NCBI RefSeq assembly: GCF_964340395.1
Contig: NC_135559.1
Location: forward strand, 5,688,001 to 5,752,000
Source: Glandiceps talaboti
Lineage: Eukaryota > Hemichordata > Enteropneusta > Spengelidae
Length of the DNA stretch: 64,000 nt
Direction of reading: 5' to 3'
Shown here: in pieces, positions 1 to 64,000 of the stretch
Layout of the letters: every line of letters starts with the position of its first letter
Position numbering within the stretch: position 1 is the stretch's first letter
Position numbers and translations under genes: made by a program
Notes under the pieces: generated by a model
Databases searched by the model: none
Seen by the model: the letters and a program-made list of their open reading frames with translations, nothing else
Told to the model about the DNA's origin: nothing

Positions 1-741
1 GCATGCCAGTAAGGAAAAACATTTTTCTTTCGTGGGGTGAACTCTAAATCTTTGAGGAATAAAATCTACTCTATGGTCGTTATATAAGGGGCAAAACAAT
101 ATAAAATGACATTCATCCTCAACAACTGTAAAACCTTGTCTTTTACAATATAGACACACTCTAAGTTCAACAGGAATTGGTGGATTACAATGGCGTCCCA
201 CTTCAATTGCTAAATTGTGACTAGAACAACGGAGCTTAGCAAGATCAAATTTAAATTTTATGATTTTAACGCATGAGAGGTACAGTTCAGGTTCAAGCAT
301 TGACTTAAAATTTACATAACTGCGCATGCGTCGAGAGTCATTAAGTGAGGCTGACCAATCTTGTCTGTAACAATCTTGTAGTCTTTTACAAAACAAATTT
401 AAAAAGGTTTTTGGGTCCCCCACCTGATGTTCAAACCAAACAACCCCGAAACCGTATCTAAATAATAATTCTCTTATCTTTGTTGCCCATGTGGTCCTAC
501 CAGCAGAGTCTAGATGTTTTAACATTTCGTAACACGCTCTTGGGTAACGAGTATTGTTCATTTGTACAAGTTTCAGCCAGTAAGAGATACATCGCTTCAT
601 ATACACACTAGAGAGTGGAAATCTACCACACTCACCCAGAAGTACTTCTGAGTTTACAGATGAGTTCACACCCATAAGAAATCTACAAAATTTGAATTGT
701 ACACGTTCAATGATCGGGGTATATTCATATCCCCAGTTGGA
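1..741 (-). mobile_element. LINE reverse transcriptase ORF, C-terminal part, running off the left edge
   Basis: On the minus strand one frame is open from about 741 down to position 1, roughly 245 codons, and leaves the window. It reads WGYEY, then IERVQFKFCRFLMGV, then GECGRFPL, and later a C-x2-C segment followed by ECHFILFCPLY. This order is the usual C-terminal region of non-LTR (LINE) retrotransposon ORF2, where a thumb-like segment is followed by a Cys/His cluster. Above about 741 the frame is no longer recognisable, so the copy is cut at its 5' side. The clade (CR1-, RTE- or I-like) cannot be set from this part. The long open frame suggests a fairly young insertion. Confidence 0.8.
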
Positions 742-1045
742 AACATGTTAATGTACTACTTATGGACACAATCAAACCCTAAGCAATATTTACACGTCGA
801 ATTATTCGTATCAATGGATATTCTTTGAAAATCTGTGCAACATATACAGCAACCTTGTCAAAGATATAATGAGATCAGGTTGGGACTGGTCAGTTTTCAT
901 ATGCTGTATATATCTGTGTTGGAAAACGTTCAACAAATGTTCGATTAAATGTGTCAGATACAAGTAGATTAAATTTAAATTAAATAATTATTTTGCAAAT
1001 AATGACATATTTGGACATTCAGTTAATATTTAAATTCATAAATAC
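742..1045. other. AT-rich spacer between LINE fragment and first gene
   Basis: No coding frame or recognisable repeat is seen. It is AT-rich sequence that probably includes the upstream control region of the gene starting at 1171. Confidence 0.4.
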
Positions 1046-1052
1046 TATAAAG
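1046..1052 (+). promoter_or_regulatory. Possible TATA box of the 1171 gene
   Basis: TATAAAG lies 119 bases before the ATG. A start about 30 bases downstream would give a 5' UTR of about 90 bases without an intron. This rests on motif and spacing only. Confidence 0.3.
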
Positions 1053-1170
1053 AGGATATTACATTGTCGAATTTACACCACCTACTGCATGTGCTAACAT
1101 TGCTACACGCATCACCTCTGCCAACGACGACGTATTTCTATCGACGCCGTCAGTAATATCGACAAGGAAG

Positions 1171-2040
1171 ATGATGTTCACCTACGCTGTGTTATCCATT
1201 CTATTGGTCGTCTGTGAAGGTGGCTATCTGAGTCGTGCTAAGTTACCCGACTATGTCAACCAGGACCAGCTGTGTGCTCGATTCTATGACAACAATTCCT
1301 GTCAGAAGCCTTATCTTCACTGGGACCACCTTGACGTCCAAAACGGTGCAGATGTGCATATCGTTGACCCACGATGGAGAAATCGAATTTCTTCCTTGGC
1401 AGTGAAGGAGGAGTGCACACTAACAGTTTGGGATCGTGGGTTCAAGATTGGGAAACATCAGATCTTTACAAGCGATAGCTCTTGGCACAACTTACAGAGG
1501 GTGCCTCGTTGTCATACGTTCTCAGAGAAATATCTCAAGTTGAGTGGTGTGCACGTGATTTCATCATACACGTGCAACTGTGAAGAAAGTCCAAGTAAAA
1601 AGTATAGTTTAGAAGCCGGTAATATTTTTGATGACAATGATGGTAGCCATGTGATAAAACCACGGAAAGCACAACCTACTTTTGACACATTTAAGAATCG
1701 CCATATCATAGACGAAAGCAATGGGGAAAAACCGAAAGAAAAGGATACGGAATGGAATGAGTTGATACAAGAGCGAAACATTCCTCCGGAAGGCAGAGAA
1801 TACCATACTTTTATATACGGACGTGCTGAAATTATTAGAAAAGATTTCATCCATGTGCCGGATAAAAAAACAAAAAACTTATGCGTTAGTAGAGATACGT
1901 ATGACCTTTATGCCCTTAAAAAACTTAAAGTTGATAATGAATACCACTTTAACGCGAAATACAACAAAGTTGTATATGCTGCCTGCAACGACAAGGGGGA
2001 ACCATTCCACTTTGAAGCTAAAACTCTGGACGGAAAATGA
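1171..2040 (+). CDS. Secreted beta/gamma-crystallin-like + RNase A-like protein, paralogue 1
   Basis: The protein has 289 residues in one exon. Residues 1-17 form a signal peptide. Residues 32-137 resemble one beta/gamma-crystallin domain of two Greek-key motifs (LCARFYD..., RNRISSLAV, ECTLTVWD, then VISSYTCNC) with several Cys. Residues 171-285 align with RNase A: FKNRHII places His178 at His12, EYHTFIYG places Thr213 and Phe214 at Thr45 and Phe46, and EPFHFEA places His280, Phe281 and Glu282 at His119, Phe120 and Asp121. The Lys41 position holds Arg209. YAAC before the last histidine matches the VAC of RNase A. Most of the RNase A cysteines are absent. Coding in one exon is also usual for vertebrate RNase A genes. 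By family, the enzyme would cut single-stranded RNA after pyrimidines. Activity is not proven, since Arg replaces Lys. The first of two adjacent ATGs is taken as start. Confidence 0.8.
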   Translation: MMFTYAVLSILLVVCEGGYLSRAKLPDYVNQDQLCARFYDNNSCQKPYLHWDHLDVQNGADVHIVDPRWRNRISSLAVKEECTLTVWDRGFKIGKHQIFTSDSSWHNLQRVPRCHTFSEKYLKLSGVHVISSYTCNCEESPSKKYSLEAGNIFDDNDGSHVIKPRKAQPTFDTFKNRHIIDESNGEKPKEKDTEWNELIQERNIPPEGREYHTFIYGRAEIIRKDFIHVPDKKTKNLCVSRDTYDLYALKKLKVDNEYHFNAKYNKVVYAACNDKGEPFHFEAKTLDGK

Positions 2041-2193
2041 AATGAACGCTTTAACAAACCGGCTAGTTAGGTATCAAGTTAAATTTCAAGCAAGTGGTCA
2101 CGTAGACGCATATTTTTTTGGCATTTCATGATTTGTATTGAAAACTTTGTGTAAATGTTACATTTTACTTAGTTTTAGATTTAAAAAGATAAA

Positions 2194-2712
2194 TGACGTC
2201 ATCTATCACATCAATCCATTGACTACTGTAACAGTGTATCAATTACGTCATCTATCATATCAATCCACTGACTACTGTAACAGTGTATCAATTACGTCAT
2301 CTATCATATCAATCCACTGACTACTGTAACAGTGTATCAATTACGTCATCTATCATATCAATCCATTGACTACTGTAACAGTGTATCAATTACGTCATCT
2401 ATCATATCAATCCATTGACTACTGTAACAGTGTATCAATTACGTCATCTATCATATCAATCCATTGACTACTGTAACAGTGTATCAATTACGTCATCTAT
2501 TATATCAATCCACTGACTACTGTAACAGTGTATCAATTACGTCATCTATCATATCAATCCACTGACTACTGTAACAGTGTATCAATTACGTCATCTATCA
2601 TATCGATCCATTGACTACTGTAACAGTGTATCAATTACGTCATCTATCATATCAATCCACTGACTACTGTAACAGTGTATCAATTACGTCATCTATTATA
2701 TCAATCCATTTA
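2194..2712. repeat. 49-bp minisatellite, ten full units plus a partial, with CRE-like sites
   Basis: The array starts 153 bases after the stop of the 1171 gene, possibly in its 3' UTR. TTACGTCAT recurs every 49 bases, and the first (2194) and last (2684) sites are exactly 490 bases apart. The first unit has a perfect CRE, TGACGTCA, and the others TTACGTCA. Each unit also has the short palindrome CTGTAACAG. Units differ by only one or two bases (CCACTG or CCATTG, ATCATAT or ATTATAT), so the array is young or homogenised. Confidence 0.95.
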
Positions 2713-2996
2713 TTACTTCTATAACACATCTCTGTTTTGTTCTTATCCGATTTCATATTCTAGAATTTATGGCATGATGATTGTTCTTTTGTGTAGTGTA
2801 CATCTTTTTGCCAAGAATAGCAGATGATTCAAGTTATACATATAAATTACTGAGATAGGTGTAATGTCCAAATAATACGTGTGATATACTTAGAAATCTA
2901 ACGCATTTACATAGGCATTTTGATCACATATGATAAAGTATATAACACAGTTATTTCAAGGTATAGATTTTTATAAAGTAAGTATAGAAATTAACG
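2713..2996. other. Spacer, no feature seen
   Basis: AT-rich sequence between the minisatellite and the first hairpin element. Nothing coding is seen. Confidence 0.4.
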
Positions 2997-3089
2997 TAGT
3001 CTTGGTTACCCAGACTCTCGCCGCTGGGGCTCTGCCTACGAGTCTTGTAGGCAGAGCCCCAGTGGCGAGAGTCTGGGTAAACGAGACTA
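2997..3089. mobile_element. Hairpin MITE-like element, family A, copy 1
   Basis: This is an almost perfect palindrome of about 93 bases. The left arm begins TAGTCTTGGTTACCCAGA and the right arm ends TCTGGGTAAACGAGACTA, with arms of about 43 bases around a short central loop. A second, more diverged copy lies at 3432-3527. The short fold-back structure and several copies suggest a non-autonomous DNA transposon or foldback element. Confidence 0.85.
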
Positions 3090-3431
3090 AGTAGAAATGC
3101 AGTTATATATAATACAATGCGTTGAGTGAATGGACTAGGTTCCCAACCAACATACCAATAACAAGAGATATTAGATATCAACGGATAGACGATTTCCACG
3201 ATTTCATATGCGCATGCGGAACCAATCATAATACGTTAAGTAATCACGTGCTAAATTACATCCAATGAGTAGCATTTAACTAGGGAGGAGTTAGAGATTC
3301 CTACTATAGTTACAAATATTAGTGTTTTTTCATGTGAAATGTTAGATTTGGATTTAGCATCATTCAGTCATAATAAAGAATCAAGCATCCTTCTTGCAAG
3401 ACAATTGTCTGTAATGTGTTCTTGTTGTGTA

Positions 3432-3527
3432 CTGGTCTCAGTTACCCAGACTCTCCCCACTGGGGGCTCTACTACGAGACCACCCAGACAAGACCCCAGC
3501 GATGAGAGTCTGGGTAATCGTGACTAG
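3432..3527. mobile_element. Hairpin MITE-like element, family A, copy 2
   Basis: It shares GTTACCCAGACTCTC on the left and GAGAGTCTGGGTAA on the right with the copy at 2997. The middle of the stem is decayed, so it is the older of the two. Confidence 0.8.
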
Positions 3528-5596
3528 TAGTGAACTAGTGCTGTGAGAACTTTTACGTCCAAGCGAGTGTAACTAACTGACTGTTCAATGACATTTGGAG
3601 GCTAAGATCCTGAATAGAATAACATATAACTCTACTACAACGAATGAGTTCTATTGCGACGTCATCACAGTTGGTGTCTTTGTCAAGACTATATAAGATG
3701 TGTAAAGTAATTTAAAGTTATTACAATAGTTTCAAAAGGTCTCACAAATCTTACAATAGTAGAATGGCAGTTTAAACAAACTCTCACTTTCAGTCAAAGA
3801 CAATAGAAAATACAACAGCATTTAAGAGGAGAGAAAAACCTTTCAGAAAATATATGGGTTGATGGTGTAAACTTTATTCATTGTTGGGAAACAATAACTT
3901 GAAAATATGTCACCCTTAAAATCTTACCTTTGTGCATCTCTACCTTAAGGTGTCATCACTAGCTGCTTGACAAATGTTGCACGGGGGGGGGGGGGGGGGG
4001 TATGCGCCAACAACGACCGGACGTATATATGTTTGAGATGTTCACTTCACGAGAACGATGAAGGATGATTCTCTACACTAAACCAGCATAGCTTATAAAC
4101 GTGACGTCTGACCTGAACCAACCTGTTTTAATCTCGGTTACCCGGTTACCGCACAGACGAGGAAGAAATTTCACCTTGTATGGTAACTGGAATCCTTCAC
4201 AACTCGCTTTGCCATGAAGTGAGACACCAGCGGTGACTCGGCTGAAAACTAACTTATTCTGCAGTTTACTTTCAGTGTACTTCTAGTGTACTAGTATATT
4301 AAAGATACTTCGCGATGAGGCAACCTCACACGGGAGAGAGGATGCCAGTGAGGGCGCTATATTGCAGTCGTCATCACTGCACGTCATTTGTTATGAATGA
4401 ACCATAATGCATGTACTTCTTCATTTTTACAAGTTTATATAAAATGCTTGTAAAATTGATTTATTCATACCGGAAATACAAAGTACCTGGATAATTTGTG
4501 TAAAACATGTTTGTGATGACGAGTCAACATTTCCAGAACAGAGTCAATATAGAAATATACAATTTTAGAAACTCTATATACAGGTATTAATAATACGCCT
4601 AGAAACCACACATACATGTACTGTATTTAGCTATTCCGTGGATATATTTTGTAAGACACACAAGACGAGGCAATAAAACCAAATTATTTGTTTCAATTGT
4701 TTGAATGTTTTTCGTTCTATTTTACTTGCACGACAGATCATAAATTGTGACTTTGAAATTTAGGACAGAACTAGAAATTGTTATATTTATACAAACATCG
4801 CGTGTTTAAATATACCTATATTATGGGATAGTTTATTACTGATATCAAAGTCGAGCATATGTTCATTTATTGCAACCGTCCAAATTTATAAGAAAATATA
4901 TGAATGAAGTGTTCGGTCAGCAATGCCCTCTATCAACTCATCGATAGTCCTTTGACAGCAAAGCGTTTTACAAGTGAACACTACATATAAAGCTTTAGTA
5001 GTGTTAACTATTTGGTGTCTTTGTTCTCCTGTCTCGCAGTGCATGGTCTGAAACGTCTTGTACTGCTCATAAAATCTTAGTAAGATAAGATATAATTTGG
5101 TTAAGTCCATAAAGAGTTGAAAACTAGCTGACGTACATTATTGGTTAGTGTTAGGCTTCAGTCTGAATAAACACGTCATCAAAGTCACAATACGCTTATT
5201 ACTGCATCATGTCATCAACGTAAGAGCTGAGGTTTAAACAGACTGAGGTTTCATCGGAGTTAACGTTCTCTTCGTAAAAAATATTTATCAACTTCCAATA
5301 AAAACCATCATCATTTGAAAATTTGAATTTGGAAACCCGTAGTGTGGCAATATAGGCCCACTATTACTTCAAAAATTCCCCCATATATAAATATACGTAC
5401 GATGAAGAATCATTGCCTGGTGAAAAGTTCAACACATATATCGTTTTGACTTGCCTGTACCTGAATATAACTGTATTTAAATTTAGCAAAAATGTTGAAG
5501 TACTGTTTGCATGTACAAACCTATACCAATATAGAAATACCTTATATTGTCTGCTCATGTGTAGACTCGACTACTCGTCTAGTGGTATGTGATGAG
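3528..5596. other. Gap between the two crystallin-RNase genes
   Basis: No credible exon is seen on either strand. It holds a G run at 3979-3998 and AT-rich unique-looking DNA. A minus-strand frame of 74 codons at 4886-5110 has no recognisable motif. The last few hundred bases probably hold control sequence for the 5597 gene. Confidence 0.4.
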
Positions 5597-6406
5597 ATGA
5601 GGACATCTACGTACATCATTGTAGCTGTTCTCAGCGTCGCCTGTGAGGGTGGCTGTCCTCACCAAGCTGGGCTAACCGACCACGTCGAAGAAGGGCAGGT
5701 TTGTGCACGTCTTTACGAAGACGATTATTCTATTTACCCTCAATCCTGTGGTGGGGCTCACCTTGACGTAAAAAACGGAGCAGACGTAAAAGCCATCGAT
5801 TCATGCTGGAAGAACAGAGTGTCTTCGTTAGCAGTGAAGGAAGGGTGCAAGTTAACGGTGTGGGACCATGGTTCAAAATTGGGGGAAAGCCTCGTAATTA
5901 AAGGTAGCTGGTATAATTTAAAATCAATCCCTCGATGTTTTGAATTCGCGGTCACGTGTCTCGATTGGAATGACGTCATTGGGTCGTATACTTGCACCTG
6001 CGATAAACCTCCCAACATATACGTAGTAATGGGTAACTTCGTTCAACACCAGAAGACAAAACCCAAGATTCATTTAAGTTTTAGCCAAAAACACATCATC
6101 TCAGCAAAGCCGAAGAATTGGAAGAAAGAAATGGAAAGTCGCGGAATGTACAAAGACAAAGAACATAATAAGAAATCTAACACGTTCATAGTCGGTGATG
6201 ACAAGACGATCCTTTCAAGCTTCACTACACCTTATAATCATGGTGCAGCACAAAATCTGAAGAAGAGTAAGATAAAGTTTCCAATTTACGTGCTTACTTT
6301 GAATGACGTCACCAACGAGTATGAAGAGACGTATCGTGGCAAAAAGCATGCTGTTGTTTCGGTATCGAAGAACGGGAAACCAGAACATTATGAAGGGTAT
6401 ATCTAA
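5597..6406 (+). CDS. Secreted beta/gamma-crystallin-like + RNase A-like protein, paralogue 2
   Basis: The protein has 269 residues in one exon. The frame is open 35 codons further up, but the ATG at 5597 begins a good signal peptide (MRTSTYIIVAVLSVACEGG) that lines up with paralogue 1. Residues 34-136 are the crystallin-like domain (VCARLYEDD, WKNRVSSLAV, GCKLTVWDHG, WNDVIGSYTC), and NDVIGS fits the usual (N/D)(N/D)xx(S/T)S signature with one change. Residues 161-266 align with RNase A: FSQKHIIS gives His166 (His12), NKKSNTFI gives Lys192, Asn195, Thr196 and Phe197 (Lys41, Asn44, Thr45, Phe46), and KPEHYE gives His264 (His119). The full catalytic triad is therefore present. KKHAVVSVS matches the KHIIVAC strand. 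The RNase-like domain has no cysteine at all, unlike vertebrate members with six to eight. Likely a secreted ribonuclease (inference); partners are unknown. Confidence 0.82.
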   Translation: MRTSTYIIVAVLSVACEGGCPHQAGLTDHVEEGQVCARLYEDDYSIYPQSCGGAHLDVKNGADVKAIDSCWKNRVSSLAVKEGCKLTVWDHGSKLGESLVIKGSWYNLKSIPRCFEFAVTCLDWNDVIGSYTCTCDKPPNIYVVMGNFVQHQKTKPKIHLSFSQKHIISAKPKNWKKEMESRGMYKDKEHNKKSNTFIVGDDKTILSSFTTPYNHGAAQNLKKSKIKFPIYVLTLNDVTNEYEETYRGKKHAVVSVSKNGKPEHYEGYI

Positions 6407-6654
6407 CAGGAGCCACATGTGTATGTCGACGTATTGCATGGAAGAAGACAAAAACTTGGATTTAGACATTTCTTTAGTTCCTCACCCTGCAAACATGCAC
6501 ACTCAACAATCAGTGAATCGACAGTGAATTGACAGGACAATTTACACCTTGAAGTTGGTGTCTAAGAATTCATATTCAGCATTGACATATTTACGCATGT
6601 GAAATTGTATACACGGTTACAATATTCCCGGCGCCACACCGTACCGAAAGTTAC

Positions 6655-6911
6655 AATAGTGAACTTTCAAACCGGTACCCGCCATGTTGAATGTTGCATC
6701 ATGGGAAATGTGATACTAAATACTAATATTTTGGTATTGTTAACATTACTGTTACACTGTTCGCAACCGTGAACGGTCACGTCATAGTTTACACCGACTA
6801 TTGTGGGAGGTTTTTTATCGGTAGCTCCAGATTAGGTATTACGATAACCACAGATAATCCCATAGTCCTTTGCGTCTGAGCATGCTCAGTCTGGATTGCA
6901 AGTTCCCTATT
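6655..6911. mobile_element. MITE family B, copy 1 (about 257 bp)
   Basis: It shares most of its length with 16149-16402, including CCATGTTGAATGTTGCATCA, GTGGGAGGTTT and AGATAATCCCATAGTCCTTT. Terminal inverted repeats are AATAGTGAACTTT on the left and CAAGTTCCCTATT on the right, so the left end is slightly decayed. No coding capacity, as expected for a non-autonomous DNA transposon. The ends fit a TA target site. Confidence 0.85.
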
Positions 6912-8019
6912 GTGATTTTGTTTGACATGCCCTATGGCGACATAATCTATAACTTTTGTTTTTTATTTTAGTAACTTGAATTCCATAATCTACTACTAGT
7001 ACTAAAACAAATTTAAATATGTGTACCAATTGGTAGAGGTCTCACCAGGAATTTTAATACACAAAATCGACATTTATAACATTATTAATTGGTCAATAAA
7101 TTCGAGAGAGCGAAAAGCACAGTCTTTGTTGCATAGCGTCTTTGCAAATTCCTCAAGACGTCTATTTCAAGCTATGTTGACGAGAATTTTCTTCTTCAAA
7201 AGTTTTAGAGTATATGACGTAACTGCATTTTTACATGGACTTTGGTCAAACAGTTGTCCTCAGATACAGATCACTTGCACAAGAACCTGTCAAAGTAATA
7301 CCCGTTGTGGGCGAACAGGTTAACAGTTACAGCGACTATTGCAAATGAAATGCGGGGTAGATTTGTTGAAGGGTGTGGCTGGTGTTTTGGATATTAAAAT
7401 TGACAAAACTTTTGCTTTTTTATCAGCTTTTGTTTTGGGATGGAGTTACCACCACATTTGTTTTGCAAAGATACCGTTAATGGAATGGCTATGTTTACAG
7501 CATGATACCCTCACGGCATTATAAAATGTATCTTATTACATGGCCTATATGTATCTGTATCTGTATCTCTACATACTAGTCTGGATTCCAACGTGGTCTC
7601 TAACTAAACCATACACACAGTGAGTTTGTATTCTGCTAATCACCTCAATCAGTGATGTCCCAAGGACTCGACGTATGTCTTTACGTGTCACTTGGTCCAA
7701 TCGGCCGCGGGATCCTTGTTTTGTATCGCTCAAATCCGGATTTCCGTGTTTGAGAAGGCGATTTTAAGGGGATGGGATTAGGGAACCATCAGTAGTTACA
7801 AGGGGGGAATGGGGGTGTCACTTATTACAAATTGGTCCTCCGGGGATGGCCACAATTGATTAGAAAATGGAAATTAGGGAGCCGATGGTGAAATTTTATA
7901 TCGACTCACTCTTTTACCTATATATAGGCACTGGATTGAGACTTTCTGTAATTTCTCAACACAACACAACACGACACTGTGCGAGGGACAATGGTCTAAT
8001 GTATGTATGTATGTATGTA

Positions 8020-8063
<44 letters not shown>

Positions 8064-8486
8064 CGTGCGTGCGTGTGTGTGTGTATGTGTGTAGTTTTCG
8101 TGCTCTGAAAGATACTTGATTGGATGGAAGTTCTGGATGACGTTATAAATCTATATATATCATAAATAAAGATGAACATGTAAGTTGTAGTTTCCTGGCC
8201 ACGTCAACGGATGCAACATCAGTGCTAACTTGCTTATTCTATTCAGTGCAAACAATGATATATTAACAAAGACAACCTTGCCATTGTTATAAGTAACTCC
8301 ATTACCAGGATGCAAACCACACCAGAGTTTTTTCTTTTGTTTCACGTCAACGAACTGTTCTAATTGAGAGTGTACTCTTTAGTTACTATTGTTCTATTGT
8401 GATAATTGTATTAACTGTACCTGGCTAAATCACACTTCATTCATTTTTGTATTCATGAATATTAATAAGGTATAATAAAAGAATTG
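6912..8486. other. Gene-free stretch with scattered repeats
   Basis: No credible exon is seen. It holds part of an inverted-repeat motif (7579-7610) that recurs at 53898-53929, G runs near 7800, and the GT-rich microsatellite at 8000-8093. Short frames here have no family motifs. Confidence 0.4.
8000..8093. repeat. GTAT then GT microsatellite
   Basis: A (GTAT)n block runs into (GT)n with GTGC interruptions. Confidence 0.95.
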
Positions 8487-8846
8487 TTTGGTTCCGGTTA
8501 CCCGACCCCACCTAGTTTTTCACTGCCGACCCTAAACTTTTTTTTACATATCCGAGAAAAAAAATCGCGAAATTTGTGTGTGAAGTCTAGCGAGAAGTAG
8601 TGGATGAGGAAACTGATATCTACTTAAAAAGACACCATGAAGCTGTTCTTCCAATCTGTAATGGCTGTACATCTGATGAGAAGAAACCAATAACAAAGAG
8701 ACCATATGGAAAACAAAGGAAAACATAACTACCTGAACTAGATACTCACATATGGAAAAAAAACTCAAATAAAAACATTAAAAAATAAAATAAGATAAAA
8801 AAAATGTACCTACCCCACCTATACTATATTTGAGTGTAATCGGAAC
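8487..8846. mobile_element. MITE family D, copy 1
   Basis: The left end GTTCCGGTTAC and the right end GTAATCGGAAC are inverted repeats with one mismatch. Just inside the left end are CCCGACCCCACCTAG and CGACCCTAAAC, and before the right end CCTACCCCACCTATACTA. Matching segments near 42218 (CTGACCCCTAAAC) and 42477 (GACCTACATACCCTATT) suggest an older copy there. No coding capacity. Confidence 0.65.
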
Positions 8847-9620
8847 CACAGGCTTAAAAGACTCGGATGTTATTTCATGATATGGTAGGACACAAATTTG
8901 TATTTGAGGAGAGACCGTAAAACCATATAAATTCTAGTGGAGATCATACTAGCTATTGATAATCTATCACATGAATCCTGGTACTACAAATGTAGCATAC
9001 ACTCACTACTATCTACACGAGGGAGATATATTTAAGTCTCAACACAGGGCCGGGCGCCCAGGAACCGCAACGGTGTTACAAGTAAACAAACAAACAAACA
9101 AACAAACAAACAAACAAACAAACAAACAAACAAAGTATGCTTGGGTAAATGAAAGATCATTTTAAACTCATGGATAACTATCTGAAATATATTATACTTC
9201 TATGTAAACTATATATAACAACCTGTTATTTGTATAGATGGTATATATAGAAACATAGTATATCATTATAACATGAACAAGACCTGGCAATTCCTCTCTA
9301 TCATATAAATCAATAATTTCTAAAAAGCCTACGAATATTATCAGCCATGAATCTACCATGAATAAAGCCTGATTGGTCTTCATGGATAATGTCAAGGATG
9401 GCGTGTTTAACCCGAAGGGATACGGTGATTGTTGATTTCAAAAAGAAACAGTCACATGCATCACCCAACGTGAATTCATAACAAACGCTCTTACTGGTGG
9501 GACGGACCGTGATATGAACCTTACCTTACGTAACCTTTTTCTGACCGCAGACTAGCCAGACAGCCTCTATGGTCAGCTCATCATTGTCATTATTGTTCTT
9601 TTTTTCTCTTCTTTTTTTTC
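8847..9620. other. Gene-free stretch with AAAC microsatellite
   Basis: No exon is seen. The microsatellite at 9083-9134 is the only clear structure. Confidence 0.4.
9083..9134. repeat. (AAAC)n microsatellite
   Basis: About 13 uninterrupted AAAC units. Confidence 0.95.
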
Positions 9621-9965
<345 letters not shown>

Positions 9966-9989
9966 CACAATAGTACTGTTCTCTGGAGG

Positions 9990-10081
9990 GATGATCATGT
10001 ATGATCATGTCCTGGTTCCTATGCATGCTATGTGTATCCTGTTGACTCGGAACCAGGACATCATGATCATACATGATCATC
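9990..10081. repeat. Inverted repeat with about 30-bp arms
   Basis: The left arm GATGATCATGTATGATCATG plus TCCTGGTTCC is matched in reverse on the right by GGAACCAGGA plus CATCATGATCATACATG. A loop of about 29 bases separates them, and the right arm has a three-base insertion. It could be a fold-back element. Confidence 0.85.
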
Positions 10082-13000
10082 GTATGACGTCAGTTCCTGT
10101 AATACGACACGGTACGGTGTTGCCCTGTCTAGCATTTGTCTAGAATGTTGTCCAAGAATGTTCGGATGTAAGCCGGATATTGCATCAATGCAGGCAGCTA
10201 TTGTGTACAAAAGGGGAAAACAATACGTGTAAAGTGGTTTGCTGCATTATTTTCTCTTTTGTGCGCAATATAATAGATCCATGATATGATCGCATAGCTA
10301 CAACTTGGAGTAATTGCATGTATATTGTCAGTATAATTACTCCAAGACTACCCAAAAAAAATATATTATAGAATACAAGAATACATAGGCCGTAGAGGAG
10401 GCGATCAGGATAAAAAAAAAACGGAGTGTCTAGTACCACCGCGGTGGCAGTAGCCGATCCTCACTAAAAAATGTAAACATGTACCGAGAAGGTCAAATCA
10501 GGTAAAATAACGAAGGTAAAAATCTAAAATAGCAATGAATGATTAGCCGACATCTACATCGGATTTTAATCAGATTGGGTACGCACAGTCGTTCGGCGAA
10601 CCCTCGCTATTTTACCTGTATGAACATGTAACATCCGATCACTATACTGTAATCACTATTCCGATACACATAACAGACGAGTATTATTGTCTGTGCTATA
10701 ATGGATCTCAGAGTCAGATCATTATATAATGCATGAACAAAGTACATGTTTGAACGTGTGGTCGCGGTTGGTATCACAGGGTAAAAGGACGAATAATCAA
10801 TTTTCTTTCCGCGATATTCCGGATTTAATATTTCTAATATTATTTTCTATATATTCAAATAACTTTTTACATACTGCTAATGTACTTCCAGAAGTCGGAT
10901 CAGTGGATGTTTACACTCACTGCGCAATGTGTTCATTGGGCAAATAGGCTGTGAGTTTGTTCTAGGGCGTACAATACAAACCACAGGGGTTATTGGAGTT
11001 TAAATTCATGTATGAGGCTGTTATTTTGAATATATGATATTATGATATGACATATAGTGTTCCTCGACAGGAGGCATTGTTCGGACGCACTTACGTGTTG
11101 ACAGAGGTTACTGTCACATGGCATATTACACATATTGCTATAGATCCATTGTGCAGCAAATTTTCTCTCGGCTTAGCCACCTAACAATTAATTCAAACTC
11201 TAATAACTGTAGGAAATAGACATAAATCAGTGAGCGGAAACAATAGTTATGATGACAATTAAAACTTTATTTGAAATAGAGAAATATGAAAATTATATTA
11301 GAAATCCGGAAAATCGCGAGAAAAAATAACTATTCGTCTGTTACCATGTGTTGATACTGTATAGCACATTGTGTATACTGCCCTCATTGCAGTTCAGTTA
11401 CTGCACAGACATCTAGCGTGGGTGGAGGGTCTCTGGTTTGGCCTACTTCAAGTACGATTCACACACGATGGTATAAGTATGTAAATGTATGTAAATTATC
11501 ATATTCTAACATTGTACATTCACTGGCTCTATTTGAATGGTGTTTCACTGGAGCTCAGACCACTTACAGCAAGTCACCGAAATCGTGAGTATTCCACCCA
11601 ACTGCTCTTGTCATGTTTATACCAGTTTCAATTGTATGAATTTGACCTTCAACGGTATTTACACACAGATAACTTCTTCCCTGTCTATTGAGGGTATATT
11701 CCATGTATTTTTTTATTCGTCACAGTTCTAACCTGTCGTCGTAAATAACTGTCCTCTTTACGGCACTGGTAACTATAATAATCTACGTTATGTTCTGGTT
11801 CGTGGGAATGTCACAACAGTCACGGTCCAGCCATTTCATGGTTCTCACATTTCGTTCTATTTCAGTGTAACTTGTCATGCTTGTTGGATAGTCGTTTCAC
11901 CACTTCCGGTTTTTAACCACAGGGGCGCGTAGTATTTCGTAGATTGTTGTTTCCCTTCTCTACATGCTAAATACTAGTATAACAACATTTTTACTTGAAT
12001 ATATTGCCCCTACCTTTATGGAGAAATCTTTTACTATAGAGTGTATATTGATACATTTGTAGTAGCAGGTTTCGTATGATATTTTCCATAGGAAAACAAC
12101 AATCCGAGGCTAAGCCGTCATACGTGCCCCTATGGTTGTAACGATACATTTCTGTGAAACTGGTTGATCATGGAGGTACTGAAAGGGGATATACTTCCAT
12201 GGTTAGCTATACTGACTAACTTTCTTTACATGTAAATACTAAATTCAATAGCTCTGGGATTTTCCTTAGTCAATATTGCGCTGTAGAAAACGAAAGTATC
12301 ATAGCATGAAAGTATTGGTAAAACCTTTCCAATAAATCTATTGTAAATATTACTAAGCGTACTTATAGAATTGATTCTATTTTAATGTATTCATATATGT
12401 AAATTTATAATTATATCTCACTACAATGTGCATTGTTCTATTTCCTTTGTTTAAAAGGAGATCGCCACTTCCGGATATAGACATGTTCATAAACTATGGG
12501 TTCTGGAGAGTCATTTCATGATTGTGCATCACGTACAATTACTTGTGATTTCAGACAAACGTCAAAATTTACTGGGGGGGGGGGCATGAATTTTTTTTAG
12601 AGTCCCATGAAATTCTGATGGTCTGAAAGGGGGGTCCCGAAATATTGTGCTCATGATTTGAACCAAATTAAACCCCAGGAGCGGTCGTTTACTGAGTAAA
12701 TTAAAAAATGGCATAAAAATTTAAAAATTACCATACTGTACATCTCTGGAGTTGGGGGGGGGGGGCATTGTATAATCACACATTAAAATATGTGTAGCCG
12801 GGAGGGGGGCTACGACTCGGAATATACTTGGGTTCAATGGGGGGGGGGGGGGAGACATTTTTTGAAAGCGCAAAGGGGGGGGGGGGCTGCGAAATAATTT
12901 TTCTTCTTTGTTTACATGTAAATCAAAATTGATTTGTGATATCATGAACCTTCTCGGTTGCAGTACTGCACACTCCCATGATGCAACAGTAGATTATCAG

Positions 13001-13284
13001 TAGTTAATACTACTAGTAAGTACAAACATAGGGTGGAGGGTCTATGGTACAAACTACCATCTATTGTTTTGTCAGTTGGGAGAGAAACATTAACACAGAA
13101 TAACAAAAACCATTGCGTGATCAAGGTCCGTAGCAGACGGACCGGAGCATCGCATTCGTTTCCAATTTACAGTTTCAAGGTATTAACTATATTGTATTGT
13201 ATTGTTCTTTTGCTTAGTTCATGTTTGACAGTGTTTTTGAAGTTGGCGACCAAGTATTTCGTACCTAGAGTTTCCATAGTAACT
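10082..13284. other. Gene-free stretch upstream of the NHL-repeat gene
   Basis: No exon with family features is seen. Between 12575 and 12890 there are at least five runs of eight or more G. Promoter sequence for the gene starting at 13285 probably lies in 12900-13284. The frame of the first exon is open up to an ATG at 13033, but that extension lacks secreted-protein character. Confidence 0.4.
12575..12890. repeat. Cluster of G-runs
   Basis: Several G runs of 8 to 15 bases, with similar spacing text around them, make this strand a candidate for G-quadruplex structure. Similar runs occur near 14800 and 15750. Confidence 0.7.
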
Positions 13285-15412
13285 ATGTTCTACAACTACG
13301 TATCCCCTCGTTTTGCTCTGCAAATAGTCGTTACAGGATGGCTGATATCCGCCGCCACTGCTTATTCAGGTGAGTTCAATGATCTCGGACCACACTGTTT
13401 GTTGTCTGAGGTTCAATGTAAATTGTAATGTACACATGTTATGTACACATGAAAAAGAGCATACAACCACCGCCACTGCTTATTCAGATGAGTTCAATGT
13501 AAACTGAAATGTACACATGTTCTGTACACATGAAATAAAGCACAGAATCATAATAACATGACATGTAACATGGTACAATACAAAGAAGATAAAACAGGTA
13601 CCAGGAGACAACAATGAAATGACACTAGTCTGAAAGGACCACTTGTTGGTCCGCTTATACTATATAATGCACAGTATAATCACTCGCTACCCAGCGTAAG
13701 AGTGAGTGAATGAATGAATGAATGAATCATTAATGGACGAATGCACAGATGGTAGACAAATAGATAGACATAGATCGATGGATGGGTAAATGAATGAATG
13801 AATGAATGAATGAATGAATAAACAAACAAATAAATAAATAAATAAATAAATTTACAACCGAAAAAAAATATTTCGGACCTAACCTGGTGACCGATTTTCA
13901 AAAAGAAAGATTTCAAAGAAGAAAAAAAAGAAAGTCAATTTTGATCGACGATATAAAAAAATGTATAAAGTCCCTTACAAGTAAGAACTCTCTCACACTC
14001 TTGACGAACTGGACATTCCATTATTGCAGGGATGGTCGCAACTGTTGCAGGAGGAGTTGACATTGGTACTGGCAAGCGTTTGAATAAATGTACGGAGGCT
14101 TATACGGGTTCTAAAGATGGCAAAACAACTAGTGCAAGATTCCATTACCCATGGGGCATTGCGTACGACCCCATCGGAAAAGTTCTCTACGTAGCTGACT
14201 GTGTGAGTATAGTAGTCTATGTATGTTGTATAATGTATCACTCTGAATATATTAGCTATCGTGAAGGGTAGATTGTTCGCTTAGAAAATACATTTGAAAT
14301 GATCCACTAAATTGATAACTATATTGGTTTATATTTTCAGGGGTGTTCTGGATCTGCGAGAGCTGATGACCGCATTAGAAAGGTTGATATTAAAACAGGT
14401 ACGTACGTCAATCTAGTAGTCGACGGAATGTGAACGCATTTCTCTCACCTGACGTAAGGTGGCGCACTTATTGCAGGTAGCGAGAATTTAGTAAAGACAT
14501 CCTACAAATAGTGTGGAAATCGGTAAATTAAATTATGTGATCGACTCTGAGTATTTATTTTCCTTCCACCAGTTCAACAATATTTAGCAAAGAATTTAAT
14601 GATTTTATATACTCGTGAAGTACTGAAAATGATACATTATTACGAACGCAACTTACAAAATTTGAATCATCAAGCAACAGATATGCTATAGGCAACCATG
14701 ACATGAGTGTATAAAATTATCACAATTTATTATGTTATTCATTAATTAAATGTTTTAGAGTAAGACGGTGGTTAGAATTTACGGTGCGGGGAAGGGGGGG
14801 GGGGCTGAGGAGACAAATACATTTCGCAGCCCCACTATCCCAAGCTCATTTTTGCAAACATATAAGGTAAATGACTGCTCCTGAAGGTAGTTTTTATCAT
14901 CTGTCCCCTATTCCCCATTATTACACATTCATAAAATCATAGCTCCCCTCCTCCTTTGAACTTCAATTTTTTTGATACCACTCTTCCAATCCCAACGTTT
15001 TTCATACCACTCCAATTTCTCCCTAGCCCCCCCCCCCCACGTAAAATCTGGCCACAGTCAAATAGAACATTAATATTTGGAAAATGTAAAATATGATGGC
15101 AGACGACTCCTTTTCCCGTACATGCATACAGGACACGTGACAACATTAGCTGGGTCTTTACAAGGGTACGAAGATGGTATTGGAGAAAATGCCAAGTTTC
15201 ACCATCCTGCAGGTGAGATACTAGTATGTAAGGTACGCCGCGACGGGGCGCCCTCAAACATCGGCCAACCCCTGTGAGAGGAGGCCGGTGAGGGTGAAAC
15301 GTCACGACGTATCTTACACTAAGTTACAGTCTAGTGAGATACTTAATGTTTTAGTCTTGGTCATCATATGTGATTCTATATATATATATATAAATATATT
15401 CTATATATTTAT

Positions 15413-15450
<38 letters not shown>

Positions 15451-18400
15451 TTTGTGAATATCATGATATTGGCGAATATGCTCAACGTAGGAATATTTGA
15501 AAGTCATAGTTAAACTGGAATCGTGTTAGCTTTGATCTCAGACCACTGTATTTAGTGGTCTGTGCTTTGATTCAATGCTGCATAATCACCGTCTTTAGTG
15601 ACATTTTACTATCACCACGTCAACCAAATTCAGAAGGAAATCAACCAGTTGCAATCGGTTACTTCAAGTTGTTTCTGCAATCCAATGTTAACTAATGATA
15701 CATTTTACGCTCAGACCACCTTGGTCTGAAATTTACGCCAATGTTGGAAAGGGGGGGGGGGGTGAATGGTTTGGCTATTTCTAATGACGTAAGTATTGTT
15801 ATCCTTCCACGGAAATGGAGGGGTGAAGGGGGAGAAATGTGAATGATTTGACTATTTCTAATCATATAAGTATTGTCAACCTTTTTTTTGAAGACGATGT
15901 CACAATTAAATACACATAAATCAATGTTATCAATAATTTCTTTCAGGCATGTCCATGCATCGAAAAACAAGAACTCTTTTTGTCTGTGACAGTGTAAGTT
16001 GACCACGTATCGCTAAACTTGCCTAATTTCTCATTGTATCAGTGAAACATGTACATGTGATCAACAATATGGCCAGCCCAATAAAAAGATAATACGACTT
16101 GTATCACGGATCAGTACATAATTAGCAAAACGAAATTTGTTTTCTTCTAATAGGGAACTTGTAAACCCACCATGTTGAATGTTGCATCATAGGAAATGTG
16201 ATGATAAATAATAATCAATTAGTATTGTAAACAATGTTGTTAAATTGTTTATAACCACGAATGACCAATTCATATTTAGCTTGACCAGTGTGGGAGGTTT
16301 ATTTCATTGGTAGCTCCAGATAAGATATTTTACGATAACCACAGATAATCCCATAGTCCTTTCCGTCTGAGCATGGTCAGTCTGGATTGCAAGTTCCCTA
16401 TTCTACCGACAAACCTATACCTATACACAGACGGCAAACAAAGAATCAAATTAATGGTGCCTGGTTGATATTTTACTTATAGAGCGTCAATCACCCAATG
16501 AAAAAGAGATCACAGATATATACGTATCACTAAATATACGTCGAAAAATTGAGCAAAAGAGGGGTTTACGCTGTCAATTTTAAGATTATATTGGACAAAG
16601 GCGACTATTGAATGGGTAACTGTCCCAAAGTATTAGTTGAAATGATAGAAATGTTTCATTCGATAATTTATCCCCCAAGTCAGTGGACCAATCATTTCGG
16701 TACGCAATAGTACGAGGACTTTGCATATATCATTTGAAAATTTGCCAATATTGCAACTACTAACGACACGACAAAAGTTATACAGTAATTGTTTTATCGC
16801 ATAAGCCTACAAATTACTAATATCGCAAAGTTCATGGCACTCGCACGTACAGCTGCTACATATGTATAAGTGAAGCTAGACACTCGCACGTACAGCTACA
16901 CGTCATATAAGTGTAGCTAGACACTCGCACGTACAGCTACACGTCATGGAAGTGTAGCTAGACACTGACACGTACAGCTATACGTCGTGTAAGTGTAGCT
17001 AGACACTCACACGTACAGCTACACGTCGTGTAAGTGTAGCTAGACACTCACGTGTACAGCTACACGTCGTGTAAGTGTAGCTAGACACTCACGTGTACAG
17101 CTACACGTCGTGTAAGTGTAGCTAGACACTCACGTGTACAGCTACACGTCATGTAAGTGTAGCTAGACACTCACACGTACAGCTACACGTCGTGTAAGTG
17201 TAGCTAGACACTGACACGTACAGCTACACGTCATGTAAGTGTAGCTAGACACTCACACGTACAGCTACACGTCGTGTAAGTGTAGCTAGACACTCGAAAC
17301 GTACAGCTACAGCTAAGTTTAGCATACAATTCTAAATTGTCTTTGACTAACAACATGCATATATACATTTGTTTGATCTATTTGTAGGCAAATCATCGAA
17401 TAAGAACTATAGATGTTGACACAGGTAAGTCACGTGATTATAACTGCAACTATCCTTTTGATAATTTAGATATCGTGTAAGATATTCTGAGATTTAAGCT
17501 TTCCAATCCGTTGACATTTCTTGGCAGAGATATATAATTATCAAAAGAATTGTGTTCTACAATATATTATAGCAAGTTAACGTGGAACTTTACGTCGTTT
17601 TGCACGACAAAATCTTCACTACCATTACTACATTGTATCGTCTGGCCTGACAAAATTGTTACATTTTAACCCGAATCAGTTGAAGATAGCTCACCCAAAG
17701 AAAATATAGCAGAAGACGATAACACGAGTTTTTAATAGTGAGACTTTTCAGTGTCCAGCTAAGTACTAAGTGATACAATGTAGCAATAGTAGTAAGTCTT
17801 TAAAGTTTTATAGTCATATTTAATATATGTGTATGTACATTATATATGTGTGTGAGAGTGTGTGAGAGTGTGTGTGTGTGTGTGTGTATGTGTGTGTGTG
17901 TGTGTGCTTGTGCGTGCGTGCGCACTACTGCAACATGTTATAATCATACATTCAAATCCACGTCTACACAGGAAAGGTAACTACTTTTGTCGGAAGTGGT
18001 AAAGAAGCGTTGATAGATGGAAAACAAACAAATGCCGCATTTAACAATCCACAGGCTGTGGCTGTAGATCACGTCCATAAAGACAGGTTATTTGTAGCAG
18101 ACACGGTAAGTTTTGTGATACTAAACATTCGTTATCTATACATAATGGTTAATCGCTGACTCCTATGAGATAATGCGTGTCTATGACAAGGACTCGGCAC
18201 AATGAATGGGGAAAAAATGTCAACTCGTGTCGGTGCTTTGTGTTTCATCAACATGTACGATTATTTCACAACGTCGTAAAGCACAGGCCTCTTTACGGCA
18301 CCGTCTCTTTACGGCACCGTCTACAGGCCTCTTTACGGCACCGTTGCTTTAGCAGAAATATGTTTTCTGGCTTGCGAAAATGTTCATATACTCATATATC

Positions 18401-19969
18401 ATAATTATATCAGACTATTTCTAGAAGTAAGCTTTACAAAAAAAAATATAATGGCAAAGTGAGAATATTAAACTTTAATGGTAAATATGTTTAGTGAGTT
18501 GAAACTAAAATAAGTCTACCTAAGATGCGCTGTCGTTACATTTAAAAAATAGACAACTTAACGTTAGGTGACGTCAAACTTGAAGGTTAAAGCTTATACA
18601 TGGCAACGTGGGTATTTTTAGCACATCATTGCGAAGAATGTATTTTCTTAGTGAAATTACTGGGTGTACTAATTGTTAGCGATGTCCCTGTGTACAGTGA
18701 TAGGACCATGTATCTAAACAAACCGTACTCATCTTGTATTCAGGATAACCACGCTATAAGGGAAGTCAGTTTACCAGATGGTGAAGTGACTACACTAGCT
18801 GGTGGATCCAAAGGATTGAAGAATGGTATAGGAAAGTATGCTACTTTCTATCACCCAGCTGGTGTTACCATCGATCCAAACGGCTATAGGCTATTCATAG
18901 CTGACCACGTAAGTTCATCAATGACACTTGTCGGATTACGGCTAGCTGTCAAAACAGTTGTCTGACCAGCGCAATTTAAAAAGTTGTCCTGAACTCAGAC
19001 CACTGACATTTTAGTGGTCTGAGTCCTGAATAAATGAACGATACGCCACAATGTTACAATTTTCATACTAATCATGTACATTTCAATTCTTTTACTTTCA
19101 GCTGAAGTTTGATTTGATCATTTACGACGATTTTCAACCCTTAGTACTGAAAAGAAACACGAATTATCAGTGGTTTTTTGAATTGATTACACTGTATTAC
19201 GTACTAGTAGATTATACATACATATAAAACGCTTACAACATATTCCTCTTTCTATTCACAGTATAACCATGTCATTAGAATAATCAACTTGGAGAACAGT
19301 AAGTTTCTTGAATAACTACGCTATTTTAACAACTATTAGACTGATAAACATACCCTCTGACGTCAGATTTGAACACTTATCTATGTTAGGCATGTACACC
19401 AGTGTGTAATCCTAGTTGTTAGTATAGACAGCTAAGTTATGTCTCACTTTTCCGTTACTAGTATTTCAGACCACTATATCTACATGTAGTAAGGGATATT
19501 CCACTAGTGGCGAGATCTCACGAGACCGCCTAGCAACGGTTGGAGTATATTCATTCTTGTTTATAATTCAGTGACATTATTTGATGTGTATATAATATAT
19601 ATCTTGATTTCAAGACATGGTAACAACATTGGCTGGTAGTGGAAAACCTGGGTTTATTGATGGTATAGGAACACAGGCAATGTTTGAATACCCTGAAGGA
19701 ATGGTATACGATACTGATTACAACATTCTATACGTAGTGGAATTCGTAAGTACGATTATCAGAATAGTGCAATACGTACTAATCTGTCTTATGGCAGAAT
19801 CTGTACATAACTCCCACCACGGTCGTTCTTACAACCGAGATCACTGTACAGTACAACCTACTCATCGTCGTTTTTAAGTAAACGTTAAAGTTTTTCTCTT
19901 TGAAAACGCCGCTCTTTGACAGTGTCGGCATATGTAGTACATGAGTGAAACTGCGAAATTGTTTTATTA

Positions 19970-20054
<85 letters not shown>

Positions 20055-22185
20055 GTCAAGACACAGCACTTTTAGATTTGATAACGATATGCTCAAATCA
20101 AACCCTTTGCCAGAAATCGGTAAAATCCCAAGTTAGTGTACTTTTATCGAGAAATTTGCCACGGTAAGTCTACGAATACTAGTAGTTATCCAGTTAGTAT
20201 GTTGTCTTTGACTCTACCGAACAACGCAGGTTTTCCCCGGGTACTCCGGTTTCCTCCTGCATTAACACTGAACTTTCCTCCTGTTATTGGGCAATGCCTG
20301 TTGGGTGGTTAATAAATAACTAAATATCCATACAATTTCACTAAATTTGTTACAATACAAATGGTCAACTCTATACGTACCTTGACCTGTAGTCAACTCG
20401 AATTATTGTAAAAACTTTTGTTAACATTTTCAAATATTTCAACCGAACTTGTTCACCGTGTTCTTTACATTTACATTTGCAGAGTAACCACTGTATTCGG
20501 ACAGTCTCGGAACAAGGTAGGAAGTGACACTTCACTCATCGTCCCATGTGGTTTTTTTTTTTTTAAAACAGGTGTCCAATGATAAATGAATACCACACTG
20601 AATGCGATGTAATATTTTGAATTCACACGTTGTAATGAATCTATAACAATCGTCAGAAAACAACGCATTATAACTATATGCAACTACATAGTGTTTTCTC
20701 TTCTGATCACCAAAAGCTAAGTTATATTTTCTTCGCATGCAAACTGTTATTTATTATGACGCCAATTGTTCGTTTACATTATAACTAGGGGAAGTTAAAC
20801 TCTTTGTTGGCGGGAAACAAGGAAGGTCTGACGGTGAGGGCGAGGAGGCATCTTTCTTTCACCCAACAGGGATGACGTATGATGAAGAAAATAAAATAAT
20901 TTACATAACAGACCAGGTGAGTTTCAAAACTAAACACTGGTTTGGTAATGACTTCGAAAGATGTAGTACAATCATAAATAAGTCTAAAATTACTTTAAAC
21001 CTCCAGCATGGTGCTTCATTCGGGACAAAAAACATCACAAATGCTATGAATAAAAAAGAAGTTGAAAAAAATAAAAATGTATTAATTCATTCATGGCCGG
21101 TAAAATATATAGAGCGATGGAAACATACATTCATTCACTTTATTATATTATATTTTACAACTCTTTTTAATGATTTATTTTTGCATTATCAAATTTGAGG
21201 AAAATGGCTCATACGATGGATCAATCGTCCATTGCTCTCTCTCTAATCATATAATTTAGCACTAGTGTACCTTTGTTTTGACCTGTAAGCTTCATATGTC
21301 TTATCTATACATTTACTTGATATTTTACAATTGCAGTATAATCACCTTGTACGCAGTATAAGTGCAATTGGTTCCAAGGTGTCACCACCAGGCACTATGA
21401 CAAGTAAGTAAATCATTAGAAGACCTTGATATACTACTAGTATTTTGCTACGTACCACCAAACTAGAGAGAGTATAGAGTTTCAATTTACATCTGATATA
21501 TACATGTACCACCAAACTAGAGAGAGTATAGAGTTTCAATTTACATCTGATATATACATGTACCACCAAACTAGAAAGAGTGTAGAGTTTCAATTTACAT
21601 CTGATATATACATGTACCACCAAACTAGAGAGAGTATAGAGTTTCAATTTACATCTGATATATACATGTACCACCAAACTAGAGAGAGTATAGAGTTTCA
21701 ATTTACATCTCACACAACGTTTTTGTTACCGTACACACACTGATTGCGCACAATCCATGCACATTTTCCCCAAAACTATATATATTTCTTTATGTATCTT
21801 GTGCAAATCATGTTACAATCCTATTATTATCCATTGCACAGATCTGTTTGCATATAATGTTCCCTTTTCGATCGTCTATTCCTTTCTGTTTGCATTTTCT
21901 ATAAACAATCCTGTCAACTTTCAATTTCCTCTTGTCATCAACCATAAGTCGTGTCACCGACCCGATGTGAGAGGGCGCCCCATCACGGCGTACCTTACAG
22001 ACTACTTAATAAAACCAATCTACAATCTAATTTTATATTTTCCAGTTGAAAAAGTGGTCACTGCCATCAGAGGGAGTCGCAATACGGGAACGGTATTGAT
22101 TACATTAACGTTCATACTCTTCAGTGCACTTGTCATAGTGTGCATATGCCGTCGACAGGGCCGTCGAATGATGTCCAAAATTTGA
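13285..22185 (+). CDS. NHL-repeat six-blade propeller, single-pass membrane protein
   Basis: Fourteen exons: 13285-13369, 14030-14202, 14341-14398, 15132-15212, 15947-15993, 17388-17424, 17972-18105, 18744-18908, 19262-19298, 19615-19745, 20483-20516, 20789-20916, 21337-21403 and 22046-22185. All introns are GT-AG, and the phases join into one 438-residue protein. Residues 1-28 are a signal peptide. Six NHL repeats follow, each with a VTTLAG-like strand, an F-x-x-P-x-G turn, a LYVADx-like strand and an NHxIR strand. Residues about 409-427 form one membrane helix, followed by a short basic tail. The propeller is therefore outside the cell and is likely a binding module; the ligand is unknown. 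An in-frame upstream ATG (13033) exists but would spoil the signal peptide. No RING or B-box is present, so this is not a TRIM-NHL protein. Confidence 0.85.
13352..13530 (+). repeat. Partial duplication of the exon 1 end and its donor
   Basis: CCGCCACTGCTTATTCAG recurs about 118 bases downstream at 13470. There the splice donor GTGAGT has become ATGAGT. The flanking GTACACATGTT/CTGTACACATGAAA text is also repeated. It is a decayed local tandem duplication in intron 1. Confidence 0.8.
13701..13852. repeat. (GAAT)n and (AAAT)n microsatellites in intron 1
   Basis: Two GAAT blocks are joined by GATAGACA-like sequence and run into AAAC/AAAT units. Confidence 0.9.
15228..15317. mobile_element. Short palindromic MITE, family C, beside a splice donor
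   Basis: The left end GTAAGGTACGCCGCGA and the right end TCACGACGTATCTTAC are inverted repeats. The element starts 15 bases after the donor of exon 4. Related copies lie at 21948-22003, 37800-37881 and 60017-60100, all under 100 bases and without coding potential. Confidence 0.8.
15377..15447. repeat. (TA)n-rich microsatellite in an intron of the NHL gene
   Basis: Repeated TATATA blocks broken by ATTCTATA. Confidence 0.9.
15537..15563. repeat. Small hairpin, AGACCACT / AGTGGTCT family
   Basis: CTCAGACCACT and AGTGGTCTG fold back on each other. Like structures lie at 18994-19023 and 57431-57497. They look like collapsed remains of a hairpin element. Confidence 0.65.
16149..16402. mobile_element. 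MITE family B, copy 2 (about 254 bp)
   Basis: It has perfect 13-base terminal inverted repeats, AATAGGGAACTTG and CAAGTTCCCTATT. The body matches 6655-6911. It lies in the intron between exons 5 and 6 of the NHL gene. If the terminal TA is counted as target site, the repeat proper is GGGAACTTG. Confidence 0.9.
16839..17311. repeat. 41-bp minisatellite of hairpin-forming units
   Basis: About twelve units repeat at 41-base steps (for example 16888, 16929, 16970, 17011). Each unit holds AGCTACACGTC and GTGTAGCT, so every unit can fold on itself. It ends 76 bases before exon 6 of the NHL gene. Confidence 0.95.
17842..17922. repeat. (GT)n-rich microsatellite before exon 7
   Basis: GTGTGAGA and GT units run to within about 50 bases of the acceptor of the exon at 17972. 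Confidence 0.85.
18286..18346. repeat. Triplicated CTCTTTACGGCACCG motif
   Basis: CTCTTTACGGCACCG occurs three times in 60 bases. CCTCTTTACGGCAC is also found at 11753 and a near copy at 38529. It may be the end of a dispersed element. Confidence 0.7.
18994..19023. repeat. Small hairpin, AGACCACT / AGTGGTCT family
   Basis: CTCAGACCACT and AGTGGTCTGAG are perfect 11-base inverted arms with a short loop, in an intron of the NHL gene. Confidence 0.75.
19970..20058. repeat. (AATC)n microsatellite
   Basis: About 21 almost pure AATC units lie in the intron after exon 10 of the NHL gene. Confidence 0.95.
20226..20317. mobile_element. Possible dispersed repeat with TCCCCGGGTACTCCGG core
   Basis: The segment TTTTCCCCGGGTACTCCGG followed by TTTCCTCCTGCATTAACACT resembles a conserved stretch that I recall from interspersed repeats of many marine animals. 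The family name cannot be given safely. Element ends are not visible. Confidence 0.4.
21452..21710. repeat. 54-bp minisatellite, about five units
   Basis: GTACCACCAAACTAGAGAG recurs at 21452, 21506, 21560, 21614 and 21668. As 54 divides by three, open frames appear on both strands, but these are by-products of the repeat. Confidence 0.95.
21948..22003. mobile_element. Short palindromic MITE, family C, truncated copy
   Basis: The right end CGGCGTACCTTACAGACT and the inner GAGGGCGCCC match the copy at 15228 in the opposite direction. The left terminus is missing. It ends about 40 bases before the last exon of the NHL gene. Confidence 0.7.
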
Positions 22186-22445
22186 TGTGTCAGTGATTTA
22201 TTTACGTCCTTCCCGGGATATGTGTACATCGCTGTTTATGTTATGTACAATCAGGGACGTAGAATCTGTTTATATAAATACGTCCTCGGTGCAATGTGGT
22301 ATGGTACAATAGAATAGCGGGGAACGTGTGATAGTGCGCTCCAACTGAGGCACTGAGTATTGTCCTTTGGCTTTTGTCCGGCAACCTTCGGAACACAGAT
22401 CCGAGGTCTCAAGACACAAAACGTAACCATAACTGTTCCTATTCC

Positions 22446-23140
22446 TATTTATTTCACCAGAAATTGTACAAAGGGTACATAACAGAAAAAAAGAGGAGGA
22501 GGAAAAGCAAATAAGTCAATCAGCTACAATTTTTGACAAAATTACTTCCAGCTAATAATTACACTAAAACTAAAAGAAAACAAAACAAGAAGAGCAAAAT
22601 ATTCCTGGTGATGACCATGGATATAGTCCGCTAGGGACTAATCTAGTCCATAGTCCTAACTTAATAACAAAAATAAATATATATACAGTTACAGCGTACA
22701 CTTATCAAATGAAGTGACGTGCGAACAATACACTATGCACTGAAAATGAAAGAAACAGCAATGGAAGGCAGAAGACAGGAAAAAAATGAATCAAATATGT
22801 AAAATATGGTGTTTAAGATTTGTCTTGAATGCATGGCGATTATGGGTGTTCTTTAAAGTAGGGGGGGGGGGGGAGAGTTCCAGTGTTTTACAGCAGCATA
22901 TTTAGAATTGAATTGGCAAAATGTATGATGTACTTTTGGTATTGGAACATTTCCGTGAGTTGCTGATTTTGTTGCGTAATTGTGGGGTAATTTTTCATTT
23001 ATATAGTGGCTTAGTGTATGACAATAACGTTTAGTTTGTAAGTCAAATATGAACATGCATGTATGAAATTTGCAGAGTTTGTGAATATCTAGGATTTTTA
23101 GGTGATGGAATAGAGGGGCAGAATGTGAATGTCATTTTAA
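22446..23140 (-). mobile_element. LINE 3' end: last part of reverse transcriptase ORF and 3' UTR
   Basis: On the minus strand the frame reads FHHLKILDIHKL, then HNYATKSATHGNVPIPKV and FNSKYAAVKHWNS. This is the common C-terminal tail of LINE ORF2 proteins (R/HNYxTRSAxxGNL..., KYAAxKxWNSLP). Below it, to about 22446, lies 3' UTR-like sequence ending near the reverse of CTGGTGAAATAAATA. The same tail is at 9621-9965. The copy is cut at its 5' side at about 23140. Confidence 0.75.
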
Positions 23141-26007
23141 TACATGTATTATTTTTTACAGTTTGTTTTTTATTATTGAATTTTGTTCTGATGTAGTTTT
23201 TATATACATCGAATGAATGACACAGTTACACAGTGCAATAAACGAACAAATAAATCAATGAAGTTTATAAAATTTCATAATCTGTACACTATTTCTTACG
23301 TGTTTTATTTTGTCTTCAGTTCTTCAGTAATATCTGCAGGAAAGACATAATCTCTTTTTTTTTAATTTAACGACTTATTCATCATGTGAACTTCAAGAAA
23401 CAGTTACTGTGGAAAAGTTTGTTTTTCCAGTAGAATAGTGTTTTATTGATAAAAAGATCGATTCAACTCTATCTGAGAATATAAGCCTATCATAGGAGTA
23501 GGCCAATCTCAGTGCGTTGTATGCATGTTATTCTGAACAAAATACAATATGACGATACATGTGCTGTTGTTTAGAAAACTTGTGATTCAAAATTATGATT
23601 TCAAACTGCTAAACAAAATATATGAGAATATAAAAGTAACCCGTGTCCACGGTTCCACGTGACGAAATCTCGTGAAACGGAAAGTTTCGATGATCATTTT
23701 CGCGATAATCATTAAATTTTATAAGTTGCACGTGCAATGTCAAGCGTACACGCCACATATGCCACATGAGTATGGATACAATGAAAATTCTTTTAGCATA
23801 CAACAAACTTAATTAAATTTGTCCAAAACTCCACTAATTCCGTAATTTAAAGAAAAAGTATTGCATGCTCTCGGATGATTTTGCTGAAATATAGCGCGAT
23901 GTTCAGGAACGCGCACTCGGACGTTACGTTTTCACTGCACACTTTCACACGCGATGCCAATTTAGAATCTTTCAAACATCGTACGCGCAAGCAAGATTGG
24001 AAGTTGAACTTTTACACTATCCCGTGCAGTTGTGGTTGCTGGCGGGTCGGGGTACTGTTTTAGTGCGAGAACTTGTTTGGCTAGTATGGCTATTGTGGGT
24101 GTCGACATCGCTGGGAACTTACAGCTACCGGCCTCATGTACTTTGGGAGATCAGGGTTTCCGAATAAGACGCCTTCCTCTTTGCAACGATGTCGACAAAT
24201 GTTTTCCCTCAAGCTTAAGTTCATCCTCCTTGTCTGTGTCGTCTAGAGCCCCCGAGACAGAGTTTGCGACGTCATCTTCAACACAGCTTATATATTGCAG
24301 CCGCCCTTTTGAAAGTGAAATCCAGTACTCGAAAGTAAGATGTCTTGATCGAAACCAGCACTCGGAGAGACAGGAAAATGTAGCTGCACTCCCTTTGAAA
24401 TATGTTCAAGTAAGGAGGGGAAACTTTCCGCGGTTTAACGAATTCAAATCTTTCGTGAAAAACGTTGGTTTAGGAGGACGAACTGTTACCGTCAGTTCGT
24501 CTACAAGGAGCGAAACAAGTTTTCCGTCTGAAAGAGGGGTATTGGATAATAGTACTAGGGAGATAAATAATGCGACCATCAGAAACGTTTTTGAGTTAGG
24601 GCGACCGAGTCGTCTTTCTGATGGAAACGTTACATATACCACGGGAAGAATACCAATGTTACCATATTCTCTCGTAAGCACGTGTAGACAGACATGTTTT
24701 GATGGCCCAGTCATGTCGATGAGAACACGGGCATATTGGGAAAGACAGCCCCAACAGTACTGTAACAACGATATAGCTTCGAGGCCTCCCTCCTTCAGGT
24801 TGAAGAAATCTCCCCTCACGCCAAGCCTGGACGAAATTATCGATGGGAAGACGCCGACTATGGTAGTCAACAAGAAAGTTACACCACTTTTCAAACGCAA
24901 GAACATAGATTTAGCCAAAATTATTGGAGAATATGTAATAGAACGTGAACAACGATGTGATGATTTCGACTGGGAACTAGATTTCTTGGGAGTACCTCGT
25001 GAGGAGAGAAGTAACGAGGATACGACTTTACCCCTGATCATGCAACAAACACTCAACGGACCTAGCGTAAGTTGGAGCACTGCAAAGCAACCATTGCCGA
25101 CACCATTAGAATGTTTCTACGGCGAATGCTCGTTAAATCATGTACTGCACTGGCCAAATACATTTGATCTGATAAACGTAGGAGAACCAAACATAGAGGT
25201 TGGGGATGGTACACCTGACATGAAGAAGAAACCTATTCGACGAGAGTTGTTCCCTCCACCAAACAAGAAACTAAAAGTGAGCCACCCTGATGAAAGTGAC
25301 CATTGGTTTGGATCCCCTATGAGTGAGTAGGCGGTTATCATACTTCACCTTGATGTGCCATCTTAAACTATAAAAATATATGATTCGGATGTGTTTTTTT
25401 ATTATGACGAAATATTGATATTGGGAGGGAGGCCTAGGGGAGGGAAGTGGTAAAATTTCATTATCTTGTACAATATTGTCGGTGGGGAGCAGGAGTAGAT
25501 TACCTCCAGTACTCTGGTAAAATTTTGCAAACGTCCTAAAATATGGTACGGCCAAAATAATGAAATAGAAAAGTAAGTTGCCATGCAGGTAGTAGTCTTG
25601 CTGCTAGACGTTCGGGCTCGCAGTGAGGGCTTGCCCGAACACTTGGATGTTCCATCCTCGATAGCGATGTTCGGTCGTGTGTCGTATTGTATCGGAAGGA
25701 CATCCGAGGTCTAGCAGATAGACTATGCAGGTAGTAGCTCCTCATGTTATAAATAGGGGTAATAGGGCGCCCTCTACCATTGTCCTGTATAATTTGGTCT
25801 TTTTTATGAGCGAGATGGGGATTGAATGCAGTTTGTGAAAACCTATATGTAACAGTTACTGTAACAGTAATCAGCCAACAAACCAACAAACAAATGTACA
25901 AATGACACACATATTCAAATTGTTGACAATTCTGTTTCATCAGGTATTACAGACAGTCCTACAGCACAGATACATGAAATGCGAAGAGATGCCAGGGAAT
26001 TGCGCAA
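22813..26007. repeat. Tandem segmental duplication, left copy (3195 bp)
   Basis: This unit is repeated immediately at 26008-29203. It runs from inside the LINE ORF remnant through a complete promoter and exon 1 of a gene into exon 2. The first 370 bases or so differ at several sites between copies; the remaining 2.8 kb look identical, with a constant 3196-base offset. The junction at 26007/26008 is direct, without filler. Confidence 0.97.
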
Positions 26008-26011
26008 TTAA
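24086..26011 (+). CDS. Unrecognised two-exon protein, left copy, cut short in exon 2
   Basis: Exon 1 (24086-25322) is the same as in the right copy. Exon 2 (25944-26011) keeps only its first 21 codons, because the duplication boundary falls inside it. Sequence from the LINE remnant then supplies a stop (AAT TAA) at 26009-26011. The product would be about 434 residues and lack the C-terminal Cys-rich segment of the full-length copy. It may still be transcribed, since its upstream region is complete. It could also be an artefact of assembly. Confidence 0.6.
25584..25735. mobile_element. Short inverted-repeat element in the intron, left copy
   Basis: It is flanked by the direct repeat GCAGGTAGTAG. 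Inside, GTCTTGCTGCTAGAC and GTCTAGCAGATAGAC form inverted ends. The same element is at 28780-28931 in the right copy. Length and flanks suit a small DNA transposon with a target duplication of about 9 to 11 bases. Confidence 0.65.
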
Positions 26012-29000
26012 GATTTGTCTTGAATGCATGGCGATTATGGGTGTTCTTTAAAGTGGGGGGGGGGGAGTTCCAGTGTTTTACAGCAGCATATTTAAAATTA
26101 AATCGGCAAAATGTATGATGTACTTTTGGTATTGGAACATTTCCGTGAGTTGCTGATCTTGTTGCGTAATTGTGGGGTAATTTTTCATTTATATAGTGGC
26201 TTAGTGTATGACAATAACGGTTAGTTTGTAAGTCAAATATGAACATGCATGTATGAAATTTGCAGAGTTTGTGAATATCTAGGATTTTTAGGTGATGGAA
26301 TAGAGGGGCAGAATGTGAATGTCATTTTAATACATGTATTATTTTTTACAGTTTGTTTTTTATTATAATAATTGTATTTTGTTCTGATGTAGTTTTTATA
26401 TACATCGAATGAATGACACAGTTACACAGTGCAATAAACGAACAAATAAATCAATGAAGTTTATAAAATTTCATAATCTGTACACTATTTCTTACGTGTT
26501 TTATTTTGTCTTCAGTTCTTCAGTAATATCTGCAGGAAAGACATAATCTCTTTTTTTTTAATTTAACGACTTATTCATCATGTGAACTTCAAGAAACAGT
26601 TACTGTGGAAAAGTTTGTTTTTCCAGTAGAATAGTGTTTTATTGATAAAAAGATCGATTCAACTCTATCTGAGAATATAAGCCTATCATAGGAGTAGGCC
26701 AATCTCAGTGCGTTGTATGCATGTTATTCTGAACAAAATACAATATGACGATACATGTGCTGTTGTTTAGAAAACTTGTGATTCAAAATTATGATTTCAA
26801 ACTGCTAAACAAAATATATGAGAATATAAAAGTAACCCGTGTCCACGGTTCCACGTGACGAAATCTCGTGAAACGGAAAGTTTCGATGATCATTTTCGCG
26901 ATAATCATTAAATTTTATAAGTTGCACGTGCAATGTCAAGCGTACACGCCACATATGCCACATGAGTATGGATACAATGAAAATTCTTTTAGCATACAAC
27001 AAACTTAATTAAATTTGTCCAAAACTCCACTAATTCCGTAATTTAAAGAAAAAGTATTGCATGCTCTCGGATGATTTTGCTGAAATATAGCGCGATGTTC
27101 AGGAACGCGCACTCGGACGTTACGTTTTCACTGCACACTTTCACACGCGATGCCAATTTAGAATCTTTCAAACATCGTACGCGCAAGCAAGATTGGAAGT
27201 TGAACTTTTACACTATCCCGTGCAGTTGTGGTTGCTGGCGGGTCGGGGTACTGTTTTAGTGCGAGAACTTGTTTGGCTAGTATGGCTATTGTGGGTGTCG
27301 ACATCGCTGGGAACTTACAGCTACCGGCCTCATGTACTTTGGGAGATCAGGGTTTCCGAATAAGACGCCTTCCTCTTTGCAACGATGTCGACAAATGTTT
27401 TCCCTCAAGCTTAAGTTCATCCTCCTTGTCTGTGTCGTCTAGAGCCCCCGAGACAGAGTTTGCGACGTCATCTTCAACACAGCTTATATATTGCAGCCGC
27501 CCTTTTGAAAGTGAAATCCAGTACTCGAAAGTAAGATGTCTTGATCGAAACCAGCACTCGGAGAGACAGGAAAATGTAGCTGCACTCCCTTTGAAATATG
27601 TTCAAGTAAGGAGGGGAAACTTTCCGCGGTTTAACGAATTCAAATCTTTCGTGAAAAACGTTGGTTTAGGAGGACGAACTGTTACCGTCAGTTCGTCTAC
27701 AAGGAGCGAAACAAGTTTTCCGTCTGAAAGAGGGGTATTGGATAATAGTACTAGGGAGATAAATAATGCGACCATCAGAAACGTTTTTGAGTTAGGGCGA
27801 CCGAGTCGTCTTTCTGATGGAAACGTTACATATACCACGGGAAGAATACCAATGTTACCATATTCTCTCGTAAGCACGTGTAGACAGACATGTTTTGATG
27901 GCCCAGTCATGTCGATGAGAACACGGGCATATTGGGAAAGACAGCCCCAACAGTACTGTAACAACGATATAGCTTCGAGGCCTCCCTCCTTCAGGTTGAA
28001 GAAATCTCCCCTCACGCCAAGCCTGGACGAAATTATCGATGGGAAGACGCCGACTATGGTAGTCAACAAGAAAGTTACACCACTTTTCAAACGCAAGAAC
28101 ATAGATTTAGCCAAAATTATTGGAGAATATGTAATAGAACGTGAACAACGATGTGATGATTTCGACTGGGAACTAGATTTCTTGGGAGTACCTCGTGAGG
28201 AGAGAAGTAACGAGGATACGACTTTACCCCTGATCATGCAACAAACACTCAACGGACCTAGCGTAAGTTGGAGCACTGCAAAGCAACCATTGCCGACACC
28301 ATTAGAATGTTTCTACGGCGAATGCTCGTTAAATCATGTACTGCACTGGCCAAATACATTTGATCTGATAAACGTAGGAGAACCAAACATAGAGGTTGGG
28401 GATGGTACACCTGACATGAAGAAGAAACCTATTCGACGAGAGTTGTTCCCTCCACCAAACAAGAAACTAAAAGTGAGCCACCCTGATGAAAGTGACCATT
28501 GGTTTGGATCCCCTATGAGTGAGTAGGCGGTTATCATACTTCACCTTGATGTGCCATCTTAAACTATAAAAATATATGATTCGGATGTGTTTTTTTATTA
28601 TGACGAAATATTGATATTGGGAGGGAGGCCTAGGGGAGGGAAGTGGTAAAATTTCATTATCTTGTACAATATTGTCGGTGGGGAGCAGGAGTAGATTACC
28701 TCCAGTACTCTGGTAAAATTTTGCAAACGTCCTAAAATATGGTACGGCCAAAATAATGAAATAGAAAAGTAAGTTGCCATGCAGGTAGTAGTCTTGCTGC
28801 TAGACGTTCGGGCTCGCAGTGAGGGCTTGCCCGAACACTTGGATGTTCCATCCTCGATAGCGATGTTCGGTCGTGTGTCGTATTGTATCGGAAGGACATC
28901 CGAGGTCTAGCAGATAGACTATGCAGGTAGTAGCTCCTCATGTTATAAATAGGGGTAATAGGGCGCCCTCTACCATTGTCCTGTATAATTTGGTCTTTTT

Positions 29001-29203
29001 TATGAGCGAGATGGGGATTGAATGCAGTTTGTGAAAACCTATATGTAACAGTTACTGTAACAGTAATCAGCCAACAAACCAACAAACAAATGTACAAATG
29101 ACACACATATTCAAATTGTTGACAATTCTGTTTCATCAGGTATTACAGACAGTCCTACAGCACAGATACATGAAATGCGAAGAGATGCCAGGGAATTGCG
29201 CAA
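26008..29203. repeat. Tandem segmental duplication, right copy (3196 bp)
   Basis: It matches 22813-26007. It starts with the LINE ORF remnant (KYAAVKHWNSPP on the minus strand, 26008-26340) and ends inside exon 2 of the gene, where the original exon sequence continues. Confidence 0.97.
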
Positions 29204-29318
29204 CTTCCTCAAGGATGGCTTCTACAGTGATACAGACTGCCACTGCCAGGAGTGCTGGAAAGCCTGGAGAAAACTGAATGCAGAGTGTGCTAAAATTGGT
29301 ATTACTCCATATCACTGA
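27282..29318 (+). CDS. Unrecognised two-exon protein, full-length copy (471 aa)
   Basis: Exons are 27282-28518 and 29140-29318, joined by a GT-AG intron (ATG A|gtgagt ... cag|GT). The ATG chosen starts MAIVGVDIAGN; an in-frame ATG 18 codons up (27228) is possible. The protein is Ser-rich and low in predicted order for residues 40-170, with a more conserved-looking acidic/aromatic patch (IIGEYVIEREQ...CDDFDWELDFLG). A basic KKKPIRRELFPPPNKKLK segment could be a nuclear signal. The C-terminal segment from exon 2 is DARELRNFLKDGF, then DTDCHCQECWKAW with three Cys. I do not recognise the family. A regulatory nuclear protein is a guess from composition only. A polyadenylation signal AATAAA lies near 29503. 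Confidence 0.75.
28780..28931. mobile_element. Short inverted-repeat element in the intron, right copy
   Basis: Same element and flanking direct repeats as at 25584-25735, carried along by the duplication. Confidence 0.65.
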
Positions 29319-30792
29319 TGTCAGATGTCTACATGGGGATTTCTGAATAGTTGTATGCTTTCCAAAACCACCAGACTTTCTATCAAGTCCACACAGCGAA
29401 TAATTGTGTTGAAAAAAGTTGATGAGTTTATCAGATTTGTATCTACATACATGTACTTAAACTATTGTACACATCAGATGTCTGACAAATGCGATCTTGT
29501 GAAATAAAATTATATATACCTTTTAACAACTTTTCGGCTTATTTTTTTTGTCATCACGTATCTAAACATGGTCTGTTGACAGCAGAAAGAAACTAAGCTG
29601 TGCAGAATCATCAGTCAGAACCAGAATGGACACAATTGTTGCACGTGTCTATCTCAGCGGGGGGTGGGGGGGGTGTGTGTGTTTAATAAAGAACAACATA
29701 AAAGACACTGTATGTCACTGATAGAATAATTTTGACAGACAAAACCCAAAAATACACCAAGTGTGAAATATACCATGCATGGGCGAGTTGGTCTTGACAG
29801 CAAGACAGTCACATACAATAACTTGTCTGTTGTCGATTCTCCACAGCTTAGTTTCTTATGCTGTATTCAAAATAGTTTCAGATATGAAGTACCAGGGACG
29901 TATATGATAAAACAGACGTATATCCCTGTTAGTACAGGTTACCTACAGCACTGATTATGGAAATAAACAAAGCAGACTTTTTGATTGCACATTTTGCTGG
30001 TAAGGGCAGCCCGAATAAATTCTATTTCTTGTAACACTTTTAAAGAATGCATTAAATGTGGATTTTTATCTATCCTTCTGTACAGAGCATATATATTTTT
30101 ATGACGTCACTGGATTGAAGATATATGGTAAGTTGGTCCATGAGAAACATAGATATAAGGCTACCCTAAAGGTCTATGGACTATGCTAGTAATGGTGTGA
30201 ACACACTCCAGTAATTGTCTTCACAGGCAAAGTAACAGGGTCTATCCAGAAAATATAACACCTTGGGGTCATCAAGATAATGATGTAAACATTACCATCA
30301 AATTTATGTCTAGATTTCCAAAAACCATGGCATTTCAGTATAGCATATCGTACACATAACCTGTTGCATTGTACTGCCGTTGGTGGCGCTCTTTTTCGAA
30401 GTTACATGTAAGAAGCCTCTGTGCTTTGGTTTCCAGTCCATGATTTCATGAACTTACTTATCTGGATTCTCTTTATACCTTTATAGTGTTGGGAGTTAAA
30501 ACACATGCAAAATAATAGTATTTCATTTGACCATATGTTCTTTACAATTGCAATTTTATCTATTTTATTTTTTTTTTTGGGGGGGGGGGAGATGAAAACT
30601 TGGTAACTGTGGCAATCTTTTGACAAGTACACGATCACAACTCAAATAATGAACACTGAATCTGTACATAACATATTTTACATACGAGACACACGAGACA
30701 TGACAACAGTTTTAAGTGGCTTTTATAAATTTATTTTTTACTTCCCTGGTGAAACATAATTACATGTCAAAACTAGATGAATTGTTCTTGAC
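29319..30792. other. 3' flanks of the unrecognised gene and of RPL35A
   Basis: It holds the 3' UTR of the gene ending at 29318 up to about 29525, then sequence with no credible exon. A G run lies at 29660-29680, and a further G run next to a T run at 30567-30590. The 3' UTR of RPL35A comes in from the right, with a minus-strand AATAAA near 30729. Confidence 0.5.
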
Positions 30793-32982
30793 TTAGATCC
30801 TTGATGGGTACAGCATCTATCGAGAAAAAATGGGGAGAACAAACATATTAAAATCATGTTAATTCACCTTCTAACACTTAGGGACGATCGCACAATGCCG
30901 TATAAACTCAATAAATGAACTTTGTTCATTTAGGACAAACCCCCTCCCCTAAATGAACATTCACAAGTGTGACATTGACAAGTAAACTGGTAATTGAACC
31001 CTATAACCATATAAGAGCATACATTGATGTCTGAGTGATACTAACATACCTAATTTGCCAAGACAAGTTTTGGATTGTAATGGATATCTAACTAATTCAA
31101 ACAAATAACAGTAAACTTACAACTCTGATTCTTTTGCCCATGGCCTTAGATGGTAGGTTTCTCCTAAACTTAGCTCTCACAGCACCACTTTTACCATGAG
31201 GCCTGGTCACCTTACCCCAGATAACACGCACATTTGTTGGTTTTTCTCTGCCTGGAGTTTTTGTCTTGCTGAAAGATGTAAAGTTGTGAAGAGAACATTA
31301 CAATTTTAAACCTGCATCAAGACAACTACTGTGTTCTACTAAGTAAATAAACAATTCTTGCACACAATCCATATAATGGAGTGAAATTGCACTACCCTGG
31401 TATTTGCAATCAAATGACAATATCACATCCTTGGAAATCGAGAATGAAAAATACACGAGGAATTGAATGAAGTTGAAAATTAACATGTATCATTCATATA
31501 TTTTATGACATATACTATTTCAAGTAAAGACATCATTTCAAACAGTTTCATGACATGGAACATTCATGATGTTCCTAAATTTTACATGGCATATAAAAAC
31601 GACTTCCTACTGAAGCTGCATACTGTAGTCGTATTTATTTTGGCACACAAGAAATTTAACAGAATGGTTACTTAGGACATGTCAGGCACACTTTAATTTG
31701 GTAGACAGTGCAAGGGCCAAGTAGACACTACTTGTAAATGACCCATCCAGTCAACCCACCATACTTGGTGCCACAGTTGACATCTTTGACAGCAACAGAA
31801 ATATGACAACTTGTTAAGTATGTTAGCTTGACTTATTTCTGCAGAAAAAGCTTTTGCATGTATTCAGCTGAAATAAATCTAGTGCTGAAAAACTAGTCTG
31901 TAAGATACGACATTCGTGTAATGCTATCAGCCAGCACTCGCAGTGGTTAAGATGCCTGATAGGGCTGAACAACACAACGTATCTGACAAGTTGGCTGCAA
32001 TAATTGTAGCGTTTACTGTGATATTGAGGGCTTTTTCGTCTGTTTTTGTGCCTTTTTTCATTCCGGTTTAACCTGAGTGAAACGCTGCAAGTCCTGTAAT
32101 GCAAACGCAAATGGATGGAACCGATTCAGATCTGAAAAGTTGTGCAAATTTTTCTGCTAAATTATGCCTTACCTGGCAAAAAATCAGACATTTCCTAACG
32201 CCAACATTAATTACGGAGCCTTCAAGACCCAAGAAGTGTTCAGAGGTACCCCAATTCCATCAAAATCGGCGAATGTAGCAATGCATGCAGCATTTTGAAA
32301 AGGGCAGTACGCTGACATCTTGCTCACATTTTCAACGTTGTCTCGTCTAATTCGTTGTAAAACATCGGAACGCAAAAAGGCACAAAAACAGACGAAGAAG
32401 CCCTCAAAATCACAGCACATGCTACAATTATTGCAGCTACTGACAAGTCTACTGAAAAACATGCGACAACAGTAAGTGGAATGAATCAGTTCATCCCTTT
32501 TGTTTTTGGTTATTTTTGTCAAACATACTTACTTCTTGGCTTTGTATACATATGCACATCGTTTTCCAAGGTAGAATTCACATTCCTTTCGTTTAGTGAC
32601 ACCATCTATTCTGAGAAGAGCAGTATGTTCACTTTGGTTTCTTAGACCACGTCTGTAGCCTGTGAACACTGCTTTGGCATACAATCTATAAACACAAAAT
32701 CAAAGTTATATTAGCTGCCTTTCACTCACACCTATAACTGGAATATCCTATATACTTTGAGTTGAAAGCTAGTCACTTTCTTCTTTTTTCACGAAAGTTG
32801 TGATGTTCATGTACATATGAAGTTGATAATTATTATGAATATTGTGTACTAATATCTAAATATATCTACTAATCATGGGTTTGGGTTTCATATGGCATTA
32901 CCGACTTTATACACATGTTCGTGATACAAGTTGTAAACAACTGACGTTCACTGTTCAGCCCTTACCTCTTCGACGCCACCAT
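30793..32982 (-). CDS. RPL35A: 60S ribosomal protein L35a (eL33)
   Basis: Coding exons on the minus strand: 32966-32982, 32533-32685, 31121-31268 and 30793-30816. They join to a 113-residue protein, about the human length (110). It reads [54 protein letters not shown] and ends RIRVMLYPSRI, a clear match to RPL35A along its whole length. The protein is a structural part of the large ribosomal subunit. A non-coding first exon is likely at 33320-33353, beginning CTTTTACAG, a short pyrimidine start as expected for translation control by the TOP system, and a second 5' UTR part is at 32983-33012. The neighbouring IQCG gene is divergent. Confidence 0.97.
30924..30958. repeat. Perfect 12-bp inverted repeat in the last RPL35A intron
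   Basis: GTTCATTTAGGA and its mate CCTAAATGAAC enclose a C-rich loop (CAAACCCCCTCCC). It could form a hairpin in the pre-mRNA. No C/D or H/ACA snoRNA boxes were found around it. Confidence 0.7.
31984..32447. mobile_element. Long inverted repeat in an RPL35A intron
   Basis: The left arm (31984-32066) and the right arm (32363-32447) are inverted copies about 83 bases long. They share GCAATAATTGTAGC, GAGGGCTT and CGTCTGTTTTTGTGCC. The spacer of about 296 bases has no clear ORF. Terminal repeats of this length suggest a non-autonomous DNA transposon. Confidence 0.75.
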
Positions 32983-33319
32983 TTTTTAAAAGTTACAGCC
33001 TTCTCGCTGTTCCTGAAAGAAAATGATTGATGTATAGGTGTAAGTATCTGATCATAGTTATAATTAATTGGAAAGTTGGTACGGTAAAACGTAGAGGTTG
33101 CATGCCATGCCCATCTCCGGTGAAGTGTTGTTTTCATCGTGTGGGATCACAACCCCTCATGTACCATCCAAGTCATCTATCAATGTTTTGGGTCAGATAA
33201 TAAATTTACTTGTGCCGATAGAATATGTGAATAACAACAGTTCTCTCGAGTGGGATATTTACTGAAATGGGGAATAGTATATCTCTAAAATTGAGAAGTT
33301 TTGGAAGGGTACCACATAC

Positions 33320-33353
33320 CACAGCAGGTCAAAATGGCTGCTTTCTGTAAAAG
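33320..33353 (-). other. RPL35A: Likely non-coding first exon of RPL35A
   Basis: On the minus strand CTTTTACAGAAAG runs to CTGCTGTG followed by the donor GTATGT. The matching acceptor TTTCTTTCAG ends at 33013. Placement is by splice sites and the pyrimidine-rich start only. Confidence 0.5.
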
Positions 33354-33720
33354 AACGATAGATGGTTTGTTGTTTCACTTCCCCAGTAGGTTTGCGGCGC
33401 TCGCTCAACTCTTTCAGTGACGCAATTTTACATTTTTTGTTTACAAAGGTCTATAATTAAATAGAAAGTAAATCTTTGTTTTTTACTACATATAAAGAAA
33501 ATTTTGTAGATATTTTGTCATTAAATTAAATTGTAAAGTAAAAGATATGTATTTTTACGCCATCGTTTCTTTTAGCTGTGTACGAGGCTTTTTCTCGTAA
33601 TGAATTGTGGGATCGGGGAACTCTTGGCGACGATGTAAACATTCGATATCTAGCAAGTCTGGCCATTTGAAAGGGAAACTCGCTTACGTTCGCACAGTTC
33701 CCAGTGTCTATGGCGATTAA
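33354..33720. promoter_or_regulatory. Shared divergent promoter of RPL35A and IQCG
   Basis: RPL35A points left from about 33353. A probable IQCG leader exon ends at the donor CAGCAG|GTATGT (33770/33771). The few hundred bases between them must hold both start regions. They contain GC-richer patches at 33380-33425 and 33590-33640, and no TATA box at either expected place. Confidence 0.55.
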
Positions 33721-34530
33721 AAGGTGAAACAAAGAATATTCATAACTGGGTTCGGAAACAACATCAGCAGGTATGTTATTATTATCAGAAAGGGGACGAA
33801 CGGCCCCGTCGTTAACCGCAATATCTTATGAAACTTCATATTATTATAAACCGTTTGATGCAATGATGGCGTTACCAACAATCACGTAGTGAGGTGTTTT
33901 AGATCTGAAAGTGAGTGTCCATCTCAAAATTAACTCAACAGTTGAATGTTGTATGGAATCTTTATCAGACAACCCGACGACAGACCGCATTGTCTGTCTC
34001 ATAGTTATTAACTGTTTTAAAAATAATGTCTAAAAATACAATACACCCTGTTCTATCATCTATGTAGATTCTAACGTATGCCATGTACACATTCTATAAG
34101 TCTATGATCTGTACACAGTGGCACTCCTAGTTTGTGAACATGGGATATGTTTGTAATGGTGTGAACTAGGATCTCACTTTATAACCTGTCTGTTATAACT
34201 TATCTCTCAACTGAACTGAACTTATAAAACTTAAAAAGAAATAAATGACCACTGTCTGTATTTAAACCAGATCCTGTTTATTACTTTCGAAATGTGTTAC
34301 TCAGAACAGGTGCATCAAAATTATTAGTTACATTTGGAGTAGAAGAGCTTGAGTCATATTGAAACATTTATGTCGGAATTCACAATATGGCAATTTTTTC
34401 CCCCAATAACACCAGTGTCCACATACAATGTAGTTTGTGGTTGGTGAAAGAATAACCATAGACAAAGTGTAAATTGAAACATCATATATACTCTGTACTG
34501 ATTTTTCTGTTCTTATTAATGTTTACAGCC

Positions 34531-37500
34531 ATGCCACGGCTGAAGTCTATAGATTCCATCCTCATCTCCACAGTCTTGGAGGACTGTGCTGATCAACTGT
34601 CTGTACTTGGTGGTATTATGCCAAGTACATATGAAGGAAGACCAGATGCAGGAGAGGTTGGTATTTTTAACTGAGTAATAAGTGAATAAGCAATATCATA
34701 GAGTGATGCCACATTCAGGAACCTCCCTTGAGAAAGTAAAAGCAAAATCTTAAAGAGTTTATTCCACTCTATGTTGGTCAGCAAATGGAAGACAGTTTTT
34801 GTGTGTGAGCAACACAAGTATTTTGCCACTCTATATGTATATTTATGATGACTCTTCTACCAACTTCTAGGGAGAACATGTATCTTAAAATGAAAGATAT
34901 ACAAAAATCAAATTGTAGTCTTACAATCTCTTTTCAGTGTCCATGAAGTGAAAGCTTCTTATGAGCATAATTAAATCATGTGAGTTTGTTGCAAAATCTG
35001 TAGTCAGTCCAACTACAACGATGAACCAATTATATTTGGAGACATAGACTTTAAAATGTGATTTATTTGTGGATAAATTAAGTTCTGTAAAAACGGAATA
35101 AAGTTTGGTTAAAGGACTTTTCAACTTTTTATCAAACCCAAAAGTGTATGTTTTAAGTACTGCATATTCATGTGTTATCACATGTCAAATCATTAGATTT
35201 ACATGTATTTGCATTTTATATGTTGAACTGCTTTCTGTTTACAGGTTGTTGGTGACGAAATCAATAAAATAATAGACAGTCAAAAACAGTTAGAAAGTAA
35301 ATATGAAACCCTTATTGGGAAGAGAAATGAATTGAAAGGTGGCAGTAAGAGTAATCTTGGCAAACTGAAAGACACAGAACAAGAGATTGATGGTGTGATT
35401 GCTGGCATTAGAAGTAGTACTCAAACTTTCACTAAGAGCTTGAAACAAAGTCCACTTACTGCTGACAATTTACAGAAAACACAAGATGACAGGTGAGTCT
35501 GCAGCACACAGCAAGGTTGTTAGCCATTGGAGGATATTAAATTTGAATTGAACAAGTCATCTGCTCATTGGTTCCTTATCAACATTTGCAAGAAAACAAC
35601 TTTCTACATAAGAATGTTCTCCATAGGAGATGTTTCATTTGTACGCTTTATCAGATTTACAAGGATTGTAAATAGCGATGATAATGAATTCCAAATTTAC
35701 TGCAGTTGACAATTTACCACATTCATTACTCTTTCATTTTCCTGGAATACTTACATACATGTTTTTAAATTTCAGGCAATTCTTGGAGAATGTGATTGTT
35801 GCAGCATTAAATGAAGTAAGAGAAACTCTGACCTATGATGATCTTATTGAATCTGTCACCGGTGAACAACAGAAGAAAGCAGAACTACAGAACATGATTC
35901 TCAAGTTAGTATATACTGCACCTGATTCATTTAGTGTACAAATTTGAGGCCAGTTGGTATTCATTTATGTTAATGTGTACTTTTGCTGTATGCAAATTAG
36001 ATAAAAGATTCATTGGCCTCTGATTGTATACTGTATATCCTGATCACCCATGGTCAATAAACTAAAAAAATATTCATTCAATGTAAACTATTTGAGAAAG
36101 CCCACGGAGGTGTTGAAATTCTTAGTCACTATTGAACTATTTGACCTTTCTACTGCAGTGTTATGTTGTGTTTTAAAAAAAAATGCACTCAATTTATTTG
36201 TGCTCGAAAAAGAAATAGAAAATTGACCTGGGTTCGATGCCGTCCTTCTGTGAGTGTTATGACATCAACGTCCATTGATAGCTTTGTCAAACTGTGGTAA
36301 TAATGGAGTTGTGGTTTGTGTCTGTCTTAGTTTTGTAATAGCTGATAGTCACATGGAAATTCTTGATATTAAAATATCCTGTTGTGTTACAGGGAAGAAG
36401 CAGGTCGTAAGAGAATCAAGCAATTACAGAGACAACTTGTAGATGTGAAGAAGGAACAAGAAATAGAAATGCAACAAAGAAATGAAATGATTGCACATTT
36501 AAAGGATCAGTTACAAGAAATGAAAGCCAAGACTAACATGGAAGGCAAATATGTCAAGAAAGGTGCTGAAGTAGCTGTCAATCAAACTCAGAAGAAGTGT
36601 TTTCTGACAGAGAATGACATGAAGGAGGAGATTGAGGTGAATATGCAAATTAGAGTTATTTATAGATCACCTGTGTCAATATGGAGGAATGAGATATATC
36701 TTGCAACAAAGCTGTCTGTTGATCAGCACACCCCAAAATATAAATTTTGTAAGATATACCCTATTTCAGACCATTGAATAATGATTGGTATGTGTAGTGA
36801 CAATTGACTTCTTAGCACCAATTGGAAGAAAATAAATTTGTTGGCATCATATCAAAAATAGTATTTGTTAGAATATACCCAATTTTAGGTCATGAAATCA
36901 TCACTCACAGAGGATACCTAACCATTTTGGATCTTTCCCCTGAAATTTGTATACCATAATTTTTTTATTTTTTTATTTTTTTGAGCAAGCGGCAGTAAAA
37001 CCGTGCAATGAAATATTGCACATGAACACAAGTCAGTTTAAAGTAGTTTTGGGATCATACAAACTCAGACCATTGGTGACTAAGAAATGGGTCATGTAGA
37101 AGTGTCCACAGGTCCGATTTTGTGTACCATTGTGAATTATTGAATTTTTACCCCATACATTTCAGCTAAATCAATCAGCTTTCATACAGAGTTCAATGAC
37201 AGACTTAGGAGTGCAAAAGTAATGAGTAGAACAGTCCTGATAAATAAATTCAATCCTGACATTTCGAATCAAGTCTTTCTCATAGGATACCAAGGCAAGA
37301 TATATAGCAGGTCATCACCTGACTGTATATCTAAATGTTGTAGCATAGAACGACACACTGCAAGTTTAAATAAACTGTAAAATACACGAGTATATTAATG
37401 ACAGACTTGTTTGGTGACTCTAGTTATTCTAGATGAAATCATTGTGATGTAGTTAAGATTTGGTACAAATAATCCTGTACTCTAGTATTGACAAGTTTGA

Positions 37501-38870
37501 CTTAGCTGTCTTGTCGTACCGTGATTACCTTAGTATGTTTGTGATACTAATTTGATTTTTTCTCCTTAAAATACAGCTACTTCACAGACAAATTGAGGAA
37601 GAAGAAAGAGTCAACCAGGAAATAGAGCAATACCTGAGAACACATCATGCTGTAAGTGTGTAGTCATGACATTGATCACATGATCTGTATGCTAAGCAGT
37701 TTTCAATTTTCCAATTTCGATATGTTTCAGTTATTGTTTGATACAAAAAAAACTTAAGCTTTATGTATTTTGGGTTTCAAATGTTGATAACACATATCTA
37801 GTCTGTACGGTACTCTGTGACAGGGCCCTCTCACACTGGGGCATTGGTGAGGGTGGAATGACACGACATATCTTACAGTCTGACGCATATCATGATATGC
37901 TAGTAGTACTGCTTGTGGTGTATGTCAGTACTCAGACGTCTGTACTTTCTGTACAGAATTAGAAACTAAAAAATTCAAACTGATGTAAACTTATTTTGAA
38001 ATTGTTCTGTTTTTCAGGATTTAGAAGAGAAGTTAGAATATTGGATGGAGAAATATGACAAAGATGTGGAAGCTAAACAACATGAACTTGATGTATTGAA
38101 GGCATCAAAGGCTAATGACTTAGCTAGACTACAAGAACTGACAAAATTGGTGAGTTCAATTTACTTGCTACTACTCTAACCCCTCATCTAAATGCTTTTT
38201 ACACCTTCAGATTTATTTATGAAAACATTTTAGACAGACTTAGAGGGTCTATTTTTTGTGTAGATTCTACTTCAGTGAAACTGGTTAAACCATAGGTTAA
38301 ACTTGCTCTCAAGTGACTACAAATTACAATAGACTAGTTTGAAAATACAGTAAGTTCTGACGACATGTGTATATTTGATTACAGTATGCAGAGTATGAAC
38401 AGGTTGTTGTCGAAGACAGAATAGAGAAAGAGAAAGCAAGACGCAAGAGAGAACAGGCAGCAGAGGAACTCAAATCAACTGTCAAGGTCAGTATTCAGCA
38501 TGATATTGTCATCTTCTTAAACAACAGCCTCTTTTACGGCACTGTCCAAAATGCGGCATCAATGTGTCGCGGAAGAAATAACAGCTCTGGTGTGTGAGAA
38601 TGAATATTATGTTTATACTCTGATCTGACTAAGAATGATTTAACACCTATGTGGGTCAAGTAACATTTTATGAGTATTAGAGCGCCACCAAGTGTCCATG
38701 TTATTTGTTAAATTAATCTTTTGTTTTTACCTTGCCCTGAATCACAGGTGCAGTCCTGGTGGAGAGGAATCATGGTTCGTAAACAACTTGGACCATACAG
38801 CAAAAAGAAGAAGAAGAAGGGCAAAAAGGGCAAAAAATCTGGCAAGAAAGGCAAAAAGAAGAAGAAGTAA
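34531..38870 (+). CDS. IQCG: IQ motif protein G, dynein regulatory complex subunit 9
   Basis: Eight coding exons: 34531-34656, 35245-35492, 35776-35904, 36393-36636, 37577-37651, 38018-38149, 38385-38486 and 38748-38870, giving 392 residues (human 443). Nearly all of the protein is charged coiled coil (for example [19 protein letters not shown]). The last exon has a single IQ-like motif, [17 protein letters not shown], then a tail of Lys with Gly and Ser. This order is that of IQCG/DRC9, a part of the nexin-dynein regulatory complex of motile cilia and flagella; the IQ motif binds calmodulin in vertebrates. The gene lies head to head with RPL35A, as in human. The acceptor lies two bases before the ATG, so the 5' UTR is spliced. 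Confidence 0.9.
37800..37881. mobile_element. Short palindromic MITE, family C, in an IQCG intron
   Basis: The ends AGTCTGTACGGTACTCTGTG and GACACGACATATCTTACAGTCT are imperfect inverted repeats. The inner GGGCCCTCTCAC and GGTGAGGGTGGAATGAC match the copies at 15228 and 60017. Confidence 0.8.
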
Positions 38871-39196
38871 ACATACTGATAAAATATTCTCACCGTGGAT
38901 TTCTGTGTATAACAAACTTTTTGAGACTTGGGATTATTTATGTACAAATGTATCTCACTTTATAGAAGATTTGTTTTGTGAAATAAAAAAAATGATTGGA
39001 GATATTCCTTCCTTTTACACATGAAATGAAACACAAGAAATAACTGCTTTCCAAGGAAGAGGTGTCATGATTTTTTAATGTGTATGTCAAGATGTGACAA
39101 CTTTTGATGAGATCCAAGTACTTGTTATCTCACTACTATACTACAATGTTTTCGATTTAAACCCTGTGAATTTAAAAACAAAAAAGATTGTAATTG

Positions 39197-39202
39197 AAAT
39201 AA
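39197..39202 (+). terminator. Polyadenylation signal of IQCG
   Basis: AATAAA lies about 330 bases after the stop. An earlier AATAAA near 38983 is an alternative. Confidence 0.5.
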
Positions 39203-39629
39203 AGAGTTTTTTCTTTTCATTAAAATGTGATTTTTGTTGTAGTTTTCTTTGTGATCTGTATGATTGACGTGACTGGAATGATTTGTCATGATTTTTTTTT
39301 TCATGGATTTTGTGTGAAATGCCCAGCCAGGTACGATCTTCAAAGGATGTTTCTTCAGGTACAAAATGTTGAAAAGTGAGGCTGACAAGATTAAGAATTA
39401 TTCAAATGTGGTGTAACTTTCTAAACTCATCCATGTATGTGGTTTGGGCATTTTGTATTCATGATCTCTCAAATGAGTTTGTAACAATGATTGGGATTGG
39501 GAATACTGTAATTTTTCTCACATTTGTATTATTGTATAAATATCTTGAACATTGCTAGACCATCAAAATTAAAGGCTGAGTCATGAGTCATTTACTGTTT
39601 TTACCATCAAACTCTCTCTGAAGTATTAT

Positions 39630-39773
39630 GACCGAATTAAAAAAAAAATAAAAAAATAAAAAAATTCCGACCTACCTACCCTATTTCCTGATGTCACGTT
39701 TATCGAAAACAGACATTTTTCTTATATTGCCTTAGTGGTTGAAATACTCAAAAAGTCCCTAGAAAATTCGGTC
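39630..39773. mobile_element. MITE family E, just upstream of LRCH
   Basis: Terminal inverted repeats GACCGAATT and AATTCGGTC bound 144 bases with an A-rich block and ACCTACCTACCCTATTTCC, which resembles the right part of family D. Its right end is about 100 bases from the LRCH start codon, so it sits in the promoter or 5' UTR. Confidence 0.75.
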
Positions 39774-39876
39774 AATCATGTGTGGTCATAAAATTCATTC
39801 GACCGTAGATTTACCCAGAAACCATTGCGATACTATACACTTTTTTTTCAAACGTACTTCATTTACATATTTCAAG

Positions 39877-40051
39877 ATGGCGGTCCCAACACTGAGTTCC
39901 CAACCGGGGACTCAGCTGTCTCGGAGTATAGACAAAGTATTAGAAGACGCTCAGGTGTCAGGGTGTGTTAATCTTAGCGGAAGGAAACTTAAGGACTTTC
40001 CCTATATATCGAAAAAGTACGAGAATGAACTCGCTGACACGGTGGAAGTAG
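39877..40051 (+). CDS. LRCH: LRCH leucine-rich repeat/calponin-homology protein, first coding exon only
   Basis: MAVPTLSSQPGTQL begins the frame. The exon then reads LSRSIDKVLEDAQVSGCVNL and SGRKLKDFPY, which matches the region before the first LRR of LRCH1-4 (SLDRALEEA...LSLSGRKLREFP). It ends ADTVEVG at a GTAAGT donor in phase 1; a following AT or AC would restore the Asp that vertebrate LRCH proteins have before the first LRR. The frame is open above the ATG, but no better start is seen. Human LRCH proteins carry nine or so LRRs and a C-terminal CH domain and act on the cortical actin/septin cytoskeleton. No further exon was found up to 64000. Confidence 0.85.
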
Positions 40052-42217
40052 GTAAGTACGAATCAACTGGATGATTCCCTTGCGCTGCCCGCTGCCGTTC
40101 AAAACACACGTACACTACGATCGGATAACTGTTGTTGTCGTATTGAAAACAGGTTGGTCTTCCTAACTGTTGTCCGCTCTTGCTGATTTTTGGTTGTAGG
40201 CATTGGGAAAGGATCGTGGACATCTTTTCAGTGTTTTACGTGATCATCATCATCAACATAAATACATCAAAGCAAATACCCGTCCTCTGTAAACTCTGTT
40301 GACCGTACTGTGCCCCCGTCATCCGATCGAATACCAATGAAATTACGTTACTACGAATAATGGTAGCTCAACTTTCAAATACTTGACATTCTCTCGTTTT
40401 ACATCTTTCAAGCAACATTTTAGGTTATATTTAGGATGTTTCTTTATGATAACCTTAGATATCCTCGTTAATTATATAACACCCTTCCCGTAAATCTGAG
40501 GTGAACAGACGAGCATAGTTTCCTGAATAAGTGGACTTCATAATACGTTGATCGTGTTTTCTGAACATGTGGGATGTAAATTAAGTCAACGACCAGCTGC
40601 GGGAAAATGCCGTTAGAATATTCCTGCAGCATATTCCGCAAGCTGTTTAAGTATACATGGTGCGTATATTTAAAAAGACGAGGTTAAACGTGTCGGGTTC
40701 TAGTTACTCCCGTCAAAACTTCAAGTTGTATGCATGGACGGACGTACGGTGTGTGTGACAACTGTACATGTACATCACTAGTATGTAGTCGGGTTAGTAT
40801 TATCGACAATGTGAAATTTGAACCGATGAGTCAGTCAGATCTCGGGTCAGGACACACCCCAGACTCGACCAGACAGGCTTCTGGACATGTTCACCATTCA
40901 AGTTCAAGTTCCTAGTAGAGTAAAACAATGACATGAATTGATGACCAAGTTGACTACAAATTAGTACATAAAAATGTAGTAATTCTAGTATTATTAATTA
41001 TATTTTCAGAATGAGTTGCTTGTATTTGGCCCAGCTTTGTTTATTGTTTCTTTATCTCTGTATTTTAGTTGGCTCATCTCATTTTGATAGATTGTTTTAA
41101 AGATAATTGATTATTTGATAGGCTTCCCTGTAGCTGTAATGATAATTATGATTTTAATTGTCATTACAAATCCAATTGTAGTGTTTTACAGCAAATGTAT
41201 CAATTTGGTAACTTGGCATGATTTGTATAATGTAGCACACCCAAGAACAGAATTACAAACATTAGTTACTAATGTAACTGCAATTGACCAAAGAAACCAA
41301 AGAGTTGTGAATAACCAGGCATTTTTTTTGAGAAAACAGCCCTACCTTTGTAAAAACCATGTCAAGCATTTCCTCACAAATCTCCATATCCTAGACTAAG
41401 GTGTAGCAGGAAATGTTTAATCTTTGAGAATATTGAGATATTGTTATACATCCAAGTACAAAACAATCACCCATTGATGGCTCTATTGTGGATTCTCTAC
41501 ATTTTTGCCTGACAATAGTGGACAAAGCGCATGTTTGTATGTGAAAGTGTTACACATTCTTTGTTGGTGATGTATTGTTTATGTAGACCAAACACAGACA
41601 GTGTGTACAAGTATTACCACTTCTAATGTTTAATGCCATATCTGTTTACTATTACAATAATGACTGTCCTTGTATACATGAAAATTGATACAGTACATAT
41701 TTTGATATCATATTTATAGTCATTGACAGACACTTTTAAAGAAAGAAACACATCTTAACTCAATTTGATATTTTCATAAAACCATGCATTTAAAATCCGA
41801 ATAAATCAAAATCAAACTAATCTGTACATTTCTAACCAAAATATTTCAAATCTTACCCAATTTTGATATTATTTTCAAAGAAAGAATAAACCAAGATTTC
41901 AGTTCTTTATATCATTGATATGTTTGAGATTTGAGGGAAAGAATCTTTACTGAACTCAGATACCTTATTGTCATTAATATATTGCATTTGTGTGTTTACA
42001 ACTTGGTGTTTTGTTTTGTGTTGTGCAGATTCTGTACAGATACTTTTCCATTCAAACTGTTGATTTTATTGCGAATATTAAAACCTAATGTTAATCAAAT
42101 ATTAGGACGTGGATATTCATGAAGTCTTCAATATTTGAAAGTAACTCCAAACAAAGTATTCCTTTTGTGGTCTAGCAGTCATATTATATACTGAAAGAGC
42201 TAAAAAAAATTGTGTGT

Positions 42218-42540
42218 TTCGGATAACCCAACTGACCCTAGTTTAAGCCGCTGACCCCTAAACAGTAAACATTTTTTTTTATACATTAAAAACAAACAGA
42301 TAAAAAATTCATTGTTTTCTTGACCTTCACAGATGCCTGTTTTCTTTCCCCAGTGATGTCAGGACATATTTCATAAAAACTAGAACAGAAGGGGTATTCT
42401 GACCAACATTTAGTTTTGGGTTGAAGCAATATTTTTCAAAAATAAAAACAGTTACAAACTTGAAATACAATCCAGACCTACATACCCTATTCTCTGAGGC
42501 CATGTTATTGGAAATATACAGTTATTTTTTTTCCCTTCTT
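42218..42540. mobile_element. Possible older copy of MITE family D
   Basis: TTTCGGATAACCCAACTGACC with CGCTGACCCCTAAAC near the left, and CCAGACCTACATACCCTATT near the right, resemble the copy at 8487-8846. The right terminus is not clear. Confidence 0.45.
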
Positions 42541-42894
42541 AGCTTTACTCTCACTTAGAGTGACAGCAACGTAGAGTGAAACAATAACGATAATCTTTCG
42601 TCTATCAATAATAATATTTCATATTCTATATATTATATAATTTGTCAGGATGATGCAATAACAATTACAATATAAATGATATCAATAAATATAGATTAAA
42701 AATAACTAAATAGTGAGATGAATGGACTTATGATTTTACAGATATCAATAAAATCTCATATTTTCTGCTAGGCAATACTGTAATAAATGTACTCTGTGAT
42801 AGGTTGATGTAGTAGTTGTTAGTCTTAGCATGCATAATGTAATTGTCTATGTGTAATTACATGTATTGTATTATTCATTAATTCTCACATTTAT

Positions 42895-43330
42895 TCAGTG
42901 ATAATATTAAGGGATAATTTCATGTCTCCGTGGCATCTCGCGATCTCACCTCTCCGTGGAATCTGGCGATCTCACTGCGGTTATCAGATGTGATTGATAT
43001 TATCAGGGGTAAGAGTATGTTAAGATAGGTGTAATCATCTGTATGTAATTGCATAACTGTATTACACTCCTAAAGTCACACATTAGATCCATACATTTAT
43101 AATGCAATATGGGATAATATTCTGTATCTCCTGGGAGTCTACCAATCTCTGGTTATCAAATGTGATTAATGTTAGCAGAGGTGCAACAATATGTCAAAAT
43201 AGATGTAACTTTCTGTAATATGTAATTATACAAATTTTATTAGATTCATAAATTCACACATTCATCCATTATAAAGTGATGATATATGATAATTCCACCC
43301 ATTTCGCTGTGGTTTAACATGTGATTAATA
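42895..43330. repeat. Diverged direct repeats, about 140 bp apart
   Basis: TTATCAGATGTGATTGATAT (42979), TTATCAAATGTGATTAATGT (43155) and ACATGTGATTAATATTATCA (43317) recur with GATAATTTCA/GATAATATTC-like text and TGTAATTGTCT/TGTAATTGCATA text between. About three old units. Confidence 0.6.
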
Positions 43331-43604
43331 TTATCAGTGTGGTAACCTTGTATTTATTTCAATGTACACACATGTATTTACATGTACATAACATGGTATA
43401 GTATACACATACACTATATGATAAACTTTTTTGAGTGCATACATCACATGTACTATAGTATTACCAGGGCAGTGCAGTTTCAATATGTATCCCGAGTTTG
43501 GAGCTCTTTTGTGTTGCAAGGAATGAAGTATTCAATAACCAGAGCTGTTGGCAGCTGGGGAGATAGCAGTCGCATATTTAATGCACGTAGTATTGGCTTT
43601 ATTG

Positions 43605-43680
43605 TGCCCCCCCCCCCCCCCCAAAAAAAAAAAAAAAAAAAAAGAAAAAAAAGAAAAAAAAGAAAAAAAGAAAGGAAAAG
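43605..43680. repeat. Poly-C followed by poly-A / AAAAAG tract
   Basis: About 18 C are followed by over 20 A and then AAAAAG units. The C-then-A pattern recurs near 58058-58104. Confidence 0.9.
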
Positions 43681-44060
43681 ATAGTCAAAAACACAAAAAG
43701 AACAACAAGATCAACAAATGCCTATTTAGAAGTTATAGCATATTAGCTAATGTTAATACTTTTATATGTATAATATATTGTTTACTCAGTTACATAGAAT
43801 GGTAGGTCTCATTTAAAACTCTGTGTGAGGTCCCAACCTGCTGGAAGTCAATGTACTTTTAGTGACCTGAGGCACAACTGAGGGTCAGTACATTTGGGTC
43901 AAGTTTATCTTTCCTGTGTTATTGTTGTGCTCCCAAACTTTCCAAAGTTGAAGTCAAGAAATCAATAATCCATGGAGTAATCAAAAGACACATAAAAGAC
44001 GAGCAAAGTACATTTTGGAGATATGAAATGTGATTATGAAGCCTTCTCCTTGGGATCAGA

Positions 44061-44184
44061 TTTTAACCATATCCATATCCATAGCCATATCCATATCCAT
44101 ATTCATATTCATATTCATATTCATATTCATATTCATATTCATATTCATATTCATATTCACATTCATATTCATATCCATATTGAT
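44061..44184. repeat. (ATTCAT)n hexamer microsatellite
   Basis: ATATCC units pass into about fifteen ATTCAT units. Confidence 0.95.
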
Positions 44185-47100
44185 GAATCCTTCAAATAGA
44201 GAACATTGTCAAGTAAAGTATAATTTAGAATGAGTTTTATGAGAAGTCAGACTAAGTACAAATAACATTCATCTAAAAAAATATTTGACAAACACAAACA
44301 CAAACTTTGTGTTTTGGTCAAGGTTGGGAACCCCAGTAATGGAATAGGGAAAAGGTGTGAAAGGCTAGTGGCCCAGTTTCCTATATAATCTACCATAAGT
44401 TTGTTTTTGAACTCTTGTATTTCTATTTCTAGTGCAATATCAGAGAATGCTTCTAATACTAATAGCAAAAACAACTTCAGAGCATTATATAGATTGATTG
44501 TAATTTTATACTCTAGTATTTTTCAGAACAGTGTAATTATTTCAAGTGTGTATCAAAACAATCAACTGGTTCCAAAAAAATGTTTGCTAGTATTTTTGTA
44601 ATGTCAGAAGTGTTATTGTTTGGGGGAAGAATGGGGAGGGGGAGATCTCCCTCTTAGGCCCCCAATTGATGGCTGTTGAAGTGATTATCAAGCCCAGGGG
44701 GAACTCTATCTCAATTATAGCATAATGTATTCTCATTGAATAACAGACATGAACATTGGTGGCATTTTTGAGAAAGTTTAGAAGACATTTGATATGCAGT
44801 GTTATGACTTTGGTGATCTTGTCCTACTTTGGTATTTGATGGTTTGATGCTGTATTACCATTCCATACATGTATGGTCAATGAATTGAAGACAGTCGGCT
44901 AGCCCATATCTGGGTTTGCAATGGATTTTTGAAAGTCTGGCTATCTTTCATGTATACTGCAATTTTGAACTATGTAATATAAAAACTGTAATGTTTTAAT
45001 TTCTCCACATGCCAATAAGAACAATAATCATATGTGGTATGGTATACTGAGAAGTTGCATGTAAGTTATAGTAGATGTTTTGTGGGCCCACTATGTTTTC
45101 ATTTTAATGACATTTCAATGTCATACAGAAATCAAAGAAATATATGAACTATGAATGTTATATGTGACAAATATTGTTGTCTAGGTAACTATTTCTGTTT
45201 CTATTGGTAGGGCGTTCTTGATGTAAGGTCAGAGATGGATGTTATAACGTAAATGTATGTCTACAGGGTTATTGTAATTATTTACATTCAGTGTGTTATA
45301 CAAAACCATTACACAGTTCCTGTCTGATGTATAGACCCTGTATGTCATTTGGTAGAACTAGCCAACCATGACTATCACCACTTCCAGTGTACAGGCCATG
45401 TACAGTCAGTAGGTCTTCAGAAGATCTAACTAAACATAATGTTAGCAAATGAATATTGGCCTTGTAAAGTACAGTGGTAGTTATATACAATTTGTGTTCA
45501 AATATCATTAAAATGTGGCAAACAATAATTATATATTCATCTAAGTGTCTCTTTGACATTTTGTTGTTAGAATCTACTGGTATATTTTATGTAGGTTGTG
45601 TCATGACCTTTATACACAGTTGCTGTCAGTCTTTCTTTTGTTGTATTTTCAGGTGGTCATTTCCCATCTTATATAAAGAAATATGAAGGAACATAGACAT
45701 GTGTGAATTTTGTCAATGTAATTTGATATATTATAAGATAAATATATGCTTGTCAGTAAGATATTGAAATGTTGTGTGAAACATATGTATGTACATGTAT
45801 TGTCAATATGCAAAGGACCACAGTACTAGAAAAAATAGCATTCCATTACTCAGCAGTTTTGTGAAAGTCAAAAATGAAGTGACACTTTGTAGATTTAGAA
45901 ATCCAACCCAGTACGTCGTAGTTTTGTCCGGCTGACCGTAGAAGTATTAACATTATCAGCAGGTTTGGTTGAAAAATATGGATTATGAAAAAAATGCAAA
46001 ATTATTATATAAACAAATATGTATTGTAGCATTTTATGCCGATTTATGTATCAATACTATCATGTTACTTTGATATTACAGATGGCAGGATCTCACTTGT
46101 TTGCCATTATCGTGTTGCCATATCTAGTTTGGAAGATAATGCAATTTGTGGAAACAATTATTAACAAAACTTGCATATTGATATTTTAGTATTATACCAT
46201 GCACAAGCCAAGTTGAACACCCAAAATAAGAAAGTTCTACCCAGATCGTTCTATGTCACTACAACGATCGTCTATGTCACAATAATTTGTGTCTACATCA
46301 CTGGTTCTGCTGTGTTTGAAATATTAGTCAAAATATTCAAAATTGCCATTTGTTCCTCCATTTTTCTCTGATATTTATTGGCACTAGTATAATTACGTTA
46401 TCCTCCAATATTTTCATTCAGCTGGAAAATACTTGTAACCTAAGGGTTTTGTCACTATGAGTCTTATGACTTCAAGAGAGACAAAGCCCCCTTAGTTGAC
46501 TTATATTTTGCTTGGTTGAATGAAGAAAAATATTGGGGGATAACGTGTAATTAAACCAACCTCACATCATTATTTTGAATGGTACAAACTGTACATGTAT
46601 AAATGAATATTCAGATTCATACATAATATTTGTTAGTCATATATCTAAATATAGTCTTTCATTATTTTCATATTTAATAATATGACAGCTTCCTCTCTTA
46701 TCTCTTTATTTTTTAGATTGTAAATTTTAGTCACATATAATTGATTTTCAGTTGAACTAAAGCTTTAGTGTGAATGGCCATCATGATTTTAATCCGTAAA
46801 TTTGATTGTCGGAATGATAACATGGCAACGTGTGACATTTTTAACCACTTTTATGCTATCTATATTTAGACGAGTGCAGTAACCTGTATAATTAATATAC
46901 TTTCCCTGCAGATTGTCAGTTTCGTTTATTTCTGCTATGATTAGGTATAAATTGCATTGTTGTATCATGTTACCGTGGTGATCAAAATTACATTTTTGTT
47001 ATCACTCTCTGTTTTCAAAGATTATGAGTATAAGATAGAAATTAAATTTGATCACATAGACCGGTTTTCAGTTTCGTACATTCGTGAGATTGTAGGAATT

Positions 47101-48208
47101 GTTCCCGTACATCACCCATGTCAATGTCTGAGTGTGTAGTCTGGAACTGATAACACTTTCCTGGAGTGTGAGTAGGAACATCTGGAATTATGGACAGTTT
47201 TTCCTGATATTGGGTGAATTCCAATGCAAACTTTATCTGTCATGTTTACTAAGAATTGAACAGTCTTACACTTTGCTATGTGTGTTAGTTAGTAGTAGTG
47301 ACGGAGTAATGCTACTGGATGTGTAATATAGTAAATATCAAGTACCCTTACTTCATACTATTAGATAACCTGGAATGCATACAATCTATTATTGGGGTTT
47401 TAGTCATTACATTCAATGATTGGGCAGACTTTTCTGCTGAAGTTTTAGAACTCTCGTAATAAAGTGGAATTTCCACCAAATGTCACCATATCTATAAGCA
47501 TTGTTTGTCAATGTCAAAAAAGGATAGAAGAGAAATTTTTAGTGTCATAAATACATTTCTACAAGTTTTCGGGAGTGGGAACCCAAAGTATATGTGTGTG
47601 AAGGGGGTGAGGGACTGGCTGTGTATACTGACCTGTGAACAGAAAGAAATTAGTGGCAAAATGTCTTTAAACTTGTCTTGATTTCATCACATTCTACTTT
47701 ATATTAAGATGTGAAGATAACATACTCATGATGCTGATTTTCTCAAAAAGAAAAGAAAAGAGAATACACCTTTCAACATTGCCTGAACTGAAGGGTTAAA
47801 TTGATAATACCGTAACTTACTTGCAGGACTAATTCAGCTCATCGATATTTGTGAAAAATTCAGATTAGAATTTAGTGTGATTATAATCAACAATAAAATA
47901 TGAATTTGAGAAGCTTTACAGCATGAAATCCATGTACTAGCCACAAGGTATTTCATTTCCTGAAGTGTGCTATTTACAGCATGTACTTGTAGTTAGAAAA
48001 CTCAGATCGCCATGGGGCTTGAATCAATAATGTATGAACCCTGGGGCTGTACTTCCAGAATTAATCCATTTTACACAAACACAGTTACAGTTAAATGTAC
48101 ACTTTGTTTTCTTTGAAATAGTATTGATTTTGATTTAAGGGACCGTGGATGATATGTGACAAAACAATTAAAAAATTGCAGAGTATTGATATCAGATAGG
48201 ATGTGGAT

Positions 48209-48760
48209 GTGAGTAAAATCTGAGTGAAATCTGAGTGAAATGCGAATGAAATTTGAATGAAATCTGAATGAAATTTGAATGAAATCTGAGTGAAATCTGA
48301 GTGAAAGGTGAATGAAATGTGAATGAAATTTGAATGAAATTTGAATGAAATCTGAGTGAAATCTGAGTGAAATGTGAATGAAATTTGAGTGAAATGTGAA
48401 TGAAATCTGAGTGAAATGTGAATGAAATCTGAGTGAAATGTGAGTGAAATTTGAGTGAAATGTGAATGAAATCTGAATGAAATGTGAATGAAATCGGAGT
48501 GAAATGTGAATGAAATCGGAGTGAAATGTGAGTGAAATTTGAGTGAAATGTGAGTGAAATCTGAATGAAATGTGAGTGAAATGTGAATGAAATTTGAGTG
48601 AAATCTGAGTGAAATTTGAGTGAAGTCTGAGTGAAATGTGAGTGGAACCTGAGTGAAATTTGAGTAAAGTCTGAGTGAAATGTGAATGAAATCTGAGTGA
48701 AATCTGAGTGAAATGTGAGTGAAAACTTAGTGAAATTTGAGTGGAATCTGAATGAAATTG
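48209..48760. repeat. 11-bp minisatellite, about fifty units
   Basis: Units of the form GAGTGAAATCT or GAATGAAATGT repeat for 550 bases. No stop codon arises on the minus strand, so a 201-codon frame (FHSDFTQISLR-like) runs through it. The frame reflects the period and is not evidence of a gene. Confidence 0.95.
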
Positions 48761-49826
48761 ATATCACTTCATGCCTGGGTATTGTAATACAACACACAGA
48801 GACATTTGTTTGTGTAAGAGATATGAAACAGTCTGATGAATTATATCAACAATTAATTTGATAGCTATGTCATTATTTTATATATACAGAATGTACTTTA
48901 GGAGATTTATCCCTTTGTTACCAGGTTCTGAAACCTTTGCAAACTCATAGTCGATGGATTCTAGACTATTTTGACCAGGCAGAAGTCAACGTATAAATTT
49001 ACAATTCACAACTTGATATACTAGATTTTGTGTTTCTTGCATGTGCAAAAAATTTATCTAGTCACATAAATAGTTAGTCTTTTGACTTTTAATAGTGCTG
49101 TACTTTGATGAGGCACATTTTAATAATGGAGATTAAGGTAGGTATAATAAAAACTGAAGATACAGACATGGCTTTGTTCGTGTCCTATCATTTTATCAGT
49201 ACCCCCTCCCCTTCTTCAATTTTGCAAACATTACCCCTGCAGACAGTCATCAATGTATTTGAAATCAAATCCTTTGAGGATTAGGAAACCCAGCTAGGAA
49301 TATATTTTTTTTCAGGTCAGGGTCAGTTTGTGTTTACCTTTCTTTGTGTTCATGAAGCCAGTGAGAAAACAGTTGGTACTATGAACTATGGCGGCATAAT
49401 TAAAATAAACATTAGAGTAGTTCACTCAGTAGTCAATACTGTATGACTGGCATTGTTTAATGAACTATGGATGGCAGGGATTGCCCTTCAACACACCAAA
49501 GAAAAAAGACATTATTCCATAACAACTGAGATATACACTGTATACAGTGCATCTGTGAGAAATATTACTGTGCTATATGTATATGTATGTAGCCATAACT
49601 GGCATTAAGACAGACTATAGATTCCTTGAAGTCGAAGTGATATATTAGGACCTGCCCCCCCCCCCCCCCACACACACACACACACATACACACACACACA
49701 CACATACACTTACAAATTTGATGTCCACGGAAATAAACTATTGTGTTATGCAAGTAAAAACATTGTCATGAAAAAGATTTGGTGAAAAATCTAAGTGGAA
49801 CTGAAGTTTTTGTGTTCAAAATGTCA

Positions 49827-49875
<49 letters not shown>

Positions 49876-50956
49876 ATCAAGCTTGGGGTGAGGGTTCAAT
49901 AACAAGGATTGGAATATCCTGTGATTTCAAGAGAAATTTGTAATTGAGGACTTGTCAGTTCTACTTGTCAAAAATATTGAAAATATTCACTTGAAAATTT
50001 GTATAACATAATTAACTTGTCATGTTGTCTTAAAATGATATGTTAAATTTTACAGAAACTGTTGGCACTTCAAACCAGGTTGTGACGCAAAAAAACTCAT
50101 TTACTGTACATGTTGTATACTTAAATCATAAACAAGTAAATTAACATTCACAGCTTGCTTGTGAAGTGAAAAAAATTAATTTCCCCTATGAAAACTGTAG
50201 AAGTCATTGAACAACCACATTTCCTGTCAGGTATTTAAATTAAATTCTTGTGTAAACACTGAAAATGTCAAAACAGTTAAAATTTGACATCAGAAATATT
50301 GTTTGTATGTGTACTTGTCACAGGTTGTCATAGCAACACACTAGTGTCATGATGTTAGTATACTTAGCTGTCTCAACTCCAATAGTGTTGTCAGAGATGG
50401 TTTAGTAATTAAATAGTATCTGCAAATTCAATTTATACATGTGTATTTGTTGAAATTAGTGAATAACTTGGACCTTGTCATTAGTCACCTAGTTACTTTA
50501 GTATGTGGTGTATCATATTTATACTAAGATAACATATGTATGTATTGTGCTTTTATTAGCTCACATAGTGGCCGCGTAGCGGCTCAATGACTAGTACGCA
50601 TATGCGTCCTATGCAATTTTTTTTTTTTTTTTTTTTAGGGGGGGGGGGGGGTTACCCACGGATCCATTGTGGCACAATGACTATGCATGCACATTCTATA
50701 TACTAAGTGCATTCATTCATGCAGAGGATGCTATTATCATCATGAGACAGTCAGTCATAGTCTACCCTGCGTGAGCTTATGGGCTTTGCCTAGTTATGAT
50801 GTTATTTTATATATTAGATTATTGTACCTATGTGAAACTAAGGCAATTAGTGTTCAGTTATTTAATGGGTGTTGTTCAGATCAGGTTTTGTAGAAGGTGC
50901 CATCTTGAAATTGATATGATGTGGATTATGAAATAAAATGAAAAAAAGAAAAGAAT
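48761..50956. other. LRCH intron 1, middle part
   Basis: No exon is seen. It holds CA repeats at 49668-49708 and 49831-49866, a C run at 49655-49669, and a T run followed by a G run at 50619-50651. Confidence 0.5.
49655..49866. repeat. Poly-C and two (CA)n microsatellites
   Basis: C run followed by CACA/CATACA units to 49708, then a second CA block at 49831-49866. Confidence 0.95.
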
Positions 50957-51300
50957 GTAAGACCAGGGTCTTTACATGTACATGATATGATGGACATACA
51001 TATATATCGTAAACATTGTATTTATATTCTGTGCCATTTTTGGGGGTAAGACCAGGGTCATTACATGTACATGATATGATGGACATACATATATATCGTA
51101 AACATTGTATTTATATTCTGTGCCATTTTTGGGGGTAAGACCAGGGTCATTACATGTACATGATATGATATGATGGACATACATATATTGTAAACATTGT
51201 ATTTATATTCTGTGCATTTTTTTTGGTAAGACCAGGGTCATTACATGTACATGATATGATGGCCATACGTGTGTATTGTAAACATTGTATTTTATATCCT
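50957..51300. repeat. 89-bp minisatellite, about four units
   Basis: GTAAGACCAGGGTC recurs at 50957, 51046, 51135 and near 51226. Each unit has TACATGTACATGATATGATG and a TATTCTGTGCCATTTTTGG segment. Confidence 0.95.
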
Positions 51301-54300
51301 GTGTCTGACATTTTCCCACGAAGGGTTACATGTACATGTAAATCATATGACAGTTTTACCCTTTGTGTTATCTAGATATAAATTATAGTTTAAATATGGT
51401 TTCTGTTTTCACTGTCAAACAAATATGAGGTATAGGTTCTCTATTTCATGGTACACATAACTGCTGATATGGGGTATGGGTTCTCAATTTCATTGTATTA
51501 AAATGCCCATAATTTACCAGGACAAGTGATCATTGTGAGAAGTTCACATTCTGTTTTGCACTGTTTGAAATGGTTCACTTCATCTGCATTTTCAGCCAAA
51601 ATGCAATATTTAGTTAAACTTTAAAAGTGTGTACCAGATACTCATATTTTATTATATACTGTATGCACCAGAGATGACTTGCACTGGTGTGCACAGCATA
51701 CTAGTGGTATTTTCACTGCAGTGCAGTACTGAAAACATTATTGCATACCTACTTGCAAATGATATGCAAATGAGGACACAATTGTTCGCTGCACATGAAA
51801 TTGCGTGATCACGCTGTATGATTTTTATGAAAATTTGCCATTTCAGATAAACATATGTAATAATAACAGAACCCCATGCCACATGAGTTCCAGTATACTC
51901 AGGGGTATTTGTACCCATGCTTGCAGTGTTTTCTGCTGCACTTTGCTTGAAACGTAGGTAAAATACCAAGAGAAGTTGGATAAATTTTACCTACTCTGTA
52001 CCACCCTGTACAAAATACTGGTAGGTAACCTCAGTAAAATACCAAGAGAACTCAGAGAGATGATAATTCTGAGGCTAGCAACTCTATGCTGACATTTGTT
52101 TAAGATGTTCAAAATTTCTTATCGAGTGAGTAAGGTAAAAATAAATATGCATATTTCATAAAATTATTCAAATGCCAGAAATAAGTTACTATTTTGATCA
52201 TTCAGATATTCTCTACACAAGTAATTTATGTTGAGACATTTTATCATAATAAATATATGATTAATTATTAATAATTATTTCTGAATATTTGTAACATTTA
52301 TGACGCACTAGATGACAAAATTGTCTGGGAAAAAAATAGTATGCAAAATTGATGAATTGAAAATTATACAATGAATCCACCGACGTAATAAATGTAAGAT
52401 ATTACCAGCTGATGATCAGTGGGGGATATTTTTATACTTTTCTGCAGTGTCAGATAAAATTAGATAAAATGCTGGTTTGTAAACAAAATAGATGTTTTGT
52501 TTGTTAACAGTATGGATATTGCGGCATGTTTTAATTATTGAGTGGTTCCAAGGCTGTACCATAAATAGGCCACTTATGACGGTCAATCAACCCGAGACAT
52601 TCACAGAGTTTTGGAACATATTATTAATGGTTAAAAATGCATAATTTTGATAGTAAAATGTGACAGAAACAAAAACCAGATGCTGTTTTATATGGATTTT
52701 GATGAGTCATCAATTATTACTATTCAAGGAAGTTCTACATGTACGGTATATCGACATTAGTTTCATGGTTTCTATGGAGTGTTTTCAACTTGTAATGGCT
52801 GTCACGTTTATCATGTATCATCATTTATCATAACCAAATGTCCTCCCTAGTTTGCTCAAGATAAAACAAAATATTTTAGTTATGAATATTATGAAACCAG
52901 GGAGCTCTGTATTTTATGGTCAATATTAAAGTTGGTAAAGTCTCCATATATTCCTCACCAAAATTTAGACAGAATGTTTACAAGTTACATGAATGTCACT
53001 AGATTGCCACGTTTATAAAACCACCGGACATATGTGGTATGCCGATATTATAAGGAGTCAGAGCCAAGTAAACTATTCGGTCTGACTTTTCCCCACTATT
53101 CATATAGTCAACCTACATTTATATGATCAAGGTCTTACAATTGTCAATAACAAAATTAAACTTAACCTGTGAACATGTTCGGCATCTTTGATTTGTACAG
53201 TCCGTATGATTATCTGTGTAAATGAAATCAACATGACTGGAGACTTATTGATTTCATCTGTCATCAGGTGTCTGTGTAACAGATGTAGAATTACATGCTA
53301 TGTAGAAGTCTGCTCAAGGCCACTTCTGTAACTTAACCTCAGCACAAAGTGTTCTCTCGTCTCCACCAAAATTCTTTGATAAAAAAATTCCCAGTTTCAT
53401 ATAACTTTTAGGCATATTTTGACTCTATTTTAGATAAAAATCATAGAAACTATGTATATTTATCAATTTGTGCCACACATTTGATATATAGATTAATTTG
53501 CCCAAAATAAAAAAAAAAATTGACTTCATTTTTTTCACTTTAACAAAAATGGATATACGTGGTAGTGACAGGGTGAATCACACTGATGAGAATAGGCCGT
53601 TGAAGGTCGTGACCTGTGATGCATGAATAAAGTTGGAGCTATGTACATTTCATTGTTGTTACCAAATGTTTTTCCTCGACATGACAAATTAAAATGTCAT
53701 GATTACATTTTCCTATGTATGTTGAAAAAGAAACTGGGGTTGTTTTGTTGTATCTGGTATAAGAATGTGTAAATAAGAATTAATATATTTGAAATGTGTT
53801 GACTTGGTATGATTATTGTCCACCATTAACAGCTAGCATCTATAAATTTCTAGTCTAGTCCCTATAAGGTATCGTTACGATTTACACCTTCACATTGGGT
53901 TAGTTAGAGACCACTTTAGCATCCAGACTAATAACATTCCCAATTGTGCACAGCGGAAATGTGAACAGTTATTGTGGCTAGCACATTACTTTATTTGTAA
54001 AAGGGTGTGTACAGTAAGTATCTAAATTCTGTCAAAGTTCCCCAGTCATTTTATGACATTTTCCCCCTCAAATGTATGGTAGTATGGTACATGGGTCAAT
54101 ATTTTCACAAATTAGCTTCATTTTATTACCAGGGTTCTCCTTAACTTTAGTAATAAAAGGGAATTAGTGTTTACATGTAGCTGTAGTTTTGAGATAAACT
54201 GAAAGATCTCCATTGTCTGCACTCCTGTTTTAAAACCAAAATGATGTTTATGAGGTACATGTATGAAAATCTACATGTTAGTTTTATATTTCCTGCTACC

Positions 54301-57300
54301 AGTTTTTCCAAACTTGAACAAAACTGCTCTTTTTATCAAATCTGATAAGCTTTCAACCATAGAAATAATAACATAACATACACTACAACAATATTAAAAT
54401 ATGGTGAATAAATTGATACATTTTGTATTGTCTGTAAAATTGGGTTATCATTCAACTGTCGACGTTAGCCCTGAAGGCACAATGCATGTTGTATTACTGA
54501 ATTGATGGATGTCAACATGAATTGATAGATGTCATTTGTAGGGGAAGAACACTCCTTAAGGCTTTTTTCAAAGCTGACATAAATGGTGGTAATTCTGACA
54601 GTGTGATCAACTTTATTGCTCACTAGCTTTTAGTGGTTTTGTCAGCGGTTGTTGGCAAGGTCATCAAACATTTTGACCTCTATATCCTGACCCGAGTCAA
54701 ATAACACAACTTGACCAGCTTTATTTTTGTTTTCGTCGTCAGCAGGAATCATCAAAGATTTCAACCTGTTGTAGCCTACCACGTCAGATGACATTAACCC
54801 AGAGACTGGGGACAGGGCTATCTGGCAGATGACACTACCACAGTCACAGAGACTGGGCTATCTCATTCTGGCTTGAAAACGTCATTGGCCAATGAACCAG
54901 ATAGCCAAGTCTCTAGGCTAGATGACGCAGTCACTGTCTCAAATACACATTGGTTGTCAACTACAGTGTAAAGGTTGTCAGTTAACTGTCAAATACTCTT
55001 GTATAGGTGCACTCATTCATGATTACTGTTAAATTGGAACTAACTACAATGACTTTACCTATTATATGTGCTGTCACCACAACACAAATGCCACAACTAG
55101 CAATGCCCCTTTTGTAGGCCACTTCTAATTTTGTCAACATCTATGTTATATTTTAACATTTTAGTGATTTTCAATTTTATTTTGTTGTCCTGCAAATTTC
55201 TAATTTACATGATGTAACATTTAAAAACTAGAATTATCTTTGTGTCTCAAAATTATATCCACTGTTTTGCATTCTTGCAAATATGCAATGTTTTGTGTCG
55301 ACCATCAAATTCCTAGTAATGTAGCAAAATATTTCAAAATTGTTCAATTAACTATGTGCAACAAGTCCTTGTTTTATCCACCATTCTTTAAAATATGCTT
55401 ATGTTCAGCCAATACAATGGAGCAATAGTTAACGTTACTCGCTTATTTTATATGGAAATTTCAGCACCCAAACATTTCAACTGTGTATAAGTAATGTTTC
55501 CCATACTTCTACACTAGAATGTGAATGAATATTATAGACTTGTAAACTTTTATTGAATTGCATTGATATACGATTGTAATTCCCTCAGGGGATGAACAAA
55601 AGTAAAAGTGTTGTGTAAAGAAACAGAAAATATGACCTTGTTTAATTCATGTCAATGTGTACAAAATGTCAGTATTGTTGGTTTAGGTTTTTGTGTACAA
55701 AATGTTAAGTGTTGTTAGTTGACAATGTTAGTACACATTTTGGAGAGTATTATGATTACCACTTAGCCATACTTGATACAAAGCTAACAGACATATCTCC
55801 AAGTTTATCAAGTTTAGACCGAAAATGTTTTAAATTTGTTTTTATTTTTTAGAGAAGTAAAGAATGTTAATCATGACAGAAAGACAATGTTAAGAGGTAA
55901 TTTTGATGTCTGGGTTTTTTTATCACTTCTCTTTACACTGTAAAACTAAAGACTAAGTATATTGAAAAAAAAATCATACTGTATTGTAGACTGTAAGATA
56001 TGTCCTGTTGTTCAGTCCTATCATGGATGTCTTAGAGTCTCTCCTAATACATCCATGGGGTCTTATCAGATTTGTGAGAGTTGGTTGACAGTGTACTTTA
56101 GCATGAATATTGTATCTCACAGACTAAATTCATAGTAACTTTTTTTGCTAGAATTCACTGTCGATGACAAGCAAGGCAGGTCGGCATTACAAATAGAAAG
56201 CTGACAAGAGATTTAACTGTTGTCTGTACAGTCCATTAAAAGCCATCTTCAAGGTAGACACGGGATAATTGAAGGCATATAAACTGTGTCTTTGTTGTGT
56301 GTAGACGAGACTGAATGTCATCTCATTATTAGGCCAAAAAAAAAGAAAGAGTTGTTTCTGGTCAGTGCCCATCACTTAAATACCTTTGCGGCGGTCTTTT
56401 TTTTCATGTTTTTCCAACCCATGCAGTCTTCACATCAAGGGGGAAACACAAAAATAACCCTCCCACTTCAGTGACGACCACTGCAGAGCCAATCATGAGC
56501 AAGCAAATGACATCTGCCCCACATACACACTTGCTCTAAAGTACTAAATAAAAAGAACAGTAACTGTTATAAATAGTAGATTGAGTGACAGGTATATTGA
56601 GAATTAAAAAAAAAAGAAAAAGAAAAATTTGTGACGTCGCACTACTTTAGACAAAATGTCCTAACCCGAAACAAATATTTTTTTTGCCTTATTTTGTCCT
56701 CCATTGAAATCTGAAGGATATGGGCTGATTTAAATATGAAATGATATGCAAATTACATAGCCAAAAAACAAAGTGGACAACTGTTGATGGTAATATGACC
56801 TGGTTAGACAATAGAAATGATTGCGACCTTACAATGTATAGAAGGTCATTGGTAACATGTCTATTTAGATATACACTGGATCTAGTGGTATATTTATATA
56901 GAGGAGTTTTGTATCTTTCTTGAGCTCAAAACTAGAATTCCAAATAAAAGAATTTGAAAAATTTAATACATAGAATATCCTGTTAGTTACCTTTTATGCA
57001 AGCCATCAGTTTCATACGGATCTTTGAATTTCATGTTATAAAAAGAAAAAATTAATTTGATTTAAGCAGTTTTGTCAAAATATGCTTACAGAATACATTC
57101 CTATGATGCACATGACTAATTTTCTTTATGTAAAATCAATTTTAAATAATCAAATATATATATATATTTTGCTATCCCAACCCCACTCCAAATCCCAAAC
57201 ACTTGAATTGTCTTGTTAGTGTTATAGTTTGAACTCATAACAAATTAGTACTCATTTCTGTGCCAAATTATTCTAACTTGAAAAATATCAGATGTAAAAG

Positions 57301-57899
57301 TTGCACTAATGTTGACACACATACATGTGTACATGTATCCATGCCAGATATCCTTAGATATATCTACCTATTAACCATATGTTTTCATTTTATTACGTTA
57401 CATAAAAAAAACCCACCACTGGCACTATATAGACCACTCATCTAGATGACCTTCCGTAGTTTTCAAGTGAATGTACCTTTAAACCATTCAGTGGTCTGTA
57501 AATGTCCTCATATAATTAATACTTTTCAGGGCATCTGTCCAAAAATAACATTTTACGTCTGTTGTGTCTAGTCACACGATATGAAAAGAGGTAGGAGTTT
57601 GAGCTAAAAACATGGGTGTATTGTGTGCTATTGTGTGCTATTGTGGTGTCTTTTTACTACATAGTACATGTTGGCCATTTGCAATTCATCTAGCCATCAG
57701 TTTGGTAGTCTATTTAGCCAAGTGAACTGTTTTAGCTACAGTTTTCCATTTGTTTAAAACAAACCACCTAGGTTTTAAATGTGGTAGTCTAGATGAAGTA
57801 TTTAGCAAACTGTAGTCTTAGTGTGTGGGCCTTGGACTACTGCTAGTTCTGTGCCCTGGATTGCAGTATGTGTTGTATACATGTACATGTACAAACCAC
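51301..57899. other. LRCH intron 1, later part
   Basis: No exon is seen. Old inverted-repeat pieces lie at 53898-53929, 54795-54920 and 57431-57497. The rest is AT-rich DNA with many TACATGTA motifs. Confidence 0.45.
54795..54920. repeat. Inverted and direct repeats around AGAGACTGGGCTATCT
   Basis: AGAGACTGGGGACAGGGCTATCTGG and AGAGACTGGGCTATCT are near-direct copies, and AGATAGCCAAGTCTCT is their inverted mate. CAGAGACTTGGCTAT recurs at 61143-61206, so the motif is dispersed. Confidence 0.6.
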
Positions 57900-58075
57900 T
57901 CCCCTCCCCTCCCCTCCCCTACCCATCTACATGTACATGTCTAGATCACAGATCAGTTGTATCACATACATGTAAATGTAACTTTGTATAAACCTGGCAC
58001 TCCCTCCAACCAGGACAGTCGTATCACATACTACGTAGTACATAGACATAAATTCAACCCCCCCCCCCCCCCCCC

Positions 58076-58105
<30 letters not shown>
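57899..58105. repeat. (CCCCT)n, poly-C and poly-A tracts
   Basis: CCCCT units lie at 57900-57922, and C and A runs at 58058-58104. The GGGGTT-poor composition and lack of array length rule out a telomere. Confidence 0.85.
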
Positions 58106-58106
<1 letters not shown>

Positions 58107-60016
58107 AGGGCAGTCATATCACCCCCCACCCCCCCCCAACCAGGACAGCAATATTACACACATCACCCTTTCAACCAGGGCAGTCATATCACACTCACCC
58201 CTCCCAAAGAGGACAGTCATATCACACACTACATAGTACGTAGACGTAAATTCACCTCCCCTCCCAACCAGGGCAGTCATATCACATATTCATGTAGTTC
58301 GTACACATAAATTGTCATTTTGTGATTTATCACTAGATATTGTGTCATAATAAATGATATCAGGTCTTTAGGTCAACACATTTACCCATGTCATTAATCA
58401 TATCACTCATTCATTGATTACAATCGTTTATGAGTAAGACTCTCAAATATAGATTTCATTAAATAACATTTCATAACTCGCCAACTTTTCCAACAGTTAA
58501 AATTTGCCGAGATATTGCCAGCCAGTTTGTGGCGGATGGAAAAAAAAAATCTGTTTCTGTTAGTTTTTATTTTATATAAAATAATTCACAATTAAAAGAG
58601 ATCAATGTATATTTCCATTATTTGATATCTTTCCATTGTTTGAAGTGATGTAACAAAAAACAAACTAAGCAAAAAGTAACAATATTGAAAGTGACAACAT
58701 CTCATGCAATGCATCATGGGACAGAATAATCTATTATTGGTCTGTCCCCACCTGAGTTGATTCAAAAGCGATGCAAACTGAATTGATTCAGTTCAATTTG
58801 AAACTGATTTCTGTCCCCACAATTAAACTGAACAATGGATTTGAATTTTCAGACTGGTTTTCTTTTAGTGTGTGCGGGAACAAGAGAACCAATTTCGATT
58901 TGATTTCAAACTGATTTTAATATTCCACATGGAGACAAGAGTGATACAGGCCATAGAACCAAGAAGACAAGTTGCAAACTGATATAGCAGTCACAGCCAT
59001 CTATAGAACGGAGAAGACACTGCATACTGACATAACAGTGATAACTAGAATCCTTGGAATGTTGTATAACACTATATTACAATAAATAGACAACACATTC
59101 CTAGTTTTCTGTGACTGAAACTCTTTCCTGTTATGTTCCTAATCAAATAATCACCAACATCTGGTGTAGAAGTGTGACTTTATTATATCCAGGTATTTAG
59201 ACCAGGGTTAGGGAAACAGCCTTGGGGAGTTTAACAACATACTGAATGTCGGGGTAAGGGAAACATCCTTGGGGAGGTTAACAACACATTGAATGTCATA
59301 ATATATATGTAGCTATGACAAGGTTACTCTCTCTATACATCTGTTGTTATTGGCTTGACCTTCTGCATCCATGTGTGCAAAATATGATAAGAAAATTAAA
59401 AAAAAAATTATGAGAAGAATATGTACATCATTACATACTACTACTAGTACTACTGGGTTTGTAATGTGTGCTGTTTGATACTTCTGCATATATTGTAGTT
59501 GTTTGATGTGAAAGAAATTTATATTATTTTCGTGGTTGATTTTACTGAGATTATTAACCAGATTGTACTGATACTATTAGAAATAATTATGAATGGAGGA
59601 TGAATCATTATCCCCTTTGGACATACAACATTAAATTGCATGGAGATAACAGTCATGGTTGGTGATATGTGTATGTACTGTTTGTCTAGCTAGAGGCACA
59701 ATACATTACGGAATACTGACTGCTGGGACTGACTGTACCTGGCTGTCTTGTTTTCCCACCTTCCAAGCACTGTTCTGTTTGTTTTTTTATATATATAATA
59801 AGACATAATGAGATTGAATGGCATTCAGTCATGTTTTTTTGCAGTTGGGGTTGTGGCATAGGAGGGATTGGGGTGGGGGTGGGGGTTGGGAGTTGGAGGT
59901 GGAGTGGTAGAGGTGGATGGATGGGGTGTAAGGTATTGTTGCTGTAAGGGTATATGTTGGTCCATCTATTCCTCTGTAGAATATATCAGTGACGTGAAGA
60001 ATATGTACGTAGTATG
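58106..60016. other. LRCH intron 1, repeats of 'CCAGGGCAGTCATATCAC'
   Basis: CAGGRCAGTCATATCAC recurs about five times between 58012 and 58285, mixed with C runs. A 49-bp direct duplication (GGGAAACAGCCTTGGGGAG) lies at 59210-59300. G-rich GGGTGGGGGTGGGGG is at 59868-59885. No exon is seen. Confidence 0.5.
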
Positions 60017-60100
60017 GTCTGTAAGATGTGTTGCGTTGCCCAGACTGGAACGGGGTTGGCTGATGGTGAGGGTGTGGTGACACAACATACCTTACAGACT
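60017..60100. mobile_element. Short palindromic MITE, family C, in LRCH intron 1
   Basis: The ends GGTCTGTAAGATGTGTTGCG and CACAACATACCTTACAGACT are inverted repeats with few mismatches. The inner GGCTGATGGTGAGGGTG matches the other copies. Confidence 0.85.
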
Positions 60101-62093
60101 AATGTAATATAGCTCTGAAGTTGACTGGACAGAGTACACAAAATGTCAAGTTGTACAGTGTGATAGTTGAAATGTTGATGACTTGGCGTGCATATACAAA
60201 TGTACATATGTAGTGTAAAACATAAACTGTGCAAGTCAAGTTAACACTGTTTGTTGGGTCTGTTCTATAAGGACTTTGTCATCCCCCCTGTTAATTGCCA
60301 CCATCAAGCTACCAGATGTTTTAAAAATAAGTCAAACATGTAGAAAAAACAGTATCTGTTGGTCTGTTATAAGGACTTTCTCAGCCTTCAAAGTTGCCTC
60401 CACAAACAAGTGTAGTATATTGGCATACTGGATAAACACAGCTAGGCTATCCTTTGCCAGTAAAACAGCATGTGAGCTTGTCTGTCTGTGCTATATTGGA
60501 CTTGGGCAGTAAAAAGTTTATCATGATTTAGCAGTCTATCACCCCCAGGACATTATTACTATTAGTGAGGTGAAACTCATAAAGACATTAACAGTTTCAT
60601 GTGAATAAACAGGTATATCTACATTTGTAAACAATTTGTACTGTTCTAGAGTCAGAGTTTCCTTGAAAATGCATTTTAATTTTTAAAACGTTTGATTTGT
60701 GGAGGTCAGTGATGTTGCTGCTAATGACTGGTTCTGTCACAAATAGACACAAATTACAGTATTTTGACCACTAATGGGTCCATAAATGTCACCAAGGTTA
60801 CATTAACAATTCTATGAATGGAGAGAAAGTGAGCAGTCAAGCAAGAAATGATTTATCCTTTGAAGTACAGGATGGTGATAATGAATAAAACAATAACAAG
60901 AAACAGACATGCATGGAGAACCATCCGGTGTCTTTTTAGAAAGTACTTTCTCTCATAAACAATAGAAAATTCACATCTGTCCTTCATGGAGACAGGTACA
61001 TGTAACATTAGTTGGTAGCGTTTATGAGGGAAAGGTCTGCGGCTTATCTAGAAATAGGTGAACGCATTTTCTTGGTATAATTGAGTTTGTTGACATGTGT
61101 CATTTTGAGTATGTACCTATCCACTTTCCTATCAACAAGCCCAGAGACTTGGCCATCTGACTTGACATACTGACTTGACAGTATGTCCCAGAGACTTGGC
61201 TATTTCAGACTTGACATACTGACTTGACAGTTTGAGCAAATGATGTTTTCACACCAGATATCTAAGTGTTCTTAGCTACCTATCTGTTGAAATCAGTAGA
61301 AGTGTTGTCTTTGTAAATGTTGATGTAAACAGTGCATAAATGTCTTTGTACATAACTCAAACTAGGGTTAATATTGACAAAGTTCCCAACCAAAATTACA
61401 TGTCATTTTGTATCAGTGTTTTGTTAATGGTAGTAAGTAGGTAAAATCCACAAGAGTTCCCCTTGTCATTTTACTAGGGTTCCCCATTGAATTCAGGTAC
61501 AATGTATTGTAAACTATGTCAGTTTTACCAGATTTCCCTCTTCCTGTTACTGGAGTTCCCAGCCCTTAGCAAAAACTCTTTGTATCAATACAGAAAACTG
61601 TAAATTTGTAAATGTCTCCCCCCCCCACCTCCGTCATGTACATACATGTTAGTACATCCATTTTACAAAAATAAACTCAGTCAAGCCTGGTGTAGTAGCT
61701 TATGTAATATTACAACCTATCTGAATTACTGATAAAGCTCTCATATAATGTATATGTAATGATTGGCTGTACAGATAACAACCACTTCACAAAGGACAGT
61801 TCTTGTGTGTATAGTAGTCAGTTGATTGTTGAATGGATCAATGTAATTTGGTGTTTGCAAAGTCTAGCTATTGTACATGGATTTAGGTCTATGGATGGAT
61901 TAAAACTTAATATGTATCAACAGAATTAAAGGGTACTAATCTCTTATAGTGGTAACATTAGTTCAATAATGACTGTAGAGGTATTGTTAGATGTCTGATG
62001 ACAAATGTTTTTGTTTAAGGGAGATAAAATCTACCCCAGTTATTAGGGTGTCGTCGGTCCCCCCCCCCCCCCCCCCCCCCACCACAAATTATA
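60101..62093. other. LRCH intron 1, late part
   Basis: No exon is seen. A 56-bp direct duplication built on CTGACTTGACATACTGACTT lies at 61143-61235, and C runs at 61618-61626 and 62060-62080. Confidence 0.45.
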
Positions 62094-62357
62094 GTACATG
62101 GTTTGGAAAACTTTCCAAGTTATATCAGATTTCCCTCTGTTACCATGGTTCCCAGACCTTAGGAAACCCACTGGATATTCTTAGTTTTGACTGCATGTAG
62201 AAATGAGTTAGATTGTCAATAAGGTATATAATCCATGTACATGGTTTGGAAACCTTCGCAAATTATATCAGCTTTCCCTCCCCAGTTACCATGGTTCCCA
62301 GACCTTAGGAAAAACACAGGATATTCTTAGTTTTGACTGCATATAGAAATAAGTTAC
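62094..62357. repeat. Two direct repeats 143 bp apart
   Basis: GTACATGGTTTGGAAAACTT (62094) and GTACATGGTTTGGAAACCTT (62237) begin two units that also share CCATGGTTCCCAGACCTTAG and GGATATTCTTAGTTTTGACT. A weaker third unit is at about 61515-61580. Confidence 0.85.
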
Positions 62358-62639
62358 ATTTGTAGATTGTAAGATATACTGTTCAGTCAAAATTTCTCTT
62401 TACTGGATGCTGGTTGCTAGGTGTGACACTACACATGATATCGTACAGACTAGAGTTGAGTGTCTCCAGAATAATCAGGTACATTTGTATGCTGTGCAGG
62501 TGGTGTTGATATTTATTTAGACTCTTCATTAGGGATTGTTGTCAATGGCAACCATACAGACATGGCCTTTACAACCATGTAGTTGTCTTGAGTAGTATTC
62601 TTGAGTGGTCCAGTGAGTACAAAACGTGAATGGTTAGTT

Positions 62640-63190
62640 AATCAGAATCATCATGTAAATATGAACCTTATAGGGGTACACATTATTTCCCATAGCCGTC
62701 ATGTAAATTCAAACCTCATAGGGGTAGTTGCTTACATCCGTCATACAAACTTGAACCATAAATCCTTTATAGTTGTGCTTGTTCATAGTCTTGTACACTT
62801 AAGCCTCCCATTCATGATTAGCATGTAAATTTGAACCTTATAGAAGTTATTTCCCATAGCCGTCATGTAAATTCAAACCTTATAGCGGTAGTTGCTTAGA
62901 TCCGTAATACAAACTTGAAACATAAATCCTTTATAGTGGTACTTGTTCATAGTCTTGTACACTTAAGCCTCCCATTCATGATCAGCATGTAAATTTGAAC
63001 CTAAGTTATAGGGTACATGTTATTTCCCATAGCCATCATGTAAATTCAAACCTTATAGCGGTAGTTGCTTACATCTGTCATACAAATTTGAGCCTTAAAG
63101 TGTGTATACAGTAGTGCTAGTTGTTCATAGTCTTGTACACTCAAGCCTCCCATTCATGATCAGCATGTAAATTTGAACCTTATAGGGGTC
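62640..63190. repeat. Higher-order repeat, about 170-180 bp, three units
   Basis: CATGTAAATTTGAACCTTAT-like text recurs at 62653, 62823, 62986 and 63165. Within each unit there are further half-repeats (GTCATGTAAATTCAAACC, CATACAAACTTGAACC), and CTTGTACACTTAAGCCTCCC occurs once per unit. It is a nested minisatellite. Confidence 0.9.
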
Positions 63191-63520
63191 CATAGTCATG
63201 TAGATTTTAATGGTATAATCTACATAAACAATTTCATGATCAACAGATAAAATGGAGATATGGTCAGAAACCAAGACAACATTATATTCTTATTTAATCT
63301 TGGAATTCTATGTATAGGAAGATGAAAATTTCACAAAATATTTTCCATCTCTAAGCAATCCAGGATCTTAGTAAAACTTTTTAGCAGAAATACAGGTCTC
63401 GTCACATCCATCATCCTAAGTACACTCTAGTGTAATATTGTATTTTTACTAGTGTGTGGGATTGTTCTGGTCTGTTTCAGGGGTCATTGTACTCATATTA
63501 GGATAACATCCATCATGACG

Positions 63521-63607
63521 AGTGTGAAGCTACCATCATATTCATATTCATCTTCACTTTCAAAAGTTGACCTCTAGCTCAATGTGAATATGATGATAGC
63601 TTCACAC
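63521..63607. repeat. Inverted repeat with about 26-bp arms
   Basis: The left arm AGTGTGAAGCTACCATCATA and the right arm TATGATGATAGCTTCACAC pair with one mismatch and continue into ATTCATATTC / AATGTGAA. Probably a fold-back element. Confidence 0.8.
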
Positions 63608-64000
63608 CGTTCATCATCAGATTCGAAGTCTTCCGAATGGGTACGAACACGCGTTCGGTAAATCACATATCCTTCATTGGCAGGTTGAAATCATGTCATT
63701 GTAATTACTTTTCGCTTGATTTGCGTGGATTTGCATGCTTTCTTCTTATTTTTGCCAGAGTATCCAATTTGCACCATGAATTATTGTTGTCATGGACCAT
63801 AATTTTTACAATCGATTGCGTTGACCCTCCCCGATCAAGGGAACTACATACATTGTGATAATTGTGGTCTTGACAACACTATTTTGTTTAAATTACACCA
63901 GTGTAAGTGTTAAGTAGGGTTTCAAAGATAGCGACACTGCGGGAAATCAAAACACACCCAGCCAAGCCGTATTATATTACATTACTCATACAGGTTTTTT
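63608..64000. other. End of window, no gene recognised
   Basis: It has a more balanced base composition than the intron before it. A 73-codon frame at 63637-63858 shows no family motif. No LRR exon is seen. Confidence 0.4.

Follow-up and report, generated by a model that had tools for sequence, protein, structure and literature searches.

Two tandem genes in a hemichordate genome probably encode secreted, two-domain proteins that join a syncollin domain to a domain homologous to RNase A and act as ribonucleases. The genes are adjacent paralogs with intact frames, located in the window, i.e., the whole 64,000-nucleotide stretch of DNA analyzed here (Table 1). They align over 286 columns with 34% identity (E 1e-46), and their differences at codon positions 1, 2, and 3 amount to 0.445, 0.389, and 0.611, respectively, as in coding DNA. 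Similarly, the stop-to-stop runs of genes 1 and 2 extend for 329 and 311 codons, compared to a longest run of 217 in 60 Markov-simulated 64 kb windows. Both proteins have a hydrophobic N terminus, signal-peptide-like by eye, and look secreted.

Table 1. Positions in the window of the two genes, their domains, and the codons of RNase A landmarks.
Feature	Position	Strand	Description
Gene 1 (P1)	1171..2040	+	289 aa, intronless coding frame; N terminus, syncollin domain, RNase A-related domain
Gene 1 syncollin domain (PF15138)	1261..1503	+	Residues 31-111, profile positions 13-93 of 112; E 3.5e-13, 50.2 bits
Gene 1 RNase A-related domain	1672..2037	+	Residues 168-289; profile, alignment, and motif evidence
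Gene 1 landmark codon, His of F-x3-H	1702-1704	+	
Gene 1 landmark codon, Arg at the Lys41 place	1795-1797	+	
Gene 1 landmark codons, HTF	1804-1812	+	
Gene 1 landmark codon, His119 equivalent	2008-2010	+	
Gene 2 (P2)	5597..6406	+	269 aa counted from the ATG at 5597; architecture as in gene 1
Gene 2 syncollin domain (PF15138)	5654..6001	+	Residues 20-135, profile positions 2-112 of 112; E 4.6e-23, 82 bits
Gene 2 RNase A-related domain	6056..6403	+	Residues 154-269; PF00074 E 0.0016, profile 5-117 of 121
Gene 2 landmark codon, His of F-x3-H	6092-6094	+	
Gene 2 landmark codon, Lys41 equivalent (KKSNTF)	6170-6172	+	
Gene 2 landmark codon, His119 equivalent	6386-6388	+	

Syncollin is a pancreatic zymogen granule protein. 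The N-terminal half of gene 2 matches the syncollin family full-length, and both genes pass its curated cut-off of 32.8 bits. A whole-genome search with PF15138 scored the gene 2 domain at E 4.6e-21 and, among three candidates scored, returned genes 1 and 2 alone at E ≤ 0.01. The 112-position Pfam model spans the N-terminal half alone, whereas genes 1 and 2 add an RNase-like domain behind it. The syncollin domain was missing from the preliminary description of this DNA; its presence in the N-terminal half alters the functional picture.

Homology of the C-terminal domain to RNase A, which the preliminary description had proposed from motifs, is supported at the sequence level by a significant profile match to this family. 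Compared to 177,635 distinct PDB sequences at E up to 10, a profile of the two domains matched only the RNase A superfamily (50/50 matches, best E 7.1e-5). Angiogenin entries were nearest and made up most of the matches, which also included zebrafish RNase5, angiogenin-4, pancreatic ribonuclease A, and oocyte ribonuclease. The reversed two-domain alignment, used as a control, returned no match, and a longer alignment found the RNase A superfamily in 49 of 50 matches (best E 1e-4). The profile match is collinear across about 109 columns. Along the same lines, hhalign aligned the two domains with three vertebrate RNases at a probability of 90.6 (P 1.3e-6) over 85 columns, beginning past the His12 region. 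Shuffling each of five sequences 2,000 times, of which 1,614–1,974 shuffles per sequence were scored, never reached the real hhalign score in either direction; the narrowest margin was for bovine RNase A, at 9.8 bits versus 8.0 for the best shuffle.

Single sequences gave weaker matches. The gene 1 domain alone found angiogenin in 33 of 38 PDB matches (best E 0.19), and so did the gene 2 domain alone in all three of its matches (best E 0.52). Full-length gene 1 retrieved angiogenin in two of three matches (E 0.44 and 0.5), and none of the four matches of full-length gene 2 was an RNase A. The Pfam RNase A model, PF00074, matched four of six gene 2 constructs (E 0.0016–0.0093, end to end at E 0.0016) and none of five gene 1 constructs; its best score, 19.2 bits for gene 2, lies below the curated cut-off of 23.1. 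Single-sequence E-values above 0.1, a full-length gene 2 that finds no RNase A, a PF00074 score under the cut-off, and models lacking a confident fold (pLDDT 35–36) would all fit a chance or convergent similarity, in which another fold bears RNase A motifs. We nevertheless regard such a coincidence as highly improbable, given a collinear match of ~109 columns that is exclusive to one superfamily (50/50), an empty reversed control, and no scored shuffle attaining the real score.

The structure models in question were built with AlphaFold from alignments of two sequences only and have a mean pLDDT of 34.9 for full-length gene 2 and 36.0 for its C-terminal domain. Foldseek, run with the latter low-confidence model, gave a best E of 1.7 and no RNase A among the best 50 of 57 matches at E ≤ 10. 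At pLDDT 35–36, the models were set aside as evidence on the fold. The order of helix, strand at NTF, helix, and strands in the low-pLDDT model presumably resembles RNase A, a likeness to which we attach no evidential value.

Both C-terminal domains retain the landmark order reported in the preliminary description. F-x3-H occupies residues 174–178 in gene 1 and 162–166 in gene 2; HTF (gene 1) or NTF (gene 2) follows, and H-F-E (gene 1) or H-Y-E (gene 2) is found close to the C terminus. In the alignment, gene 2 carries Lys at the Lys41 place, within KKSNTF, and gene 1 has Arg there. A strand of the HIIVAC type was also described for both proteins; the corresponding stretches, KVVYAAC (gene 1) and HAVVSVS (gene 2), keep the hydrophobic strand, and only that of gene 1 retains the Cys. 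With vertebrate RNase A, the domains have in common the order F-x3-H, K41-x-x-N-T-F (gene 2), hydrophobic strand, and P-x-H119-F/Y-E near the C terminus, as well as Asn at the Asn71 place, a domain length of about 115 aa, and, for gene 2, a cationic character (pI 9.7, compared to a nearly neutral 7.1 for gene 1). The ordered landmarks were retained in none of 200,000 shuffles per domain, for a pattern composed after the sequences were seen. HMMER and MAFFT alignments agree on His119 in both genes. The His of F-x3-H pairs with His12/His13 in the MAFFT alignment only; the HMMER alignments place it on the first His of angiogenin (HFLTQH), five residues before the catalytic His.

Unlike vertebrate RNase A, genes 1 and 2 have neither Glu111 nor most family cysteines, and their domain sits behind a syncollin domain in a non-vertebrate host. 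Six Cys places are common to the RNase A family, which has three to four conserved disulfides. In the MAFFT alignment, cysteines occupy none of these six places in gene 2 and one in gene 1. The RNase A-related domain of gene 2 is devoid of cysteines altogether, and that of gene 1 has one at the Cys110 place and one more. Similarly, the CKxxNTF motif, a superfamily signature according to a passage of PMC3845642, is unmatched, reading NKKSNTF in gene 2 and GREYHTF in gene 1. Since it lacks the family cysteines as well as the CKxxNTF Cys, we describe the domain as RNase A-related rather than a canonical RNase A, and the cysteine-free domain of gene 2 as a disulfide-free relative.

Gene 2 is predicted to be an active, metal-independent endoribonuclease using the RNase A mechanism, in which His12 would act as the base and His119 as the acid, with Lys41 stabilizing the transition state. 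Having Arg instead at place 41, gene 1 may be a weaker or specialized enzyme. The syncollin domain may pack the enzyme into secretory granules or tether it to membranes, and the enzyme would thereby act either on microbes or within the lumen of the gut.

Alternatively, the domain may be homologous to RNase A and have lost enzyme activity, serving as an RNA or membrane binder or as a cationic antimicrobial protein; some vertebrate members of the family have such non-enzymatic roles. The replacement of Lys41 by Arg and the pI of 7.1 in gene 1 fit such a loss, as does the absence of the usual disulfides from both genes. We consider it unlikely, though, since F-x3-H, T-F, and P-x-H are kept in C-terminal halves identical at just 31 of 131 aligned residues, and gene 2 also retains Lys41. 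Conservation of motif residues across such diverged paralogs suggests selection on the active site.

Bacteria possess toxins of RNase A fold, such as CdiA-CT of Yersinia kristensenii (PDB 5E3E) and MafB2-CT of N. meningitidis B16B6. Like the present domains, they are C-terminal parts of larger exported proteins. The active site of CdiA-CT comprises His175, Arg186, Thr276, and Tyr278, and this domain contains no disulfides, as stated in part of PMC9086364; for MafB2-CT, an excerpt of PMC9970974 names His335, His402, and His409. We found no sequence match of either toxin to genes 1 and 2, and the active-site residues differ. A horizontally captured toxin of the CdiA-CT kind (PF18431), resembling the vertebrate enzymes through the fold alone, could account for a gene 2 domain that is disulfide-free, as is bacterial CdiA-CT (same part of PMC9086364), and lies C-terminally in a larger exported protein. 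However, 5E3E is absent from the 50 matches of both the two-sequence and the longer-alignment search, and PF18431 from the Pfam matches at E up to 10, where HMMER filters drop weak matches and may miss a remote relation. Moreover, the active site here is apparently His-Lys-His rather than the bacterial His175, Arg186, Thr276, and Tyr278. Searches, all of limited reach, found no relative in prokaryotic genome contigs (tblastn E 1e-3) or in a large protein collection (E 10), and we judge such a capture improbable. In terms of function, it overlaps with the ribonuclease reading.

Beyond the PDB, 5.8 billion proteins contained no match at E ≤ 10 to gene 2 (147 candidates) or to the domain profile (55 candidates), no homolog was found in viral contigs, and NCBIfam gave only an unrelated match at 0.12. 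These collections are non-animal, and homologs missing there say little.

The host is most likely a hemichordate, an enteropneust or acorn worm. An RPL35A exon in the window shares 38 of 50 residues with 3jaj, its second-best L35a match, which we take to be mammalian L35a. The window itself belongs to a contig of 25 Mb, in an assembly totaling 590 Mb. The mitochondrial contig of that assembly, C40, to which COX1 pointed, reads ATA as Ile, has no AAA codon in ten genes, and carries a tRNA-Lys with a CUU loop. The same three traits have been published for the Balanoglossus mitochondrion, in which cytochrome b adjoins ND5 (parts of PMC2697986 and PMC3121625). The mitochondrial code and the RPL35A exon identify the genome as non-vertebrate, and the chance that the contig is vertebrate contamination, a possibility raised with the original observation and for which we found nothing in favor, is negligible.

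To our knowledge, the RNase A enzyme family has been described as vertebrate-specific among animals. According to a passage of PMC3845642, RNase A genes are likewise absent from invertebrates. The hemichordate genes would make the family older than vertebrates, with disulfides either gained later or lost in the lineage of genes 1 and 2; since late capture is possible, the backdating of the superfamily's origin is something we infer. A more specific scenario, possible yet somewhat doubtful, is that a disulfide-free His-Lys-His RNase A was fused to syncollin in the ancestor of hemichordates and chordates, and that vertebrates separated the two and added disulfides. If true, the coupling of two products of today's vertebrate pancreas would be older than the pancreas itself; the syncollin fusion links two pancreatic secretory proteins in a pancreas-less animal. 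With a disulfide-free hemichordate relative that has active-site motif residues, the question of how the family arose becomes accessible to direct tests. The relative may link the disulfide-free fold of bacteria to the vertebrate enzymes as an intermediate, and folding studies could use it as a naturally disulfide-free RNase A.

At E ≤ 0.001, a whole-genome search with gene 2 yielded genes 1 and 2 and nothing else. A wider tandem array was considered and dropped, as tblastn of the 10 kb upstream reached no better than E 2.3, short of significance. PF00074, for which only candidates from a loose first look were scored genome-wide, had no match at the locus of genes 1 and 2; as this search misses the locus itself, other divergent copies may exist. 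Its single weak place, on another contig (C14; E 1.34, 30 residues), resembles C-N-x-x-M-K...C-K-P-x-N and scores 15.8 bits with the three-sequence vertebrate profile. The profile of the gene 1 and gene 2 domains gives this piece no score, and we took it as chance rather than an RNase A gene, given its E of 1.34 and no further RNase A part nearby. As to gene 2 itself, its open reading frame can begin further upstream, at an in-frame ATG at 5492.

The two tandem paralogues are intronless coding frames, whose proteins align over 286 columns with 34% identity, the N-terminal halves being identical at 64 of 134 aligned residues and the C-terminal halves at 31 of 131. Their differences at codon positions 1, 2 and 3 (0.445, 0.389 and 0.611) follow the pattern expected for coding DNA, and frames of this length never arose in 60 simulated windows, whose stop-free runs reached 217 codons at most. 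Both proteins begin with a hydrophobic stretch, read by eye as a putative signal peptide. The preliminary description correctly placed an RNase A-like domain at the C-terminus of both proteins and overlooked the N-terminal half, which matches Syncollin (PF15138; E 3.5e-13 for gene 1 and 4.6e-23 for gene 2, both above the curated cut-off). Syncollin is a pancreatic zymogen granule protein that reportedly binds membranes and forms pores. Across the 590 Mb genome, genes 1 and 2 were the only matches to PF15138 at E <= 0.01 (3 candidates scored) and to the gene 2 protein at E <= 0.001 (5 candidates scored). A minisatellite (49-base unit, 10.6 copies, 97% matches) lies directly downstream of gene 1, and two copies of a MITE-like palindromic element separate the genes.

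Features of the window
Feature	Position	Strand	Remark
Gene 1	1171-2040	+	open frame, 289 residues
Minisatellite	2192-2708		
MITE-like element, copy 1	2994-3092		arms 90% complementary
MITE-like element, copy 2	3421-3538		arms 75% complementary
Gene 2	5597-6406	+	open frame, 269 residues
Exon-like frames with NHL-like repeated motif	14005-14268, 17944-18153, 18591-18962, 20785-21195	+	by eye
440-residue open frame, first copy	24008-25330	+	
440-residue open frame, second copy	27204-28526	+	
RPL35A exon	32538-32693	-	sequence match to L35a chains
DRC9/IQCG-like exon	35248-35490	+	E 1.5e-7 to DRC9 chain
Putative LRCH gene start	39877-40051	+	tentative assignment

The RNase A landmarks named in the preliminary description are present in both C-terminal halves, and a profile search bears out the relationship. 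A profile of the two domains, built from a trimmed or an untrimmed alignment, was compared with 177,635 distinct PDB sequences, matches up to E 10 being counted. The RNase A superfamily accounted for all 50 matches of the trimmed profile (best E 7.1e-5) and for 49 of 50 of the untrimmed one (best E 1e-4), the exception there being annotated as a cell-binding factor. Most of the matches are labelled angiogenin and are largely variants of one protein, presumably human, hence non-independent. Other matches were angiogenin-4, Zebrafish RNase5, pancreatic ribonuclease A and an oocyte ribonuclease, and the trimmed domains written backwards gave 0 matches in PDB. Searched singly, the gene 1 domain matched angiogenin in 33 of 38 cases (best E 0.19) and the gene 2 domain in 3 of 3 (best E 0.52); at full length, two of three gene 1 matches were angiogenin (E 0.44 and 0.5), and the four gene 2 matches included no angiogenin or RNase A. 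The Pfam RNase A family (PF00074) matched four trims of gene 2 (E 0.0016, 0.0018, 0.0022 and 0.0093), with scores below the curated cut-off of 23.1 bits, over profile positions 5-117 of 121 (10-117 with the shortest trim); it matched neither full-length gene 2, nor its longest piece, nor any of five gene 1 constructs. Aligned by hhalign with bovine RNase A and two angiogenins, the two domains gave a probability of 90.6 and P of 1.3e-6 over 85 columns starting past the His12 region. In a HMMER shuffle test, the true score was unmatched for all five sequences (0 of 1,614-1,974 scored shuffles, 2,000 made each), the real and best shuffled scores in bits being 9.8/8.0 for bovine RNase A, 23.1/6.3 and 19.8/5.4 for the angiogenins, 13.3/8.6 for gene 1, and 14.3/10.4 for gene 2. 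Taken together, these PDB, reversed-control, single-domain, PF00074, hhalign and shuffle results make the C-terminal domains very probably homologous to RNase A. AlphaFold, run twice on alignments of two sequences, produced no usable model, and none of the 50 matches listed by a Foldseek search with the second model (best E 1.7) was an RNase A; thus, we infer the RNase A fold from sequence only.

In the MAFFT alignment, the F-x3-H motif of both genes pairs with F-x3-H12, Thr45, Phe46 and His119 are conserved in both, and gene 2 has Asn44 and Lys41, replaced in gene 1 by His and Arg, respectively. The HMMER alignments concur on His119, on NTF and on the Lys41 place, but set the F-x3-H histidine opposite the first His of angiogenin, five residues ahead of the catalytic one, so its identity with His12 is likely. 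Asn stands at the Asn71 place in both genes and Glu111 is lost; both residues are mostly conserved in the vertebrate RNase A family, according to PMC6794472. The counterparts of the signature CKxxNTF (PMC3845642) are NKKSNTF in gene 2 and GREYHTF in gene 1, which depart from it. The gene 2 domain is strongly basic (pI 9.7) and the gene 1 domain neutral. Among the six cysteines common to the RNase A family, gene 2 retains 0/6 and gene 1 1/6 (Cys110). Since neither the set of cysteines nor the signature is conserved, these domains, as judged from their residues, are a related, disulfide-free lineage and not canonical RNase A members.

The window lies on contig C12 (25 Mb) of an assembly of 47 contigs. 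COX1 (PF00115) occurs at three places on the mitochondrial contig C40 at a spacing of 15,435 bases, indicating a repeated mitochondrial genome of about three head-to-tail copies; the other mitochondrial genes were named by eye from translations. Ten mitochondrial protein genes (2,944 codons) contain no AAA, AGA or AGG and 62 ATA, and the ATA codons of COX1 (4 sites) and cytochrome b fall, as read against a consensus, at Ile sites of other animals. ATA=Ile is described for echinoderms and hemichordates, not for vertebrates, amphioxus or tunicates, and the Balanoglossus mitochondrion as lacking AAA and having a tRNA-Lys loop CU CUU AA (passages of PMC2697986, PMC3121625); here, CTCTTAA between COX2 and ATP6 reads as a tRNA-Lys anticodon loop with CUU. 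ND4L adjoins ND4, an adjacency not found in echinoderms according to PMC2697986. These features make the host most likely an enteropneust hemichordate, and a code with ATA read as Ile and AAA absent is not that of a vertebrate, in keeping with the invertebrate origin supposed in the preliminary description. Two points differ from Balanoglossus as described in these sources: cytochrome b lies, by eye, between ATP6 and COX3 rather than beside ND5 (PMC2697986, PMC3121625), and AAG, missing according to one sentence of PMC3121625, occurs 36 times.

The RNase A family has been called vertebrate-specific in passages of PMC2720953 and PMC6794472, and all known members were vertebrate until the bacterial CdiA-CT, according to PMC9086364. 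No title among the literature matches listed, which covered few subscription papers, names an invertebrate RNase A member or a syncollin-RNase protein, and RefSeq/InterPro automated annotation may already have such proteins. The finding holds up and, judged by these results, is out of the ordinary: a disulfide-free RNase A relative with active-site motif residues, fused to syncollin, in an animal that is most likely a hemichordate. A claim on the age of the family is not yet firm from the present evidence.

Both products would most likely be secreted ribonucleases. With the catalytic-triad motif residues kept and a basic domain, gene 2 would be expected to act on single-stranded RNA as a metal-independent ribonuclease; gene 1, given Arg at place 41 and its neutral domain, would likely have a different or weaker activity. 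The syncollin domain may serve in membrane binding or storage in secretory granules, and attack on microbes or dietary RNA digestion would both be compatible roles. Expression of unspecified ribonuclease-family members in exocrine cells of sea urchin, a related phylum (PMC9437490), makes the digestive reading plausible.

On contig C14, a 30-residue piece (L047:1501-1590; genome-wide E 1.34) contains the RNase A-type motifs C-N-x-x-M-K-x-R-N and C-K-P-x-N; a search of its surroundings found no further RNase A part, and the likeness is probably chance. Within the window, Pfam NHL matched one of the four NHL-like frames weakly (E 0.067). The two 440-residue frames are identical, 3,196 bases apart, with neighboring frames likewise identical at the same spacing, and are an assembly duplication or a very recent tandem duplication; the first copy had no Pfam match. 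The RPL35A exon is identical at 38/50 residues to the L35a chain 3jaj, which we take to be mammalian, and at 41/50 to its best match, 9eho. Exons of the DRC9/IQCG-like gene come after it, followed by what we take to be the start of an LRCH gene. As RPL35A, IQCG and LRCH3 are neighbors at human 3q29, this block may be old.
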